In this document: in pieces, positions 1 to 64,000 of the stretch
Layout of the letters: every line of letters begins with the position of its first letter
How positions within the stretch are numbered: position 1 is the first letter of the stretch
NCBI RefSeq assembly: GCF_015101885.1
Contig: NZ_CP062941.1
Span: forward strand, 1-64,000
Source: Massilia litorea
GTDB taxonomy: Bacteria > Pseudomonadota > Gammaproteobacteria > Burkholderiales > Burkholderiaceae_D
Length of the DNA stretch: 64,000 nt
Direction of reading: 5' to 3'
Position numbers and translations under genes: made by a program
The notes under the pieces: generated by a model
What the model saw: the letters and a program-made list of their open reading frames with translations, nothing else
What the model was told of the DNA's origin: nothing
Database searches by the model: none

Positions 1-63
1 CACCGGGGCGAAAGCGGCGGTGCTGATCACGGCTGCTGCAAGAGTGATGAGGATTCGTTTCAT
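1..63 (-). CDS. N-terminus of a secreted protein (truncated by window edge)
   Basis: Only the first 21 codons are visible, reading MKRILITLAAAVISTAAFAPV. This is a typical Sec signal peptide: a positive n-region (KR), a hydrophobic core and an AFA-like cleavage site. A strong ribosome binding site (AAAGGAG) lies about 7 bases upstream of the ATG. The mature protein lies outside the window, so no function can be given. Confidence 0.7.
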   Translation of the reverse strand, partial: MKRILITLAAAVISTAAFAPV

Positions 64-245
64 GGTAGTGCTCCTTTCGGTTCGGTGTGAGACCACTATA
101 GCCAGACGTTCCAGTGCACAGTAGAACTGATGCAAGTGCTTACAATCGATACATTTGGCCAGATTCCATTAACAGACTGGAAACCTTATGCTACCTCGGC
201 AGGCGTTTGCCAGCGCACGGTCGAGCTTGCCATTGAATCGGGAAT

Positions 246-280
246 CCACAACAAAACAGCCGGCGCAAAGGCCGGCTGTT
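246..280 (-). terminator. Rho-independent terminator after the TonB-C-like gene
   Basis: A perfect 10-bp stem (AACAGCCGGC / GCCGGCTGTT) with a 6-base loop is followed on the minus strand by a T-rich run. It lies 25 bases after the stop codon of the gene ending at 305. Confidence 0.85.
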
Positions 281-304
281 CTTCATGCAGGGATCGACGG
301 ATGA

Positions 305-649
305 TCAGTCGAGCTTCCATGCGTAGTCGACCTTGGCCCAGGTTTGCGCTGGTGCGCCATCCTTGGTGCCCGGCTTGAACTTGCAAGCCGACAGGCCTTT
401 TTGGGCTGCCTTGTCGAGGCCTTTGAAGCCGCTCGACTTTTCCAGCTTCGAGTCGGCGACGCTGCCGTCGGTGTTGACCAGGAAGGACATCGAGGTCGTG
501 CCCTGCTCTTCATTCATCAGCGAGGCTTTCGGGTATTCGACCTTGCACTTCGACGGGTCGAACGAGGCCGGGACTTCACCGGCGAATGCCGAGCCGGCGA
601 TGGTGGCGAAAACGAGGGTGGCGATGGCGCTCAGGTAAGGCTTTTTCAT
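305..649 (-). CDS. small secreted TonB C-terminal-domain-like protein
   Basis: A 114-residue protein. Residues 1-23 form a signal peptide ending SAFA, followed by about 90 residues resembling the TonB C-terminal fold. The part MSFLVNTDGSVADSKLEKSS, then a Lys-rich helix and CKFKPGTKDG, matches the pattern 'v.f.V..dG.v...kv.kSSG...ld.aA......c.f.P' of TonB/energy-transducer C-terminal domains. There is no TM anchor or Pro-rich linker, so it is not a classical TonB. It is probably a periplasmic stand-alone domain. The start at 649 was chosen because the signal peptide begins there. The upstream in-frame extension to 766 is polar and unlikely. Two cysteines in the mature part could form a disulfide. 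The partner and role are unknown. Confidence 0.75.
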   Translation of the reverse strand: MKKPYLSAIATLVFATIAGSAFAGEVPASFDPSKCKVEYPKASLMNEEQGTTSMSFLVNTDGSVADSKLEKSSGFKGLDKAAQKGLSACKFKPGTKDGAPAQTWAKVDYAWKLD

Positions 650-731
650 GATTTTTATTTCCCAAAAAGGTAGTTGGTCTGCCGCTGACTGCCTGCGGTC
701 TTTCAGTGAGTCCGGCTGGATTCGCCGTAAA

Positions 732-2497
732 TTAAAATTCTTCCCATTCGTCGCTGCCCGCTGCAACCGGTGCCTTCTTCGGCTTGGCCGGAGCTGCCGC
801 AGCGGCGGGCTTCTTCAGTGCCGCGCGCGGCGTACGTGCCGGACGCGCTGCCGGCGTACGCACTGCCGGCAAGGTCGCTACCGGTGCCGCTGGTGCCGGC
901 GCTGCCAAAGTCGGCTCGACGCTCTGCTCTTCGCCTTCGACCAGCTTGAAGATGCTGACCACGCGGCCCAGTTCGCCGGCCTGGTCCTGCAGGCTCTGGG
1001 CGGCGGCGGCTGCCTCTTCGACCAGGGCTGCATTCTGCTGGGTCATGCTGTCCATCTCGATGATCGACATGTTCACCTGCTCGATGCCGGCGCTCTGCTC
1101 GGCGCTGGCGTTGGCGATCTCGCCCATGATGTCGGTTACGCGCTTGACGCTCGCCACGACTTCATCCATCGTCACGCCGGCCTGGCCGACCAGCTTGCTG
1201 CCGCGCTCGACCTTCTCGACGGAATCGCCGATCAGGGTCTTGATCTCTTTGGCCGCCGCAGCCGAACGCTGGGCCAGGCTGCGCACTTCGGAAGCCACGA
1301 CCGCGAAACCACGGCCCTGCTCGCCGGCACGTGCCGCTTCGACTGCCGCGTTCAGCGCCAGGATGTTGGTCTGGAAGGCGATGCCGTCGATGACGCCGAT
1401 GATGTCGGCGATCTTGCTGGCCGAGCTGTTGATCTCGCCCATCGTGCCGACCACTTGCGACACCACGTCGCCGCCCTTGCGGGCCACGTCCGAGGCGCTG
1501 GCCGCCAGCTGGTTCGCTTCACGAGCGTGCTCGGCGTTCTGGCGGACGGTGGTGGTGAGGGTTTCCATGGCCGAGGCCGTCTTTTCCAGCGAGCTGGCCT
1601 GCAGTTCGGTACGCGAGGACAGGTCGATGTTGCCGGCGGCGATTTCACGCGAAGCGGTGCCGATGGTCTCGGTACCGCGGCGCACCTGGCTGACGATGTC
1701 GACCAGGCTGTTGCGCATGCCGTTCATTTCGGCCAGCAGGCTGCCTTGTTCAGCGGTACGGGTGTCGATGGCGATCGCCAGGTTGCCGTGGGCAATGCTG
1801 CCCGCGATCTTCGTGTGTAGTCCGGCTCGCCGCCCAGTTGTTTGATCAGGCCGCGGGTGATGACCCAGGCCGCAGCGACGCCCATCACGACGGCGACGGC
1901 CAGCAGCACCAGCATGAAGTTACGGGCGTTGACGAATGCACTGGCCGCGTCTTCCTGGCTCTGCAGGCTCTGCTTGTCTTCCAGCTCCACCAGCTTGTCG
2001 AGCGCTTCGGTCCACTTCTTCTGGACAGGACGCACTTCCTTGATCATGACGCGGGTGGCGCTCATGGCGTCGTTCTTCAGGTACAGCTCGGACGCCTTGG
2101 CAATGGCAGGCATCGCGGTGGCTTCATGGCCCTTGATCTCGGCCAGCAACGCCTTTTCGGCGTCGGTGCCTTCGGCGCCGAAGATCTTGCTGACCTTGCT
2201 CTGGGCCGCGTCGTACTTGGCGGTCTGCTCCTTGAACTTCTTGAGCTCCGGTTCCATTTCGGTCGCGTCGGTCATCAGGGTCAGCACGCGCAGCGAGGCC
2301 AGGCGGTCACTGACGTTGTTGCGCATCTCGATGACGGCGCGGCTCGACACGTTGTTGACGCTGACCACGTGGTCGAGGCGGTCCTGGATCTGCGCCATGC
2401 GCAGGACGCCGACCACGGTGACCGCGACGAGCAGCACCAGCACCAGGGCGAAGCCCAGTCCCAGGCGCATGCCGACTTTCATCTTCGATAAATTCAT
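732..2497 (-). pseudogene. methyl-accepting chemotaxis protein, frameshifted
   Basis: A membrane chemoreceptor. The N-terminal part (1812-2497) has TM1 at about residues 10-32, a periplasmic four-helix-bundle-type ligand domain, and TM2 at about 192-214. The C-terminal part (732-1811) has the HAMP end and the conserved signalling hairpin ([20 protein letters not shown]). It ends in EWEEF, a CheR/CheB-docking pentapeptide of the xWxxF type. The two halves are in different frames. Between codons GAC-TAC and AAG-ATC-GCG at 1812-1816 there are five bases where six are expected. Restoring one base gives a normal receptor of about 588 residues. A good ribosome binding site (AGGAAG) precedes the ATG at 2497. 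Either this is a genuine recent single-base loss or it is a sequencing error. Confidence 0.85.
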
Positions 2498-2968
2498 TTC
2501 GCTTCCTAGCTGTTGATCAGATTTGCTTCGGTGGTGCCGTCGTCGGAGGCTGCGTTCCCTAACGGCAAGTCTTTCCCGTAGGATAAATCAAAAACTTACC
2601 GCCAAGGCTCGAAAACAGTGCAGTTATCAAAAAACGCAGGGCCGGGCGCAGAACGTTTTGTTGCAAATCCTCAATTCCGTGTTCGAAATTATGGAGCGGA
2701 CCTTGCCATAGAGCAAGCGCAGCCTTCACCTGTCTACACAAATTTATATTTCCGTGTAGTAAATTTCCTACATGCAAGCAAAACAGCACGCATGTTCTTG
2801 TCGTACGCACCATAGCTGGTGACATAGGGCAATCGACATGATTGCCTCGACAATAACTGAACTACAAGAAGTGGGATTGGGAGAACGAAGCGCCTGCGAG
2901 CGCTGGGAGCAAACAGGAAGGCGAAGCAGGCGGCTGTCTGGCAGCCACCTGCCGGTAAGGCGATGGCC
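2498..2968. other. intergenic region between dusA and the chemoreceptor
   Basis: About 470 bases without a convincing gene. Small open frames here have neither ribosome binding sites nor recognisable protein character. An inverted repeat (GTAAGGC/GCCTTAC, about 2956-2972) overlaps the dusA stop codon but has no T-run. The chemoreceptor promoter must lie in the left half. Confidence 0.6.
2573..2599 (-). promoter_or_regulatory. possible sigma-28-type promoter for the chemoreceptor gene
   Basis: On the minus strand GTAAGTTT is followed after 11 bases by TACGGGAA, against the FliA consensus TAAAGTTT-N11-GCCGATAA. This is 6/8 at -35 and 4/8 at -10. Position (about 70 bases before the start codon) and gene class fit FliA control, but the -10 match is weak. 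Confidence 0.3.
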
Positions 2969-3970
2969 TTACAGGCTGCGGATCTGGGCTGCCGCTTCCA
3001 GCAACAGGCCGGGGTTGGCCGTGGCCAGCCTCTTCGGGTCCGACAACATCTGGCGGAAGGCACGCGCCCCCGGCAGGCCGGCCGTCAAACCGAGCATGTG
3101 GCGCGTGATGCTGTTGAGCTTGAGGCCATGCCCGCCATATTGCGCGAGCTGGGCGGCGATATACGGCACCATCGCCGCCAGCACCTCGGCGCGCGTCTTC
3201 GGCGCGGCGTCGTCGCCGTAGAAGCGGGCGTCCCAGTTCGCCATCGAATACGGGTTGTGGTAGGCCTCGCGGCCGAGCATGACGCCGTCCACGTGCTGCA
3301 AGTGCAGCGCGATTTCGTCATCCGTCTTGATGCCGCCGTTGATGATGATTTCCAGCTCCGGAAACTCACGCTTGAGTGCATATGCCACTTCGTAGCGCAG
3401 CGGCGGAATCTCGCGGTTCTCCTTCGGCGACAGGCCCTTCAGGATGGCATTTCTCGCGTGGACGATGAAGGTGCGGCAGCCGGCATCGGCGATCGTACCG
3501 ACGAAATCACGCACAAAACCGTATTCCTCGTCCTTGTCGATGCCGATCCGATGCTTCACCGTGACGTCGATCGACACCGCATCGCGCATCGCCTTGACGC
3601 AGTCGGCCACCAGCTGGGGCTCGTTCATCAGGCAGGCACCGAAGGCGCCGCGCTGCACGCGCTCGGATGGGCAGCCGCAATTGAGGTTGATCTCGTCATA
3701 GCCCCACTCCTGGCCCAGCTTCGCGCTTTTCGCGAGGTCAAGCGGCTCGCTGCCGCCCAGCTGCAGCGCGACCGGATGCTCGATCTCGTCAAAACGCAGG
3801 TGGCGCTCGACGTCGCCGTAGACCAGGGCGCCGGTGGTCACCATCTCTGTATACAGCCAGGTATGGCGCGTGATCTGGCGGTGGAAGACGCGGCAATGGC
3901 GGTCGGTCCAGTCCATCATGGGGGCTACACTCAGTAACCTACTGTTTTTGTTACTCTTTTCGTTGTTCAT
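2969..3970 (-). CDS. dusA: tRNA-dihydrouridine(20/20a) synthase DusA, with island-supplied 5' end
   Basis: An FMN/NADPH-dependent enzyme that reduces uridine 20/20a in the tRNA D-loop. The 333 residues show the family features in order: SVAPMMDWTDRHCR at the start, the INLNCGCPSERVQ region with the catalytic Cys (GCPS), TVKHRIGID, IINGGI, and DGVMLGREAYHNP near the FMN phosphate site. The first 12 codons (MNNEKSNKNSRL) and the upstream region come from the genomic island. From LSVAPMMDW the sequence is the chromosomal gene. The ATG at 3970 is taken as start, although a TTG at 3988 is in frame and no strong ribosome binding site is visible. The original start lies 7.6 kb away at 11607. The enzyme should still be made, because the joint keeps the frame. 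Confidence 0.93.
   Translation of the reverse strand: MNNEKSNKNSRLLSVAPMMDWTDRHCRVFHRQITRHTWLYTEMVTTGALVYGDVERHLRFDEIEHPVALQLGGSEPLDLAKSAKLGQEWGYDEINLNCGCPSERVQRGAFGACLMNEPQLVADCVKAMRDAVSIDVTVKHRIGIDKDEEYGFVRDFVGTIADAGCRTFIVHARNAILKGLSPKENREIPPLRYEVAYALKREFPELEIIINGGIKTDDEIALHLQHVDGVMLGREAYHNPYSMANWDARFYGDDAAPKTRAEVLAAMVPYIAAQLAQYGGHGLKLNSITRHMLGLTAGLPGARAFRQMLSDPKRLATANPGLLLEAAAQIRSL
3906..3925. repeat. attL core (20 bp) within dusA
   Basis: GTCCAGTCCATCATGGGGGC is repeated exactly at 11558-11577. On the dusA strand it encodes APMMDW plus part of the following Thr codon. Integration into the 5' end of dusA by a tyrosine integrase is an established strategy of a family of prophages and islands. 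The adjacent integrase gene supports the assignment. Confidence 0.92.
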
Positions 3971-3991
3971 TTTGGCTATGTGCAGCAATCA

Positions 3992-4010
3992 GTGCACACG
4001 TCGTGCACAC
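3992..4010 (+). repeat. paired GTGCACAC direct repeats near attL
   Basis: Two copies of GTGCACAC are separated by three bases (GTC), about 66 bases inside the attL core and just upstream of the integrase gene. The same arrangement recurs inside attR at 11503-11521. They are candidate arm-type sites for the integrase or a directionality factor, which is inference from position. Confidence 0.6.
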
Positions 4011-4067
4011 AGGGTAAATAATTCGTTCATAATCCGGGCATAACTCAACATACATGAATTGCACACG

Positions 4068-5117
4068 ATGGCGACAATAACGAAGCTACCCAGCGGGAAA
4101 TGGCGGGCACAGGTTAGGAAAGGTGGCATGTACCGGGGAGAGACGTTCACCCGAAAGCGTGACGCTGAGTCATGGGCGAAACAAGTAGAAGTTCAAGCGG
4201 AGCACATTGTTGCGAGCGGATACCAGCCCGTACCAGAAGGTTATAGCGTAGGCGACCTAATCGACGGTTACGCCCAAGAGTGTAACATGGGCGGCCGCAC
4301 CAAACAGGCAACCCATGCCATGCTGAGGCGGGAGCTAGGGAGCGTTCCGCTGAAACGCCTCAACAGTATCCACTTGCGTGACTTCATCGACATAAGAGTT
4401 AAAGCTGGTGCTGGCGGCGTGACGATTGCCGCAGACCTGTCCTTCTTCGGGGCGATCTTAAAGTGGGGCAAGCACTCCAGACGGATGGACCTGCCGACTG
4501 ACCTCGCCCGTGATGCGCGCAGGGATTTGAGCGCCCGAAACGTGAGCACCCGCAGTAGTGAGCGTGATCGCGAGCCAACCACGGCTGAACTCGAAAAGCT
4601 TTACGCATTCTGGACTGCCAACAAGCGCCAGACGATCCCCATGGCGACTCTCTGCGCGTTTGCCCTTGCTACAGCCATGCGCCAAGACGAGATTTGCTCG
4701 ATCCAACTAGAAGATGTGGATGCGGAGAAGCGCACGGTTATCATTCGCGACCGGAAGGACCCCCGCAAGAAAGAAGGAAACCACCAAACGGTTCCCCTGC
4801 TACCTGCTGCATGGGCACTAGTCGAACCACTACTGGCAATGCGAAAGATTGGACGGGTGTTTCCATATCAGGCATCCAGCGTAAGTACAGCATTCACCCG
4901 TGCATGTGCCAAGGTGGGCATCGAAGACCTTCGGTTCCACGATCTTCGGCATAAGGCCACAAGCGACCTGTTCCGCCTTGGGCTGTCAATTCCAGAGGTT
5001 GCGGTACTGACAGGTCATAAAACGTGGACCCAACTGAAACGCTACACCCATACCAATTCGGAAGATGTACACGCGGCTGTGTTGGCGTTATCCAAAGTTC
5101 AGACTCAGACACCATGA
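4068..5117 (+). CDS. int: tyrosine recombinase/integrase of the dusA island
   Basis: It catalyses site-specific integration and excision at dusA. The 349 residues have an N-terminal AP2-like arm-binding part (about 1-50), a SAM-like core-binding domain (about 55-150) and a C-terminal catalytic domain (about 170-335). The catalytic set appears complete: Arg205 (ATAMRQDEI), a Lys near 230, His291-x-x-Arg294 (HDLRH), His317 (LTGHKTW) and the nucleophile Tyr326 (LKRYTHTN). The ATG at 4068 is preferred over an in-frame TTG nine bases earlier. It is divergent from dusA, with only about 100 bases between them holding the GTGCACAC repeats, so its own binding sites may control it. Its stop codon overlaps the next gene by ATGA. 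Confidence 0.95.
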   Translation: MATITKLPSGKWRAQVRKGGMYRGETFTRKRDAESWAKQVEVQAEHIVASGYQPVPEGYSVGDLIDGYAQECNMGGRTKQATHAMLRRELGSVPLKRLNSIHLRDFIDIRVKAGAGGVTIAADLSFFGAILKWGKHSRRMDLPTDLARDARRDLSARNVSTRSSERDREPTTAELEKLYAFWTANKRQTIPMATLCAFALATAMRQDEICSIQLEDVDAEKRTVIIRDRKDPRKKEGNHQTVPLLPAAWALVEPLLAMRKIGRVFPYQASSVSTAFTRACAKVGIEDLRFHDLRHKATSDLFRLGLSIPEVAVLTGHKTWTQLKRYTHTNSEDVHAAVLALSKVQTQTP

Positions 5118-5635
5118 CAAAAATTACTGACGAACCATTCAACGGCTTCCCAGCAGACGGTACACCTGTACAGTTCTTCGAGTGCGTGCAGCGTGCTCTT
5201 ACGTGGCTTGAACCCTACCTGAACGACAACGACATCAACCACGCTACCTTAGTCGCATATTGCCGCTCATATGCCAATTTGGTGTTCTGTGACGGCGAGC
5301 AACAAGCGTACGACAGTCAGGAATCGCTGAATGCAGCGTTGAAACAGGTAGTAGTCAAACAGCAGCAGATCGTGACCGTTTTCAGCGGAGTACGGAACTC
5401 CATTTTGTCGGCACAGGCGCTTGCTCAGGTCGAAAGCCATAGCAAGACCCAGAGCGAGCGAGCATCGAAGCCTCGAAAACTGGAGGAAAGCGACTGCCGC
5501 CGCATCGCGAAGCGGTACTGGGACAGCAAAGCGGATGGGACCAGCTACGGTATTGTGAAGGCGCTTGCGGCTGAATACGATGTTAGCCCGACAACCATCC
5601 ACGCCACAGCGAAAAAGTACAACCCGCTGAATTGA
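5114..5635 (+). CDS. unknown protein with C-terminal HTH-like region, coupled to the integrase
   Basis: A 173-residue protein starting at the ATG that overlaps the integrase stop (ATGA), so it is probably translationally coupled. The N-terminal two thirds is helical and mixed-charge with no recognised motif. The C-terminal 50 residues (CRRIAKRYWDSKADGTSYG, then VKALAAEYDVSPTTIHATAK) look like a helix-turn-helix with a recognition helix near SPTTIHATAKKY. The role could be regulation or assistance of integration. No family can be named. Confidence 0.7.
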   Translation: MTKITDEPFNGFPADGTPVQFFECVQRALTWLEPYLNDNDINHATLVAYCRSYANLVFCDGEQQAYDSQESLNAALKQVVVKQQQIVTVFSGVRNSILSAQALAQVESHSKTQSERASKPRKLEESDCRRIAKRYWDSKADGTSYGIVKALAAEYDVSPTTIHATAKKYNPLN

Positions 5636-5705
5636 CAAGTAACCGGGTTGCTGAATACTCGCACCTTACAGTTCAGTCCTCATCAACAACAGCAGAGGAT
5701 CTGAA

Positions 5706-5960
5706 ATGCAGGCAACCCACACCACCACCCCCAACGTAGCCGACCTAGCCCGGCTTGTGAACTGCCTAGACGAGCATGGCTTTGCCACGCTTGCAGGAGT
5801 TAAGGTGTCCACACTTGACGCATGGCGCAAACGAGGCCAAGGCCCGGAGTACGTCTTGCTCGGCAGGAACTACCTGTACCCTATCGCCGCAGTCGAGCGC
5901 CACCTTTCTTCACTTGTCAGAACTCGTAGTCCCAGCAATCCAGCGAAGACACTGATGTAG
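5706..5960 (+). CDS. small helix-turn-helix protein, excisionase/AlpA-like
   Basis: An 84-residue protein with the MerR/Xis-type winged-HTH pattern: FATLAGVKVSTLDAWRKRGQ (helix-turn-helix), a turn GPEYVLLGRNYLY and PIAAVERHL. This is the shape of small recombination-directionality factors and AlpA-like activators. The ribosome binding site AGAGGA lies about 8 bases before the ATG. Next to an integrase, the likeliest role is control of excision or of island genes. That function is inference; the fold is fairly clear. Confidence 0.75.
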   Translation: MQATHTTTPNVADLARLVNCLDEHGFATLAGVKVSTLDAWRKRGQGPEYVLLGRNYLYPIAAVERHLSSLVRTRSPSNPAKTLM

Positions 5961-6460
5961 TCGATTCTCTATCGCGAAGACAGAAAACCACAGCCTGGTT
6001 GAGCATTTCACTACGTTTTATATGTAATAGCGTTGCTGAATTTTTGAGCAGACTGGATGCGGCGGTACCGCACTGACATCAACTGAGACAGCGCCAACTC
6101 AACAGCCTATCCAAGGCAATATAAGGCCCCTAGGAGGCGCTCAAAGAAGAAGTTGGTAGGCAGGTAGCCACCAAGAAGAAATCCACTCAGAAGACCGCTA
6201 TTCCAAGATAGATAGCAAGCAGCACAGTTTGAAACACGTTATCGACAGGAATCCCGATTCGCCTCTTTGGAAGAAAGCCATTATCTCAGGCTCTCCTATG
6301 ATGACGGAGTTCTCTTGACCTGTCAATGAAAGCAGTGATTTAAGCCGTTTTAAGCACTCCCATATAGGAGAAACCCCTAACCCGCTCGTGTACCACCGCC
6401 AATTTGTACTAGTAAGTAAGGAGAAGCAGTGTAGGAGCAGTAACAGAAGGAGTATCAACA
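5961..6460. other. 500-base non-coding stretch before the HUH protein gene
   Basis: No convincing gene. A minus-strand open frame here is a Leu-rich artefact. The stretch ends with a strong ribosome binding site (AAGGAG) for the gene at 6461. Because the downstream gene is a replication-initiator-like HUH protein, a nicking site or origin could lie here. I could not pick out a defined hairpin origin by eye. Confidence 0.5.
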
Positions 6461-7012
6461 ATGAAGAAGGAAGAGACAGCCATTACACTAGCCAACGGTG
6501 GAATGCACAGCCAGAAGGCATACCGGAAGATAAAGGATATGCTCAACAATAACTACTACACCTCCCCACGCCTCTACCATCTTGTAATGATGGGTTCGGA
6601 ACAGAGCCGAGACTACCAAGCAGCCATGAAGGCTCTTTGCCTCGAACTACGCAGGAAGGAGATCCCCTGTCAGTGGAAGGGTTGTCTTGAAGTAGAAGAC
6701 GAGAAGGGATTGCATTTTCACGTGTTCATCCTGGCCGAAGCAAAGTATCGCAACCCATGCTCCGTCCTCAACCATAACTCCCAGCACTGGCTGAACGTGA
6801 TGATGCAGAAACGTGAACTGACCTACTACATCGCACCACCAGAGAACCCCATGCACCGCACGAGACTGGGTAAGCGGGTGAACTACGCCACCCTAGCTGG
6901 GGACAAACTCGCAGACTGTCTGGTTTGGATTTCGTATCTCGTAAAGAGTCGATCTAAGATTCAAGGGATGAGTCGCACCTACTTCGGGAGCCAACCCAAC
7001 CGCGCTTGTTAG
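6461..7012 (+). CDS. YagK/YfjJ (inovirus Gp2-like) HUH-type protein
   Basis: A 183-residue protein. Key features are the HUH motif in GLHFHVFILAEA (His85-Phe-His87) and a C-terminal WISYLVKSRSK segment (Tyr149, Lys152) followed by SRTYFGSQP. This is the pattern of the YagK/YfjJ-inovirus Gp2 family found in prophages and islands, which resembles rolling-circle replication initiators (HUH endonucleases). It has a very strong ribosome binding site. If active, it would nick island DNA at an origin; a regulatory role is also possible. Length fits a minimal single-domain form. Confidence 0.8.
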   Translation: MKKEETAITLANGGMHSQKAYRKIKDMLNNNYYTSPRLYHLVMMGSEQSRDYQAAMKALCLELRRKEIPCQWKGCLEVEDEKGLHFHVFILAEAKYRNPCSVLNHNSQHWLNVMMQKRELTYYIAPPENPMHRTRLGKRVNYATLAGDKLADCLVWISYLVKSRSKIQGMSRTYFGSQPNRAC

Positions 7013-7087
7013 GAGAAAGCGTCGTACAGGCCAACGCTACTACCTTGGCGAAAGGTAAGCGCAAAGCAGCTCCCAGTTCTGCTCGCG

Positions 7088-7393
7088 CTACCGTTGTTTT
7101 GCAAAGGCCCTGCGACATTTCTCGAACATTCGCTGATAAGCGCTTTTCGATGGGACGTTTTCCTCATACACCCAAAGTACGGTGTTTACAACAAACGGCG
7201 CAGCCGAGTCTTTTGAGTCAAGCTTCCCTTCCCTTATGAGTGCTCGAAGAAGCTCGTCTTGAGACACTCCTCTGTCCCGCTGCTCAGCGGACATCTTTGC
7301 TAAAGCTGCCATCGGCCTACATACACTATCATCGGCAAATGCATGCGATGCACCTAAGATCGCAAAGGAAAAAATCAGTGTTGTACGAAGCAT
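7088..7393 (-). CDS. small secreted protein of unknown function
   Basis: A 101-residue protein with a clear signal peptide (about 1-20, ending SHAFA) and a mature part of about 80 residues. The mature part has two Cys (VCRPM and EKCRRAF) that could pair. It is helical and charged: MSAEQRDRGVSQDELLRAL. No enzyme motif is seen. It is the only exported protein of the island apart from possible cargo, and it runs opposite to its neighbours. The ribosome binding site is weak (GGGAAAATTAA). Family not recognised. Confidence 0.6.
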   Translation of the reverse strand: MLRTTLIFSFAILGASHAFADDSVCRPMAALAKMSAEQRDRGVSQDELLRALIREGKLDSKDSAAPFVVNTVLWVYEENVPSKSAYQRMFEKCRRAFAKQR

Positions 7394-8102
7394 TTAATTT
7401 TCCCGTCGTTAAAGTGATCTAGTATATTAACGAATGGAAAACATTGCTATCTCTAAGCGAGCAACTCCATATTTCTAACAATTATGCTTTCAACAGAGGG
7501 TTGGTATGCGAACCGTATTACTTCATCTAGAACGCCTGCAACGTCACTACGAAGCCTCGGTACGATCCTACGATGAAGTTTCATTACTTGATCTCTCGCA
7601 CTCCCTTCGCGTATGGGCTGATCTCAAAACGGTGTTGCCACAGTTAGCTCCCGCGTTTTCCAAAACCTTGAGCTTCAAAACTTCTACGCCTGCAAAGAAA
7701 GTCTTACGCGCAGCACGTGGCTCTCGATTCGTCTTCGCTTTCATGCCCGGGGGAGTGATTACGTACGCAGCCAATGGAAGCATTGTCACAGGCCCTCAGG
7801 ATATCAAGGATAGATCTTTCACTGTCGGGGTCAGCTGCAAAATCAACACTGATGGCTCGATGGAGCTAAAAAATTACTCTTTTATGGAAGTTGCCAGCGA
7901 CCAACCAATGGTCAAGGCTGCTGCGGCAGAGGATGTCTCCCGCTGCAACTACTCCCAATGGCTTGGAGCTGAAGCTGTAAGGATGTCGTATCCAGACAAG
8001 ACCGGCGAGCTGAAAATAGTATCGATTACGAGGGAAATGCTGGCATTCCCCCACCAGCGCGGACACTTTCGATAGGTATGATGTCCCTATCGGAGGAGTT
8101 AC

Positions 8103-8390
8103 ATGGCACGTGAAAGACGGTTGTTTTCAGAAGAGTTCAAGCGCGAGGCAGTCAAGCTGGTAGGCCAGCCTGGTGCAAGCAAGGCGGCGATCGCCCGCGA
8201 CCTTGGCATTGGCGCCAATTTGCTGGGGCGGTGGTGCAGAGACGCCAACGTGGATGCAGAGGTTACGGGCGGGGGCGAGAAGGTATCGACCCAGGAATAT
8301 GAGCGCATGCGGCGCGAGCTGGCAAAGGTCAAGACGGAGCGCGACATCTTAAAAAAGGCGCTCGGCTACTTCGCAGCCGACCTCAAGTGA
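8103..8390 (+). CDS. IS3-family transposase OrfA (HTH)
   Basis: A 95-residue DNA-binding part. The HTH is at about residues 9-45 (FSEEFKREAVKLV...KAAIARDLGI) and a leucine-zipper-like helix at about 60-90 (MRRELAKVKTERDILKKALG). Ribosome binding site GGAGG precedes the ATG. It would be fused to OrfB by -1 frameshifting to make the active transposase. Confidence 0.93.
   Translation: MARERRLFSEEFKREAVKLVGQPGASKAAIARDLGIGANLLGRWCRDANVDAEVTGGGEKVSTQEYERMRRELAKVKTERDILKKALGYFAADLK
8351..8357 (+). promoter_or_regulatory. programmed -1 frameshift site (A AAA AAG)
   Basis: In the orfA frame the run is read as TTA AAA AAG, so A AAA AAG fits the X XXY YYZ slippery rule. It lies 31 bases before the orfA stop, and orfB is in the -1 frame. 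This is the standard IS3-family arrangement. Confidence 0.8.
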
Positions 8391-9247
8391 AGTACGGCTT
8401 CATCGCCAAATATAGAGCCATCTGGCCAACGCGAACGATGTGTCGTCTGCTTGGTGTGTCGAGCAGTGGTTTTTACGACTGGCTCGGCCGACCAATAAGT
8501 GCGCATGAACGTGAGAATGCGCAGCTCCTCAAGGCGATCAAGCACAGCCACGAAGCCAGCGATGGCACATACGGTTCGCCGCGCGTAGTGCGAGACCTTA
8601 TCGATGCTGGCTTTGCCTGCAGTGAGAACCGCGTGGCACGGCTGATGAAAGCTGCCGGCATCAAGGCCCGCCACAAGCGTCGCCGCGCACCTGGGCAGCT
8701 CGATTCGCCAGTCCACGCCATCGCGCCGAACCTGCTGGACCGGCAATTTGAAGCGCCAGGCCCGAACCAGAAATGGGCTGCTGACTTTACTTACGTATGG
8801 ACTGGCGAAGGCTGGCTGTTTGTCGCTGTCGTCCTTGACCTGTACTCGCGGCGTGTGGTGGGCTGGTCGATGCAACCGACCATGACAGCGCAGCTGGTAA
8901 TGGATGCCCTGCTGATGGCCATCTTCCGCCGCGGCCGGCCTCGGGCAGTATTGCATCACTCGGACCAGGGCTCGCAATACACCAGCGAAGACTTCCAGCG
9001 CTTGCTCGAATCGCACGGCATCGTTTGCAGCATGAGCCGTCGCGGCAACTGCTGGGACAACGCTGCAATGGAAAGCTTCTTTTCGACGCTGAAAACCGAG
9101 CGGCTGAGCAAAAAGCACTACCGGACCAGGGATGATTTACGGGCAGACGTGTTCGACTATATCGAAAGGTTCTACAATCCACGCCGGCGTCATTCCACTC
9201 TCGGGTATATCAGCCCGGTACAGTTTGAAAACCTAAAATGCGCCTAA
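8387..9247 (+). CDS. IS3-family transposase OrfB (DDE integrase core)
   Basis: A 286-residue catalytic part with an HTH_21-like N-terminus and an rve integrase core. The acidic triad is complete: Asp133 (AADFTYVW), Asp193 (HHSDQGSQY) and Glu229 (DNAAMESFF), with the DD(35)E spacing typical of IS3. The listed start is the GTG at 8387. The functional product is more likely the OrfAB fusion made at the upstream slippery site. Confidence 0.93.
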   Translation: MKYGFIAKYRAIWPTRTMCRLLGVSSSGFYDWLGRPISAHERENAQLLKAIKHSHEASDGTYGSPRVVRDLIDAGFACSENRVARLMKAAGIKARHKRRRAPGQLDSPVHAIAPNLLDRQFEAPGPNQKWAADFTYVWTGEGWLFVAVVLDLYSRRVVGWSMQPTMTAQLVMDALLMAIFRRGRPRAVLHHSDQGSQYTSEDFQRLLESHGIVCSMSRRGNCWDNAAMESFFSTLKTERLSKKHYRTRDDLRADVFDYIERFYNPRRRHSTLGYISPVQFENLKCA

Positions 9248-9566
9248 CGGAAGTGTCCGTGACGATGGGGGAAGGCCATGCTGATTCGGAGGGTCGCAAA
9301 TACGCTCGATGGGTCGCATCCGTCAGCAGCTCACGAAGTTAGCGAATTCGAGAACAGCTACGATCCTGCTGTTCATTACTTGCTTCAGTACTCAATGGGA
9401 GGGTTATCGCTTCCTTACTTCATCTTGCTGAAGATTGCCCAAGATATCGTCGCTATTGCTCCGAAGCTACTCCGCATCGAGTCCCAAACCGTCCCCACGT
9501 AAAATCGTTCTGTTAAATGTGCAAGAAGTACACCTTGATGAACACACTAAAACAGCCGAGAAACAC

Positions 9567-9633
9567 TGTTCAACAAGGCCGTAAAAGATAGTTGTTGCAC
9601 ATATTCCAACAATCTCTTAGACTTTGTTGAACA
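9567..9633. promoter_or_regulatory. inverted-repeat region upstream of the serine recombinase (candidate res site)
   Basis: TGTTCAACAA (9567-9576) and TTGTTGAACA (9624-9633) form a perfect 10-bp inverted repeat. A smaller inner dyad (GTTGTTG...CAACAAT) lies between them. It sits directly before the recombinase gene, where resolvases usually have their crossover and operator sites. The promoter of the gene probably overlaps it. Confidence 0.55.
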
Positions 9634-9654
9634 CATCAACGAAGGAGAAGGTGA

Positions 9655-10212
9655 ATGACCGCAGGACAAATAGTTGGGTACGTGCGCGTGAGTTCGGTGG
9701 ACCAGAACCTCGCACGTCAACTGGACGGTATAAAGCTGGACAGAGTGTTTGAAGATAAGGCATCCGGCAAAGATGTGAAGCGCCCTGCTCTGGTAGCCCT
9801 ACAAGCTTTTGTTCGTGAAGGCGATACCGTTATGGTGCACTCTATTGACCGCCTTGCCCGTAACCTTGTCGATCTGCGAGCGATCGTTTCGGGCCTGAAC
9901 GATAAGGGCGTAGCCGTTACCTTCGTCAAGGAAAACTTGACCTTCAGCGCAGACACTTCCAGTCCGATGAACACACTCATGCTTTCCATGATGGGAGCAT
10001 TCGCAGAGTTTGAGCGGTCGATGATCCTGGAGCGACAGCGCGAAGGTATCGCGGCAGCGAAGGCAGCAGGCAAGCCCGCGGGCCGACCAGAACGGCTCAA
10101 GCCAGCCGATGTGGAAGCGATCAAGGCCCGCTGCGCTGCTGGCGATAGTAAGGTAGCACTAGCGGCTGAATACAACGTGTCGAGAGGTACGCTTTACGCC
10201 GCCCTGAAGTGA
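9655..10212 (+). CDS. serine recombinase (resolvase/invertase family)
   Basis: A 185-residue small serine recombinase. The catalytic domain starts GYVRVSSVDQ with the nucleophile Ser13. It continues with the conserved Arg region HSIDRLARNLVDL, the KENLTF segment, and LMLSMMGAFAEFERSMILER leading into the long E-helix. The C-terminus is an HTH (KVALAAEYNVSRGTLYAAL). Size and order match Tn3-type resolvases and invertases. Ribosome binding site GAAGGAGAAGG lies close to the ATG. No transposase partner is present, so it may resolve island multimers or be cargo. The dyad upstream is its likely target. Confidence 0.92.
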   Translation: MTAGQIVGYVRVSSVDQNLARQLDGIKLDRVFEDKASGKDVKRPALVALQAFVREGDTVMVHSIDRLARNLVDLRAIVSGLNDKGVAVTFVKENLTFSADTSSPMNTLMLSMMGAFAEFERSMILERQREGIAAAKAAGKPAGRPERLKPADVEAIKARCAAGDSKVALAAEYNVSRGTLYAALK

Positions 10213-10219
10213 TTACGAT

Positions 10220-10235
10220 AGCCGTAAATACGGCT
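10220..10235. terminator. short hairpin between convergent genes
   Basis: AGCCGTA/TACGGCT with a 2-base loop lies between the stop codons of the recombinase and the RelA/SpoT gene. There is no clear T-run on either side, so terminator function is uncertain. Confidence 0.35.
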
Positions 10236-10243
10236 TACTCCTT

Positions 10244-11257
10244 TCATCCCGTAATGACTCGTACTTCGTTCAAAAACTGCTCAGTATCCAAAAAGTAGTT
10301 CGGATATGCTCTTTTGAGTGAATTTATCGAGGACACGGATACGAGAACCACGCGCACTGACGAGCCAGCAGGAATAAGGCTTTCAGCGGTTGTATATTCA
10401 TGGTGTGCAAGTCTGGACTGTTCTTTGCGATACCCTCTTACGAACACCCTTCGACCAGCAGGTTCGAGCCGGACGAGGAAGTAGCGCGCATTCTTCTGCT
10501 GCTCAACCCTCGGCAGAATCGCCCTGTACGCCGCAAACACGTTCGCCATGTGATGACTAGCGTTAAGCTGCCGTATTTCTTCGGAGAGCTTGAGAAAGTC
10601 GTCGGACGTTCCTGGAACCGTAGGGCACCCTTCCCGCAGCGCAAAGACAGAACTCATCAGTGCGAAGAAGCGCCTCCATTCCTCGCTCCCTAGGTTCGAC
10701 TTCAGGGCCTGCCCAGTGAATGTTTCCGCTGCCTCGACAGCAGTAGCCCATTTATGTTGTAACTGTGTCCGAATCTGGATTTCAAGCTTCAGCCCGGCAT
10801 AGGGACTAGAAGCACCAGCGAACGTGTACATAAGGTGGACACCCCGGTAGCCAGTTGGTTTGGGTGTTGCAATATAGTCCTTGCTGTTCGACAGTGTATG
10901 GACTAAAGGCGAATTCACGTACGTCGCCTCCAACCGTCTGACCAATTGGACGGTCGGCATGACGGCTCTACAACCACCAATATCCTGCATTTGCGTCAGC
11001 CGCATACTACTCTTGCTCCTGAGCTTGGCCGCAATCGAATCAAGTCGCTTGATACGCTGCACCACTAGTGCTTTCGGGGCAAGCTTCTGAGCACGGTTCT
11101 TTAGCGTGGTATGGAAGGTGTTGAGAGGATGTGCATGCGAGGCGCGAAAGTTGTCGATTATTGCCAAGCAGTCAGCGGGGTTTCCAACGGCGTCGGCAAA
11201 GGCACGACCAGCAGCGTTGTATTCGGTGCGGGTGAACTGTAGGGTAGCGTACGCCAT
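10244..11257 (-). CDS. RelA/SpoT-domain protein (stand-alone alarmone-type synthetase)
   Basis: A 337-residue protein. Residues about 40-175 are a (p)ppGpp-synthetase-like domain with all main motifs: RIKRLDSIAAKLRSK (ATP loop), QDIGGCRAVM (Asp92, Arg97), KDYIATPKPTGYRGVHL and LEIQIRTQLQHKW (Glu159, Gln161, Arg163). There is no HD hydrolase domain and no TGS/ACT region, so it is neither housekeeping RelA nor SpoT. Residues about 180-337 form an extra C-terminal region of unknown fold. Such proteins include regulatory small alarmone synthetases and toxic ones (toxSAS), some of which act in phage defence (CapRel-like). Its place beside attR in an island favours a defence or toxin role, but that is inference. 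AGAGG precedes the ATG. Confidence 0.88.
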   Translation of the reverse strand: MAYATLQFTRTEYNAAGRAFADAVGNPADCLAIIDNFRASHAHPLNTFHTTLKNRAQKLAPKALVVQRIKRLDSIAAKLRSKSSMRLTQMQDIGGCRAVMPTVQLVRRLEATYVNSPLVHTLSNSKDYIATPKPTGYRGVHLMYTFAGASSPYAGLKLEIQIRTQLQHKWATAVEAAETFTGQALKSNLGSEEWRRFFALMSSVFALREGCPTVPGTSDDFLKLSEEIRQLNASHHMANVFAAYRAILPRVEQQKNARYFLVRLEPAGRRVFVRGYRKEQSRLAHHEYTTAESLIPAGSSVRVVLVSVSSINSLKRAYPNYFLDTEQFLNEVRVITG

Positions 11258-11502
11258 ACTGCCTCTTGGAAAAAAAAGATCATTTTAATCCGTAGAGATG
11301 CAGGGCGGAAAATTATGAAGAACTAGGGCCGTGTTCCTTGTGAAGTGAGCGAACGGCAGCAGTCTCTTGTCGATATTTCAATTTCCGGAAATGCTACAGT
11401 TCGGTCATCCCCATTGGCGTTAAGCGGCGTAACCGACCTCGCGGATTTTTTTATTTTTTTGACAAACCTAGAGGAAAGATCGGGTTTTGCAGTCACCGAT
11501 GA

Positions 11503-11521
11503 GTGCACACATCATGCACAC
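11503..11521 (+). repeat. paired GTGCACAC / ATGCACAC repeats near attR
   Basis: GTGCACAC, three bases (ATC), then ATGCACAC, about 37 bases inside attR. The spacing and orientation are the same as in the pair at 3992-4010. The 296 bases between the RelA/SpoT gene and here hold no gene I can support. Confidence 0.6.
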
Positions 11522-11553
11522 GAACCTCTTGAAACCCGCATGAATACTGGAAA

Positions 11554-11607
11554 TTACGTCCAGTCCATCATGGGGGCAACGCTGAGGGTGCGGGGGCGGT
11601 AGGTCAT
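11554..11607 (-). pseudogene. dusA: displaced original 5' end of dusA
   Basis: Reads MTYRPRTLSVAPMMDWT and then meets a TAA supplied by the island. The segment LSVAPMMDWT matches the start of the intact copy at 3906-3970. The original dusA promoter and start are therefore stranded here, 7.6 kb from the gene body. Precise excision through the att cores would rejoin it to dusA in frame. Confidence 0.9.
11558..11577. repeat. attR core (20 bp)
   Basis: Exact copy of the core at 3906-3925 (GTCCAGTCCATCATGGGGGC). To its right lies the displaced first part of dusA. Confidence 0.92.
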
Positions 11608-11706
11608 GCGGAACAATCCTTTGCTGGCGCCTCGCGCGATCGGGGAAGGCGCAGGCAAGCCGGGCATTTTACAGAAGAATCGCCCTCCCCCTCAAGCGGG
11701 GCCTGT

Positions 11707-12639
11707 TTATGCGTCAGCCGGCGGTGCGCTGCGGCGGATGCCGTCGGCCAGGGCGATCCGTGGCTGCCAGCCCGGCGGCGGCGCGCCTCCCGTCCAGGGA
11801 AGCAGCATCTCGCGCGGTCGGTCGGGGCGCGCACCCCAGTCGGCGGCGATCGGCAGGCCGGCCACGGCCTCGAAGGCGGCCACCAGCTCGGTCAGGCGCA
11901 GCGGCGCGCCGGACGATACCCGGTAGTGCAGCTGTCCCGGCGCGGCCGTGCGCAAGGCATCCGCCGCCGCAATATAGGCATCGACGACGTCGTCGACATA
12001 CACCAGGTCGAGCAGCTGGCGGCCGCTGGACATGGCCAGCCGTTCGCCGCTGCGCGCCGCGCGCCACAGCGCGGTCATCAGCTTGGGGCGGACGTCGCCC
12101 GGGCCGTAGGTGTCGAACAGCACCAGCGTCGCGACCCGGAATGCGTGCGCGTTGACGTAATACGCCAGGATCGCTTCGAAGGCCTGCTTGGTGGCGGCGT
12201 ACAGGTTGACCGGATCGTAGTCGCGGTCGCCGTAGTGCTGCCAGGCGGTGCCGGTATTGACCAGCTTGCGCACGCCGGCGACCCGCATCGCCTCGGCCAG
12301 CTGGGTGGCGAACAGCAGGTTCGCCTGCACCAGCGGCGCGACGTCCTGGGGCCGGTGCTCGGCGACGAAAACGGCGGCCAGGTGAAAGACGACATCCGGC
12401 GCGGCCTGCTGCACGATCCGGACCAGGTCCTCGGTAGCGCCTTCGAAACGGTGCACGGTCAGGGCCGGCGCCGGTGCCGGAAAGCTGGAACCGGCGCGCA
12501 GCAGGACATGCACCTTCCAGCCCGCGGCCAGGAGCCTGCGCGCGAGATGTGACCCGACATAGCCGCTGGCCCCGGTGACCAGGGCGCGGCGAGGTGGCGC
12601 TTCGTTCACGTTAGTGCTCTGGACGAACAGGTTCGGCAA
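11707..12639 (-). CDS. NAD-dependent epimerase/dehydratase (extended SDR)
   Basis: About 310 residues with an N-terminal Rossmann fold. The nucleotide-binding motif is TGASGYVGSHLARRL (GxxGxxG), followed by FHLAAVF and the active-site YAATK (YxxxK). LVYVDDVVDAYIAA is typical of sugar-nucleotide epimerases. It probably acts on an NDP-sugar. It lies before the flagellin cluster on the opposite strand, so a part in flagellin or surface glycosylation is possible but unsupported. The start is uncertain. TTG at 12639 gives the longest form and GTG at 12609 (VNEAPPRRALVTG) is equally plausible; neither has a good ribosome binding site. Confidence 0.82.
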   Translation of the reverse strand: MPNLFVQSTNVNEAPPRRALVTGASGYVGSHLARRLLAAGWKVHVLLRAGSSFPAPAPALTVHRFEGATEDLVRIVQQAAPDVVFHLAAVFVAEHRPQDVAPLVQANLLFATQLAEAMRVAGVRKLVNTGTAWQHYGDRDYDPVNLYAATKQAFEAILAYYVNAHAFRVATLVLFDTYGPGDVRPKLMTALWRAARSGERLAMSSGRQLLDLVYVDDVVDAYIAAADALRTAAPGQLHYRVSSGAPLRLTELVAAFEAVAGLPIAADWGARPDRPREMLLPWTGGAPPPGWQPRIALADGIRRSAPPADA

Positions 12640-12783
12640 CCAACGACATCGTCAAGACCTGCGGTAACGCCGCAAACCGGGCTGGCATGGGCTGCTGCCT
12701 GTTCCATCTGTCTTCCTCGTGACCCTCATGTGTGATAGCAAGATTATACGCTCGGGCAGCATGAGGCGCGCCGAGCGCTCCCA

Positions 12784-12810
12784 CCTAAAATATTTCCACA
12801 CGGCACTTAA
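12784..12810 (+). promoter_or_regulatory. conserved upstream block of flagellin 1 (sigma-28-like)
   Basis: CCTAAAAT-N11-GCACTTAA. It keeps the FliA-type spacing with GC..TAA-like -10 bases, but it is a poor match to consensus. The same block, continuing through GTCGTCTTGTA to GAGAGCGCG, precedes all three flagellins. Confidence 0.4.
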
Positions 12811-12897
12811 TGAACTGCTGAAAGCGGTCGTCTTGTACTTGTGAGAGCGCGAAGAGGCGCACCATTCAACCGATTCACCCAATACCAGGAGTTCACC

Positions 12898-13755
12898 ATG
12901 CTGAGCCTTCACACCAACGCCGCCGGCCTTTCCGCCCAAAACTCGATCTCGCGCACCCAGACCAGCCTGTCGACCTCGATGACCCGCCTGTCGACCGGTT
13001 ACCGCATCAACTCGGCAATGGACGACGCTGCCGGCCTGCAGATCGCCACCCGCCTGAAAGCACAGACCAGCGGCATGGCCGTTGCAATGCGTAACACCCA
13101 GAATTCGACTTCGATGCTGCAGACCGCCGAAGGCGCGCTCGACGAAGTAAGCAACATGCTGGTCCGCATGAAAGACCTGGCAACCCAGGCCGCCGACCAG
13201 TCGTCGACCCAGGCCGACAAGGACGCCATGCAGCTGGAATTCGACGCACTCGGCCTGGAACTGGGCAACGTGATGAAGAACACCACCTTCGGCGGCGCCA
13301 AGCTGCTGGTCGGCGGTACCGTTGCCAGCGCCATGAAATTCCAGATCGGCGCGAGCTCGACCGAAACGATGGCGGTCGACCTGTCGGGTGACGTGACCGC
13401 GGCCGACACCAACGTCGGCCTGGCCACCGCCAACTACGGCGGCGCCGCCACCGGCACCGAAATCGCCAGCGGCGCTGCCGCCACCGCCTCGATCGCCAAG
13501 CTCGACACCGCGCTGGCATCGGTCGGCAAGGTGCGTTCGGGCCTGGGCGCTGCCGCCAACCGCCTGGAACACGTGTACAACAACCTGGCCAACGTCAGCA
13601 CCAACAGCAAGGCCGCAACCGGCCGCATCATGGACACCGACTTCGCCACCGAATCGTCGAACATGACCGCCAAGCAGATGCTGATGCAAGCCGGCACCGC
13701 CATGCTGAAGCAGACCAACCAGATGTCGTCGATGGTCATGTCGCTCCTGCAGTAA
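12898..13755 (+). CDS. fliC: flagellin 1
   Basis: A 285-residue filament subunit exported by the flagellar type III system. The conserved D0/D1 N-terminus (MLSLHTNAAGLSAQNSISRT, MTRLSTGYRINSAMDDAAGL) and C-terminus (VYNNLANVSTNSKAATGRIM, NMTAKQMLMQAGTAMLKQTN) are present. The middle is very short, so it lacks large D2/D3 outer domains. It differs from the next two copies mainly in the central part (LEFDALGLELGNVMKNT and the stretch after VASAMKFQIG). The ATG at 12898 follows CAGGAG; an upstream in-frame GTG is not used. It is a single-gene unit with its own promoter block and terminator. Confidence 0.96.
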   Translation: MLSLHTNAAGLSAQNSISRTQTSLSTSMTRLSTGYRINSAMDDAAGLQIATRLKAQTSGMAVAMRNTQNSTSMLQTAEGALDEVSNMLVRMKDLATQAADQSSTQADKDAMQLEFDALGLELGNVMKNTTFGGAKLLVGGTVASAMKFQIGASSTETMAVDLSGDVTAADTNVGLATANYGGAATGTEIASGAAATASIAKLDTALASVGKVRSGLGAAANRLEHVYNNLANVSTNSKAATGRIMDTDFATESSNMTAKQMLMQAGTAMLKQTNQMSSMVMSLLQ

Positions 13756-13799
13756 TCGAATTGTCACTGCGGCCTTCCGGGGCCGCGGGACTACCCGAA

Positions 13800-13828
13800 G
13801 CCAACCGCCGCGCGGTTGGCTTTTTTTT
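13800..13828 (+). terminator. Rho-independent terminator of flagellin 1
   Basis: GCCAACCG-CCGCG-CGGTTGGC stem followed by eight T. It lies 45 bases after the stop codon. Confidence 0.95.
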
Positions 13829-13844
13829 GGCCTTCGAATAAACT

Positions 13845-13871
13845 TCAAAATAATTTCCGTACGGCATTTAA
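13845..13871 (+). promoter_or_regulatory. conserved upstream block of flagellin 2 (sigma-28-like)
   Basis: TCAAAATA-N11-GCATTTAA, same layout as before flagellin 1. The -35 half is closer to the FliA consensus. Confidence 0.4.
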
Positions 13872-13955
13872 TGAATCGATGCGGGCGGTCGTCTTGTATC
13901 GTTGAGAGCGCGCAGAACCTTGCTCCAAACGACCCAACCAACCAGGAATAACACC

Positions 13956-14813
13956 ATGCTGAGCCTTCACACCAACGCCGCCGGCCTTTCCGCCCAGAAC
14001 TCGATCTCGCGCACCCAGACCAGCCTGTCGACCTCGATGACCCGCCTGTCGACCGGTTACCGCATCAACTCGGCAATGGACGACGCTGCCGGCCTGCAGA
14101 TCGCCACCCGCCTGAAAGCACAGACCAGCGGCATGGCCGTTGCAATGCGTAACACCCAGAATTCGACTTCGATGCTGCAGACCGCCGAAGGCGCGCTGGA
14201 CGAAGTGAGCAACATGCTGGTCCGCATGAAGGACCTGGCAACCCAGGCCGCCGACCAGTCGTCGACCCAGGCCGACAAGGATGCCATGCAGCTGGAATAC
14301 GATGCACTGGGCACCGAACTGGGCAACGTGCTGAAGAACACCACCTTCGGCGGCGCCAAGCTGCTGATCGGCGGCACCATCGCCGGCGCCATGAAATTCC
14401 AGATCGGCGCGAGCTCGACCGAAACCATGACCGTCAACCTGGGCACCGACGTGGGCCAGATCGCCACCGACGTCGGCGCCGCGACGGCTTCGTACGCTGC
14501 GGGTGCAGCCGGTACCGAAATCTCGACCTCCGCCGGCGCCACTACCGCCATCGGCAGCCTCGACACCGCACTGGCGTCGGTCGGCAAGGTCCGTTCGGGC
14601 CTGGGCGCTGCCGCCAACCGCCTGGAACACGTGTACAACAACCTGGCCAACGTCAGCACCAACAGCAAGGCCGCAACCGGCCGCATCATGGACACCGACT
14701 TCGCCACCGAATCGTCGAACATGACCGCCAAGCAGATGCTGATGCAAGCCGGCACCGCCATGCTGAAGCAGACCAACCAGATGTCGTCGATGGTCATGTC
14801 GCTCCTGCAGTAA
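13956..14813 (+). CDS. fliC: flagellin 2
   Basis: A 285-residue flagellin. Its first 115 or so residues and last 95 or so are almost identical to flagellin 1, also at nucleotide level. The central part (LEYDALGTELGNVLKNT, then MTVNLGTDVGQIATDVG) differs. It differs from flagellin 3 at only three positions by my reading: Ala/Thr after DVG, Ser/Lys in TEI-TSAG, and Ser/Asn in IG-LDTA. Ribosome binding site AGGAA precedes the ATG at 13956. Confidence 0.96.
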   Translation: MLSLHTNAAGLSAQNSISRTQTSLSTSMTRLSTGYRINSAMDDAAGLQIATRLKAQTSGMAVAMRNTQNSTSMLQTAEGALDEVSNMLVRMKDLATQAADQSSTQADKDAMQLEYDALGTELGNVLKNTTFGGAKLLIGGTIAGAMKFQIGASSTETMTVNLGTDVGQIATDVGAATASYAAGAAGTEISTSAGATTAIGSLDTALASVGKVRSGLGAAANRLEHVYNNLANVSTNSKAATGRIMDTDFATESSNMTAKQMLMQAGTAMLKQTNQMSSMVMSLLQ

Positions 14814-14858
14814 TCGAATTTGTCACTGCGGCCTTCCGGGGCCGCGGGACTATCCGAA

Positions 14859-14887
14859 GCCAACCGCCGTACGGTTGGCTTTTTTTT
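14859..14887 (+). terminator. Rho-independent terminator of flagellin 2
   Basis: GCCAACCG-CCGTA-CGGTTGGC stem plus eight T, nearly identical to the one after flagellin 1. The whole gene-terminator unit was therefore duplicated. Confidence 0.95.
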
Positions 14888-14904
14888 GGCCCTTCGAAAC
14901 CAGC

Positions 14905-14931
14905 TGAAAATAATTTCCGCACAGCACTTAA
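14905..14931 (+). promoter_or_regulatory. conserved upstream block of flagellin 3 (sigma-28-like)
   Basis: TGAAAATA-N11-GCACTTAA with the same downstream GTCGTCTTGTATC and GAGAGCGCG stretch. Confidence 0.4.
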
Positions 14932-15015
14932 TGAAACCCGGCGCGTAGTCGTCTTGTATCTTTGAGAGCGCGGAAAACCTAGCGCCAAACGTCTAACCCA
15001 ACCAGGAATAACACC

Positions 15016-15873
15016 ATGCTGAGCCTTCACACCAACGCCGCCGGCCTTTCCGCCCAGAACTCGATCTCGCGCACCCAGACCAGCCTGTCGACCTCGATGA
15101 CCCGCCTGTCGACCGGTTACCGCATCAACTCGGCAATGGACGACGCTGCCGGCCTGCAGATCGCCACCCGCCTGAAAGCACAGACCAGCGGCATGGCCGT
15201 TGCAATGCGCAACACCCAGAATTCGACTTCGATGCTGCAGACCGCCGAAGGCGCGCTCGACGAAGTGAGCAACATGCTGGTCCGCATGAAGGACCTGGCA
15301 ACCCAGGCCGCCGACCAGTCGTCGACCCAGGCCGACAAGGATGCCATGCAGCTGGAATACGATGCACTGGGCACCGAACTGGGCAACGTGCTGAAGAACA
15401 CCACCTTCGGCGGCGCCAAGCTGCTGATCGGCGGCACCATCGCCGGCGCCATGAAATTCCAGATCGGCGCGAGCTCGACCGAAACCATGACCGTCAACCT
15501 GGGCACCGACGTGGGCCAGATCGCCACCGACGTCGGCACCGCGACGGCTTCGTACGCTGCGGGTGCAGCCGGAACCGAAATCAAGACCTCGGCTGGCGCC
15601 ACCACCGCCATCGGCAACCTCGACACCGCGCTGGCGTCGGTCGGCAAGGTCCGTTCGGGCCTGGGCGCTGCAGCCAACCGCCTGGAACACGTGTACAACA
15701 ACCTGGCCAACGTCAGCACCAACAGCAAGGCCGCAACCGGCCGCATCATGGACACCGACTTCGCCACCGAATCGTCGAACATGACCGCCAAGCAGATGCT
15801 GATGCAAGCCGGCACCGCCATGCTGAAGCAGACCAACCAGATGTCGTCGATGGTCATGTCGCTCCTGCAGTAA
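15016..15873 (+). CDS. fliC: flagellin 3
   Basis: A 285-residue flagellin, almost the same protein as flagellin 2 (three differences seen, all in the central hypervariable part). The 5' leader shares ACCAGGAATAACACC with flagellin 2. The terminator downstream is different in sequence, which marks the end of the duplicated unit. Confidence 0.96.
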   Translation: MLSLHTNAAGLSAQNSISRTQTSLSTSMTRLSTGYRINSAMDDAAGLQIATRLKAQTSGMAVAMRNTQNSTSMLQTAEGALDEVSNMLVRMKDLATQAADQSSTQADKDAMQLEYDALGTELGNVLKNTTFGGAKLLIGGTIAGAMKFQIGASSTETMTVNLGTDVGQIATDVGTATASYAAGAAGTEIKTSAGATTAIGNLDTALASVGKVRSGLGAAANRLEHVYNNLANVSTNSKAATGRIMDTDFATESSNMTAKQMLMQAGTAMLKQTNQMSSMVMSLLQ

Positions 15874-15914
15874 TCACGGCTAGCTCCGGCTGAACCCAGC
15901 CGGGCGTAACATGG

Positions 15915-15943
15915 GCCAGCCGCACTCCGGCTGGCTTTTTTTT
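15915..15943 (+). terminator. Rho-independent terminator of flagellin 3
   Basis: GCCAGCCG-CACT-CCGGCTGGC stem followed by eight T. The T-run ends only about 10 bases before the start of the next gene. Confidence 0.93.
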
Positions 15944-15953
15944 GGATCGCGCC

Positions 15954-16787
15954 ATGAATCCTCTTTCGCTCTCGGCTCCCCTTCTCCCCCCGACCATGCC
16001 GCAGTTGCAGGTCGGTGCGGTCTCCCCGGTCGCGGCGGTCGCCTTTGCCGCCGCAGAGGCCGAACTGCCGCTGCCCCAATCGCAGCCGCTTCCCCTCGCC
16101 CTTGCCGCTGCGGACACCGGGCCGGGAGACGGCGCCGCGATGCGTCCGGACCAGGTGTTCATGTCGCGCCAGATGAGCTTCGGGCCCAGCGATGGCCGTA
16201 CGCTGGCGGGCAACTGGCGCACGATGGTCGGCAATTACGGGGCGACGCTGCTCGAACGCGACCTGCGCACCCGCGGCGGCGCGCTGGCGCCTGCCTCGCT
16301 GCTCGCGGGCCAGGAAGGACGCACGCCGGGGCGCGCACTCGACGGCCAGCTGCTGCCGGCCGATGCCTGGCGCTTCACGGTGCACGCGGGCAGCGCCCAG
16401 GCCCAGCATTTGCAGGTCTTGCGCAAGGGAGCCGACGGCAGCGGCGGACGCCGGCGCCAGCCGCGCGCGGCGCTGCGACTGGAACTCGAGCTGGCCGACG
16501 GCACCCATGTCGCGGTGCAGGTCGAGCCGGTGCCGGGCGGCGTCGCCATCGAGATGGCGGCGCCCGATGCCGCGGCGCTGGCGCGCCTGCGCGCCCTGCA
16601 GCCGGCCCTCGACGCAGCGGTGGAACGCGCGGGACTGGTCGTGGTGAGGTGGCATTTCAGGACCGGCATCGTGCCGGCCGGGGCGGCGCACGCGCTGCTG
16701 GCGGCGGAGGATGCGGCGGAGGTGTTGACCTTGCCGGTGTTCCGGGCGGTGGCGGAGTTGGCCTTGATGTTGCCGGCGCAGGGGTGA
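15954..16787 (+). CDS. unknown protein, FliK C-terminus-like
   Basis: A 277-residue protein. The first 60 or so residues are Ala/Pro/Leu-rich. The C-terminal half (LRLELELADGTHVAVQVEPV, VAIEMAAPDAAALARLRAL, LDAAVERAGLVVVRWHF) resembles the Flg_hook domain of FliK: a strand, then an amphipathic helix with Leu spacing, then a last strand. It could be a second hook-length or export-linked protein. The match is by pattern only, and the true hook-length gene is at 31162. Its start lies directly after the terminator T-run of flagellin 3, so expression may depend on read-through. Confidence 0.55.
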   Translation: MNPLSLSAPLLPPTMPQLQVGAVSPVAAVAFAAAEAELPLPQSQPLPLALAAADTGPGDGAAMRPDQVFMSRQMSFGPSDGRTLAGNWRTMVGNYGATLLERDLRTRGGALAPASLLAGQEGRTPGRALDGQLLPADAWRFTVHAGSAQAQHLQVLRKGADGSGGRRRQPRAALRLELELADGTHVAVQVEPVPGGVAIEMAAPDAAALARLRALQPALDAAVERAGLVVVRWHFRTGIVPAGAAHALLAAEDAAEVLTLPVFRAVAELALMLPAQG

Positions 16788-16819
16788 TTGGCTGGCCGTA
16801 GTGGTTTGCATGGGTACGA

Positions 16820-16920
16820 ACGCGTGGGCACGGGTGCCCACCCTACGTTACACAAGCGCCAATGGTGAAAAACACCTGCTACCGTCGTGCATCGTAGGGT
16901 GGGCACCTGTGCCCACGCGT
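16820..16920. repeat. REP-like inverted pair (28-bp arms)
   Basis: The arm at 16820-16847 and its inverted copy at 16893-16920 differ at one base. Each arm contains GTAGGGTGGGCAC-N2-GTGCCCACGCG, itself a small palindrome. Related single copies occur at 58169-58192 and 63571-63598. It sits between convergent genes and could act as a transcription barrier. Confidence 0.75.
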
Positions 16921-16943
16921 TTACATCGTGTGCACGTCGCGAA

Positions 16944-19037
16944 TTACCCTACCGTCCCCACGATCGACACTTCCCGGTTCTCGGGAATCTCGTTATACGA
17001 CAGCACATTCAGCCCCGGCGCAAACAGCTTGGCATAACGCGCCAGCAGCGGCCGCACCTGCGGCAGCACCAGCAGCAGCGGCGGCGTGTGCTGCCCCTTC
17101 ATCTGCTCGCGCGCGACCGGCATGTTGATCTGCAGTTGCGACAGCAGCTGCGGATCGATCGGGTAGTTGTCCAGCGCGACCTTCCCGCCCCCGCTCTGGC
17201 GCGCCTGGTTCAGGGAACCGAGCAGCATGTTTTCCAACTCGGCCGACAGGTTAAAGGCCGGCATGTCCTTCTTCTTGCCGAACAGGCCGGAGACGATCTG
17301 GCGCCGCAGCGCGCAGCGCACTTCGGCCGCCAGCAGGATCGGATCCTTGGTGGTTTCCGAAGAGTCCAGCAGCGTGGTGCCGATGACGACGATATCCTTC
17401 AGCGACACGCCTTCCGCCAATAACACGCGGAACACCCGCAGCAGCTGGGTGTGGTTCAGCGCCTTTTCCAGTGCGCTCGCGAGCTTCGGCGAGAGCGCAG
17501 TCAGGCGCTCCATCAGCGCCGGCACGTCGTCGTGGCGGAACAGTTCGTGCAGGTGGTCGCGGATCACTTTCGAGCAGTGGGTCGCGATCACGCTCGGCAC
17601 CTCGACCACCTGGTAACCGAGGCCCAGCGCATGGCCCTTCTGGTCGGGCGTGATCCAGGTGACGGCCATTCCAAAGGCCGGTTCCAGGCCCGGGATGCCA
17701 TCGAGTTCGCCGTAGACGTTGGGCGACGGGATCGCCATCAGGTGTTCGGGATGAACCTCGCCCTCGGCCACGACCACGCCCGACAGGCTGACCGAATACT
17801 GCGAAGGCCGCAATGCGAGATCGTCGCGCACGCCGATGGCGGGCAACAGCACGCCCATCGACTCGGACAGGCTCTGGCGGATGCCCTTGATGCGCTTGGT
17901 GAGCTGCTCGCCCTGCGCCTTGTCGACCATGTTCACGAGTTTATAACCGACCGCCACCGAAATCGGCTGCACCACCGGCAGCTGTTCCCAGTCGAGTTCC
18001 GGCGCGCGGTCGTCGCGCAGGGCCGCTTCGATCGCGGCCACGCCGGCATTGTCGGCCGGCTGCACGCGGGTATGCAGGCGCCAGCCGGCGTAGCCCAGGG
18101 CGGCGGCGAAGACGAAGAAGACCAGCTTCGGCATGCCCGGCACCAGGGCCAGGATCACCATCACGCCGGAGGCGGCGAACAGCGTCGTCGGCTGGGCCAG
18201 CAGCTGGCTGCCGACCTGTTTATCGAGGTCCCCTGCTTCGCCGATGCGCGTCACCAGGATGGCGGCGGCGGCCGACAGCAGCAGCGCGGGGATCTGCGCG
18301 ACCAGGCCGTCGCCGATGGTGAGCAGCGCATACACGCGGAAGGCTTCGCCGAGCGGCAGGTCGTACATCAGCGAACCGATTGCGATACCGCCGATCAGGT
18401 TGATGATCAGGATCAGGATCGAGGCGACGGCATCGCCGCGCACGAATTTGGAAGCGCCGTCCATCGCGCCGTAGAAGTCGGCTTCGGCGGCGACTTCCTT
18501 GCGGCGCAGCTGCGCTTTTTCCTGATTGATCAGTCCCGCGTTCAGGTCGGCGTCGATCGCCATCTGTTTGCCGGGCAGCGCGTCGAGGGTGAAGCGCGCC
18601 GACACTTCGGAGATACGTTCCGAACCCTTGGTCACGACCACGAAATTAATGATCATCAGGATGATGAACACCACCAGGCCGACCACGAAATTGCCGCCGA
18701 TGACGACGTTGCCGAAGGATTCGATGACGTTACCGGCGGCGTGCGTGCCTTCGTGGCCATGCAGCAGGACCACGCGCGTGGAGGCCACATTCAGGGCGAG
18801 GCGCATCAGCGTGGTGCCGAGAATGACCGTCGGGAAGACCGAGAAGTCGAGCGGCCGGCGGGCAGAGACCGCGACCAGGATCACGATCAGGGCCAGCACG
18901 ATGTTGAAGGTGAACAGGACGTCGAGCAGCACCGGCGGCAGCGGCAGCATGATCATCCCCAGCAGCATCAGGAGGAAGACCGGGGCGGCAAACTTCTGGC
19001 GCCGCAGTTCGGCGATAAAGGCGTTCAGGGAATTCAT
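16944..19037 (-). CDS. flhA: flagellar export gate protein FlhA
   Basis: A 697-residue inner-membrane export-apparatus protein. Eight predicted TM segments lie in residues 1-320, with the conserved FHIPEP-type loop (RPLDFSVFPTVILGTTLMRL, GSERISEVSARFTLDALPGKQ). The large cytoplasmic chaperone-docking domain (about 350-697) follows. Length is standard. It is last in the fliM-N-P-Q-R-flhB-flhA operon and overlaps flhB by 4 bases. Confidence 0.97.
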   Translation of the reverse strand: MNSLNAFIAELRRQKFAAPVFLLMLLGMIMLPLPPVLLDVLFTFNIVLALIVILVAVSARRPLDFSVFPTVILGTTLMRLALNVASTRVVLLHGHEGTHAAGNVIESFGNVVIGGNFVVGLVVFIILMIINFVVVTKGSERISEVSARFTLDALPGKQMAIDADLNAGLINQEKAQLRRKEVAAEADFYGAMDGASKFVRGDAVASILILIINLIGGIAIGSLMYDLPLGEAFRVYALLTIGDGLVAQIPALLLSAAAAILVTRIGEAGDLDKQVGSQLLAQPTTLFAASGVMVILALVPGMPKLVFFVFAAALGYAGWRLHTRVQPADNAGVAAIEAALRDDRAPELDWEQLPVVQPISVAVGYKLVNMVDKAQGEQLTKRIKGIRQSLSESMGVLLPAIGVRDDLALRPSQYSVSLSGVVVAEGEVHPEHLMAIPSPNVYGELDGIPGLEPAFGMAVTWITPDQKGHALGLGYQVVEVPSVIATHCSKVIRDHLHELFRHDDVPALMERLTALSPKLASALEKALNHTQLLRVFRVLLAEGVSLKDIVVIGTTLLDSSETTKDPILLAAEVRCALRRQIVSGLFGKKKDMPAFNLSAELENMLLGSLNQARQSGGGKVALDNYPIDPQLLSQLQINMPVAREQMKGQHTPPLLLVLPQVRPLLARYAKLFAPGLNVLSYNEIPENREVSIVGTVG

Positions 19038-20167
19038 GAAGCGGATACCTCGCTCAAATGGTGTGGCACGGCCACGTCATTGGGGAACCGTGGGGGCGCC
19101 TGGCGCCGGCCATCACGGAAAGCATTCAATTGCAGCACATAGTTCAGCACCTGCGACACGGCCTGGTAAAGCTGGGCCGGAATCTGCTGCTGCACCTGGC
19201 TGGTGTTGTAGATCGCGCGCGCCAGCGGCGGCAGCGACACTGTCTCGATCTTGTGTTTCGCGGCGACGCCCTTGATGTAGAGCGCCATCTCGTCGACGCC
19301 CTTGGCCACCACGTACGGCGCCTCGGCACGGTTCGTATCGTATTTCAGGGCCACCGCGTAGTGCTCGGGATTGACGATCACGACGTCGGCCGTCGGCACC
19401 GTCTTGTTCACGCTGCGCTGGGCCAGCTGGCGCTGCAACTGGCGCACGCGCTGCTTCACTTCAGGGCGGCCCTCGCTGGTCTTGTGTTCTTCCTTCTGGT
19501 CCTGCTTGCTCATCCGCTGGTTCTTCGCAAACTGGAAGGCCTGGATCGGCACGTCGAGCACGGCGAAGATCACGAACACGGCGACCAGCGCGAACAGAGC
19601 GTCGAACATCATCGTCCCGCCGTGCACGATGGCGTCGCCCAGGGGCAGGCGTTGCAGGTCGATGTAGCCCGAGATGCCGGAGCGCGTCACGTGCACCAGC
19701 ACGAAGCCCAGCACGACCGCCTTGCCCACCGCGACCGCAAAGCCGACCAGGTGCTTCTGGCTGAGCAGGTTGCCCAGGTTTTTCATCGGACTGAGGCGCT
19801 CGGCCTTCGGCATCAGGTTCTGCCCCGACATCACCCACCCGCCCGGCACCAGGCCGCCGACGACGATCGCCGCCGGCACCACCGCCAGCGGCAGCACCAT
19901 CTTGACGAACAGCGTGGCGGCGGCCATGAAGACCACCGACATCGCGTTTTCCATCGCCCCCGTTTCTCCGAGCGGAACGAAGACGAGCCTGAAGATCGAC
20001 CTGAACGATTCCAGGTAGGCCGGCAGCATCATCGAGAACACCTTCAGGCTCACCAGGATACCGATTGCGGTGGCCAGATCGCGCGAGCGGACCACCTGCC
20101 CTTCCTGGCGCGCTTTCCTCAGCTTTTGCGCTGAGGCCTTTTCGGTTTTGTCGCCGGTATCAGCCAC
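19034..20167 (-). CDS. flhB: export substrate-switch protein FlhB with NPEH cleavage motif
   Basis: A 377-residue protein with four TM segments (about 30-210) and a cytoplasmic switch domain. The self-cleavage loop reads VIVNPEHYAVALKYD (Asn266-Pro267-Glu268-His269), where most FlhB/YscU proteins have NPTH. Asn and Pro, the cleaved bond, are kept. The N-terminus (DKTEKASAQKLRKARQEGQV) is typical. FlhB controls the change from rod/hook to filament export. It overlaps fliR by 8 bases. Confidence 0.96.
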   Translation of the reverse strand: MADTGDKTEKASAQKLRKARQEGQVVRSRDLATAIGILVSLKVFSMMLPAYLESFRSIFRLVFVPLGETGAMENAMSVVFMAAATLFVKMVLPLAVVPAAIVVGGLVPGGWVMSGQNLMPKAERLSPMKNLGNLLSQKHLVGFAVAVGKAVVLGFVLVHVTRSGISGYIDLQRLPLGDAIVHGGTMMFDALFALVAVFVIFAVLDVPIQAFQFAKNQRMSKQDQKEEHKTSEGRPEVKQRVRQLQRQLAQRSVNKTVPTADVVIVNPEHYAVALKYDTNRAEAPYVVAKGVDEMALYIKGVAAKHKIETVSLPPLARAIYNTSQVQQQIPAQLYQAVSQVLNYVLQLNAFRDGRRQAPPRFPNDVAVPHHLSEVSAS

Positions 20168-20936
20168 GAGCGGCCCTCATCTGTTGCTGCAGCATTTCGA
20201 GTACCGCATTCGTCACCTGGATATAGTGTTCGGGGATGAAGCGCACCAGCTGCACCAGCATCATCAGGCCGAAGATGGTCACCAGCGAAAAGCCCAGCGA
20301 AAACAGATTCAGAGAGGGCGCCACGCGGTTCAGGAAGCCGAAGCCGATCTGCACCACCATCGTCGAAAACACGATCGGGAGCGCCAGCAGCATGGCCGCG
20401 GCGAACACCCAGCCCACGTTCAGCGCCACCGTCTGCAGCACGATCGACCCGAGCCCCTGCCCCACCGGCCAGGCGTGGAAGCTCTGGCCCAGGACCGTCG
20501 TCAGCACGAGGTGCCCGTCGATCGCGAAGAAGACGAAGATCGCGACCAGCGCCAGCAGGCTCGAGATCACGTCCGACTGCTGGCCGTTGACCGGGTCGTT
20601 CATCTGCGCCATCGAAAAGCCGATCTGGCTCGAGGCGAGAAAGCCGAGCATCGAGATGGCCGATGTTGCGAACTGCAGCGCGAAACCCATCACGCCGCCG
20701 ATCACCGCCTGCTCGAACATGGCGACCACGCCGGCCAGCGAAAACGGATCGGGCATGGCCATGTTTTTCGTCAGCGGCAGCATCAGGAAGGCGATCACCA
20801 GCGACAGCAGCGCGCGCACGGGAATCGGCACCATGCCGTCGCCGATCGCCGGCGCGCTCGATAACAGCGCCATGATGCGGCAGAACGGCCACCACAGGGC
20901 GCCGATCAACGGCAGCAGGTAGCTGACGAAATCCAT
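20160..20936 (-). CDS. fliR: flagellar export protein FliR
   Basis: A 258-residue polytopic export-gate protein with 5-6 hydrophobic segments. Conserved FliR blocks are PAIGDGMVPIPVRALLSLVI, GFSMAQMNDPVNGQQSDVIS and NRVAPSLNLFSLGF. It forms the FliPQR pore with the two genes upstream. Its start codon follows the fliQ stop directly. Confidence 0.96.
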   Translation of the reverse strand: MDFVSYLLPLIGALWWPFCRIMALLSSAPAIGDGMVPIPVRALLSLVIAFLMLPLTKNMAMPDPFSLAGVVAMFEQAVIGGVMGFALQFATSAISMLGFLASSQIGFSMAQMNDPVNGQQSDVISSLLALVAIFVFFAIDGHLVLTTVLGQSFHAWPVGQGLGSIVLQTVALNVGWVFAAAMLLALPIVFSTMVVQIGFGFLNRVAPSLNLFSLGFSLVTIFGLMMLVQLVRFIPEHYIQVTNAVLEMLQQQMRAARG

Positions 20937-21206
20937 CTAGCTTGCTAATGTGGCCGCGCGCTGGAACACCGACACGCAATAGTCCATCAGGTAGCCGGTC
21001 ATCCAGTGACCGGCCAGGATCAGCGCCGCCAGCGTCACCAGGAGGCGCGGCAGGAAGCTGAGGGTTTGTTCGTTGATCTGGGTGGCCGCCTGCACCAGGG
21101 CGACGACCAGGCCCATGAGCAGGCCCGGCACCACCAGAACCAGCACCAGCAGCATCACCACGCGCAGCGCTTCGGCGATCAGGTCGACCGCAACATCAGG
21201 ATTCAT
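20937..21206 (-). CDS. fliQ: flagellar export protein FliQ
   Basis: An 89-residue, two-TM protein with the expected FliQ length. Conserved stretches are LIAEALRVVMLLVLVLVVPGLLMG and ALVQAATQINEQTLSFLPRL. It is part of the FliP5Q4R1 export pore. Confidence 0.96.
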   Translation of the reverse strand: MNPDVAVDLIAEALRVVMLLVLVLVVPGLLMGLVVALVQAATQINEQTLSFLPRLLVTLAALILAGHWMTGYLMDYCVSVFQRAATLAS

Positions 21207-21220
21207 TTGAAGGCTCCGGG

Positions 21221-22009
21221 CTAATAACCGTGGATACTGCCCACGAGCGTGTTGACGGTCAGGGTCCAGCCGTCCACCAGCACGAACAGCAGCAGCTTGA
21301 ACGGAAGCGAAATGACGAGCGGCGACAGCATCATCATTCCCATCGCCATCAGCACCGAGGACACCACCAGGTCGATGATCAGGAAGGGAATGAAGAGCAT
21401 GGCGCCGATCTGGAACGCGGTCTTCAGTTCGGACAGCACGAAGGCGGCCAGCTTGACGGTGAAGGCACGCTCCTCGGGCTTCATCGCAGGCGCTTCGCCG
21501 GCCAGGTGCGCAACCTGGGCCAGCGCGCTCTTGCTGGTCTGGGCCAGCATGAAGCGCGACAGCGGGACTTCGGCCGTTTTCAGGGCCTGCTCCAGGCCGA
21601 TCTTGTTCTGGTCATAGGGCAGGAAGGCTTCGTTCCAGACCTGCACGCCGATCGGGCGCATCACCAGCAGCGTGAGGATCAGCGCGATGCCGGTCACGAC
21701 CCGGCTCGGCAAGCCTTGCTGCAGGCCGAGGGCCTGGCGCAGCAGCGAGAGCACGATCACGAAGCGGGTGAAGCTGGTCGTCATCATGACCAGCACGGGC
21801 AGCAGCCCGAGCAGCGTCATCAGCACCAGGATCTGCGACTTGACGCTCATCCCGGTCTTGGCGCCAGGGATGACGCCCGCCATCAGGTCCTGGGCGTTGG
21901 CAGCGGAAGCAAACAACAGAAGAGCGGCGCCCGCCAGCGTCAACGCTGTCGCAGCGCGTAGCGCGGTGTCCCCGACACGGCGCGTAGCGGTGCTACTTAC
22001 CCTCATCAT
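21221..22009 (-). CDS. fliP: flagellar export protein FliP
   Basis: A 262-residue protein with a cleavable N-terminal signal peptide (ends ANAQDL). Conserved FliP blocks follow: TSFTRFVIVLSLLRQALGLQ, FLPYDQNKIGLEQAL, and LFIPFLIIDLVVSSVLMAMG with a Met-rich loop. Its ATG overlaps the fliN stop (ATGA). No fliO lies between fliN and fliP. Confidence 0.96.
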   Translation of the reverse strand: MMRVSSTATRRVGDTALRAATALTLAGAALLLFASAANAQDLMAGVIPGAKTGMSVKSQILVLMTLLGLLPVLVMMTTSFTRFVIVLSLLRQALGLQQGLPSRVVTGIALILTLLVMRPIGVQVWNEAFLPYDQNKIGLEQALKTAEVPLSRFMLAQTSKSALAQVAHLAGEAPAMKPEERAFTVKLAAFVLSELKTAFQIGAMLFIPFLIIDLVVSSVLMAMGMMMLSPLVISLPFKLLLFVLVDGWTLTVNTLVGSIHGY

Positions 22010-22344
22010 GCCGTGATCAGGTCCAGGTTCAGGCCGTCGAGATCGATCACCTTCAGGCCGTACTGTTCACCCGACACCACGACTTCAGCGCGCCCGATCG
22101 GAGCGCCGTTGACCTTGATGACCAGCGGTTCGCCGGCCACCGCGTCGAGCGGCAGCACGCTCGACGGACCGAGGTCCATCAGGTCCTGCAGCGAGATGCG
22201 GGCCGAGCCCACTTCCAGCGTCAGCGTGACCGGGATGCGGCGCATCATCTGCGGCAGGCGAGGATTGCGCGCGGGTGCGCCGACTTCCACGTTTTCGTCC
22301 AGCAGCACGTCGACATCCAGTTGATCGTTGAGGTTCATGTCCAT
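22006..22344 (-). CDS. fliN: motor switch protein FliN
   Basis: A 112-residue C-ring subunit consisting of a short N-terminal tail and one SpoA domain: IPVTLTLEVGSARISLQDLM, SVLPLDAVAGEPLVIKVNG and GRAEVVVSGEQYGLKVID. Length is normal for a short FliN. It is directly adjacent to the fliM stop. Confidence 0.95.
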   Translation of the reverse strand: MDMNLNDQLDVDVLLDENVEVGAPARNPRLPQMMRRIPVTLTLEVGSARISLQDLMDLGPSSVLPLDAVAGEPLVIKVNGAPIGRAEVVVSGEQYGLKVIDLDGLNLDLITA

Positions 22345-23217
22345 TTATTCAGCGTCTTCAAAAGAGGTTAAACACAGCTTGCCCTTGTGCTCGGCGACAG
22401 CCGCCGTGAACAGGCGCGCTTCGTCGAGCAGGACGTCGGCGCGGCCGACGGAAACCGGAATCACGTCGCCTACCTTCAGGCCGAACAGCGCCTCCAGCGT
22501 GATTTCATGGCTGATCAGGCGTCCGTCCAGCTTGACCTTCAGGCTGGTGCCGATCGATTCACCGGTGCGCTGCGCGCGTTGCGGGCGCTCCGGCTGCAGG
22601 GCCTGCAGGATCAGGCCCATCATGCGCGCATCCGGCGCCATGAAGCAGCGCGCGGTACTGCCGCCCTGCGGTTCGCGCAGGGTGACGGCCAATACCCAGG
22701 CGTTCTTGCCGGGTGCCGCCGCCGGCGTTGCAGCGGTGGGAGTCGATGCCGCCGCGCGCCGTTCGACCTCGACGCCGGCGGCGCTGGCGGCCACCCGTAC
22801 GCGCATCGCCAGCACTTCGAACAATTGCTGCGTCAGCGTGACGGCAAGGCGCTCTTCGGTGGCGGTGACGCGCTCGCCGGCCGGATCGCTCAGCGGCCTG
22901 GCCGGGCCCTTGGCGCTGTAGCGCGCTTCCAGCAGGCCCACCAGCAGGGCACGCTCGAAAGCGACGGCGGCCACGCCATGCGGTCCGCTCATCGACAGCC
23001 AGCGCAGGGCGCCGCCCTCCGGTGCGCGTTCGAAGGCGACCTGCGCCAGTTCGAAGCTGCTCCAGTAGCGGCGCCAGCCGGGTGCGGACAGCATCGCCGT
23101 CATATCCTCGGCGAAGGCGCCCGCAAACGACGGCAGCAAATGCACGGGCCGGCCCAGCAGGGCCGGATCGAGCACTTGATGGGGACGCTCTTGAACAGTT
23201 GAATTGTTAAACGGCAT
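22345..23217 (-). CDS. fliM: divergent FliM-like motor switch protein
   Basis: A 290-residue protein. The C-terminal SpoA domain is clear (SLKVKLDGRLISHEITLEAL, KVGDVIPVSVGRADVLLDEA, HKGKLCLTSFED). The N-terminus (MPFNNSTVQERPHQVLDPAL) lacks the LSQxEIDALL CheY-P-binding motif and the start is unlike normal FliM. An Ala-rich insert lies at about 165-190. Position at the head of fliM-N-P-Q-R supports the assignment. It probably forms a C-ring that does not answer CheY-P directly, as in lateral systems. The ribosome binding site is weak. Confidence 0.85.
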   Translation of the reverse strand: MPFNNSTVQERPHQVLDPALLGRPVHLLPSFAGAFAEDMTAMLSAPGWRRYWSSFELAQVAFERAPEGGALRWLSMSGPHGVAAVAFERALLVGLLEARYSAKGPARPLSDPAGERVTATEERLAVTLTQQLFEVLAMRVRVAASAAGVEVERRAAASTPTAATPAAAPGKNAWVLAVTLREPQGGSTARCFMAPDARMMGLILQALQPERPQRAQRTGESIGTSLKVKLDGRLISHEITLEALFGLKVGDVIPVSVGRADVLLDEARLFTAAVAEHKGKLCLTSFEDAE

Positions 23218-23269
23218 AAATGTCGTATTTAGAATAATTGGCAGGAAGTGTTTTTATTTCATTCCCTAA

Positions 23270-23285
23270 GGCAACAATTATACCT
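23270..23285 (-). promoter_or_regulatory. candidate promoter for fliM operon
   Basis: The minus strand reads AGGTATAATTGTTGCC. It has GG-N10-GC spacing with a TTGC -12 element (sigma-54-like), but it also contains a perfect TATAAT. The two readings cannot be separated by eye. It lies about 50 bases before the fliM start. Confidence 0.4.
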
Positions 23286-23466
23286 GCTTAGATGTTTCGG
23301 ATCACTTGATATTCCTCTTTGAATTCCCCGTTGCCCTACGGTAAGATCGTATCTTCAATTGCGCGCCTCCCTGCGGCACAGAGCGGCCTTACGAGGGAAA
23401 ACGTGAACTTTACAGCGGTTTGGATCATGTTTCTATGTAAGTTTAACATGCGCAATATTTAACATT

Positions 23467-23482
23467 TGGCGTAAAGGTCGCA
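23467..23482 (+). promoter_or_regulatory. candidate sigma-54 promoter for the fliE operon
   Basis: TGGCGTAAAGGTCGCA fits TGGCAC-N5-TTGCW, with the GG and GC pairs exactly 10 bases apart. It is 80 bases before fliE. The 344-base fliM-fliE gap holds no gene and must carry both divergent promoters. Confidence 0.5.
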
Positions 23483-23561
23483 GATTTTAATCGTCGAATG
23501 TCGCAGAAAAGCTACTCAGCCTGTCACCCACACGCAACATTGAACGCATAGGATTTAACAA

Positions 23562-23897
23562 ATGGGAATTGAAATAGCCGGTCAGATCAAAGCCGACCTT
23601 GCCGCACTGACAAACGAAGCGCAACGCCTGGCGATTGCATCATCTGTCGAACTGGCAACGCCCAGTGGTCAAACCGACTTCTCTTTTGCCCAGACGATGA
23701 AAAATGCGATCCAGGGCGTCGATGCCCAGGACCAGGCAGCGGCCGTCAAGATGGCGGACGTCGACAGCGGCAAGAGCGACGACCTGGTCGGCGCCATGCT
23801 GGCCAGCCAGGAAGCCAGCCTCTCCTTCTCGATGCTGATGCAGGTACGTAACAAGGTCATGGGCGCGGTCGACGAACTGATCAAGCTGCCGGTCTGA
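23562..23897 (+). CDS. fliE: hook-basal body protein FliE
   Basis: A 111-residue protein linking the MS-ring to the rod. The C-terminal helix is characteristic (GAMLASQEASLSFSMLMQVR, NKVMGAVDELIKLPV). It is the first gene of the long plus-strand operon. Confidence 0.94.
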   Translation: MGIEIAGQIKADLAALTNEAQRLAIASSVELATPSGQTDFSFAQTMKNAIQGVDAQDQAAAVKMADVDSGKSDDLVGAMLASQEASLSFSMLMQVRNKVMGAVDELIKLPV

Positions 23898-23926
23898 CTT
23901 AGTTGGAATAAACGGAAAACCTTAAC

Positions 23927-25645
23927 GTGATTTCGAAACTCAAGAATGCCTTTGGCGGCGCCAGGTTCGGCGCCCTGCCCGGCCTGCCGCCGGCGCTGCG
24001 CAACAACCTGACGCCGCTGCTCGTGCTGGCGGTGGTCATTACCGCCGCCGTCATGATGTTCATGTGGCAGGACCAGGCCAACTACAAGCCGGTCTTCGGC
24101 GCCCGCGAAAAGGTCGCGGCCAGCGACATGATGACCGTGCTCGAAGCCGAGCACATCCCCTACCGCATCCATCCGGACAGCGGCCAGGTAATGGTGCCGT
24201 CCGGCGATCTGGGCAAGGTCCGCATGCTGCTCGCGGCGAAGGGCGTCACCGCCCAGCTGCCGGCGGGCCTGGAACTGATGGACAAGAACGATCCGCTGGG
24301 CGTGTCGCAGTTCGTGCAGGACGTGCGCTTCCGGCGCGGCCTGGAAGGCGAACTGGCGCAAAGCATCCTGACGCTGGACGCGATCGCGTCGGCGCGCGTG
24401 CACCTGGCGATCGCCAAGACCAATTCGTTTGTCGCCGGCGCCTCGGACCAGAGCTCGGCCTCGGTCGTGATCGCGACCAAGCCTGGCCGCACCCTCGGCA
24501 ACGAGCAGATTGCCGCCATCGTCAACATGGTCTCGGGCAGCGTCGCCAGCCTGTCCCCGGCGCGCGTGTCGCTGGTCGACCAGGCCGGTAACTTCCTGTC
24601 CTCGCGCGTCGACCTGGCCGAAGGCTTCGATGGCGCCTCCCAGGGCGACGCCGCCGCGCTGCGCGTGTCGAACGAAGTGCGCGCCAACGTGAACGAGCTG
24701 CTCGGTCCCGTACTGGGCGCGAACAACTACAAGGTCAGCGTCACCGCCGACATCGACAACGACAAGATCGAAGAGACCCAGGAAAAATACGGCGAAGCCC
24801 CGAAGGTCACCAGCGAAGCGATGCGCGAAGAGCTGGAAAAGAGCCGCCTCGCGATGGGCGTGCCGGGCACCCTGTCGAACCGTCCTCCGGTCGCTGCCGA
24901 TCCGGCCACCCCTGCCGCACCGGGCGCGGATGGCGCACCTGCCGCCGACAAGGGCAACGACAACGCCAACTCGCGCAAGAACGCGACCACCCGCCAGTAC
25001 GCCTACGACCGCGCGATCACCCAGATCAAGCGTTCGCGCGGCCGCCTGCGCAAGCTGTCGGTGGCGGTGGTGCTGAACAACGCCAGCGCGGCCAACGCGA
25101 AGACCGGCTACACCCCGGCCGAACTGGCGAACATCGAGAAGATGCTGCGCGGCGGCCTCGGTATCGACACGGCGCGCGGCGACGTTCTCGCCGTGTCGGC
25201 CCTGAGCTTCCCGAAAGCCGCTCCGGTCGAGCCGTGGTGGCAGGAGCGCGACACCATCGTCGACGCCACCGGCTACGGCCTCTGGATCGTCGGTGCCCTG
25301 CTCGGCTATCTGCTGCTGGCGCGTCCGATGCTGCGCACGGTGACGGCGCGCATGGCGCCGGCCCTGCCGGCCCCGGGTGCGGCCGGTGCCGGCCCGGCCG
25401 CCGCGCTGCCGAATGCGACGGCCGCTGCGGCCCCTGCCCTGGCCAACGCCGCGGCCGTGGGCGCATCGCCGAGCGGCGCGGCCGCGGTCGTGCCGCTGCT
25501 GGAAAACTATGATCTGCCGCCTGCGGGTTCCGCCGTGGATGTGATGGTCGATCACCTCAAGGTGCTGGCCGGTAAAGAGCCGGAGCGCGTTGCCGAAGTC
25601 GTCAAACAATGGGTGCAGAAAAAACATGGCCGAACTGAACAATAA
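23927..25645 (+). CDS. fliF: flagellar MS-ring protein FliF
   Basis: A 572-residue protein starting at a GTG. TM1 is at about residues 27-46 (LLVLAVVITAAVMMFM). The ring-building motifs RBM1-3 cover about 50-270 (YRIHPDSGQVMVPSGDLGKV, LEGELAQSILTLDAIASARV). A long flexible Ala/Pro stretch, TM2 at about 445-465, and the C-terminal FliG-binding tail (VMVDHLKVLAGKEPERVAEV) follow. It is somewhat longer than average in the linker. It overlaps fliG by 20 bases. Confidence 0.96.
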   Translation: MISKLKNAFGGARFGALPGLPPALRNNLTPLLVLAVVITAAVMMFMWQDQANYKPVFGAREKVAASDMMTVLEAEHIPYRIHPDSGQVMVPSGDLGKVRMLLAAKGVTAQLPAGLELMDKNDPLGVSQFVQDVRFRRGLEGELAQSILTLDAIASARVHLAIAKTNSFVAGASDQSSASVVIATKPGRTLGNEQIAAIVNMVSGSVASLSPARVSLVDQAGNFLSSRVDLAEGFDGASQGDAAALRVSNEVRANVNELLGPVLGANNYKVSVTADIDNDKIEETQEKYGEAPKVTSEAMREELEKSRLAMGVPGTLSNRPPVAADPATPAAPGADGAPAADKGNDNANSRKNATTRQYAYDRAITQIKRSRGRLRKLSVAVVLNNASAANAKTGYTPAELANIEKMLRGGLGIDTARGDVLAVSALSFPKAAPVEPWWQERDTIVDATGYGLWIVGALLGYLLLARPMLRTVTARMAPALPAPGAAGAGPAAALPNATAAAAPALANAAAVGASPSGAAAVVPLLENYDLPPAGSAVDVMVDHLKVLAGKEPERVAEVVKQWVQKKHGRTEQ

Positions 25646-26645
25646 CGACGAGGGCGTCGTCCTGACCCCGGTCGAGCAAGCTGCGATCGTCCTGCTGTCG
25701 ATCGGTGAAGAGCCGGCCGCCGCCGTGCTGCGCTGCCTCGAGCGCGACGAACTGATCGAACTGACCCAGGTGATGTCGCGCATGAGCGGCATCAAGGTCG
25801 ACTCGGTCAAGTACGCGGTCCAGAATTTCTTCGACGACTACCGCGAACAGAGCGGCCTGCACGGCGCCTCGCGTACCTATCTGAAGCGCTCTCTCGACCT
25901 GGCTTTGGGCAGCGACATCGCCAACAGCGTCCTGAACACGATCTACGGCGACGCGATCCGCCCGATGATGGCGCGCTTGCAGTACGCCTCGCCGAAGTGG
26001 TTGGCCGAATTCATCTCGCACGAGCACGTGCAGATGCAGGCCGTGTTCCTCGCCTTCCTGTCCCCGGCGCTGGCCGGCCAGATCATCGAAGGCCTGCCGG
26101 AAGCCAGCCGCGACCTGGTGCTGCTGAACCTGGCGCGTCTGGACGAGATCGACCGCGACCTGCTGAAGGAACTCGAAGACCTGGTCACGCGCTGCCTGTC
26201 CGCGCTCGACACGCAAAGTGCGAGCGTCGAAGGCGTGCGCCAGGTGGCCGAGATCCTGAACCGCCTGCCGAACAACCGCGCCGGCATGGTCGAACTGTTG
26301 CGCGCCCACGATCCGGACGTCGTGTCGCAGATCGAGATGTCGATGTACGACTTCTTCATCCTGTCGCGCCAGACCGAACAGGTCATCACGCGCCTGCTCG
26401 ACGACATCCCGCTCGAGCAGTGGGCGATCGCGCTCAAGGGCGCCGAGCCGGCCCTGCGCGACGCCATCCTGTCCGCGATGCCGAAGCGCCAGGCGCAGAG
26501 TTTCGAGGACCTGATGCGCCGTTCGGGTCCGGTGCCGATGTCGCGCATCGAGCAGACGCGCAAGGACATCATGGTTGCCGTGAAGGCGCTGGCCGACGCC
26601 GGCGAAATCGACGTGCAGCTGTTCGCCGAGGCTACTGCGGAATGA
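25626..26645 (+). CDS. fliG: motor switch protein FliG
   Basis: A 339-residue rotor protein that receives torque from MotA. It has FliG N, middle and C domains. Recognisable parts are EQAAIVLLSIGEEPAAAVLR, SPKWLAEFISHEHVQMQAVF (middle, EHPQ-like), AEILNRLPNNRAGMV and LAMPKRQAQSFEDLMRRSG-type C-terminal charged helix. The ATG at 25626 gives the normal length; an upstream in-frame start inside fliF is less likely. It overlaps fliH by 4 bases. Confidence 0.96.
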   Translation: MAELNNNDEGVVLTPVEQAAIVLLSIGEEPAAAVLRCLERDELIELTQVMSRMSGIKVDSVKYAVQNFFDDYREQSGLHGASRTYLKRSLDLALGSDIANSVLNTIYGDAIRPMMARLQYASPKWLAEFISHEHVQMQAVFLAFLSPALAGQIIEGLPEASRDLVLLNLARLDEIDRDLLKELEDLVTRCLSALDTQSASVEGVRQVAEILNRLPNNRAGMVELLRAHDPDVVSQIEMSMYDFFILSRQTEQVITRLLDDIPLEQWAIALKGAEPALRDAILSAMPKRQAQSFEDLMRRSGPVPMSRIEQTRKDIMVAVKALADAGEIDVQLFAEATAE

Positions 26646-27328
26646 AGCAATTCCGGCCTTATCACTTCCCGCCCCTGCACCAGGTGCGCGCCGCGAACGG
26701 TACCCTGCCTGCCGCCGGTGAGGGTGCGCCCTCGCAGGAGGACTGGGACAGCGCGCTGGCCGCCGGCTACCGCCAGGGCCAGCAGGACGGCTTCGACGCC
26801 GGCTACGAAGCCGCGCGCGCCGAAGGCTTTGCCCGCGGCCAGGAAGAAGGACTCGAGCGCGGCCTGGAAGAAGGCCGCGCCCAGGCGCTGGCCCACCTGG
26901 AGCAGATCGGCAAGCCGGTCGACAATGCCCTGAAAGCCCTGAAAAAACTGAAAAGCGATTTCAAGGCCGCCCAGCGCAAGGAAGTCGTCGACCTGGTCGG
27001 CAAGATCGCGCGCCAGGTCATCCGCGCCGAGCTGGCCCTGCAGCCGACCCAGCTGCTGGCCCTGGTCGACGAGGCCCTGGCCGCGATGCCGCCGGCGCGC
27101 GACACCGTCGAAGTGCTGATGAATCCGGAAGAACTCAAGCGCGTCAGCGAACTCGATCCGAAGCGCGTGAAGAAGTGGAGCCTGCTGGCCGACCCTTCCC
27201 TGGCGCCGGGCGAGATCCGCGTCAAGGCGGGCGACCACGAAGTCGATGCCGGCTGCCAGGGCCGCCTCGCCGCCTGCATGGACCAGGTGCGCGACGCTGT
27301 CGCGGGCACGGAAGAAGAACAGGCATGA
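26642..27328 (+). CDS. fliH: FliI regulator FliH
   Basis: A 228-residue protein with the hallmark GxxxG-rich helix (GYRQGQQDGFDAGYEAARAE, GFARGQEEGLERGLEEG). A C-terminal FliI-binding/stator-like domain follows (VVDLVGKIARQVIRAELALQ). It links the FliI ATPase to the C-ring. The ATGA overlap with fliG fixes the start. Confidence 0.94.
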   Translation: MKQFRPYHFPPLHQVRAANGTLPAAGEGAPSQEDWDSALAAGYRQGQQDGFDAGYEAARAEGFARGQEEGLERGLEEGRAQALAHLEQIGKPVDNALKALKKLKSDFKAAQRKEVVDLVGKIARQVIRAELALQPTQLLALVDEALAAMPPARDTVEVLMNPEELKRVSELDPKRVKKWSLLADPSLAPGEIRVKAGDHEVDAGCQGRLAACMDQVRDAVAGTEEEQA

Positions 27329-28641
27329 GCGATCTCCTCGCCTCCCTGCGTTCGCTCGACATCGGCGCGGTTCCGGTCGCGACGCCGACCGGCCGCCTGG
27401 TCGGCGCGCAAGGCCTGCTGCTGGAGTCCGTCGGCTGCAAGCTGCACACGGGCCAGCGCTGCCGCGTCGAACTCAATGACGGCGGCTGGCTCGATGCCCA
27501 GGTCGTGGGTTTCCGCGACAAGGTCTCCTACCTGATGCCGTTCAAGAAGTCGAACGGCCTGGCAACGGGCGCGCGCGTGCTGCCGGAGAAGTCCGCAGCG
27601 AGCCTGATGATCGGCCCGTCCTGGCTTGGCCGCATGGTCAATGGCCTCGGCGAAGAGATCGATGGCCTGGGCCGCCTCGGCGGCGACCAGCCCCTGAATT
27701 TCACCCCGCCGAAGGTCAACCCGCTGCGCAAGACGCCGGTGGACGAACCGCTCGACGTCGGTGTGCGCGCGATCAATTCGATGCTGACCCTCGGTAAAGG
27801 CCAGCGTGTCGGCCTGATGGCCGGTTCCGGCGTCGGCAAATCGGTGCTGCTTGGCCTGATCACGCGCCAGACCGTGGCCGACGTGATCGTGGTCGGCCTG
27901 ATCGGCGAGCGTAACCGCGAGGTGCGCGAATTCGTCGAGAAATCGCTTGGCCCCGAAGGCCTGAAACGTGCCGTGCTGGTCGTGGCGCCGGCCGACGAAT
28001 CGCCGATGATGCGCGTCATGGCCACCGAATTGTGCCATTCGGTCGCGGCCCATTTCCGCGACCGCGGCCAGAACGTGCTGTTGCTGGTCGACTCCCTGAC
28101 CCGCTATGCGATGGCGCTGCGCGAAGTGGCGCTGTCGCTGGGCGAACCGCCGGCCACGCGCGGCTATCCGCCGTCGGTGTTCTCGAACCTGCCGCAATTG
28201 GTCGAATCGGCCGGCAACGGCGAAAACCCGAACGGCAGCATGAGCGCCATCTATACCGTGCTGGCCGAAGGCGACGACCAGCAGGACCCGGTGGTCGACA
28301 CCGCGCGCGCGATCCTGGATGGCCACATCGTGCTCACGCGCGAACTGGCCGAGCGCGGACACTATCCGGCGATCGACGTCGCCCAGTCGATCAGCCGCTG
28401 CATGGCGCAAGTGGTGACGCCCGAGCATTCGAACGCGGCGCGCAAACTCAAGGCCGCGATGGCAAAGCATGCGCGCGTGCGCGACCTGATTCCGCTGGGC
28501 GCCTACACGCCGGGCGCCGATCCGGAAACCGACCGCGCCGTGCGCCTGCAGCCGCACATCGACGCCTTCCTGTGCCAGGGCACGCGCGAAGGCGCGCCGC
28601 TCGACACTTGCGTCACCCAGCTGCAAGGGATGATGGCATGA
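27325..28641 (+). CDS. fliI: flagellar export ATPase FliI
   Basis: A 438-residue F1-beta-like ATPase. Walker A MAGSGVGKSVLLG lies at about residue 168, Walker B is in VLLLVDSLTRYAMA, and the type III ATPase signatures GERNREVREFVE and EPPATRGYPPSVFSNLP are present. Start ATG overlaps the fliH stop. It energises and unloads export substrates at the gate. Confidence 0.97.
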   Translation: MSDLLASLRSLDIGAVPVATPTGRLVGAQGLLLESVGCKLHTGQRCRVELNDGGWLDAQVVGFRDKVSYLMPFKKSNGLATGARVLPEKSAASLMIGPSWLGRMVNGLGEEIDGLGRLGGDQPLNFTPPKVNPLRKTPVDEPLDVGVRAINSMLTLGKGQRVGLMAGSGVGKSVLLGLITRQTVADVIVVGLIGERNREVREFVEKSLGPEGLKRAVLVVAPADESPMMRVMATELCHSVAAHFRDRGQNVLLLVDSLTRYAMALREVALSLGEPPATRGYPPSVFSNLPQLVESAGNGENPNGSMSAIYTVLAEGDDQQDPVVDTARAILDGHIVLTRELAERGHYPAIDVAQSISRCMAQVVTPEHSNAARKLKAAMAKHARVRDLIPLGAYTPGADPETDRAVRLQPHIDAFLCQGTREGAPLDTCVTQLQGMMA

Positions 28642-29087
28642 CCCGGCGCGACCAGATTCAGAGCCTGGGCACGCTGGTCGACCTGCGCAGCCTCGAGGTC
28701 GACAAGCTGCAGACGGAACTCGCGCGACAGCAGGCGACGCGCGCGCGCTACCAGGCCAACCTGGAACGGCTGCAGGCGCTGGCCGAAGGCAGCGGCGCGT
28801 CAGGCAATCCCCCCGCGGGCCGCCTGGCGCCGGCGCTGGCCCTGAACTGCGGACAGTACAAGCAAGCCGTGTTCGCCATGGCCGACACCCACCGCACCGA
28901 CCTCCAGCTGCATGAGGCGAACATGGCGGTCTCGCAGCGCAACCTGGCGCAAGCCTGGACGCGCCGCGAACTGCTCGGCAAGGTGCTCGAGCAACAGCAG
29001 GACGCGCTGGCGCGCGAGCAGGATCGTGCCGCCCGCAAGCGCGAAGACGATATCGCCACCCAGTCGTGGCTGGCAGGCCGGGCGTAA
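28638..29087 (+). CDS. fliJ: flagellar export protein FliJ
   Basis: A 149-residue, largely coiled-coil protein (LRSLEVDKLQTELARQQATR, RRELLGKVLEQQQDALARE), as expected for the FliJ stalk that connects FliI to FlhA. Overlaps fliI by ATGA. Sequence similarity is low, as usual in this family; assignment rests on position and coiled-coil shape. Confidence 0.85.
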   Translation: MTRRDQIQSLGTLVDLRSLEVDKLQTELARQQATRARYQANLERLQALAEGSGASGNPPAGRLAPALALNCGQYKQAVFAMADTHRTDLQLHEANMAVSQRNLAQAWTRRELLGKVLEQQQDALAREQDRAARKREDDIATQSWLAGRA

Positions 29088-29108
29088 CGCCCCTCACAAG
29101 GAAAACTC

Positions 29109-30455
29109 ATGGCAACTATCGGCACCTATGACCCGACAACGACGGCCCAGGCACTGGCGCAAAGCTTTACCGCCGGCACCCAGCAGATCCTGACGCGCCA
29201 GACCGGAACCGCCACCGCCGTCCAGAAGGCATTGACGTCGCTGAGCTCGGCGCTGTCCGGTTTCCAGACCAGCCTCTCGGCCCTGACCGGCGTGGGCAAG
29301 AGCCTGTCGGCCAACAGCGCCCTCTTCAGCGACACGAGCGTTGCCAGCGCCACCGCGACGCCGACGGCCGCAGCCGGCACCTATTCGTTCTTCGTCGAGC
29401 AGGTCGCCACCGCGCACAAGCTGTCGTACAGCGGCATGACCGACTTTGCCGGCACGGGCTCGATCACGCTGGGCGTCGGCAGCGGCTCGTTCACGATCGA
29501 CCTCAGCACCAAGGCGACCTGGACCACGCGCGACCTGGCGGCGGCGATCAATGGCGCCACCGGCAACACCAGCCTGTCAGCCTCGGTCGTCACCACCGGC
29601 GCCACCTCCGAACTCGTGCTGAGCTCCACCGCCACCGGCGCGGCGAATACCATCAGCGTCAGCACCAGCGCCACCGCCGACACCGCACTGAAGACGAAAG
29701 TGGGCGCCGCGCCGACCCTGCTGTCGGCGGCACAGGACGCGATCGTGCACATCGGCTCGAGCAGCGGCACTGCCATTACCCAGCCCGGCAACACCTTCAA
29801 CGTGATCGACGGCGTCAGCATGACGCTGACGAAAGCGCAGGCCCCCGGCAGCACGCCGGTCATGCTCACCGTCGCCGCCGACGCGTCGAAAACGACCTCC
29901 AACGTCCAGGCCTTCGTCGACGCCTACAACAAGCTGAAGACGGCGATCGACGGCATGGTGAGCCCGGGCGACACCGTCAGCGGCGGCGCGGCCGGGGCCT
30001 TTGCCGGCGACAGCGGCGTACGCGCCCTGCGCGACCGGCTCGTCAGCCTGGTGCGCGGCAGCGGTGGGACCAGCCTGGCCGTGTTCGGCATCATCGCCAC
30101 CCGCGAAGGCACGCTTTCCGTCGACAACGCCAAGCTGACCAAGGCGCTGGCGGCCAACCCCACCGGACTCGATACCCTGATCGGCAGCAGCGGCGCCACG
30201 TCGACCGGCATCGCCGGCAAGCTCGACACCTACCTGAAGACCTGGACCAGCAGCAACGGCCAGATCAGCAGCCGCAAGGAGGCCGTCACCAAGCTGCAGG
30301 CGAGCTTGACGGATCGTCAAACCTCGCTCGACCGCCAGTACGACAGCGCCTACAAGCGCTACCTGGCGCAGTTCACGCAGCTGCAGTCCGTTCAAAGCAG
30401 CATGTCCTATAACACCTCGCTGTTCGACGCTTTGTTCAGCAGCGCCAAAGAGTAA
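29109..30455 (+). CDS. fliD: filament cap protein FliD
   Basis: A 448-residue cap protein. The N-terminal FliD_N part carries a long helix (ILTRQTGTATAVQKALTSLS). A Thr/Ser/Ala-rich beta middle follows, and then the FliD_C part (YNKLKTAIDGMVSPGD, LARFT-like YKRYLAQFTQLQSVQSSMSY). It lies directly after fliJ, as in Flag-2 loci (lafB). Ribosome binding site AAGGAAAA. Confidence 0.94.
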   Translation: MATIGTYDPTTTAQALAQSFTAGTQQILTRQTGTATAVQKALTSLSSALSGFQTSLSALTGVGKSLSANSALFSDTSVASATATPTAAAGTYSFFVEQVATAHKLSYSGMTDFAGTGSITLGVGSGSFTIDLSTKATWTTRDLAAAINGATGNTSLSASVVTTGATSELVLSSTATGAANTISVSTSATADTALKTKVGAAPTLLSAAQDAIVHIGSSSGTAITQPGNTFNVIDGVSMTLTKAQAPGSTPVMLTVAADASKTTSNVQAFVDAYNKLKTAIDGMVSPGDTVSGGAAGAFAGDSGVRALRDRLVSLVRGSGGTSLAVFGIIATREGTLSVDNAKLTKALAANPTGLDTLIGSSGATSTGIAGKLDTYLKTWTSSNGQISSRKEAVTKLQASLTDRQTSLDRQYDSAYKRYLAQFTQLQSVQSSMSYNTSLFDALFSSAKE

Positions 30456-30465
30456 ACTCATAGCC

Positions 30466-30855
30466 ATGTCCTATCAAGAAGCTTACGGTAATTATCATGC
30501 GGTCAATCTCGATGCGCAGACCTCGCGCGCGACTCCGGTCGAGCTTGTTTTACTGCTGACCGACGGCCTGCTCGACGAACTGGCGCGCGTGCGCGGCCAC
30601 ATCGTCGGCAAGCGTTACGAGCAGAAAGCGGCCGGCATCGACAAATGCTGCGAAATCATCAACGGCCTGGCCAGCTCGCTCGACTTCGAGCAGGGCGGCG
30701 AAGTCGTGGCCAACCTGGCCAACCTGTACGACTTCTGTTCCTCGCGCCTGCAGGGCGCGGGCATCAAGATGGATCCGGCGATGGTCGACGAAGTGGTCGG
30801 CGTGCTGACCACGATCCGCCAGGGCTGGCAAGGCGTGCAGGAACGCAATGCCTAA
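30466..30855 (+). CDS. fliS: flagellin chaperone FliS
   Basis: A 129-residue helical chaperone that prevents flagellin polymerising in the cytoplasm. Typical features are YGNYHAVNLDAQTSRATPVE, LVLLLTDGLLDELARVRGHI and LANLYDFCSSRL. It overlaps the next gene by 8 bases. Confidence 0.95.
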   Translation: MSYQEAYGNYHAVNLDAQTSRATPVELVLLLTDGLLDELARVRGHIVGKRYEQKAAGIDKCCEIINGLASSLDFEQGGEVVANLANLYDFCSSRLQGAGIKMDPAMVDEVVGVLTTIRQGWQGVQERNA

Positions 30856-31165
30856 AAGTGCTGCGATCGGCAAGCTGGCCGCCGCCTTCCACGATGCCGG
30901 CGCCACGCGCGACTGGGAACGCCTGGACGCCCTCGCCCGCGCCCTTCCGGCGCAGTTGTCCAGCCTCGGCGCGCGCGCTTCGTGGAGCCCGGCCGAACTG
31001 GCCGCGCTGGCGCAGCTGCGCGCGGCCCACGACGGCGCCGCCGCTGCCTGCGGCGTGGCGCTCGACACCCTCGGCGCGCGCCTTGCCGACATGCGTAACA
31101 ACAAGGATGGCTGGATCGCGTATGCGCTCACCAGCGAAACCGAATTAGCCGGACACCAAGAATGA
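30848..31165 (+). CDS. FliT-like small helical chaperone (LafD position)
   Basis: A 105-residue helical protein between fliS and fliK (TRDWERLDALARALPAQLSS). The slot is that of fliT, or lafD in lateral systems, encoding a FliD chaperone or regulator. Sequence similarity is too weak to prove it; context carries the call. Confidence 0.65.
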   Translation: MPKSAAIGKLAAAFHDAGATRDWERLDALARALPAQLSSLGARASWSPAELAALAQLRAAHDGAAAACGVALDTLGARLADMRNNKDGWIAYALTSETELAGHQE

Positions 31166-32337
31166 ATGTGACCCTGACCAACCTGAACCAGCCGGCCGCA
31201 TCCGCCTCATTGGCAAAAGGCGCAGCTCCCGCGGCGGCGAACGATGCCGCGTCGCCCGCCGCGCCCGTCGCGTCCGATACTGCAGGCGCGGCGCCTGCCC
31301 AAGCTGCGGCACTCGACGTCGGCCAGCCGATCCCGGCCCAGCCGGCGCTCGGCTTTGCCCAATGGCTCGGGCTCGACCAGCTGGCCGCGCCGGCCGCCGA
31401 CGCGGCCCCCGCCACACCGGACGGCGCGGTGGCCGCGGCCGAAGCCGACGCCGGGACTGCGGCCGACGAACAGCAAACCGCCGACACGCCCCTGCTGGGC
31501 GCAATGGCCATGTCGATGCCGCTGATGCCGGTCGCGCAAGCCACGCTGGCGGCGGTCGTCGCCGCGCTGCCGGGCGTACCGGCTGCTAAAGAATCCGAAC
31601 CAGCCGCCGATACCGACATTTCGCTCCCGGGCGCATCGGCCAGGACCGGGCGCGCCGAACCGGCCGCGCAGTCCACCATCGCCGCCGCGCCTGCGCTGCC
31701 GCTGACCCAGGCCGCCGTCGAGGCGGCACCGGCCAGCGCACCGAAAGCGGCACCGGTCACGCTGGCCGCCGACACCCCGGCAGCGAACGGCGACGCATCG
31801 CGGGACCAGGCCGCGCCGGCCGTCGAGCGGGGCACAGCGAACAGCTTCGGCGTGGCCGCACCGGCGCCTGGCGCCGCGCAGCGCACGGCCGATACGGTCA
31901 CGCTGTCGGGTCCACCGACCGCCTGGCGCCAGACCCTGCAGGAAGCGCTCGGCGAGCGCCTGCACCTGCAGGTCGGCAAGAACGCCGAGCAGGCCGTGAT
32001 CCGCCTCGAGCCGCCGATGCTGGGCCGCGTCGAGATCGCGATCCGTCACAGCGCCGGTTCGCTGGAAGTGCATATTTCGGCGACCAACGGCGAAGTGCTG
32101 CGCCAGCTGCAAAGCGTCAGCGAAGGCTTGCGCAACGACCTGGCCCAGCGCCAGTTCACCGACGTCGCGGTCAACATCGCCCAGGCGCCGCGTGGTGCGA
32201 GTTCGGCGCCGATGTTCGCCGGCGGCGAAGGCCGCGGGCGCCAGCAGGACGGCCGCCAGCAGGAGCAAACCCCGGGCGAAGCCCTCGCAGAAGCGAATAC
32301 CGGCAATTCCCCGTTCTCCTTGAACGGGCGCGGTTGA
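31162..32337 (+). CDS. fliK: hook-length control protein FliK
   Basis: A 391-residue protein with a long Ala/Pro-rich ruler (about 1-255) and a C-terminal Flg_hook domain: QVGKNAEQAVIRLEPPMLGR, VEIAIRHSAGSLEVHISATN and EGLRNDLAQRQFTDVAVNI. The end is Gln-rich. FliK measures hook length and triggers FlhB switching. Overlaps fliT by ATGA. Confidence 0.93.
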   Translation: MNVTLTNLNQPAASASLAKGAAPAAANDAASPAAPVASDTAGAAPAQAAALDVGQPIPAQPALGFAQWLGLDQLAAPAADAAPATPDGAVAAAEADAGTAADEQQTADTPLLGAMAMSMPLMPVAQATLAAVVAALPGVPAAKESEPAADTDISLPGASARTGRAEPAAQSTIAAAPALPLTQAAVEAAPASAPKAAPVTLAADTPAANGDASRDQAAPAVERGTANSFGVAAPAPGAAQRTADTVTLSGPPTAWRQTLQEALGERLHLQVGKNAEQAVIRLEPPMLGRVEIAIRHSAGSLEVHISATNGEVLRQLQSVSEGLRNDLAQRQFTDVAVNIAQAPRGASSAPMFAGGEGRGRQQDGRQQEQTPGEALAEANTGNSPFSLNGRG

Positions 32338-32375
32338 TCCGGACATTCGGCCGTAGCTAACTAACTGAACGAACA

Positions 32376-32855
32376 ATGAACAGCAAGATGAAAATGATTG
32401 TCGGCGTGTTCGCCGTCGTGCTCGTGGCAGCCGGTGCGGCCGGTGGCGCCATGTGGTGGATGAAGTCGCAGGAAGCCGCGCCCGGTGCGGAAAAAGTCGC
32501 GCACGCCGAGCCGAAAAAGGAAAAGAAGTCGGACAAGCCGGCCAAATACGTCACCCTCGACAAGGTGATCGTGATGCTCAAGCGCGGTCCGAACGAAACG
32601 ACCACGCACTACCTGTCGACCGACCTGGTGCTGGCGACCGACGAGGAAGGCGAGAAGCCGACCAAGGAACACCTGCCGCTGCTGCGCGCGGTCGCGGTGC
32701 GCTCGCTGTCGGCCTACACGCTGGCGGAAGCCTCGACGATGTCGGTCGAGCAGTATGCCGCGCAGCTGAACAAAACCTTCAATGCCAGTTATGCCAGCGA
32801 AGAACGGGAAAAACCGTTCGGCGAAGTCATGATCGGCAAGCTGATCGTCGAATAA
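32376..32855 (+). CDS. fliL: stator-associated membrane protein FliL
   Basis: A 159-residue protein with one TM helix (about 7-28) followed by a Lys-rich linker (AEPKKEKKSDKPAKY) and a periplasmic stomatin-like domain (YVTLDKVIVMLKRG, THYLSTDLVLATDEEGEKPT). It lies next to the motor genes, where it helps stator function. Confidence 0.92.
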   Translation: MNSKMKMIVGVFAVVLVAAGAAGGAMWWMKSQEAAPGAEKVAHAEPKKEKKSDKPAKYVTLDKVIVMLKRGPNETTTHYLSTDLVLATDEEGEKPTKEHLPLLRAVAVRSLSAYTLAEASTMSVEQYAAQLNKTFNASYASEEREKPFGEVMIGKLIVE

Positions 32856-32869
32856 GGCCCGGGGATCGA

Positions 32870-33610
32870 ATGGCCTATTCAGCCGACTACCTTGACGCCT
32901 CCTGCGCCAGCGACTACCAGGAGGCATCCGCTGCCGCCGGCATGAGCGCGCGCGAGGAGCAGCAGCACCTGGTCGCCTATGCGCCGCTGGTCAAGCGCAT
33001 CGTGCGCCAGTTGAATTCGCAAGTGTCCGGCGTGATGTCGCGCGAGGACATGGAGCAGATCGGCCTGATGGGCCTGTTGGAGGCGCTGCGCCGCTACGGC
33101 GCGCCCGACACCGGCTTCGGCAGCTTCGCCTCGCTGCGCATCCGCGGCGCCATCCTCGATGAGCTGCGCCGCCAGGACTGGCGCCCGCGCGCCGTGCGCC
33201 AGGACGCGCACCGCGTGCGCGACGGCCTGCGCGCCCTCACCCGCAACCTGGGCCGCGAGCCGACCCCGCAGGAAGCCGCCGATTCGCTCGGCATCACCCA
33301 GGAAGCGTATTACCAGCACCTGCTGGACGACGGCGCCGAAGAGATGCTGAGCTTCGACGAAGTCCTGCAGGAAGCGACCGAGAATGCCCACAGCACGCCC
33401 GGCCCGGAAGATTCCTTCATGGTGCGCCGCAGCCTGGAACAGGCATTGGGCGCGCTGTCCGAGCGCGAACAGCGCGTGATCCAGATGATCTATGAGTTCG
33501 AGCTCAGCTACAAAGAAATCGCCGCCGTGCTCGACCTGTCCGACGCCCGCGTCTGCCAGCTCAACAAGAGCGCGCTGGCCAAGATGAAGGCCGCCATCGG
33601 GGCGCGCTGA
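32870..33610 (+). CDS. fliA: flagellar sigma factor FliA (sigma-28)
   Basis: A 246-residue sigma factor. Region 2 is seen in LVAYAPLVKRIVRQLNSQVS, MSREDMEQIGLMGLLEALRR and RGAILDELRRQDWRPRAVRQ. Region 3 follows (EPTPQEAADSLGITQEAYYQ). Region 4 is EREQRVIQMIYEFELSYKEI with the HTH LDLSDARVCQLNKSALAKMK. It directs late flagellar transcription and is held off by FlgM encoded downstream. The slot equals lafS. Confidence 0.97.
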   Translation: MAYSADYLDASCASDYQEASAAAGMSAREEQQHLVAYAPLVKRIVRQLNSQVSGVMSREDMEQIGLMGLLEALRRYGAPDTGFGSFASLRIRGAILDELRRQDWRPRAVRQDAHRVRDGLRALTRNLGREPTPQEAADSLGITQEAYYQHLLDDGAEEMLSFDEVLQEATENAHSTPGPEDSFMVRRSLEQALGALSEREQRVIQMIYEFELSYKEIAAVLDLSDARVCQLNKSALAKMKAAIGAR

Positions 33611-33656
33611 CCACAACAAGAGAAACAACCATGATCCTCATCCAGAAAGGCCTGTC

Positions 33657-34568
33657 ATGCAGCAATTCCTAGGTATCTTCATCGTGCTCGGCTGCGTGTT
33701 CGGCGGCTTCGCGCTGATGGGCGGCACGGCCACGGCCATCTGGCACCCGGTCGAGATCCTGATCATCGTCGGCGCGGCCTTCGGCGCCCTCGTGATCGGC
33801 AACGAGAAGCACGTGCTGGCCGAGATGGCGCACCAGCTCAAGAAAATCGCGTCGCGCAAAAAGCACGACTCGGAATTCCAGCGCCAGCTCCTGCTGCTGA
33901 TGTACGAACTGTTGCAACTGGCCGCCGGCGGCCTGAAGGCGCTCGACGCCCACGTCGAGGCCCCGCGCGAAAGCGCGATCTTCCAGCGCTACCCGCGCAT
34001 CCTGGACGAGCCGAAGCTGCTGGCCTTCATCGTCGACAATTTCCGCCTGATGGCGATGGGCAAAATCAACGCCCACGAACTGGAAGGCGTGCTCGAACAG
34101 GAACTGGACGCGATCCACGAAGAACTGACCCAACCGTCGAAATCGCTGCACAAGATCGCCGAAGGCATGCCGGGCTTCGGCATCCTGGCCGCCGTTCTCG
34201 GCATCGTGATGGCGATGTATTCGGTGGCGGAAGGCGCGGATTCGGGCGCGATCGCGGAGAAGGTCGGCGCGGCGATGGTCGGTACCTTCATCGGCATCTT
34301 CTTCTGCTACGGCCTGCTCGACCCGCTGTCGAACATGATGAAGCAGCTCGTCAACGGCGAAGCGTCGACCATGGAAACCGTGAAGGTCGTGCTGTGCACC
34401 CACGTGGCCGGCAAGCCTGCCCTGCTGGCGATCGACGCCGGCCGGCGCCTGATCCAGCTGAACACGAAGCCGAGCTTCGCCCAGCTGGAACAGTGGATCA
34501 ACGCGATGGGCGGCGACGACGAATCGCAGAACAAGCGGCGCCGTAACAGCGATCGCATGACGGGGTAA
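33657..34568 (+). CDS. motA: motor stator protein MotA
   Basis: A 303-residue, four-TM stator subunit. Key parts are the N-terminal TM pair, the cytoplasmic loop with conserved charges, the MPGFGILAAVLGIVMAM segment with the critical Pro, and GTFIGIFFCYGLLDPLSNMM. The ATG at 33657 follows AGAAAGG. Slot equals lafT. Confidence 0.95.
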   Translation: MQQFLGIFIVLGCVFGGFALMGGTATAIWHPVEILIIVGAAFGALVIGNEKHVLAEMAHQLKKIASRKKHDSEFQRQLLLLMYELLQLAAGGLKALDAHVEAPRESAIFQRYPRILDEPKLLAFIVDNFRLMAMGKINAHELEGVLEQELDAIHEELTQPSKSLHKIAEGMPGFGILAAVLGIVMAMYSVAEGADSGAIAEKVGAAMVGTFIGIFFCYGLLDPLSNMMKQLVNGEASTMETVKVVLCTHVAGKPALLAIDAGRRLIQLNTKPSFAQLEQWINAMGGDDESQNKRRRNSDRMTG

Positions 34569-34571
34569 GCT

Positions 34572-35507
34572 GTGTCCAAGCTGAACGACAAGCATCACGA
34601 ACAGACCATCATCAAGCGTGGTGGCGGCAAGCACGACCACGACGAGCACGGCGGCGCCTGGAAAGTCGCGTTCGCCGACTTTTGCCTGGCCCTGCTGTCG
34701 CTGTTCCTGGTGCTGTGGCTGATGGCCGCGCGCGAGAAGGAAGCGATCCAGGCCATGACGAAGGACGCCGCGGCCGGCCAGCTGGAAGGTCCCGGCAAGC
34801 GTCCGGAAATCGCCACATCGCCGAGCGGCAGCCTGATCGAACGCTTCCCGACCATGCATGACGGCATGGGCCCTGCCCAGGGCACCGGCGCCACGGCCGA
34901 CACCCGCGTCTCCTACGACTCGCCGGCCGACCTGAAGTCGCTGTCGAAAAAGCTGGAAAAGATGAGCGAAGAAGCCGGACTGGCTGCCAACCTGCACGCC
35001 GAGGTGACGCCCTACGGCCTGCGCGTGATGCTGCACGATACCGACCGCCAGGGCATGTTCATGCGCGGCAGCGCGCTGCCGACCGGACGCTTCGCGCGCC
35101 TGCTGCAGAAAATGGGCCCGCTGTTCGCGCAGATGGAAAACCAGATGCTGATCGTCGGCCACACCGACTCGGTGCAGTACACGTTTGCAGAGAAGACCGG
35201 CATGTCGAACTGGTCGCTGTCCTCGAACCGTGCGATGGCCGCGCGCGCCCAGCTGCTCACGGGCGGCATGCGCAGCGACAGCGTGCTGCAGGTGGTCGGC
35301 ATGGCCGACCGCGCCCCGCTCGACGACAAGCGGACCGATGCCGACGTCAACCGCCGCATCGAGCTGATGATTTTGACCCGCGCCCAATCGCGCTCGGTGG
35401 CCGCGATGTTCGGCGCACCCGGCGCGACCGAGCTGCTGACTGACGGCGTGTCGGTCAGCGCTCCTGGCGGAGAGACCAGGCCGCTGCGCGGCCAACTGGC
35501 GAAGTAA
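34572..35507 (+). CDS. motB: motor stator protein MotB
   Basis: A 311-residue protein starting at GTG. One TM follows a charged N-terminus, with the proton-carrying aspartate at about residue 36 (WKVAFADFCLALLSLFLVLW). The C-terminal OmpA-like peptidoglycan-binding domain is present (QMLIVGHTDSVQY, LSSNRAMAARAQLL, DADVNRRIELMI). Slot equals lafU. Confidence 0.96.
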   Translation: MSKLNDKHHEQTIIKRGGGKHDHDEHGGAWKVAFADFCLALLSLFLVLWLMAAREKEAIQAMTKDAAAGQLEGPGKRPEIATSPSGSLIERFPTMHDGMGPAQGTGATADTRVSYDSPADLKSLSKKLEKMSEEAGLAANLHAEVTPYGLRVMLHDTDRQGMFMRGSALPTGRFARLLQKMGPLFAQMENQMLIVGHTDSVQYTFAEKTGMSNWSLSSNRAMAARAQLLTGGMRSDSVLQVVGMADRAPLDDKRTDADVNRRIELMILTRAQSRSVAAMFGAPGATELLTDGVSVSAPGGETRPLRGQLAK

Positions 35508-35542
35508 CCATGACGATTCAATCCAAGACCCGAGGTACCCGC

Positions 35543-35818
35543 ATGAAAATCACTGGAACCGGCGCCCCGACCATGACGCCTGCGATTGGCGCAGTTGCCG
35601 CTCCTTCCGATGCCGCTCCTGCCGCGGCCCCGGTGGCGGACAGCAGCCCTGCCCTGCAATCGGAAGTGCTGCAGCCCGCCGCCAGGGCGCTGGCCGCCCT
35701 GCCCGACTTCGACGCCGCGCGCGTGGCCGAACTGCGCGACGCGCTGGCCAAGGGCGAACTGCCTTTCGATGCGGGGCGCCTCGCGGGCCTGATCCAGCGC
35801 TTCCACGGGAGCCGCTAA
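35543..35818 (+). CDS. flgM: anti-sigma-28 factor FlgM
   Basis: A 91-residue protein. The C-terminal FliA-binding helices are clear (LPDFDAARVAELRDALAKGE, LPFDAGRLAGLIQRFHGS). The start at 35543 (MKITGTG) is preferred because GAGG lies 7 bases upstream and other FlgM proteins begin MKI. An earlier ATG at 35510 is in frame. FlgM is exported when the hook is complete, freeing FliA. The stop overlaps the flgN start (TAATG). Confidence 0.9.
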   Translation: MKITGTGAPTMTPAIGAVAAPSDAAPAAAPVADSSPALQSEVLQPAARALAALPDFDAARVAELRDALAKGELPFDAGRLAGLIQRFHGSR

Positions 35819-36270
35819 TGTCCGCTTATTCGCCCGCAGTTTCCCCTCGCATGACACGCCAGCAGGCGGCGGCCTCTCTGGTTGAAGGCGTCGAGCAGGA
35901 CCTGGGCGCCGCGAGCGCGATCCATGCGCTGCTCGAGCGCCAGTTCCAGGCTGCCCTGCGGCACCAGGGCGCGGAACTGGGCGCCCTCGCCGAGGAGCTG
36001 ACGCCGGCGCTGGACGCCATGGATGCGCGCCGCCGCCAGCGCGTGGCGCTGGTGCGCGCGCTGCAGGGCCCCGAAGGCACGATGGCCGGCTTCATCGCGG
36101 CCCAGCCGGAACCCGGCCGCGCCAGGCTGGCGGCGTCGTGGGGCGAGCTGGAACGCCTGGTCGTGCTGTGCAAGAGCGCGACCACGCGCAACAGCAACCT
36201 GCTGGCCGAACAGTTCTCGACCATGCAGCGCGTGCTGCACAACGCGGACGGTACCTATGCGCCACGCTGA
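35818..36270 (+). CDS. flgN: flagellar export chaperone FlgN
   Basis: A 150-residue helical protein for FlgK/FlgL export. Typical features are a long N-terminal helix pair (AASLVEGVEQDLGAASAIHA, LLERQFQAALRHQGAELGAL) and the C-terminal helix ATTRNSNLLAEQFSTMQRVL. Overlaps flgM by one base. Confidence 0.9.
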   Translation: MSAYSPAVSPRMTRQQAAASLVEGVEQDLGAASAIHALLERQFQAALRHQGAELGALAEELTPALDAMDARRRQRVALVRALQGPEGTMAGFIAAQPEPGRARLAASWGELERLVVLCKSATTRNSNLLAEQFSTMQRVLHNADGTYAPR

Positions 36271-36997
36271 GTTCTCGACGTCCTCGATCGCGGCCACGCT
36301 GCCGACGGAATCGACCCGCCCGACCGCCGCGATCGGTGGCGGCAGCGGCTTCGGCCAAACCTTCGCCAGGGTGCAGGGCGAAGTCGCCGATTTCATCCAG
36401 AACGGCGGCGGTGCCTCGGCGCCCGACCTGACGCCCGAGGGCAGCCTGTGGCGCGCGCGCAGCGCCGCCTCGGTGCTGGCCGCGCCCGAGGTGGATGGAA
36501 ATTCCGACGACAAGTCGACCAGCGAAGACCAGCAGGCCTTCCTGGAAAGCATCGCGCCGTGGGCGAAGGAAGCGGCCGATAAACTGGGCGTTGCGCCGGA
36601 ACTGGTGCAGGCTCACGCCGCGCTCGAATCGGGCTGGGGCCAGCGCCCCATCATGCGCACCGGCGCCGGCGACGGTGCGAGCAGCCACAACCTGTTCGGC
36701 ATCAAGGCCGGCGGCAAATGGGATGGCGCCGTGGCCGAATCGGCCACCACCGAATACGTGGGCGGCGCCGCACTGAAGACGAAGGAACGCTTCCGCGCCT
36801 ATCCGGATGCGGCCAGCGCCTTCCGCGACTACGCCCGGATGCTGCTCGATAACCCGCGCTATAAAGGCGCGATCGGCGCCGGCAACGACGCGCATGCCTT
36901 CGCCCAGGGCCTGGCGAAAGGCGGCTACGCCACCGACCCGGCCTACGCGTCCAAGCTGGCGCGCCTGGCCGGCAAACTGCAAGGCATCAACGGCTGA
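36257..36997 (+). CDS. stand-alone flagellar glucosaminidase (muramidase)
   Basis: A 246-residue protein. Residues about 95-246 are a glucosaminidase/muramidase domain like the C-terminal half of FlgJ: LGVAPELVQAHAALESGWGQ with the catalytic Glu in ALESGWG, ASSHNLFGIKAGGKWDGAV, and the YPDAASAFRDYARMLL helix. It has no Sec signal, so it is probably exported by the flagellar machine. FlgJ in this locus (43801) lacks this domain, so this gene likely cuts peptidoglycan for the rod. It overlaps flgN by 14 bases and ends 4 bases before the convergent flgA stop. Confidence 0.9.
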   Translation: MRHAEFSTSSIAATLPTESTRPTAAIGGGSGFGQTFARVQGEVADFIQNGGGASAPDLTPEGSLWRARSAASVLAAPEVDGNSDDKSTSEDQQAFLESIAPWAKEAADKLGVAPELVQAHAALESGWGQRPIMRTGAGDGASSHNLFGIKAGGKWDGAVAESATTEYVGGAALKTKERFRAYPDAASAFRDYARMLLDNPRYKGAIGAGNDAHAFAQGLAKGGYATDPAYASKLARLAGKLQGING

Positions 36998-37001
36998 TGA
37001 A

Positions 37002-37712
37002 TCAGCGGGTCAGGCGAGACATCTCGCTCGGTTCCACCGTGCCGGGCGCGACGACCCGCATGCGCAGGGTCTGGCCGCTGGTGCTGTTGCGCACGCGGAT
37101 CGTTGCACCTTTGGTACCGGCATCGAGCGCTTCGCCGGCCGTGCTGACCTCGATGCCTTCGATGCGCGCAATCATGACGACGGCGTCGCCGCGTTTGACC
37201 AGGACGGGTGCCGATAGCGAACTGTTACGGAGAACGTCGCCCGCGCGCAACATTCTGCGGCTCGTTTGGCCGACAGCGTCATTTGGATCAATCACAGGGT
37301 CCGTAATGCTGGTAATGTCCCGTTGCTCTACGGTAACATGTGACTCCGTGAGTGCTTCGTTTGCCGCGACCGGGGCGGCCATGACGACGACCTCCGCCGA
37401 AATGCGGGCCCGGACGATGTATTCGAGGCGGGAATTGCCGGTTTGAGGGCAGCGCACCGCGAAGCGCATACGGTTCGGTTGCCGGGTGTCGAGCGTTTCG
37501 ACCTCGACCGGCCCCGGACACGCGATTGGTGCCCGCGGCGGTACCACGGCCAGCTCGAAGCGGGGAGCGCGCAAGCCGGAGGCGCTGGCCTGTTTTTCCA
37601 GCTGGGCGCGGGCAGCCTCCTCGACCTGGGTGGCGACGGAGGGCGCGGCGCACACCGGCGCCGAGGCCAGCGCAAGGGGCAGGACGAGAACAAGAACAGC
37701 ACGAAGAATCAT
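37002..37712 (-). CDS. flgA: P-ring assembly protein FlgA
   Basis: A 236-residue periplasmic chaperone for FlgI. The signal peptide begins at the chosen ATG (MILRAVLVLVLPLALASAPV) with AGGG upstream. The C-terminal SAF/FlgA domain is clear: VVVMAAPVAANEALTESHVT, LRAGDVLRNSSLSAPVLVKR and GATIRVRNSTSGQTLRMRVV. Longer starts at 37745 (ATG) and 37760 (GTG) are possible. It is divergent from flgB with 74 bases between. Confidence 0.93.
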   Translation of the reverse strand: MILRAVLVLVLPLALASAPVCAAPSVATQVEEAARAQLEKQASASGLRAPRFELAVVPPRAPIACPGPVEVETLDTRQPNRMRFAVRCPQTGNSRLEYIVRARISAEVVVMAAPVAANEALTESHVTVEQRDITSITDPVIDPNDAVGQTSRRMLRAGDVLRNSSLSAPVLVKRGDAVVMIARIEGIEVSTAGEALDAGTKGATIRVRNSTSGQTLRMRVVAPGTVEPSEMSRLTR

Positions 37713-37786
37713 TGCAGCAACCCTGGCAATCAAAGATTTACCCATTCTAACGAAACACACTGCAGTTCACCGATGGAGGATCGAGC

Positions 37787-38149
37787 ATGACGATTAATTT
37801 TAAGGACGCACTGGGAGTCCATGCCGACGCGCTGCAGGTACGCGCCGAGCGGACCAAGGTGTTGGCCGCGAACATCGCCAACGAAAGCACGCCCGGCTAC
37901 ACGGCGCGCGACCTCGACTTCGGCGCAGTGATGCAGGATCGGGCCGCCGAAGAAAACGGCGAACTCTCGCTCGACGGAAGCAGCGAAGCGCTGTACCGCG
38001 TGCCCTTCCACCCCAGCGCCGACGGCAACACGGTCGAAATCGGCGTCGAGCAGGCGGCGTTCTCGCAAAATGCCTCGGACTTCCAGACCAGCCTCACCTT
38101 CATCAACATGAAGCTGCGCGGTCTGGCCAAAGCCATCAATGGTCAATAA
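37787..38149 (+). CDS. flgB: rod protein FlgB
   Basis: A 120-residue proximal rod protein with the N-terminal rod motif (LAANIANESTPGYTARDLDF) and the C-terminal coiled-coil end (NASDFQTSLTFINMKLRGLA). Ribosome binding site GGAGG. It is first in flgB-L. Confidence 0.96.
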   Translation: MTINFKDALGVHADALQVRAERTKVLAANIANESTPGYTARDLDFGAVMQDRAAEENGELSLDGSSEALYRVPFHPSADGNTVEIGVEQAAFSQNASDFQTSLTFINMKLRGLAKAINGQ

Positions 38150-38164
38150 GGCGGGTCAATAACC

Positions 38165-38569
38165 ATGAGCTTCAAGGACATCTCCACTATCGCAGGTTCC
38201 GCGATGACGGCGCAGTCGGTACGCCTGAACACCATCGCCTCGAACCTGGCCAATGCCGATACCGCCGCGCGATCGGAGGCCGAAGCCTATCGCGCGCGCA
38301 AACCGGTCTTCGCCGCCGTCATGGAAAACGACGCCGGCGGCCGCGTGCAGGTACTCGACGTCGTGCAGAGCGCCGACCCGGTGCGCAAGGTCTACGAGCC
38401 GGGCAATCCGCTGGCCGACGCCGAAGGCATGGTCGTCTACTCGAACGTCAACTCGGTGGCCGAGATGGCCGACATGATGTCCGCCTCGCGCGCCTTCGAG
38501 ACCAATGTCGAGGTGCTGGGCCGGATCAAATCGATGCAGGCCTCCCTGCTGAAACTGGGCGAAGGCTAA
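38165..38569 (+). CDS. flgC: rod protein FlgC
   Basis: A 134-residue rod protein. It has the flagellar basal-body rod signature (LNTIASNLANADTAARSEAE) and the C-terminal SNVNSVAEMADMMSASRAFE. Length is standard. Confidence 0.96.
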   Translation: MSFKDISTIAGSAMTAQSVRLNTIASNLANADTAARSEAEAYRARKPVFAAVMENDAGGRVQVLDVVQSADPVRKVYEPGNPLADAEGMVVYSNVNSVAEMADMMSASRAFETNVEVLGRIKSMQASLLKLGEG

Positions 38570-38573
38570 GACC

Positions 38574-39245
38574 ATGCTGACCAATAACTCCCTCGCCGCC
38601 TCGAACAACACCGCCGGCACCGACTCGGTCGCGCCCAGCGCCGAGGTCTCCGCCAACAAGGACATGTTCACCAAGCTGCTCGTGGCCCAGATCCGCAACC
38701 AGGATCCGCTGGCGCCGTCCGACCCGAGCCAGTTCGTCAACCAGCTGTCGCAGTTGTCGCAGACCGAAGCGCTGCAGAACCTCTCCAAAACCACCAGCGC
38801 CAGCGCCAGCGTGCTGCAAAGCCTGCAGGTGCTGGCGATGGGCGGCCAAGTGGGCTCGCAAGTGACGGTCGCCACCGACCGCCTGCGCCTGGACGGCGCG
38901 CCTGTCAGCGGCAGCATCCAGCTGCCGTCGGCGTCCGGCGCGACCAACCTGGTGCTGACCGGTGCCGACGGCCAGGCGCACAACCTGGCCCTGCCCTACC
39001 ACGCGGCAGGTTCGCAAGCATTCACGATCGACCCGAGCGCCCTGGGCCTGGCGCCGGGCAGCTATTCGATCGCGGCCCGGACCGCAGACGGCGCCGCCGT
39101 GCCCGTCGAAATCGCCGGCACCGTGAGCAGCGTGCGTCTGTCGGGTACCGGTTCCGTCGTATTGCAGGTGGCTGGTGTCGGCGACATCGACCCGTCCGCC
39201 ATTACTGGTTTCAACGGCAAGGCTCCCGCCTTCGCCGCTAACTGA
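38574..39245 (+). CDS. flgD: hook assembly scaffold FlgD
   Basis: A 223-residue hook cap. The N-terminal FlgD motif is seen (DMFTKLLVAQIRNQDPLAPS, DPSQFVNQLSQLSQTEALQN). The C-terminal FlgD_ig-like and Tudor-like beta part follows. It is removed when the hook is complete. Confidence 0.95.
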   Translation: MLTNNSLAASNNTAGTDSVAPSAEVSANKDMFTKLLVAQIRNQDPLAPSDPSQFVNQLSQLSQTEALQNLSKTTSASASVLQSLQVLAMGGQVGSQVTVATDRLRLDGAPVSGSIQLPSASGATNLVLTGADGQAHNLALPYHAAGSQAFTIDPSALGLAPGSYSIAARTADGAAVPVEIAGTVSSVRLSGTGSVVLQVAGVGDIDPSAITGFNGKAPAFAAN

Positions 39246-39265
39246 TATTCAAGGATCAAACAGCC

Positions 39266-40462
39266 ATGAGCTTTAACATCGCCCTCTCCGGTATCCAGGC
39301 CATCAACGAGCAGCTGGAAGCCGTCTCGAACAACATCGCCAACTCGAGCACCTACGGTTTCAAGAGCAGCCGCGCCAACTTCTCCGCCATGTACGCAGGC
39401 GAGCAGGCGAACGGCGTCTCGGTCGGGTCGCTGACCCAGAACATCGGCACCAACGGCTCGGTCGAATCGACCGGCCGTTCGCTCGACGCCGCCATCGAAG
39501 GCCGCGGCTTCTTCGTGACCCGCGACAGCCAGGGCACGATGTCGTACAGCCGCGTCGGCATCTTCGCCGCCGATAACGCCGGCAACCTGGTCGACGCCGC
39601 CGGCCGCAAGGTGCAGGGCTATGGCCCGGCCGTCAATGGCGCGCTCGGCACCATGGGCGACATCAAGATCCCGACCGGCCAGATCGCGGCCAAGGCCTCG
39701 ACCAGCGTCACGTTTGTGGGCAACCTGTCGGCCGACTGGAAACCGCCGGTCAATCCGACCTTCGACGCCAGCAAGTCCGACAGCTACAACATGGTGAAGC
39801 AGTCGGTCCTCTACGATTCGCTCGGCAGCCAGCACACCGTGTCGCAGTACTTCGTCAAGTCGGGCAATAACGTCAATGTGTATTACGGTTTCGACGGCGC
39901 GCTCCCGACCGCCGCGACCGCGACGCCGAATACCCTCACCTTCGACGGCAAGGGCCAGCTGACCAGCACCCCGACGTCGGGCACGCTCACCCTGACCACG
40001 ACCAATGGTTCGAACCCGATCGCCTTCACGGTCGACTACACCGGCACCACAAAGTTTGCCGGAGAAGCGACCAGCACCACCAACCGCACCGACGGCTACG
40101 CCTCAGGCAACTACGTCGGCGTCGAGCTGGCGGCCGACGGTTCGGTCGTGGCGCGCTACAGCAACGAGCAGAAGCAGACGGTCGGCACCATCGCGCTGGC
40201 CACCTTCGGCAACGAAGGCGCGCTGACCGCGACCAGCGACACCAGCTGGCAAGCCAACGCCGCCTCGGGCCTTGCCCTGTACGGCACCCCGGGCTCGGGC
40301 CTGGCCGGCAAACTCAATACCGGTGCGCTCGAAGGCTCGAACGTCGACATCACCTCCGAACTCGTCGGCCTGATGACCTCGCAGCGTAACTACCAGGCGA
40401 ACTCGAAGGTCATCACGACCGAGAACCAGATGATGCAAACCCTGATGCAGGCGCTGGGCTAA
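39266..40462 (+). CDS. flgE: flagellar hook protein FlgE
   Basis: A 398-residue hook subunit. The N-terminus (NIALSGIQAINEQLEAVSNN) with the rod/hook motif NSSTYGFKSSRANFS, a middle D1/D2 part (SRVGIFAADNAGNLVDAAGR) and the C-terminal ELVGLMTSQRNYQANSKVIT are present. Length is typical. Confidence 0.96.
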   Translation: MSFNIALSGIQAINEQLEAVSNNIANSSTYGFKSSRANFSAMYAGEQANGVSVGSLTQNIGTNGSVESTGRSLDAAIEGRGFFVTRDSQGTMSYSRVGIFAADNAGNLVDAAGRKVQGYGPAVNGALGTMGDIKIPTGQIAAKASTSVTFVGNLSADWKPPVNPTFDASKSDSYNMVKQSVLYDSLGSQHTVSQYFVKSGNNVNVYYGFDGALPTAATATPNTLTFDGKGQLTSTPTSGTLTLTTTNGSNPIAFTVDYTGTTKFAGEATSTTNRTDGYASGNYVGVELAADGSVVARYSNEQKQTVGTIALATFGNEGALTATSDTSWQANAASGLALYGTPGSGLAGKLNTGALEGSNVDITSELVGLMTSQRNYQANSKVITTENQMMQTLMQALG

Positions 40463-40475
40463 GGACTGACGCGCG

Positions 40476-41201
40476 ATGGATAAACTGATCTTCACCGCCG
40501 TCTCCGGCGCCGAGCACACGCTGCGTGCCCAGCAGGTCCACGCGAACAACCTGGCCAACATGGACACGCCGGGCTTTCGCGCCAACCTGGAACTGGTGAC
40601 CACCCAGAAGCTCGGCGGCTACGGTTACGACGACGTGCACATGGCCCGCACCCAGGCCGACGCCGTCTCGACCAAGCCCGGCACCGTGCGCGAGACCGGG
40701 CGTCCGCTCGACGTCGCCATCAACGGCACCGGTTATTTCGCGGTCGAATTCGGCGGCGCCGAGGCCTATACCCGCGCCGGCGCGATCGACATCGACGCCA
40801 ACGGCGCCTTGTCGGTGGCGGGCCGCCCGCTGCTGGGCGAAGGCGGGCCGATCGTGCTGCCGCCGCATTCGGCGGTGGAAGTCGGTACCGACGGCACGAT
40901 TTCGGTGATGGCCGAAGGCGCGACCACGATGCAGGTGATCGACAAGCTGCGCCTGGTGAATGCGGAAGGCCCCGAGCTGACCAAGAACGAAGCCGGCCTG
41001 CTTGTCGCCCGCAACGGCGACCAGCTGCAGGCGGATGCGAACGTCACCGTGCGCGCCCGTTCCCTGGAAGGCAGCAACGTGTCGGCCGTCGAAGAGATGG
41101 TCGCGACCATGGCCCTGAACCGCAGTTTTGAGCTGCAAATGAAACTGTTCCAGGCCGGTGACAAGATGAATGAGGCGGGTAACCGCCTGCTCGGCGCCTA
41201 A
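40476..41201 (+). CDS. flgF: rod protein FlgF
   Basis: A 241-residue proximal rod protein. It has the N-terminal motif QQVHANNLANMDTPGFRANL, the GRPLDVAINGTGYFAVEF middle typical of FlgF/FlgG, and the C-terminal MVATMALNRSFELQMKLFQA. Confidence 0.95.
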   Translation: MDKLIFTAVSGAEHTLRAQQVHANNLANMDTPGFRANLELVTTQKLGGYGYDDVHMARTQADAVSTKPGTVRETGRPLDVAINGTGYFAVEFGGAEAYTRAGAIDIDANGALSVAGRPLLGEGGPIVLPPHSAVEVGTDGTISVMAEGATTMQVIDKLRLVNAEGPELTKNEAGLLVARNGDQLQADANVTVRARSLEGSNVSAVEEMVATMALNRSFELQMKLFQAGDKMNEAGNRLLGA

Positions 41202-41228
41202 GCACGCTGACAATCAAAGGAGAATTTA

Positions 41229-42014
41229 ATGAATCCAGCAATGTGGATCAGCAAGACCGGTGTTCAGGCGCAAGACGCCAAGCTGCAGGCGATCGCCAAC
41301 AACCTGGCCAACGTCAACACCGTCGGCTTCAAGCGCGACCGCGTCGTCTTCGAAGACCTGCACTACCAGGTCGACGCCCAGCCGGGCGCGCAGAGCGCCG
41401 ACAACACGGTGTCGAACGGCGTCCAGCTCGGTAACGGTACGCGCCTGGTCGGCACCCAGAAGGTGTTCACCAACGGTTCGATCCAGACCACCAGCCAGCA
41501 GCTCGACGTCGCCATCTCCGGCAACGGCTTCCTGCAGGTGCGCCGCCCGAACGGCGACGCCGCCTTCACCCGTGCCGGCCAGCTGCAGGTCGACGCCAAC
41601 GGTACCCTGGTCAATGCCCAGGGCCTGCCGCTGGTGCCGCAGATCACCGTGCCGAACAACGCCACCGCGATCACCATCGCCGAAAACGGCACCGTCTCGG
41701 CCACCGTTCCCGGCCAGGCCGCCCCGACCGAAATCGGCGCCCTGACCCTGACCGGCTTCGTCAATCCGGCCGGCCTGCTGGCCCTCGGCGAAAACCTGTT
41801 CTCGGAAACCGCCGCCAGCGGCGCGCCGAACGAAGGCCGTCCTGGCGACGGCGCCCTGGGCAAGCTCAAGCAAGGCGCGCTCGAAGGTTCGAACGTGCAG
41901 GTCGTCGAAGAAATGGTCGACATGATCGCTGCACAACGTACTTATGAGATGAATACCAAAGTGTTGTCGGCGGCTGACAATATGCTGCAATACCTGGCGC
42001 AGGCGGCCCGATAA
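41229..42014 (+). CDS. flgG: distal rod protein FlgG
   Basis: A 261-residue distal rod protein. Conserved parts are AIANNLANVNTVGFKRDRVV, VFEDLHYQVDAQPGAQ (FlgG-specific), QQLDVAISGNGFLQVRRPNG and MVDMIAAQRTYEMNTKVLSA. Ribosome binding site AAAGGAG. It overlaps flgH by one base. Confidence 0.97.
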   Translation: MNPAMWISKTGVQAQDAKLQAIANNLANVNTVGFKRDRVVFEDLHYQVDAQPGAQSADNTVSNGVQLGNGTRLVGTQKVFTNGSIQTTSQQLDVAISGNGFLQVRRPNGDAAFTRAGQLQVDANGTLVNAQGLPLVPQITVPNNATAITIAENGTVSATVPGQAAPTEIGALTLTGFVNPAGLLALGENLFSETAASGAPNEGRPGDGALGKLKQGALEGSNVQVVEEMVDMIAAQRTYEMNTKVLSAADNMLQYLAQAAR

Positions 42015-42670
42015 TGCTCCGTTCTAGCCTTGCGGCAACTATCATGACGGTGTTGCTGGTGGGTTGTGCTTCCCGCGCACCGATTGATGCCGCCCCCGAC
42101 CAGGATGCGGTACCGGTCGCGCGCACTGCCCAGCACGGCGTTTCCGGCGGCGTGTTCAGCAGCGACGCGCTGTCGCTGACCTCCGACGCCCGCGCTTACC
42201 GCGTGGGCGACGTGGTCACCGTGATCCTGCAGGAGACCACGCAGGCGAGCAAGCGCGCCGGCACCAGTTTCAGCAAGGGTTCGTCGGTGGGCGTTGCTCC
42301 GCTGGGCGCGCTCGGCAAGACCTTCGGCAAGACCCAGCTCGACATGTCGGCCGACCGCAGTTTCAAGGGCGACTCGACCAGCACCCAGCAGAACGCCCTG
42401 TCCGGCGCGCTGACCGTGATCGTGCAGGAAGTGCTGCCGAACGGACTGCTGCGCGTGTCGGGCGAGAAGAACATGACCCTGAACCAGGGCGAAGAATTCC
42501 TGCGCCTGAAGGGCTATATCCGCGCCGCCGACGTCGATGCCGACAACCAGGTGTCCTCGCTGCGCGTGGCCAATGCCCGGATCGCCTATTCGGCGAAAGG
42601 CGTGCTGGCCGACGCCAACTCGGCAGGCTGGTTGACGCGTTTCTTCACCGGACCGCTGATGCCCTTTTAA
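42014..42670 (+). CDS. flgH: L-ring lipoprotein FlgH
   Basis: A 218-residue outer-membrane lipoprotein. The lipobox LLVGC places the lipidated Cys near residue 19. The L-ring core is recognisable (YRVGDVVTVILQETTQASKR, GALTVIVQEVLPNGLLRVSG, LRLKGYIRAADVDADNQVSS). Confidence 0.96.
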   Translation: MLRSSLAATIMTVLLVGCASRAPIDAAPDQDAVPVARTAQHGVSGGVFSSDALSLTSDARAYRVGDVVTVILQETTQASKRAGTSFSKGSSVGVAPLGALGKTFGKTQLDMSADRSFKGDSTSTQQNALSGALTVIVQEVLPNGLLRVSGEKNMTLNQGEEFLRLKGYIRAADVDADNQVSSLRVANARIAYSAKGVLADANSAGWLTRFFTGPLMPF

Positions 42671-42682
42671 ATTAGGACCGAC

Positions 42683-43801
42683 ATGATCCAGATTCGCCGC
42701 ACTGCCCGACTCCTTCTCGCCGCTGCGCTCGCATTGAGCGCCGTGGTGCCCGCGCAGGCCGCCCAGGCCCTGCGCAACCTGGTCAGTATCGAGGGCGTGC
42801 GCGAAAACCCGCTGGTCGGCTACGGTCTCGTGGTCGGCCTGAACGGCTCCGGCGATTCGACCCAGGTGAAGTTCGCCAGCCAGTCGGTCGTGAACATGCT
42901 CAAGCAGTTCGGCGTCAAGCTCCCCGAGGGCCAGGACGCCAAGAACAAGAACGTCGCCGCCGTCATGGTCTCGGCCGTGTTCCCGCCGGGTTATCGGCGC
43001 GGCCAGGCGATCGACGTTACCGTGTCCTCGCTCGGCGACGCGAAAAGCCTGCGCGGCGGCACCCTGCTGCTGACGCAAATGCGCGCGGCCGACAACGAAA
43101 CCTATGCGCTGGCCCAGGGCAACCTGGTGGTCGGCGGCCTGAACGCCACCGGCAAGAGCGGCTCCTCGGTAACGGTCAACACCCCGACCACCGGCCGCAT
43201 CCCGAACGGCGCCATGATCGAGCGCGAGATCGCCACCGATTTCGCCACCCGTCCGCAAGTGCTGCTGCGCTTGCGCCACCCGCATTTCGAGACCGCGACC
43301 AATGTCGTGGAAGCGATCAACCGCCGCTTCGGTCCGGTGGCCACCACCGCCGACGGCACCAGCGTCGAAGTCGTGGCCCCATCCGATCCGACCGCGCGCG
43401 TCGCCTTCGTCGCCAAGCTGTCCAACCTCACCGTCGAATCCGGCGTCGAAGTGCCGAAGGTCGTCTTCAATTCGCGCACCGGTACCGTCGTCATCGCCGA
43501 GGGCCTGCGCGTGAAATCGGCCGCCGTCACCCACGGCTCGCTGAAGGTCGTGATTTCCGAAAGTTCGAACGTGAGCCAGCCCGGCCCGCTCTCGCGCGGC
43601 CAGACCGCGGTCACGCCGCAGTCCCAGCTGTCGGTCGACCAGGGCGGTGGCCGCCAGATGTTCAAATGGCCGGGCGGCGCCAAGCTGCAGACCATCATCG
43701 ACGTGGTCAACAGCCTGGGCGCCTCGCCGGACGACATCATGGCGATCCTGCAGGCGCTCGACCAGGCAGGCGCCATCGAAGGCGAACTGGTGGTGATCTG
43801 A
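42683..43801 (+). CDS. flgI: P-ring protein FlgI
   Basis: A 372-residue periplasmic ring protein with a signal peptide (ends AQAAQAL). Conserved parts are [40 protein letters not shown] and [10 protein letters not shown] at the end. It overlaps flgJ by one base (TGATG). Confidence 0.97.
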
Positions 43802-44145
43802 TGGACCGCACCCTCCCCCTGAATCCCCTCTTGCCCCGCGCCGGTGCCGACAAGCCGGATGCGGTGACGCCGGCAGCCGAAGATGCCGCCCACGTCGCCA
43901 GGGCTACCCGCGCCGCGGTCGAGTTCGAGAGCTTCTTCATCTCGCAGATGCTCAAGGACATGCGCGCGACCACGCGCGAGATGGCCGACGAGGACAGCGT
44001 CTTCAAGGACAAGGTCAACCAGGACATGCAGGACATGGCCGACGGCATCCTGTCGAAGCAGATGGCCGGCCAGCGCGCCTTCGGCGTCGCGGACGCGATC
44101 CTGCGCCAGCTCGTCCCTGCAAAAATTACTCCAGGCAACACTTAA
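43801..44145 (+). CDS. flgJ: rod-capping FlgJ, short form without muramidase domain
   Basis: Only 114 residues: the rod-binding FlgJ N-terminal domain (VEFESFFISQMLKDMRATTR, DSVFKDKVNQDMQDMADGIL). Typical enterobacterial FlgJ is about 310 residues with a C-terminal glucosaminidase. That activity is encoded separately at 36257-36997. The short form is usual in lateral (Flag-2) loci. Confidence 0.93.
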   Translation: MDRTLPLNPLLPRAGADKPDAVTPAAEDAAHVARATRAAVEFESFFISQMLKDMRATTREMADEDSVFKDKVNQDMQDMADGILSKQMAGQRAFGVADAILRQLVPAKITPGNT

Positions 44146-44206
44146 TATTTCCATGCAACTGGTCGCCTGTCTCTGATAGGCCCCATGTTTCTCGAGAAAG
44201 ACCTCC

Positions 44207-45577
44207 ATGACCATCATGACCAACGCCCTGTCGGGCGCGCTCGCTTCGCAGATGGCGCTGTCGGCAACCAGCCAGAACATCGCCAACCTGCAGACCAAGG
44301 GCTATACGCGCCAGGCTGCCTTACTGTCGGCAGTGGGCGCCGATGCCAGCGGCAAGGCCGTCGGCAACGGCGTACAGGTCAGCTCGCTGCTGCGCTTTGC
44401 CGACAGCTACAAGAGCCAGCAGATGTGGCGTGCGGCCGGCGAGACGGGCCAGTATTCCCAGACCCAGCCCTACATCACCCAGCTCGAGCGCGTGATGGGC
44501 GACGACACGGCCAGCCTGTCGGTCGCGGTCGACCAGTTTTTCGCGGCGCTGAACGCCGTCGGCGGGGACAACGCCACCTCGACGCCGCTGCGCCAGCAGG
44601 TGCTGACCGCCGCCGGCGTGCTGTCCCAGCGCTTCAACAGCCTGAACAACGTCTACAACGCCCAGCAGCAATCGGTCAGCCAGCAGCGCAGCGCGATCGT
44701 CGACTCGGCCAATTCGAACATTGCCAAGATCGCCGCCCTGAACGCCCGCATCACCCAGGCGAATGCCGTCGGGACGCCGGCGTCAAGCCTGATCGATGCG
44801 CGCGACCTGGCCATAGACGAACTGGCCAGCCAGATGGGCCTTGAAGTGTCGGACCAGCCGGGCGGCGTGCGCGACGTCTCGCTCAAGACCGGACAGGCCC
44901 TCGTGATCGGCAACGTCCCCGGCAAGCTCGAGGCCATTGGCGGCGTCGGCGCCCAGACCTTCGTCCTGAAGTTCGCTTCGACCACCTTCGGCCTGGACGC
45001 GGCCAAACTCGGCGGACAGCTGGGCGGCCTGACGACCTATGAACAGGACGTGCTGAAGCCGATGCAGCAGGGCGTCGCCGACATCGCCAGCCAACTGGCG
45101 ACCAAAGTGAACACCCAGCTGGCAAGCGGCTATGCCATGGACGGCACCGCGGGCAAGCCGCTGTTCGTCTACACGCCGGGAACGACCAACATGATGGGTG
45201 TCTCGGCCAGCCTCGATCCGACCGGCCTTGCCTTCTCCAGCGACGGCAGCCAGGGCGACAGCGGCAACCTGCTGCAACTGGTGAACATCAACAGCCAGGC
45301 GATCAACGTCACGGGCCTCGGCTCGGTCCTGCTGAGCGACGCCGACACCCAGCTGGTCGGCAAGCTCGGCCTGCTGAGCCAGCAGAACCAGGCGGGCCTG
45401 GCCACGGCCCAGACGATGCGCACCCATGCGGTCGACGACTGGCAGTCCACCAGCGGCGTCAACCAGGACGAGGAAGCCGTCAACCTCGTCGAGTACCAGA
45501 ACATGTACCAGGCCAACATGAAAGTCATGTCGGTCGCCAACTCCCTGTTCGACGCCACGCTGGCGATGATGGGTTAA
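44207..45577 (+). CDS. flgK: hook-filament junction protein FlgK
   Basis: A 456-residue hook-associated protein 1. The N-terminus MALSATSQNIANLQTKGYTR, the central SLIDARDLAIDELASQMGLE and the C-terminal NLVEYQNMYQANMKVMSVAN are diagnostic. It is shorter than the enterobacterial protein (about 547), mainly in the outer domain. Confidence 0.95.
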   Translation: MTIMTNALSGALASQMALSATSQNIANLQTKGYTRQAALLSAVGADASGKAVGNGVQVSSLLRFADSYKSQQMWRAAGETGQYSQTQPYITQLERVMGDDTASLSVAVDQFFAALNAVGGDNATSTPLRQQVLTAAGVLSQRFNSLNNVYNAQQQSVSQQRSAIVDSANSNIAKIAALNARITQANAVGTPASSLIDARDLAIDELASQMGLEVSDQPGGVRDVSLKTGQALVIGNVPGKLEAIGGVGAQTFVLKFASTTFGLDAAKLGGQLGGLTTYEQDVLKPMQQGVADIASQLATKVNTQLASGYAMDGTAGKPLFVYTPGTTNMMGVSASLDPTGLAFSSDGSQGDSGNLLQLVNINSQAINVTGLGSVLLSDADTQLVGKLGLLSQQNQAGLATAQTMRTHAVDDWQSTSGVNQDEEAVNLVEYQNMYQANMKVMSVANSLFDATLAMMG

Positions 45578-45586
45578 GGAAGAATC

Positions 45587-46498
45587 ATGCGCATCGCTAC
45601 CGCCCAGTACCAATCGAACATGAACCAGTCGCTCCAGCTGAACCAGGAGCGCATGAGCAACCTGACCCAGCAAATGGCCACCGGCAAGCGCATCCAGCTG
45701 CCCTCGGACGATCCGGTCGACAGCGTGCGCCTGTCGCGCCTGCAGCGCGAGGAAGCGGCGATCGGCCAATACCGCGACAACATCGCCTCGATCAAGATCC
45801 GCCTGACCAAGACCGAAGGCTACCTCGGCAGCATGGTCAACGACATCAACTCGGGCCGCGACCTGATGGTCTGGGCGCTCGACGGCAGCAACACGCCGGC
45901 CGACCTGCGCGCGATGAGCACGCCGCTCGAGGCGCTGCGCGACAGCCTGTTCTTCAATGCCAATTCGGTCGACCAGGAAGGCCGCTACGTCTTTTCGGGC
46001 ACCAAGACCGCGACCCCGCCGATGGCCTACAACCCGAATGCCGCCCCGGGCTCGCGCTACAGCTATGCCGGCAACACCAACGAGCAGCGCGTGGTGGTCG
46101 GCAACGGGCTGACCCAGGTTGCGAATGACAACATGAAGGGCATGGAAGCGCTGCTCAACAGCATCGACGCCACCATCGCCACGCTCGCCGGTCCCGCCAT
46201 CAACGTGAATGCCCCGGCCACGCGCAACGTGCTGGTGGCCAACCTCGATGCCTTCGACGCCGGGCTCGACATGGTCTCGAGCAAGATCGCCGTCCTCGGC
46301 GGCAAGCAGAACATCCTCGACACGCTCGACGCCAACCATGGCAATATCAGCCTGTCGAACCAGATGGCCATCACCGACATCGGCCAGCTCGACATGGGCC
46401 TGGCGGCGACCGAGCTGAACGGGTATTCGACGGCCCTGCAGGCCACCTACAAGGCGTATGGCCGCATCGGCACGCTGTCCCTCTTCTCTGCCCTGTAA
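45587..46498 (+). CDS. flgL: hook-filament junction protein FlgL
   Basis: A 303-residue hook-associated protein 3 of the flagellin superfamily: LNQERMSNLTQQMATGKRIQ, LPSDDPVDSVRLSRLQREEA and a C-terminal flagellin-like helix. Ribosome binding site AAGGAAG. Confidence 0.95.
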   Translation: MRIATAQYQSNMNQSLQLNQERMSNLTQQMATGKRIQLPSDDPVDSVRLSRLQREEAAIGQYRDNIASIKIRLTKTEGYLGSMVNDINSGRDLMVWALDGSNTPADLRAMSTPLEALRDSLFFNANSVDQEGRYVFSGTKTATPPMAYNPNAAPGSRYSYAGNTNEQRVVVGNGLTQVANDNMKGMEALLNSIDATIATLAGPAINVNAPATRNVLVANLDAFDAGLDMVSSKIAVLGGKQNILDTLDANHGNISLSNQMAITDIGQLDMGLAATELNGYSTALQATYKAYGRIGTLSLFSAL

Positions 46499-46501
46499 CC
46501 G

Positions 46502-47524
46502 ATGGACACCACCCTGCGAACCGCTTCCACCACGCTTCCCGTCAACACGACGGTCACCGCCGGCGCCGCCCAGGGCGCGCCGGCGCTGGTCCGTACCCAG
46601 CCGCCGCAAGACAACACGCCAGAAGCGCGCTCGGCCAAGCGCCCGGCCGCGCAGGCGCTCGCGTCCCGCAACAAGGCGAACTACGATACCCGCCTGCAGA
46701 GCAATGTTGCCAGCGCCCAGCAAGCCCGCGATTACCTCGAGCGCGTGGCGGCCCAGCTCGAATCGGTGAAAGCGGCGCTGTCCGCGAAAATCGCCGGCAT
46801 GAAGAGCGGCGCGCGCGACCTCGAAGCGCGCGCCCGCCAGCTCGGCGCCACCATCGCCGCCCGCAGCGCCCAGGCCGGCGGCTCGGTCGATGCCCAGCTC
46901 GAATTCTCGGACGGCGAACCGGCCCAGCAGCGTTTCCGCATCACCGGCCTGGACGTGAGCATGCTGCAGGCGGCCGCCCCGCTGTCGCTGGCCTTCTCGG
47001 TCGGCGGCGCCGGCGGTCCGCAGCTGGCCGCCGCGTTCGAACCCGACATGACGCCCGAGCAGATTGCCGGCCGCCTCGACCGCACCCTGGCGCCGGTGAA
47101 CGTGCGCGCGCGACTGGACAAGGGCGGCCGCATCGAATTCACGACTCCTGAATCCAACTGGTCGGGCGTGCGCGACAGCATCGCCATCTCCGGCCGCGGC
47201 CGGGTGACGACCGAGACCGTCGCACCTGACGCCAAACTGCAGGACCTCGGCACCGGCAACGCGGAAGCGCTGCGCCAGAGCCTGCGCGAAGTGGTGCAGG
47301 CCCTGGAGCGCGTGCGCCGCTCGCAGGACGCCGCCAGCGCGGCCCTCAGCGCCGCCACCCAGCGCGCGGCACAGTCGGAACTGAGCGCCGACGACCTCGT
47401 CCTCACGGCCCAGGATTTCGCCTCGACCGCGGTCAGCCACGATTACGAGTCGCTGCTGGCGATCACCTCGGCCCTCGTGGGCGTGAGCCGCGAGCGGGTC
47501 GTCGCTTTGCTGGGCTTGCGTTAA
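46502..47524 (+). CDS. putative hook-associated/filament protein in LafW position
   Basis: A 340-residue protein directly after flgL, three bases from its stop, so it is surely co-transcribed. The ends are helical (TRLQSNVASAQQARDYLERV, VVQALERVRRSQDAASAALS) around a beta-rich middle (FRITGLDVSM, KGGRIEFTTPESNW). This build fits an exported axial or cap-like protein. In lateral flagellar loci the gene after flgL is lafW, annotated as hook-associated. Assignment is by position and shape. The stop codon overlaps the convergent ABC gene. Confidence 0.6.
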   Translation: MDTTLRTASTTLPVNTTVTAGAAQGAPALVRTQPPQDNTPEARSAKRPAAQALASRNKANYDTRLQSNVASAQQARDYLERVAAQLESVKAALSAKIAGMKSGARDLEARARQLGATIAARSAQAGGSVDAQLEFSDGEPAQQRFRITGLDVSMLQAAAPLSLAFSVGGAGGPQLAAAFEPDMTPEQIAGRLDRTLAPVNVRARLDKGGRIEFTTPESNWSGVRDSIAISGRGRVTTETVAPDAKLQDLGTGNAEALRQSLREVVQALERVRRSQDAASAALSAATQRAAQSELSADDLVLTAQDFASTAVSHDYESLLAITSALVGVSRERVVALLGLR

Positions 47525-49275
47525 GGGGCCGGGAGCGGCCCCGGCCGCTCCCCGATCTGCTGCCGCCACATCGCGTAATACAATCCGCGCGCCTCGACCA
47601 GTTCGTCGTGCGTCCCACGCTCGACGATCCTCCCCTTCTCCAGCACGAAAATCGTATCCGCATGCATCACGGTCGAGAGCCGGTGCGCGATCAAAATCGT
47701 CATCTGCGCCGCGCGCCGTGAAATCTCGCGCACCGTATTCGTGATCTGCTCCTCGGTAATCGAATCGAGCGCCGACGTCGCCTCGTCGAAAATCAGCAGC
47801 GCCGGCTGGCGCACCAGCGCCCGCGCGATCGACAGTCTCTGCTTCTCGCCGCCCGACAGCTTCATCCCGCGCTCGCCGATCACGGTGTCCAGCCCCTCGG
47901 GCGAACGCTCCAGCAGATAGGCACAGGAGGCCTGGCGCATCGCCGCCACGATCTCGTCGTCGGTCGCATCGGTCTTCACGAAGCGGATGTTGTCGCGGAT
48001 CGTACCCGCAAACAGATAGGTCTCCTGAGTCACGAAACCGATCTGGCGGCGCACCCGGTTGTAGCGCAGGTCGGTCGTGCGCACGCTGTTGTACGAGACC
48101 TCTCCCGCGTTCGGCGTGTACAGCCCCACCAGCAGTTTGACCAGGGTCGACTTGCCCGAGCCCGAGGGGCCGACAAAGGCCACCGTCTGCCCCAGCGTGG
48201 CCGCGAACGAGATCCCGGCCAGCGCATCCTCGGGCGCGCCTTTGTGCCGGAAACGGACCTCATCGAAACGCAGTTCGGTCAGCGGCCCGATCTCGACCGG
48301 ATCGGGCGGGCGCCGCTCGACCGGCTTGTCCATCAGCGTTTTAAAATTCAGCAGCGAGGCCTCGGCTTCGCGGTGCGCCAGGATGATGTTGCCCAGCTCC
48401 TGCAGCGGCGCGAAGATCGACACCGAGATGAACTGCATCGCGATCAGCTCACCGGTCGAGAGCACGTCCCGAAAGATCAGCCACAGCAGCGCAAACAGGA
48501 TCGCCAGTTTCAGAAGGCTGAGCGTCGAACCCTGCAAAAAGGAGAGCATGCGGATGCGTTTGACCTTTTCCATCTCGAGGGCAAAGATCGCATCGGTCTG
48601 GCTGCGCAGGCGCCGGATCTCGGGAAAGGTCAGCCCCAGGCTTTTGATGAGCTCGATGTTGCGGAGCGACTCGGTGATGAAGCCGGAATTGCGGTTGGTC
48701 TCGCGCGTAATCGAGCGCTGCTGGGTCTTGATCTCGCGGGAGAGTAGTCCCGTCAGCCCGCCCAGCACCAGCACCCCGACCAGGAACACCGGCACCAGCA
48801 ACCAGTGCCTGGTGACCGCATACCACGCGAGAAAACTGACGCCGACCAGGGCCGCAAAGGCCGTGTTGATGAAGGTGTTGATCAGGCGCTCGCTGTCGGC
48901 CCTCACCTTCTGCAACAGGGACAGCATCTCGCCGCTGCGCAGGTCCTCGAATTCCTGGAATTTCAGCCGCAACAAGTGCCGCAGGCCGTCATTGAAAATC
49001 GCCACACCCAGCTTCTGCACCACCAGGCGCGTCACGTATTCCTGCAGGGCTTTCGCCAGGCGCGACAGGACGGCCACCAGCACGGCCAGGCCGAGCAGGC
49101 GCATCACGTAGGGCATCGGATCGGCGTCGCCGGGATGGCGCTGCGTGACGTGGTCGATGATGCGGCCGAAAATGATCGGATCGACCAGGGCCAGCACCTG
49201 GGCGATGCCGGCGAACAGCAAGGCCAGCAAGGCCAGGCGCCAATGGGGTTTCAGGTAAATCCAGAGGATGCGCAT
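47521..49275 (-). CDS. ABC exporter, fused membrane and ATPase domains
   Basis: About 584 residues from the ATG at 49275 (MRILWIYLKPHWRLALLALL). Six TM segments (residues about 1-310, ABC exporter type 1) are followed by an ATPase domain with Walker A GPSGSGKST, the Q-loop VTQETYLF, the signature LSGGEKQR, Walker B LLIFDEATSALD and the H-loop AHRLSTV. It is probably a homodimeric exporter of lipids, drugs or peptides; substrate not deducible. It is convergent with the flagellar operon, sharing stop-codon bases. Confidence 0.93.
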   Translation of the reverse strand: MRILWIYLKPHWRLALLALLFAGIAQVLALVDPIIFGRIIDHVTQRHPGDADPMPYVMRLLGLAVLVAVLSRLAKALQEYVTRLVVQKLGVAIFNDGLRHLLRLKFQEFEDLRSGEMLSLLQKVRADSERLINTFINTAFAALVGVSFLAWYAVTRHWLLVPVFLVGVLVLGGLTGLLSREIKTQQRSITRETNRNSGFITESLRNIELIKSLGLTFPEIRRLRSQTDAIFALEMEKVKRIRMLSFLQGSTLSLLKLAILFALLWLIFRDVLSTGELIAMQFISVSIFAPLQELGNIILAHREAEASLLNFKTLMDKPVERRPPDPVEIGPLTELRFDEVRFRHKGAPEDALAGISFAATLGQTVAFVGPSGSGKSTLVKLLVGLYTPNAGEVSYNSVRTTDLRYNRVRRQIGFVTQETYLFAGTIRDNIRFVKTDATDDEIVAAMRQASCAYLLERSPEGLDTVIGERGMKLSGGEKQRLSIARALVRQPALLIFDEATSALDSITEEQITNTVREISRRAAQMTILIAHRLSTVMHADTIFVLEKGRIVERGTHDELVEARGLYYAMWRQQIGERPGPLPAP

Positions 49276-49342
49276 GCGGCATCTTAGCAATCCGGCAGGA
49301 ACTTCCGCACACGGATGAGCCGGGCGCCGGACCGCCGGAACG

Positions 49343-49387
49343 AAAAAAACCGCTGCCCCGCATTTGCATGCGGTGACAGCGGTTTTT
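49343..49387. terminator. bidirectional terminator between typA and the ABC gene
   Basis: AAAACCGCTG...CAGCGGTTTT stem with an inner GCATTTGCATGC part, an A-run on the left and a T-run on the right. It works for typA (minus); a plus-strand transcript could also end here. Confidence 0.8.
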
Positions 49388-49416
49388 CGAAACGCGGAGA
49401 CGAACTCCGCGTTGTC

Positions 49417-51249
49417 TTACGCTTCGCGCGAAGCCTTCTTGCGCTCGTGCTCTTTCAGGTAACGCTTGCGCAGGCGGATCGACTTCGGCGTGATCTCGAC
49501 CAGCTCGTCGTCCTCGATGAACTCGACGGCGTACTCGAGCGACATCTGGATCGGCGGCACCAGGCGCACGGCTTCGTCGGTACCCGACGAACGCACGTTG
49601 GTCAGCTGCTTGCCCTTGATCGGGTTGACGACCAGGTCGTTGTCGCGCGAGTGGATGCCGATGATCATGCCTTCGTACACCGGATCGTTGTGCGACACGA
49701 ACATGCGGCCGCGGTCCTGCAGCTTCCAGATCGCGTAGGCGACAGCGGCGCCGTCATCCTGCGAGATCAGCACGCCGTTACGGCGGCCGGCCATTTCACC
49801 GCGGGTGTTGTCGACTGGTGCGTATTCGTGGAACACGTGGCTCATCAGGCCGGTGCCGCGGGTCAGGGTCATGAATTCGCCCTGGAAGCCGATCAGGCCA
49901 CGCGCCGGGATCAGGTACTCGAGACGCACGCGGCCCTTGCCATCCGATTCCATGTTCTGCAGGTCGCCACGACGGCGGCCCAGTTCTTCCATCACGCCGC
50001 CCTGGTTGGCTTCTTCGACGTCGACCGACAGGTTCTCGAACGGCTCGTGGCGCACGCCATCGACCATCTTGAAGACCACGCGCGGACGCGACACGGCCAG
50101 CTCGAAACCTTCGCGGCGCATGTTTTCGATCAGGATCGTCAGGTGCAGCTCGCCGCGGCCCGACACTTCGAAAATCGTGTCGTCGTCGGTCGGCGCCACG
50201 CGCAGCGCGACGTTGGCTTTCAGTTCGCGGTCGAGGCGGTCACGCAGCTGGCGGCTGGTGACGAACTTGCCTTCGCGGCCGGCCAGCGGCGAGTTGTTGA
50301 CCATGAAGTTCATGGTCAGGGTCGGCTCGTCGACGGTCAGCATCGGCAGCGCTTCCGGGGTGTCCGGTGCGCAGATGGTCGAGCCGATGCCGATTTCGTC
50401 GATACCGTTGATCAGGCAGATGTCGCCGGCGACGGCTTCGTCGACCAGCACGCGCTCCAGGCCCTTGAAGTTCAGCACCTGGTTGATGCGGCCCTTGATC
50501 GGGGTGCCGTCAGGACCGTTCATGACGACCACGTCCTGGCCGGTCTTGACGGTGCCGCGGTTCACGCGGCCGATGCCGATCTTGCCGACGTACGACGAGT
50601 AGTCGAGCGAGGTGATCTGCATCTGCAGCGGGCCTTCCGGATTGTCGTCACGGACCGGCACGTGTTGCAGGATGGCGTCGAACAGCGGCTTCATGTCGCC
50701 GCTGCGGACGTCTTCGGTCAGGCCGGCGTAGCCGTTCAGGCCCGAGGCGTAGACGATCGGGAAGTCCAGCTGGTCATCGCTCGCGCCCAGCTTGTCGAAC
50801 AGTTCGAAGGTCTGGTTGATCGCCCACTCGGCGCGCGCGCCCGGACGGTCGACCTTGTTGACGACGACGATCGGCTTCAGGCCCAGGGCCAGCGCCTTGC
50901 GGGTCACGAAGCGCGTCTGCGGCATCGGGCCTTCCTGCGCATCGACCAGCAGCAGCACGGAGTCGACCATCGACAGCACGCGCTCGACCTCACCGCCGAA
51001 GTCGGCGTGGCCCGGGGTGTCGACGATGTTGATGTGGGTGCCTTCGTACTCGACCGCGCAATTCTTCGACAGAATCGTGATGCCGCGTTCTTTTTCGAGG
51101 TCGTTCGAGTCCATCACGCGGGTGTCCACCGCCTGGTTTTCACGGAAGGTGCCGGACTGACGGAGCAGCTGGTCGACCAGGGTGGTCTTGCCGTGGTCAA
51201 CGTGGGCGATGATTGCAATATTACGAATTGCGCGTTTGGTATTTGACAT
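49417..51249 (-). CDS. typA: ribosome-associated GTPase TypA/BipA
   Basis: A 610-residue translational GTPase. Switch and G motifs are [34 protein letters not shown] and [11 protein letters not shown]-like domains and the C-terminal BipA domain ([20 protein letters not shown]) follow. It acts in ribosome assembly and stress adaptation. Full length. Confidence 0.97.
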
Positions 51250-51326
51250 GTATTTTCAGCGTGATTTGCGTGATTTGCGGATGAACTCGCGGATGTGTCC
51301 GATGCTGCCGATTTCGGAAACCGCGT

Positions 51327-51335
51327 AGTATAGCA
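51327..51335 (-). promoter_or_regulatory. extended -10 promoter candidate for typA
   Basis: The minus strand reads TGCTATACT, a TGn plus TATACT extended -10, about 80 bases before the typA start. No good -35 is seen. Confidence 0.4.
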
Positions 51336-51391
51336 CGTTGCCGTCGGCTCACCTTGGAAAAGGCGAGCATTTTCAACGAGTTGCTGTGTTT

Positions 51392-51416
51392 GCACCGAAC
51401 CGGCGCGGTTCGGTGC
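51392..51416. terminator. strong hairpin between truB and typA
   Basis: Perfect 10-bp inverted repeat GCACCGAACC / GGTTCGGTGC with a 5-base loop, about 60-80 bases after the truB stop. No T-run follows, so it may stabilise the truB 3' end rather than terminate. Confidence 0.45.
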
Positions 51417-51474
51417 GCTCTGGCCGACAGTGTGGCCCTGTTTTATTGCGGGGGTATGAAACGCCCCGCACGGT

Positions 51475-52395
51475 CTATTGCTGCGCCGCGATCAGGCGTT
51501 CCGGCGCCAGGATCGCATACTCCTGCAGGTTCGCGGTACCCAGCAGCTTGCCCTCGGCGTAGACCCGCACGCGGCCAAGTTCCGTCGGCACGACGACCGC
51601 TTCCTTGCCCAGCGCCAGCCGCTGCCCGTTCAGGAAACGCTTCGCCAGTTCCGGCGTCAGCTCGACCGACGGAAAACTCGACAGCAGCGCATCGACCGGC
51701 GCCAGCAGCGACAGCGGGTCACTGTGCGCCTGCAGGTCTTCCAGCGTGATCATCGCCTCCGCCGTCAGCGCGCCCACCTGGATCCTGCGCAGCGCATTCA
51801 GGTGCGCGCCGCAACCCAGGGCCGCACCGATGTCTTCGCCGAGCACGCGCACATAGGTCCCCTTGCTGCAGGTGACGCGGATCTTCAGCATCGGCGCTTC
51901 GTAGCCGATCAGTTCCAGGCCGTGGATCGTCACCGGCCGCGCTTCGCGTTCCAGCGTAATGCCTTCGCGCGCGTATTCGTAATAGGCCTTGCCGTCGCGT
52001 TTCAAGGCCGAGTACATCGGCGGCACCTGCAGGATCGGGCCGCGGAAACGCGCCAGCGCCGCCTCGATCTGCGCGATCGTCACGTCAACGGGAAGCGTCT
52101 CGATGGGCTCGCCCTCGGTGTCGCCGGTATTCGTCATGATGCCCAGGTGGACCGTGGCGTCATAGGTCTTGTCCGCTTCCAGCAAGTCCTGCGAGAACTT
52201 GGTGGCTTCGCCGAAGCACAGCGGCAGCAAGCCGGTCGCGAAGGGGTCGAGGGTGCCGGTGTGGCCGGCCTTTTTCGCGTTCATCACGCGTTTGGCCTTG
52301 ATCAGGGCGTCGTTCGAGGACAGGCCGACCGGCTTATCCAGCAGCAGGACGCCGTCGACGAGGTCACGCGGCTTTTTTTGCGGGCGGGCGTTCAC
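51475..52395 (-). CDS. truB: tRNA pseudouridine(55) synthase TruB
   Basis: A 306-residue enzyme that makes pseudouridine 55 in the tRNA T-loop. Catalytic Asp50 sits in [14 protein letters not shown]. Other family blocks are [40 protein letters not shown] and [15 protein letters not shown]. Its start overlaps the rbfA stop (ATGA). Confidence 0.97.
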
Positions 52396-52814
52396 TTCGG
52401 CTGGTCGTCCGCTTCGGATGCTGCCTGGCCGTCGTCGAAGTCGGCGGCGCGCACGGCGTTTGCCTGGTCGATCAGGGCCGACATCTGCAGGCCGCGCGAG
52501 GTCGAGGTGTCGTGCATGAAGTGCAAGGCGGGCAGCGTGTGGATGTGCAGGCGCTTGCCGAGCATGTTGCGCAGGAAGCCGGCGGCCTTGTTCAAGCCCT
52601 CGAGCGTCTGCTTGACTTCTTCCTTGCTGTCTTTGAGCAGGGTGAAATAGATCTTGGCGTGGGCGTAGTCAGGCGTCAGCTGGACTTCGGTCAGCGTGAT
52701 CATGCCGACGCGCGGGTCCTTCAGCTCGAAGGCGATCAGTTCCGACAGGTCTTTCTGGATCTGGTCGGCGACGCGCAGGCCGCGCTGGGGAATGGTTTTG
52801 CTGTGTTTTGCCAT
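52392..52814 (-). CDS. rbfA: 30S ribosome-binding factor RbfA
   Basis: A 140-residue KH-like protein for 16S rRNA maturation ([60 protein letters not shown]). Start ATG at 52814; an upstream in-frame extension lacks family character. Downstream of infB but separated from it by a terminator-like hairpin. Confidence 0.95.
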
Positions 52815-52892
52815 GGTGTTTATTTGAGGTTTTTCCGACGATGGTACATCGATTGGGGGCGCAGGGGCGTACGCGCGCGTGCGCGCGTGGGT

Positions 52893-52937
52893 GTAAAAAA
52901 AACGCCACCGGCTGGGCGTGAACCCGGCGGATGGCGC
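52893..52937 (-). terminator. terminator-like hairpin between infB and rbfA
   Basis: On the minus strand a GC-rich stem (CGCCATCCGCCGG ... CCGGTGGCG) is followed by eight T. It lies 21 bases after the infB stop. It would end or attenuate transcription before rbfA-truB. Confidence 0.8.
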
Positions 52938-52957
52938 TTTTCGATCGCGCTGATGGA

Positions 52958-55786
52958 TTAGAGCGTACGAGCCACTTCCGTCACTTCGAACACTTCCAGG
53001 ACGTCGCCAACCTGGATTTCGTTGTTGCCCTTCAGCGAGAGGCCGCACTCGAGGCCGGCGCGCACTTCTTTCACATCGTCCTTGAAACGCTTGAGCGAGT
53101 CGATCTCGCCGGTCCAGATGACGATGTTGTTGCGCAGCAGGCGGACCGAGGAGGTACGTTTGACGACGCCATCGGTCACCAGACAGCCGGCAATCGCGCC
53201 GACCTTCGAGACCAGGATGACCTGGCGAATCTCGACCTGGCCGGTGATGGTCTCGCGCTTCTCCGGCGCCAGCATGCCCGACAGTGCCGTACGAATCTCG
53301 TCGATCGCATCGTAAATGATGCTGTAGTAACGGATGTCGACGCCATTGGCTTCGGCCACCTTGCGCGCCTGGGCGTCGGCACGGGCGTTGAAGCCGATGA
53401 TGACTGCCTTCGAGGCGGTTGCCAGGTTGACGTCGGATTCCGTGATACCGCCGACCGCCGCATGGACGATCTGCACGCGCACTTCCGAAGTCGACAGCTT
53501 CTGCAGCGAACCGACCAGCGCTTCCTGCGAACCCTGCACGTCCGTCTTGATGATCAGCGGCAGGTTCTTGACCTCGCCCTCGCCCATCTGGTCGAACATG
53601 TTTTCCAGCTTCGCTGCCTGCTGCTTGGCCAGCTTCACGTCGCGGAACTTACCTTGACGGAACAGACCGATTTCACGCGCCTTGCGCTCGTCGGCCATGA
53701 CCATGACTTCTTCGCCGGCTGCCGGCACTTCGGTCAGGCCCTGGATCTCGACCGGGATCGATGGGCCGGCTTCGGCGATCGCCTTGCCGTTTTCGTCCAG
53801 CATTGCACGGACACGGCCATAAGCGGAACCGGCCAGCACCACGTCGCCGCGGCGCAGGGTACCCGACTGCACCAGGATCGTCGCGACCGGGCCACGGCCC
53901 TTGTCCAGACGGGATTCGACCACCAGGCCACGGGCCGGCGCACCGACCGGTGCCTTCAGTTCCAGCACTTCGGCCTGCAGCAGCACTTGCTCGAGCAGGT
54001 CGTCGATACCGGTACCGACTTTCGCGGACACCGGCACGAACGGCGAATCGCCGCCGTATTCTTCCGGCACGACGCCTTCGGCCACCAGCTCCTGCGTGAC
54101 ACGGTCGGTGTTCGCACCCGGCTTGTCGATCTTGTTGATCGCGACAACCAGCGGCACGCCGGCGGCTTTCGCGTGAGCGATCGCTTCCTTCGTTTGCGGC
54201 ATCACGCCGTCGTCCGCCGCCACCACCAGGATGACGATGTCGGTCGCCTTGGCGCCACGGGCACGCATCGCGGTGAACGCCTCGTGACCCGGGGTATCCA
54301 GGAAGGTGATCATGCCGCGCGGGGTGTCCACGTGGTATGCACCGATGTGCTGGGTAATGCCGCCGGCTTCGCCCGCGGCAACCTTGGCGCGGCGGATATA
54401 GTCCAGCAGCGAGGTTTTACCGTGGTCGACGTGGCCCATGACGGTCACGACCGGTGCACGTGGGGTCGCCTCGAACTCGGCGTGCTCGCCCTGGTCGGCC
54501 AGCAGCGCTTCCGGATCGTCCTCGGCGGCAGCGAAGGCTTTGTGGCCCATCTCTTCCACCACGATCATCGCGGTTTCCTGGTCCAGCACCTGGTTGATGG
54601 TGCACATCTGGCCCAGCTTCATCAGCTGCTTGATGACCTCGGAGGCCTTCACCGACATCTTGTGGGCGAGCTCGGCCACGGTGATCGTTTCAGGGACGTG
54701 GACGTCCTTGACGATCGCCTCGGTCGGCGCCTGGAAGTTGGTTTCGCGGTCGTCGTGCGAATTGCGGCGGCCACCACTACGGCCACCCGAACGCCAGCCA
54801 TCGCGGCCGCTCGGCGCGCTTGGGGCGCCACGGCCCTTCGCACCGCTCGGTGCGCCACGTTTCTTGGCATCGTCAGACCAGGTCGAGGAGACATTCGCCG
54901 ACTTGATCGACTTCTTGTCGCCCGGCTTCTTGTCGCCCGGCTTGGCGGCGGCACCGTCGGCCGGCTTCTTGTCGGCAGGCTTGTGCAGCGTGCCGGCAGG
55001 TGCGGCCGGCTTGGCCACGACCGGTGCTGGAACGGGTTCCGGCGCCTTGATGACGCGGCGCGGCTGCGCCATCATCAGCTTGATCTGGGCTACTTCGTCG
55101 GCCACGGCCTTGCGTGCACGCTCGGTGGCGGCAGCGCGTTCGGCGGCTTCCTTGGCGGCTTCTTCCGCCTTGCGCTTGGCGTCGTCGGCGGCGGCCTGCT
55201 TGGCCTGCTCGCTGGCAGCCGAATTGGCGGCGGCGGTGGCGGCGGCATTGCGCTTGGCGGCTTCCGCAGCGTCGCGCTTGGCCTGCTCCTCATCGGCCTT
55301 GGCCTGTTCGGCGCGCTCGGCTTCGAGCTTGGCCAGGCGTTCCTGCTTTTCACGCAGGTCCGCTTCCTGGCGAGCGACGAGCTCGGCGTGACGGCGCGAC
55401 TCTTCCTCGCGGCGGGCGATTTCGGCGGCGTCGACCACAGGGGCCGCCGCTTCCGTTGCCGGCGCCGGCGTGGCGACGACGTCGTCGCGCTGGACGAAGG
55501 TGCGCTTCTTGCGCACTTCGACCTGGATCGTGCGCGACTTGCCGGAAGCATCCGCCTGCTTGATCTCGCTCGTTTCCTTGCGGGTGACCGTGATCTTCTT
55601 CTTCTCGGTCGCATCGGCTGCACCGTGGGTACGGCGCAGGTGGTTCAGCAGCTTGTCCTTATCATCCTTTGACAAGGGATCTGACGTCGAACTTTTATCG
55701 ACGCCGGCAGAACGCAGCTGCGTCAGCAGCAAATCTGCAGGCATCTTCAGTTCGGTGGCAAATTGGGCTACGTTGTTACTCGCCAT
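52958..55786 (-). CDS. infB: translation initiation factor IF-2
   Basis: A 942-residue factor placing fMet-tRNA on the ribosome. The N-terminal IF2_N part ([20 protein letters not shown]) is followed by a long Ala/Glu/Lys-rich helix and Pro/Lys linker (about 80-400). The G domain has [24 protein letters not shown] and NKIDKPGA. Domains III-IV follow. The long linker is normal for betaproteobacteria. Confidence 0.97.
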
Positions 55787-55832
55787 TCAGTCCTCTTTTC
55801 TATGTGTCGCGGAGATGATAAAGATTTGCAAA

Positions 55833-57883
<2,051 letters not shown>

Positions 57884-57916
57884 GACACTTCTCCAAGGGC
57901 GTTAAAACGTTTTACC

Positions 57917-57945
57917 AAAAAAAAAATGGGCATCTGCCCATCTTT
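57917..57945 (-). terminator. terminator/attenuator in the rimP leader
   Basis: On the minus strand TGGGCAGATGCCCA is followed by ten T, ending 34 bases before the rimP start. It lies downstream of a good promoter at 58020-58048, so transcripts must pass it to reach rimP. Confidence 0.75.
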
Positions 57946-58019
57946 TGTATTTACAACCCAACCAGATGAAAGCACTTGCACCAAATTAATACTGGGGAAG
58001 GACTTCGATTAGGCTGCAA

Positions 58020-58048
58020 ATTATAACGTATTCGAGGGCACGCTGCAA
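58020..58048 (-). promoter_or_regulatory. sigma-70 promoter of rimP-nusA-infB
   Basis: Perfect TATAAT -10, 17-base spacer, TTGCAG as -35. Predicted start near 58013 gives a leader of about 130 bases. The 430 bases between rimP and rluB hold this promoter, the leader and a REP-like copy, but no gene. Confidence 0.6.
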
Positions 58049-58168
58049 TCGACATACCATTTTATGAGCAAGCAAACAACGGCCGCGCACGATATTAAAG
58101 CTGAAACTGGTGGTGTTTCGAACACAACAGGCCCGGAGCGCCAGTGTGCACTTCGAACCGATGCGTAA

Positions 58169-58192
58169 CGTAGGGTGGGCTCCGCCCACGCG
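58169..58192. repeat. REP-like palindrome, single copy
   Basis: CGTAGGGTGGGCTCCGCCCACGCG, same family as the pair at 16820-16920 (shared CGTAGGGTGGGC and GCCCACGCG). Confidence 0.65.
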
Positions 58193-58313
58193 GACGCGCC
58201 ATACGAGCAGCGTTACAGACACGCTCGGAGCGACCATATGAAGACAGGCCGCGAAAATTCAAGCGCCATAGACGCGTGGAGTCAGGATTCCACCCTACAC
58301 CACCACCGGAGTG

Positions 58314-60284
58314 TCAGCCCCGGCGTCCGCGGCGCGGCAGACCGTGCTCGGACCCGCGCGGACCCTGGCCGCCGCGACGGCCGCCACCGGTGCCGGCAAA
58401 GCCGAAGGTGGTCTGCAGCGGATCGGGCTGCTTCGGACGGCTGCTGCCGCCACTGTTCGGACGGCCCGACGCATTGCCGCCAAAGCCGCCGGCGTTGCCG
58501 CCTCGGCCCTTGCCGCCCGCAGGACGGCCCACGGGTGCCTGGCCGCCGCGCGGCGGGACGCCGACGCGCGCCACCGGCGGCCCGAACGGGTCGACGTTGC
58601 GATTCGCGTCGGCACGGTCGATGCGGTTACCGTCGGAACGGCGCGGATCGGCCGGCTGGCCGCCCTTGCCCTTGCCCTTGCCGTCGCCGCCGGCGCCGCC
58701 CTTCTTCTCGATCCCGAAGGCCGACATGAAGCTGCGCACGTCGTTTTCTTCCAGCTCTTCCCAGCGGCCACGCTTCAGGCCCGACGGCAGCGTCATCGCG
58801 CCGTAGCGGGTACGGATCAGGCGCGAGACAGTCAGGCCGACCGCTTCGAACATGCGGCGCACTTCGCGGTTGCGGCCTTCGCCGATGACCACGCGGTACC
58901 ACTTGTTGATGCCTTCGCCGCCGCCGTCGGCGATCTTGGTGAAGTTCGCCAGACCGTCGTCGAGTTCGACGCCGGCCAGCAGCTTCTGGCGCATGCCCTC
59001 TTCCAGCACGCCCAGCGTCCGCACGGCGTATTCGCGGTCGATGTTGTAACGCGGGTGCATCAGGCGGTTCGCCAGGTCGCCAGAGGTCGTGAACAGCAGC
59101 AGGCCTTCGGTGTTGAAGTCGAGGCGGCCCACGGCCAGCCACTTGCCGGTCTTCATGGTCGGCAGGCGATCGAACACCGATGGACGGCCTTCCGGATCGT
59201 CATGGCTGACAATCTCCCCGGCCGGCTTGTGGTACACCAGCACGCGCGGCGGCTTGCTGCTGGTGACGCGGCGCTGGATCAGCTTGCCGTTGATGCGCAC
59301 GGCGTCGGTCGGCAGGATGCGCTGGCCGATGTGGGCCGGCTCGCCGTTCACCGACACGCGGCCGGCGACGATCAGGTCTTCCATGTCGCGGCGCGAACCG
59401 AGACCGGCTTCGGCCAGCACCTTGTGCAGCTTCGGCGCATCGTCGTCGGCGGTCAGGTCGCGGCGCACCTGCTTCGCAGGCTGGCCACGGCCGCCTTCGT
59501 TGGCGTCGAAGGCGTCCGAGGTGACAAACGAGAAGACGGCGTCGGCGTCGTTCGGCTTGGCGCCCGGCTTGCCCTTGCCGTTCGGCTTGCCGCCCTGGCC
59601 GCGCGGATTCTGCTGGCCTTGCTGTCCCTGCTGCGCATTGCGCTGGCCGGCCTGTGCACCACCGCCTTTACCGTTCTTGCCTTTGCCCTTGGCCTGGCGC
59701 TGCTGCTCGCGGCGCGGTTGCTCGGCGGCGGCGCCCTGCTCGCCCTGCGCTTGCGGCGCGTCGGCTGCCGGTGCTTCAGGCGCGGCGGCCGCTGCGGCGA
59801 CCGGCTGGCGTGCTTCGCGGCTGGCGCGCTGTTCGCGCATCTGGCGCGGACCGCGCGGCTTGCGCTGGCCGTCGCCTTTCCCTTGTTCCTGGCGCGGCGC
59901 GTCGGCAGCAGCCATGTTGTCCGCCGCAGGGGCCGACGCGGCGGCCGGCTGCGGCCAGGTTTCCATCGCCGGGGCCGGCGCTTCGGCCGGCTTGGCCTTG
60001 GCGGCACGTGGCTTGCGTACGGAGACGCGCGCCGGCGCAGGATCGGCAGCCGGTGCAGCCGCCGGCGCGGCGGCCGGCGCAGGCGCTTGCGCGCTCACGG
60101 GCGCTGCGGCCTCGGCCGCAATAGCCGCCTTGGTGCGGCGCTTCGGCTTCTCGGCCGCAGGCGCAGCGTCGGCGGCAGGCGCGGCTGCGGCAGCTGGAGC
60201 AGCAGCTTTGGTGCGGCGCTTCGGCTTGGCCGCTTCGTCCTTGCCCGGTTCGGCAGGCGTGATGTCGGTGTCAGTTGGATTCAT
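58314..60284 (-). CDS. rluB: 23S rRNA pseudouridine synthase RluB with long disordered extensions
   Basis: A 656-residue protein. Core: an S4 domain ([20 protein letters not shown]) then an RsuA/RluB synthase with the catalytic Asp in [19 protein letters not shown], and [20 protein letters not shown]. The N-terminal 270 or so residues are Ala/Pro/Gln/Lys-rich and contain the unit KPKRRTKAA twice. The C-terminal 110 or so are Gly/Arg/Asn-rich. Both ends look disordered and basic. E. coli RluB is about 290 residues. Start ATG at 60284 overlaps scpB by 14 bases. Confidence 0.93.
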
Positions 60285-61005
60285 CGTTCGTTTCGTTGTT
60301 GTTGACCCTGTCCACGCCGTAGGCCGGTTGCGGGTCGTGTATCGGGACTTCAACGGGTGAAGTAACTTGTTCTTCTTCGGCGTCCGCCTGTGCGTCCGCC
60401 TTGTCAAAATTCTGCTGCAGCGCCGCTTCCAGCGCCTCCAGGCTGCGCCCGTCCTGGGCGTCGGCAATGCTGTCAAGCGGAGGCAATTGCCCCAGCGATG
60501 CCAGGCCGAGGTCGTCGAGGAATTGCTTCGTCGTCCCCAGCAGGGCTGGCCGTCCAACCACTTCGCGGTGGCCGACGACGTCGATCCAGCCGCGGTCTTC
60601 CAGCATCTTGATCGTCTGCGAGTTGACTGCGACGCCGCGGATTTCCTCGATGTCGCCGCGCGTGACCGGCTGGCGGTAGGCAATGATCGCCAGCGTCTCG
60701 AGCGTGGCGCGCGAATACTTCGGCGGCTTTTCCGGCGTGATGCGGTCGAGATACACCTTCATCTCCGGACGGCTCTGGAAGCGCCAGCCCGAGGCCAGGC
60801 TGACGATCTCGATGCCGCGGTCCTGCCAGTCGTGGCGGAGTTCCTCGAGCAGAAGCTTGATGGTGTCGGCCCCGACGCCGATGCCGAGGACGCGCCCGTT
60901 GGCGTCGACATCGGCAAACAGCTTCTTCATGCCGTGCAGCGACATCGGCTCGCGCGCGCACAGCAAGGCGGTCTCGAGGACCCGCTTGGCCTCATCAGTC
61001 TTCAT
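60271..61005 (-). CDS. scpB: chromosome segregation/condensation protein ScpB
   Basis: A 244-residue SMC-complex kleisin partner with two winged-helix domains: [40 protein letters not shown], and [20 protein letters not shown]. The C-terminal 60 residues are acidic and variable. Confidence 0.95.
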
Positions 61006-61402
61006 TCTCGATGTCGTCAGGCTCGCGCCAAAGGTTCAAACAAATACGCGTCCGACGGGCACCGGCTGGCCGGATACGGCGCAGCGCAGGCCCTATCGCC
61101 GACGCGGTTCGAGGTACTGCTCGCGCAGTCGTGCTTCTCTACAGGAATCAAGGCCCGCGCTTGGACGCGGCGGGCGATAGTACGGTGGCGGGACAGGACC
61201 CGCCCACCGGCTGCCCGCGTGCCAGGCGGTCAACCTACAGGTGATTATCTAGCGAAACGCGGATTTTGCATGCGGCTTCGAGGCTCGGCTCGGTGGGCAC
61301 GTCATGACGACAATCGACGTCGTTTCTTCCAACTGCGGGCCATTGTAACCGATAAAACACAGGAAGGGCCACTTGCGCAAGGGGTGCGAGCCCGCTTTGG
61401 CT
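61006..61402. other. intergenic region between glk and scpB
   Basis: About 400 bases with several GC-rich inverted stretches (for example around 61150-61215) but no gene, clear promoter or terminator that I can support. Confidence 0.5.
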
Positions 61403-62416
61403 TCAAGCTGACAGTTTTTCGGCCAAAACGGCGGACACGCCAAGGAAAGCCGGATATTCGGCAGTGATCACGTAGGTGGGTACCTGGGCCAGGTAGGAAG
61501 CGAAGCGGCCCTTCTGTTCGAAGCGGCTGCGGAAAGGCGAGCTGGCAAAGCGTTCGCCCAGGCGCGGCACGATGCCGCCGCCGATGTAGACGCCGCCTTG
61601 GGCACCGAGCGTAACGGCAAGATTGCCGGCGACGGTGCCGAGCATGCCGCAGAAGACGTCGAGTACCTGGCTCGAGAGCGCGCACTCCCCCGCCAGCGCG
61701 CGGCGCGAAATTTCCGGTGCCGACAATTCCTCGGCCGGGCGCCCCTGCACATGCGCCAGCGCGCGATGGATCAGCTCGACGCCGGCGCCCGACAGGAAGC
61801 GTTCCGCCGAAACATGCTCGAACTCGCGCCATGCGTATTGCAGCACTGCCACTTCGAGTTCGTTGGACGGCGAAAACGTCACATGTCCGCCTTCGCTCGA
61901 CAAGGCCGTCCAGCTGTCGCCAAACGGGATCAGGCCGGACACGCCGAGGCCGGTGCCGGCGCCGAGCAGGCCCAGTGGTGCCCCCGCACGCGGCAGGCCG
62001 CCGCCGACTTGCACCTTGTCGCCCTCCTGCAGATGCGGCAGCGAGCGCGCCAGCGCATAGAAATCGTTGACCACCAGCAGCGTGTCGAGCCCGACTTCGC
62101 GGCGCACGGCCTCGATCGAGAATTGCCAGTGGTGGTTGGTCATGCGGATCTGGTCGCCATCGACCGGATTGGCGATCGCCACCGCCGCATGGGCTACCTT
62201 GCCGCAGGCGGCCACCTCGGGCGAAGCGAGATAGGCGCGCATGGCGTCGGCAAAGCTCGCATGGTCGCCGCAGGCAAGTACCTGCACCGCCTCGAACTGC
62301 CCCGGCGCACGCTCGAGCGCGAATCGTGCATTGGTGCCGCCGACGTCGGCCAGCAGGCGTGCGCTATCGAAGGGAGCGGCGGAGGAAGCAAGGTCGGCAG
62401 GCAGAGAAGCAGTCAT
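61403..62416 (-). CDS. glk: glucokinase
   Basis: A 337-residue ROK-unrelated bacterial glucokinase (Pfam Glucokinase type). ATP-binding motif is [14 protein letters not shown]. Sugar-binding and catalytic parts are [14 protein letters not shown] and [15 protein letters not shown] (catalytic Asp in NDF). [19 protein letters not shown] and [16 protein letters not shown] follow. It phosphorylates glucose to glucose-6-phosphate. No sugar operon partners are adjacent. Confidence 0.95.
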
Positions 62417-62558
62417 TGCGGGACATAAGGCTGGGGATGTCCAAGCTTACTGGATTTCTTTGCTGACTTACAAGAAGATTTTGTAGTTTAGGTACAGGAT
62501 TGAGCAGAGAGTGACCGGATTACCGCACCAGCATAAGTAGTACGACTACGTTAGTCCC

Positions 62559-63503
62559 TCAAGCCGCGGCCGGGCGCGACTCTGGCGCCTGCGCCTGATG
62601 CGCATGCCAGGCATCGAGCCCGCCATGCAGCGGACGCGCCCGGTGAAAGCCGTTGGCCAGGAATTCCTTGGCCACCTGGGCCGCCGTGACGTCGTTCGGG
62701 CAGCTGCAATAGACGACGATATGCCGGTCCTTGTCGAGGCTGGCCATCAACTGGCCGGGTTCGCAACTGTTGTATAGCAGCGCGCCCGGGATCGCCGCTT
62801 CGAGTTCCTGGGCGGTGCTGCTGCGCGCATCGATGATGAGCGGATCGTGCCCGCCCTCCATCAGCGCCTGCAGTTCAGCGATGGCGATGCGCGGGATGGC
62901 GAGCGAGGCGCGGTGCCGGCGCCGCTCCATATGTTTATAGACGATGAACAGCGCCAGCAGGCCGCCCAGCACCATCAGCGCCGCGCTGCCCATGGTTTCC
63001 AGTGCCGCCAGCACGCCGTCGACGCTGTCGTGGAAGACCGCCCCGAGGGCGATGCCGGTCCCGCCCCAGAGCAGCGCGCCGCTCGCGGAAAAGCCGAGGA
63101 AGGCGCGGGTGCCGGTGCCCAGCGCACCCGACATCGGCGCGGCGATCGTATTGAAGCCGGGCACGAATTTCGAAACGAGCAGGGATTTCGGGCCGTAGCG
63201 CCGGAAGCGGTCTTCGGTCTGGTTGACGCAGGAATCGGGAGAAAGGGAAATCCGGCACAGCAAGCGCAGCACGCGCTTGCCGTAATACCGTCCGGCGCGG
63301 AACCAGAAATAATCGCAGATCAGGCAGGCGAGCAACACGGCGGCCAGGCACAACTGCCAGCTGGCGCCGCCGTCGACCGCCATCGCACCGGCCAGCACCA
63401 GCACCGGGAAAGCGGGGATCGGCAGGCCGAACTGCTCCAGCAGCACCGTGCCGAAGACGAGGAAGACGCCGTAGTGCTGGATCAGGAGCGAGAGCTGGGA
63501 CAT
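62559..63503 (-). CDS. DedA-family membrane protein fused to a rhodanese domain
   Basis: A 314-residue protein from the ATG at 63503. Residues about 1-200 are a DedA/VTT domain with 5 hydrophobic segments and the conserved loops EQFGLPIPAFPVLVLAGAMA and FRRYGPKSLLVSKFVPGFNT. Residues about 210-300 are a cytoplasmic rhodanese domain (PLIIDARSSTAQELEAAIPG, HIVVYCSCPNDVTAAQVAKE) with Cys in the active loop. DedA proteins act in lipid flipping and membrane homeostasis. The fused domain may add sulfur/redox sensing. The fusion is known in proteobacteria; the role is unclear. Confidence 0.9.
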   Translation of the reverse strand: MSQLSLLIQHYGVFLVFGTVLLEQFGLPIPAFPVLVLAGAMAVDGGASWQLCLAAVLLACLICDYFWFRAGRYYGKRVLRLLCRISLSPDSCVNQTEDRFRRYGPKSLLVSKFVPGFNTIAAPMSGALGTGTRAFLGFSASGALLWGGTGIALGAVFHDSVDGVLAALETMGSAALMVLGGLLALFIVYKHMERRRHRASLAIPRIAIAELQALMEGGHDPLIIDARSSTAQELEAAIPGALLYNSCEPGQLMASLDKDRHIVVYCSCPNDVTAAQVAKEFLANGFHRARPLHGGLDAWHAHQAQAPESRPAAA

Positions 63504-63570
63504 CCGGTCATGGTAGCCCAAATCGGCGGTCAAGGTTGGCAACGGCCGCCTTCGAGGCTACCCATCGTTC

Positions 63571-63598
63571 CGCGTGGGCACGGAGTGTCCACCCTACG
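63571..63598. repeat. REP-like palindrome, single copy
   Basis: CGCGTGGGCACGGAGTGTCCACCCTACG, an imperfect inverted member of the family at 16820-16920. It overlaps the stop-codon end of the ABC ATPase gene. Confidence 0.6.
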
Positions 63599-64000
63599 CC
63601 AGACGCGGAATCGCCCCCAGCAGCGAGCGCGTGTACGGATGCTGCGGATTGCGGTACAGCTCGTCCGAATCCGCCATCTCGACCACGCTGCCATGGTGCA
63701 TCACCATCACCCGGTCGGCGATATAGCGCACCACCGATAAATCGTGCGAGATGAAGATATAGCTCAGCTTGTACTCGTCCTGCAGGTCCTGCAGCAAATT
63801 CAGCACCTGCGCCTGGACCGAGACGTCGAGGGCCGATACCGATTCGTCGCAGACAAGGATTTCCGGCTTCATCGTCAGGCAGCGGGCAATGGCGATGCGC
63901 TGGCGCTGGCCGCCGGAAAACTCGTGCGGATAGCGGTGGAAGGCTTGCGCCGGCAAGCCGACCCGCTCCAGCAAGGCATGCACGGTGTTGGTGCGCTCGC
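63594..64000 (-). CDS. C-terminal part of an oligopeptide-type ABC ATPase (truncated by window edge)
   Basis: The open frame runs off the window at 64000. Visible parts are the ABC signature [16 protein letters not shown], Walker [21 protein letters not shown], the H-loop [12 protein letters not shown], and the C-terminal oligo/dipeptide extension [15 protein letters not shown]. This fits an OppF/DppF/GsiA-type subunit. Substrate unknown. Confidence 0.93.

Follow-up and report, generated by a model that had tools for sequence, protein, structure and literature searches.

What becomes of dusA when a mobile island inserts among its first codons? In the window (the whole 64,000-nt stretch of Massilia litorea DNA analysed here), dusA, which encodes a tRNA-modifying enzyme, is interrupted by a 7.65-kb mobile island that is flanked by 20-bp direct repeats, with cores starting at 3908 and 11560. 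The features of the two junctions are as follows.

2969..3970, minus strand: dusA in its present reading, 333 aa, first codons from the island (NF008774 DusA, E 5.7e-164; PF01207)
3906..3925, no strand assigned: left 20-bp core repeat, the dusA junction (sequence)
3926..3970, minus strand: dusA codons from the island, as far as the core (sequence and island comparison)
11554..11607, minus strand: original dusA start, stranded, 17 codons and then an island stop, MTYRPRTLSVAPMMDWT* (sequence)
11558..11577, no strand assigned: right 20-bp core repeat (sequence)

Both core copies read GTCCAGTCCATCATGGGGGC, with 20 consecutive bases identical. The new start contributed by the island, MNNEKSNKNSRLLSVAP-, is in frame, and the present DusA N-terminus is MNNEKSNKNSRLLSVAPMMDW. 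Because the supplied start and codons are in frame, the gene is not destroyed by integration; its opening codons are exchanged. The first-pass annotation had described an island in dusA that re-supplies the start and strands the old one behind a stop, and the locus is as it claimed. Its observation that the same residues are encoded by other codons outside the core is likewise borne out by LSV, which is written CTG AGT GTA at one end and CTC AGC GTT at the other.

The island differs from its surroundings in base composition, with a GC content of 52.6% versus 61.6% (1-3900) and 65.3% (11621-20000). Joining the flanks in silico yields an open dusA frame of 328 aa. A same-strain empty dusA site was searched for and none was found. 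In a close relative (G239; DusA 94%), dusA is uninterrupted and a related epimerase gene lies upstream, next but one, with 77% DNA identity to that of the window over 560 bp; the native DusA N-terminus of this relative differs from the stranded one.

The island carries its integrase gene beside the dusA 5' end and divergent to dusA, followed by a small set of backbone and cargo genes.

4068..5117, plus strand: int, tyrosine recombinase of the dusA-associated integrase type (PF00589, E 1.8e-25; dusA neighbour in 29 of the 30 best loci, window included)
5114..5635, plus strand: orf2, small conserved protein whose gene overlaps the int stop (present in each of the 8 close islands; phrog_517 (HTH) at E 0.059 only)
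5706..5960, plus strand: 84-aa excisionase/regulator-like protein, candidate directionality factor (phrog_66, E 4.6e-4)
6461..7012, plus strand: putative replication-associated protein, REP_ORF2-G2P-like (PF23343, E 1.8e-5, 25.4 bits, below the curated cut-off of 27.8)
7088..7393, minus strand: small protein without an assigned role (phrog_2315, E 7.8e-7)
7506..8040, plus strand: 5' portion of an IS-interrupted frame (no family match for 7506-8033)
8041..9278, plus strand: IS3-family insertion sequence (NF033516, E 4.2e-108)
9279..9502, plus strand: frame past the IS, candidate 3' portion of the IS-interrupted gene (ORF list)
9655..10212, plus strand: serine recombinase of the resolvase/invertase type (PF00239, E 2.6e-38; same cluster in 7 of 8 close islands)
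10244..11257, minus strand: RelA/SpoT-domain protein, PADLOC candidate defence family PDC-S33 (PDLC04999, E 2.6e-112; PF04607, E 2.4e-17)

R205, H291, R294, H317 and Y326 of the integrase are invariant in an eight-row alignment, and by inspection we assign them as the RHRH tetrad and the tyrosine nucleophile. Phage homologues (332 records, one of them named shufflon-specific DNA recombinase) and plasmid homologues (2356 records) all fall below 60% identity. The island arrangement is found again in eight other genomes, where int is 76-90% identical to that of the window and the spacing of the att features matches. The resulting nine compact islands, 5.6-12.2 kb in size, have int and the arm sites in common. 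The 84-aa excisionase-like protein occurs in 7 of the 8 close islands at a 60-aa cut-off (not seen in G219), and relatives of the putative replication-associated protein are present in G219 and G373. The 84-aa candidate, orf2 and two further small ORFs give no Pfam match at E 0.001, with no PrtN homologue recognised, and no relaxase family is matched among the scanned ORFs of the window.

The IS3-family element has 36-nt inverted repeats (81% complementary) and a 3-bp duplication, TGC, and the frame at 9279..9502 is perhaps the 3' part of the gene begun at 7506. The RelA/SpoT-domain protein has 5811 homologues among 8000 candidates scored; PDC-S33 is a candidate defence family of the database only, and its name was not found in the literature searched. 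Pycsar is matched in G347 (PycC, E 6.7e-79; effector, E 4.1e-65) and AbiTii in G111 (E 1.7e-32), and defence matches are weak in G367, G299 and G333. Anti-phage genes with a strong match or candidate status (Pycsar, AbiTii and PDC-S33 of the window) occur in 3 of the 8 compact islands examined. The PADLOC matches are for islands other than G219, G373 and G416, and defence cargo may not be general to the group. The earlier suggestion of a new cargo set is plausible, the set being one variant of a variable region. We also considered promoter hijack, in which the orphaned dusA promoter would drive the first island gene, here the same-strand RelA/SpoT gene, and rejected it as a rule because the right-end gene has that direction in only 3 of 8 islands (window, G347 and G373).

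Is the supplied N-terminus maintained for its protein sequence? Codons are counted from MMDW (codons 0 to 3), with negative numbers before it. The 30 best integrase loci, including that of the window, gave 29 islands after removal of one locus without dusA (L034), and 21 islands have both ends read (8 of the 29 without a fetched right end are omitted); among these pairs, the right end of G082 is on a contig other than its int, and that of G117 and G373 is a junction with a second element. The island frame is open into dusA in 29/29 islands, and 28 of them have ATG (22 islands), GTG or TTG in the supplied frame, the sole exception being L021. All 29 islands have Arg -7, Ala -2 and Pro -1. Between supplied and stranded starts, the Arg -7 codon differs in 20 of 21 islands and its residue in none. 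At codons -7, -5, -4 and -3, which were picked post hoc with the data already seen, only 10 of 71 codon differences change the residue, versus 83 of 98 in the leader at codons -12 to -8 (Fisher p = 5e-21); adding codon -6, which is variable, makes the count 26 of 92 (p = 1e-15). Likewise, for codons -7 to -1 the 8 close islands give a pN/pS of 0.112 and the full set of 29 a value of 0.385, versus 0.712 and 0.992 at codons -14 to -8. Judged from these sequence comparisons, the leader before the conserved codons is free. Because the supplied codons are conserved as protein while their DNA drifts, the elements appear to be selected to leave DusA working, and the selection to rebuild the DusA N-terminus that the first-pass annotation had suspected is supported.

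Other explanations of these patterns have to be weighed. The conservation of LSVAP could serve DNA recognition of a core-type site by the integrase instead of DusA residues. The match does adjoin the region of crossover, and just three differences, all silent, fall within codons 0 to 3 in 21 islands; however, differences at -7, -5, -3, -2 and -1 are mostly at third positions, and the use of all six Arg codons at -7 and of both AGY and TCN Ser codons at -4 (29 islands) is unexpected from recognition alone, which makes this explanation very improbable. Hardly better are the prospects of a recent capture of dusA starts from former hosts, so that the protein match would reflect descent from host genes instead of selection acting on the element. 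The encoded motif is common to supplied and native starts, elements stand in tandem in G373 with several cores side by side, and outside the close group some supplied starts are not AT-rich (GC up to 0.67). Nevertheless, 20 of 21 islands, all except G117, have a supplied 12-codon segment of lower GC than its stranded counterpart, and nearly all changes at codons -7 to -1 among the 8 close islands are silent.

Assembly artefact as the source of the junctions has next to no probability. The window starts a contig whose first and last 13.8 kb overlap (at 99.8% identity, with 26 gap openings and 0 mismatches), and the locus is therefore present twice in the assembly, but the island stands in both copies with 0 mismatches and its arrangement recurs in the eight other genomes. 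An apparent second genomic dusA copy is this same overlap. A more serious alternative, albeit still an unlikely one, makes the element a phage satellite that spreads in helper-phage capsids. Its small size, regulator-like and excisionase-like genes and defence cargo would fit, as would the DUF5906 replication-type proteins in relatives (three of three tested are matched), a type that we take to be linked to satellite helicases. Against this, no capsid or packaging gene is recognised in the proteins scanned, among which many ORFs are without an assigned role, and a viral contig collection holds no close int (10 pattern matches, 0 confirmed). We consider it highly probable that the island is instead a compact dusA-specific integrative element with an in-frame start swap, protein-level selection on the supplied codons and predicted arm sites.

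The candidate control sites of this integrative element are short repeats at both ends.

3993..4010, plus strand: predicted Int arm sites, a pair of TGCACAC repeats placed 11 bp apart (pattern)
4060..4066, plus strand: third left TGCACAC repeat, just 5' of int (pattern)
11504..11521, plus strand: two right-end TGCACAC repeats, 11 bp apart (pattern)

The first left repeat is 22 bp from the new dusA ATG, and the right-end repeats lie 56 and 45 bp ahead of the 18-bp core start (11560). At both ends of 21/21 islands there are paired repeats, 10-13 bp apart, with lineage-specific motifs, and their pair score is matched by 0 of 60 shuffles in each island; cross-lineage left-right pairs score up to 39, above the lowest own-pair score of 36. 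These paired repeats are probable integrase arm sites. In the island group of the window, the repeats separate int from the new dusA start, and each of the two at 3993..4010 provides the first hexamer of a site that resembles a promoter for int; because of this placement, Int binding probably represses int and may modulate dusA as well. No sigma-70-like promoter towards dusA is found at 3900-4130, and the island promoter for dusA that the first-pass annotation proposed is putative.

We propose the following mechanism. The element tyrosine recombinase, by analogy with the published family, would join the core of the circle to the MMDW codons of dusA, and the core-adjacent element DNA contributes a start codon and in-frame R-L-L-S-V-A-P codons, with the old start closed off by an island stop. 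The phased repeats at both ends would serve as Int arm sites, where bound Int would probably repress int and perhaps modulate dusA. Low host cost and useful cargo, here the candidate anti-phage RelA/SpoT-domain gene, may let the element persist, and upon its decay the foreign start may stay with dusA.

How does this element relate to known systems? The first-pass annotation was right that dusA-integrating elements are known, and the precedent reaches beyond its claim, as published islands also replace the 5' end and promoter of dusA (PMC4482086, PMC8409611). Farrugia et al. 2015 (PMC4482086) described dusA-specific islands with dusA-associated integrases (DAI), for which Rci is the closest among characterised recombinases. 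Like the window's island, DAI islands have a tyrosine recombinase next to the start of dusA and imperfect, semiconserved direct repeats of ~21 bp at the MMDW codons, and they substitute their own sequence, with a replacement beta strand, for the 5' end of the gene. One entry of the DAI list, Pseudomonas phage H66, encodes a homologue of the window's int (35.4%), and the DAI cargo list includes restriction-modification, itself defence. The window's island is far below the DAI average of 42.6 kb, though inside the range of 4.8-185 kb, has no PrtN match (PrtN homologues occur in 60 of 94 DAI islands and are not defining) and shares a compact backbone. IMEVchUSA3 and the Vibrio dusA-specific elements also alter the DusA N-terminus and bring a new promoter, with reduced expression of a dusA'-'lacZ fusion (PMC8409611). 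However, these elements are SGI1-like, are mobilised by IncC plasmids and carry rdfN (PrtN type) across attP from int, whereas no such genes are recognised in the window's island, whose excisionase-like gene lies two genes downstream of int. ICE SXT differs in its target gene, prfC. The words arm, codon, synonymous, defence and defense are absent from the main text of PMC4482086, as are arm-type and synonymous from that of PMC8409611. The supplied-start trick is already known for such islands, and the selection evidence, likely control sites and cargo are added here. The possibility, raised in print, that DusA is restored by dusA islands becomes a measured case of selection to keep a target gene working, with a testable att architecture (core, lineage-wise arm motifs and spacing), and the compact group marks dusA as a site to seek small anti-phage gene carriers.

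Do supplied starts remain after their islands? We surveyed 59 related dusA genes of the genus, the window's own genome aside and G392 dropped (its contig ends at the gene). Broken integrase pieces lie upstream of dusA in 11 of the 59. Six of these 11 show a recognisable arm pair, against 9/9 relatives with a whole int and 0/29 of native type. Ten low-GC dusA starts without an int trace were first assumed to be scars, but this was withdrawn, as the arm pair is found in 0/10; they may not be scars. A supplied dusA start, as these remnants suggest, can outlast its island. That target-gene starts can be replaced by elements that decay later bears on gene start annotation and on how islands reduce their cost. 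More tentatively, at somewhat less than even chance, the dusA 5' end may be an evolving part of the element lineage: its first beta strand and control region would be maintained under protein-level selection, arm sites there would make DusA output follow the recombination state, and starts would outlive elements, so that among 59 dusA genes in one genus, 9 with a whole int and up to 11 more with int pieces would use a start derived from an element.

The window contains a new compact dusA-specific island, and the dusA start that this island re-supplies is real. The dusA gene lies on the minus strand (3970 to 2969; DusA matches NF008774, E 5.7e-164), and its junctions with the island involve the following features.

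3906-3925, left 20-bp core repeat, island end
11558-11577, right 20-bp core repeat, island end
11554-11607, stranded original dusA start, which closes in island DNA after 17 codons
11707-12639, epimerase gene, which in the window comes directly after the stranded start

From one 18-bp core start to the other the distance is 7652 bp, and the flanks fused by script give an uninterrupted DusA frame of 328 aa. The GC content is 52.6% in the island versus 61.6% and 65.3% in the flanks. Re-reading of the coordinates, repeats and both starts upheld nearly all of the first-pass annotation of this locus, except for its quoted new N-terminus, in which one L is missing. The final 13.8 kb of the contig repeats the first 13.8 kb with 0 mismatches and 26 gap openings (window 1-13772 and locus L004 of the same genome, G000:C1:5174672-5188430; the differences are indels only), and the island is present in both copies. 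This repeat is apparently a circularisation overlap left untrimmed, so that dusA and the island look duplicated. No same-species dusA site without the island was found. G239, the relative closest in DusA (94%), has an intact dusA with the N-terminus MTLETTPSQVPGRRLSVAP-; upstream lies an epimerase gene related to the window's (77% identical in DNA across 560 bp), separated from dusA by ~0.9 kb and one other frame. The stranded start of a further relative, G367, has an N-terminus of the G239 type (MTLETIPAQVPGRRLSV). Two flagellin-like genes (by eye; 12841-13755 and 13902-14813) also lie in the window, and 14900-15875 is ~89% alike to the first in DNA, the whole region spanning 12841-15875.

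The re-supplied start has already been explained in outline. The main text of Farrugia et al. (PMC4482086) reports that dusA-specific islands replace the dusA 5' end, retain promoter-like sequences and give a replacement strand, and lists restriction-modification among their cargo; that of PMC8409611 tests dusA expression after element insertion. Both agree with the earlier remark that dusA-integrating elements are known. Our comparisons add evidence of selection on the start and predicted integrase arm sites, and they show that such a start can outlast its island. The words 'arm', 'codon', 'synonymous', 'defence' and 'defense' are absent from the main text of PMC4482086, where 'direct repeat' denotes the att core; in the main text of PMC8409611 'arm-type' and 'synonymous' are absent, and 'direct repeat' and 'defense' each appear a single time, with other meanings. 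These main texts being the material covered, we claim no priority on arm sites and scars.

Comparisons among relatives add evidence that the supplied start is maintained by selection. The supplied frame is open into dusA in all 29 dusA-adjacent islands and has a standard start codon in 28 (ATG in 22; locus L021 has none). Counting back from the MMDW codons of dusA, all 29 islands keep Arg -7, Ala -2 and Pro -1, with all six Arg and all four Ala codons in use, and Ser -4 is replaced by Cys in one island and by Ala in one. The pN/pS ratio is 0.112 at codons -7 to -1 versus 0.712 at codons -14 to -8 in eight islands of the close group, which share the integrase gene int and the arm-site pattern, and 0.385 versus 0.992 in all 29. 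In the 21 islands with both ends, to which the comparison is restricted, supplied and stranded starts show 71 differences at codons -7, -5, -4 and -3, 10 of them residue-changing, versus 98 at codons -12 to -8, 83 of them residue-changing (p = 5e-21); codon -6 is free (16 of 21 differences residue-changing), and p is 1e-15 once it is counted in, both p-values serving as guides among rows that share kinship. These counts favor the first-pass idea of selection to rebuild the DusA N-terminus. This reading is backed by the main texts of PMC4482086, in which the lost dusA region contains barrel beta-strand 1, for which the island supplies a replacement, and of PMC8409611, in which dusA is still expressed, at a reduced level, after IMEVchUSA3 insertion.

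Paired repeats common to both island ends, 10-13 bp apart, occur in 21/21 islands, with a spacing of 11 in 19. Other tyrosine recombinases use arm-type Int sites, and by analogy we take the paired end repeats for predicted sites of this type. Measured from the left core, the close-group islands have TGCACAC at +85, +96 and +152/153; measured from the right core, they have it at -56 and -45 (8/8, with right-end variants: the G111 repeats are at -55 and -44, and G347 has CGCACAC at -56); the ninth member, G416, keeps the pattern with one mismatch at +96. The motifs track integrase lineage (TGCACAC, TTGCATC, TTGGACA, TGCTACR, TGGCACA, TGCCACA, TACTCCA, TACGGAT or ATTACGG). Paired-repeat scores of 36-42 of 42 were matched by 0/60 shuffles, preserving single-base composition only, for each of the 21 islands. 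Left-right pairs across lineages score 31.9 on average and up to 39, and related motifs therefore cross-match. Two promoter-like sites for int were found in the window, against 0.4 expected from shuffles, and the first hexamer of each is a left repeat. The new dusA ATG lies 22 bp from the left repeat pair, and the threshold that gave the two int sites gave none facing dusA. In the eight close islands the right end also shows, by eye, a further stretch of conservation some 20-35 bp ahead of the core, approximately GAAACCCGCATGRATRCT; this stretch is perhaps a directionality-factor or host-factor site.

The integrase search gave some match in 267 of 392 family genomes, with >75% identity in 8, the window's included, and the next near-full-length matches at <=43%. 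The best matches yielded 30 loci, with the window's own among them, and dusA adjoins int in 29; seven with named hosts belong to Massilia, Duganella and Herbaspirillum sp. SJZ107. Matches at E <= 1e-130 occur in 4 of 62 genomes of the window's genus and 4 of 74 of the G219 genus, and an order sample of 399 genomes has 8 at E <= 1e-50, the best apart from the window's own at 41% identity. Within this sample, these searches put the close group in a single family. Its islands measure 7.7 (window), 6.7 (G219), 9.5 (G347), 8.9 (G367), 9.7 (G373), 12.2 (G111), 12.0 (G333), 11.5 (G299) and 5.6 kb (G416, whose right core, read by eye, has one mismatch to the pattern).

Eight close islands, G416 aside, share the order int, orf2, excisionase-like small gene, replication module, variable cargo and serine recombinase. 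orf2 is present in 8/8, the excisionase-like gene in 7/8 at a 60-aa cut-off (G219 is without it), and one serine recombinase cluster in 7/8, the G347 recombinase differing in sequence type (by eye). As replication module, the window, G219 and G373 have a REP_ORF2-G2P-like protein, and G111, G299, G333, G347 and G367 have a larger protein, which matches DUF5906 in the three tried (G367, G299, G347). A PADLOC scan of ten cargo proteins from these last five genomes, with the cargo of G219, G373 and G416 outside it, gave strong matches for a Pycsar pair (G347) and AbiTii (G111), weak ones for a SIR2-like protein (G367), a metallo-beta-lactamase-like protein (G299) and an ATPase (G333), and no match for four of the ten. 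G219 has small genes resembling those for a metal-binding protein and a MerR regulator (by eye). One cargo protein of the window has a RelA/SpoT domain and belongs to the PADLOC candidate family PDC-S33 (E 2.6e-112); it is widespread, with 5811 homologues found when 8000 candidates were scored. The cargo also includes a frame without assigned family, interrupted by an IS3-family element that shows inverted repeats of 36 nt and a duplication of TGC. Because the RelA/SpoT-domain gene (10244-11257) lies downstream of the orphaned dusA promoter on the same strand, that promoter could drive it; this arrangement is not general among the relatives.

The dusA 5' ends of 59 genus relatives were classed by upstream integrase match and by the GC content of the last 60 bases, giving 9 with whole int, 11 with broken or partial int (no single-frame alignment over 250 residues, a class that a sequencing frameshift could enter), 10 with low GC without int and 29 of native type. 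The arm pair occurs in 9/9 of the whole-int class and 6/11 of the broken class, some of whose int fragments are weak (L078, E 2e-5) or distant (L104, 868 bp away), and is absent from the low-GC (0/10) and native-type (0/29) starts. There are two clear cases. G339 retains both arm repeats exactly, and its int can be aligned no further than residue 67; G232 has decayed arm repeats and int fragments. No second core was found by pattern in either stretch. With int pieces and an arm pair still upstream of dusA in such genomes, a supplied start can outlive its island. The ten low-GC leaders (L071, L072, L077, L079, L081, L105-L107, L117, L127), most of the type MK-xx-KR-x-LS, have no integrase or arm pair in reach and may be old scars or a further native type. 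In G373 (locus L038), two dusA elements stand in tandem, with cores at 1555, 11245 and 13809 in the int-forward orientation: after the close-group island come 2.6 kb of DNA and, beside the third core, a second integrase that is unlike the first. The middle start (MKYRKRTLSCAP) is similar to other starts of the element type.
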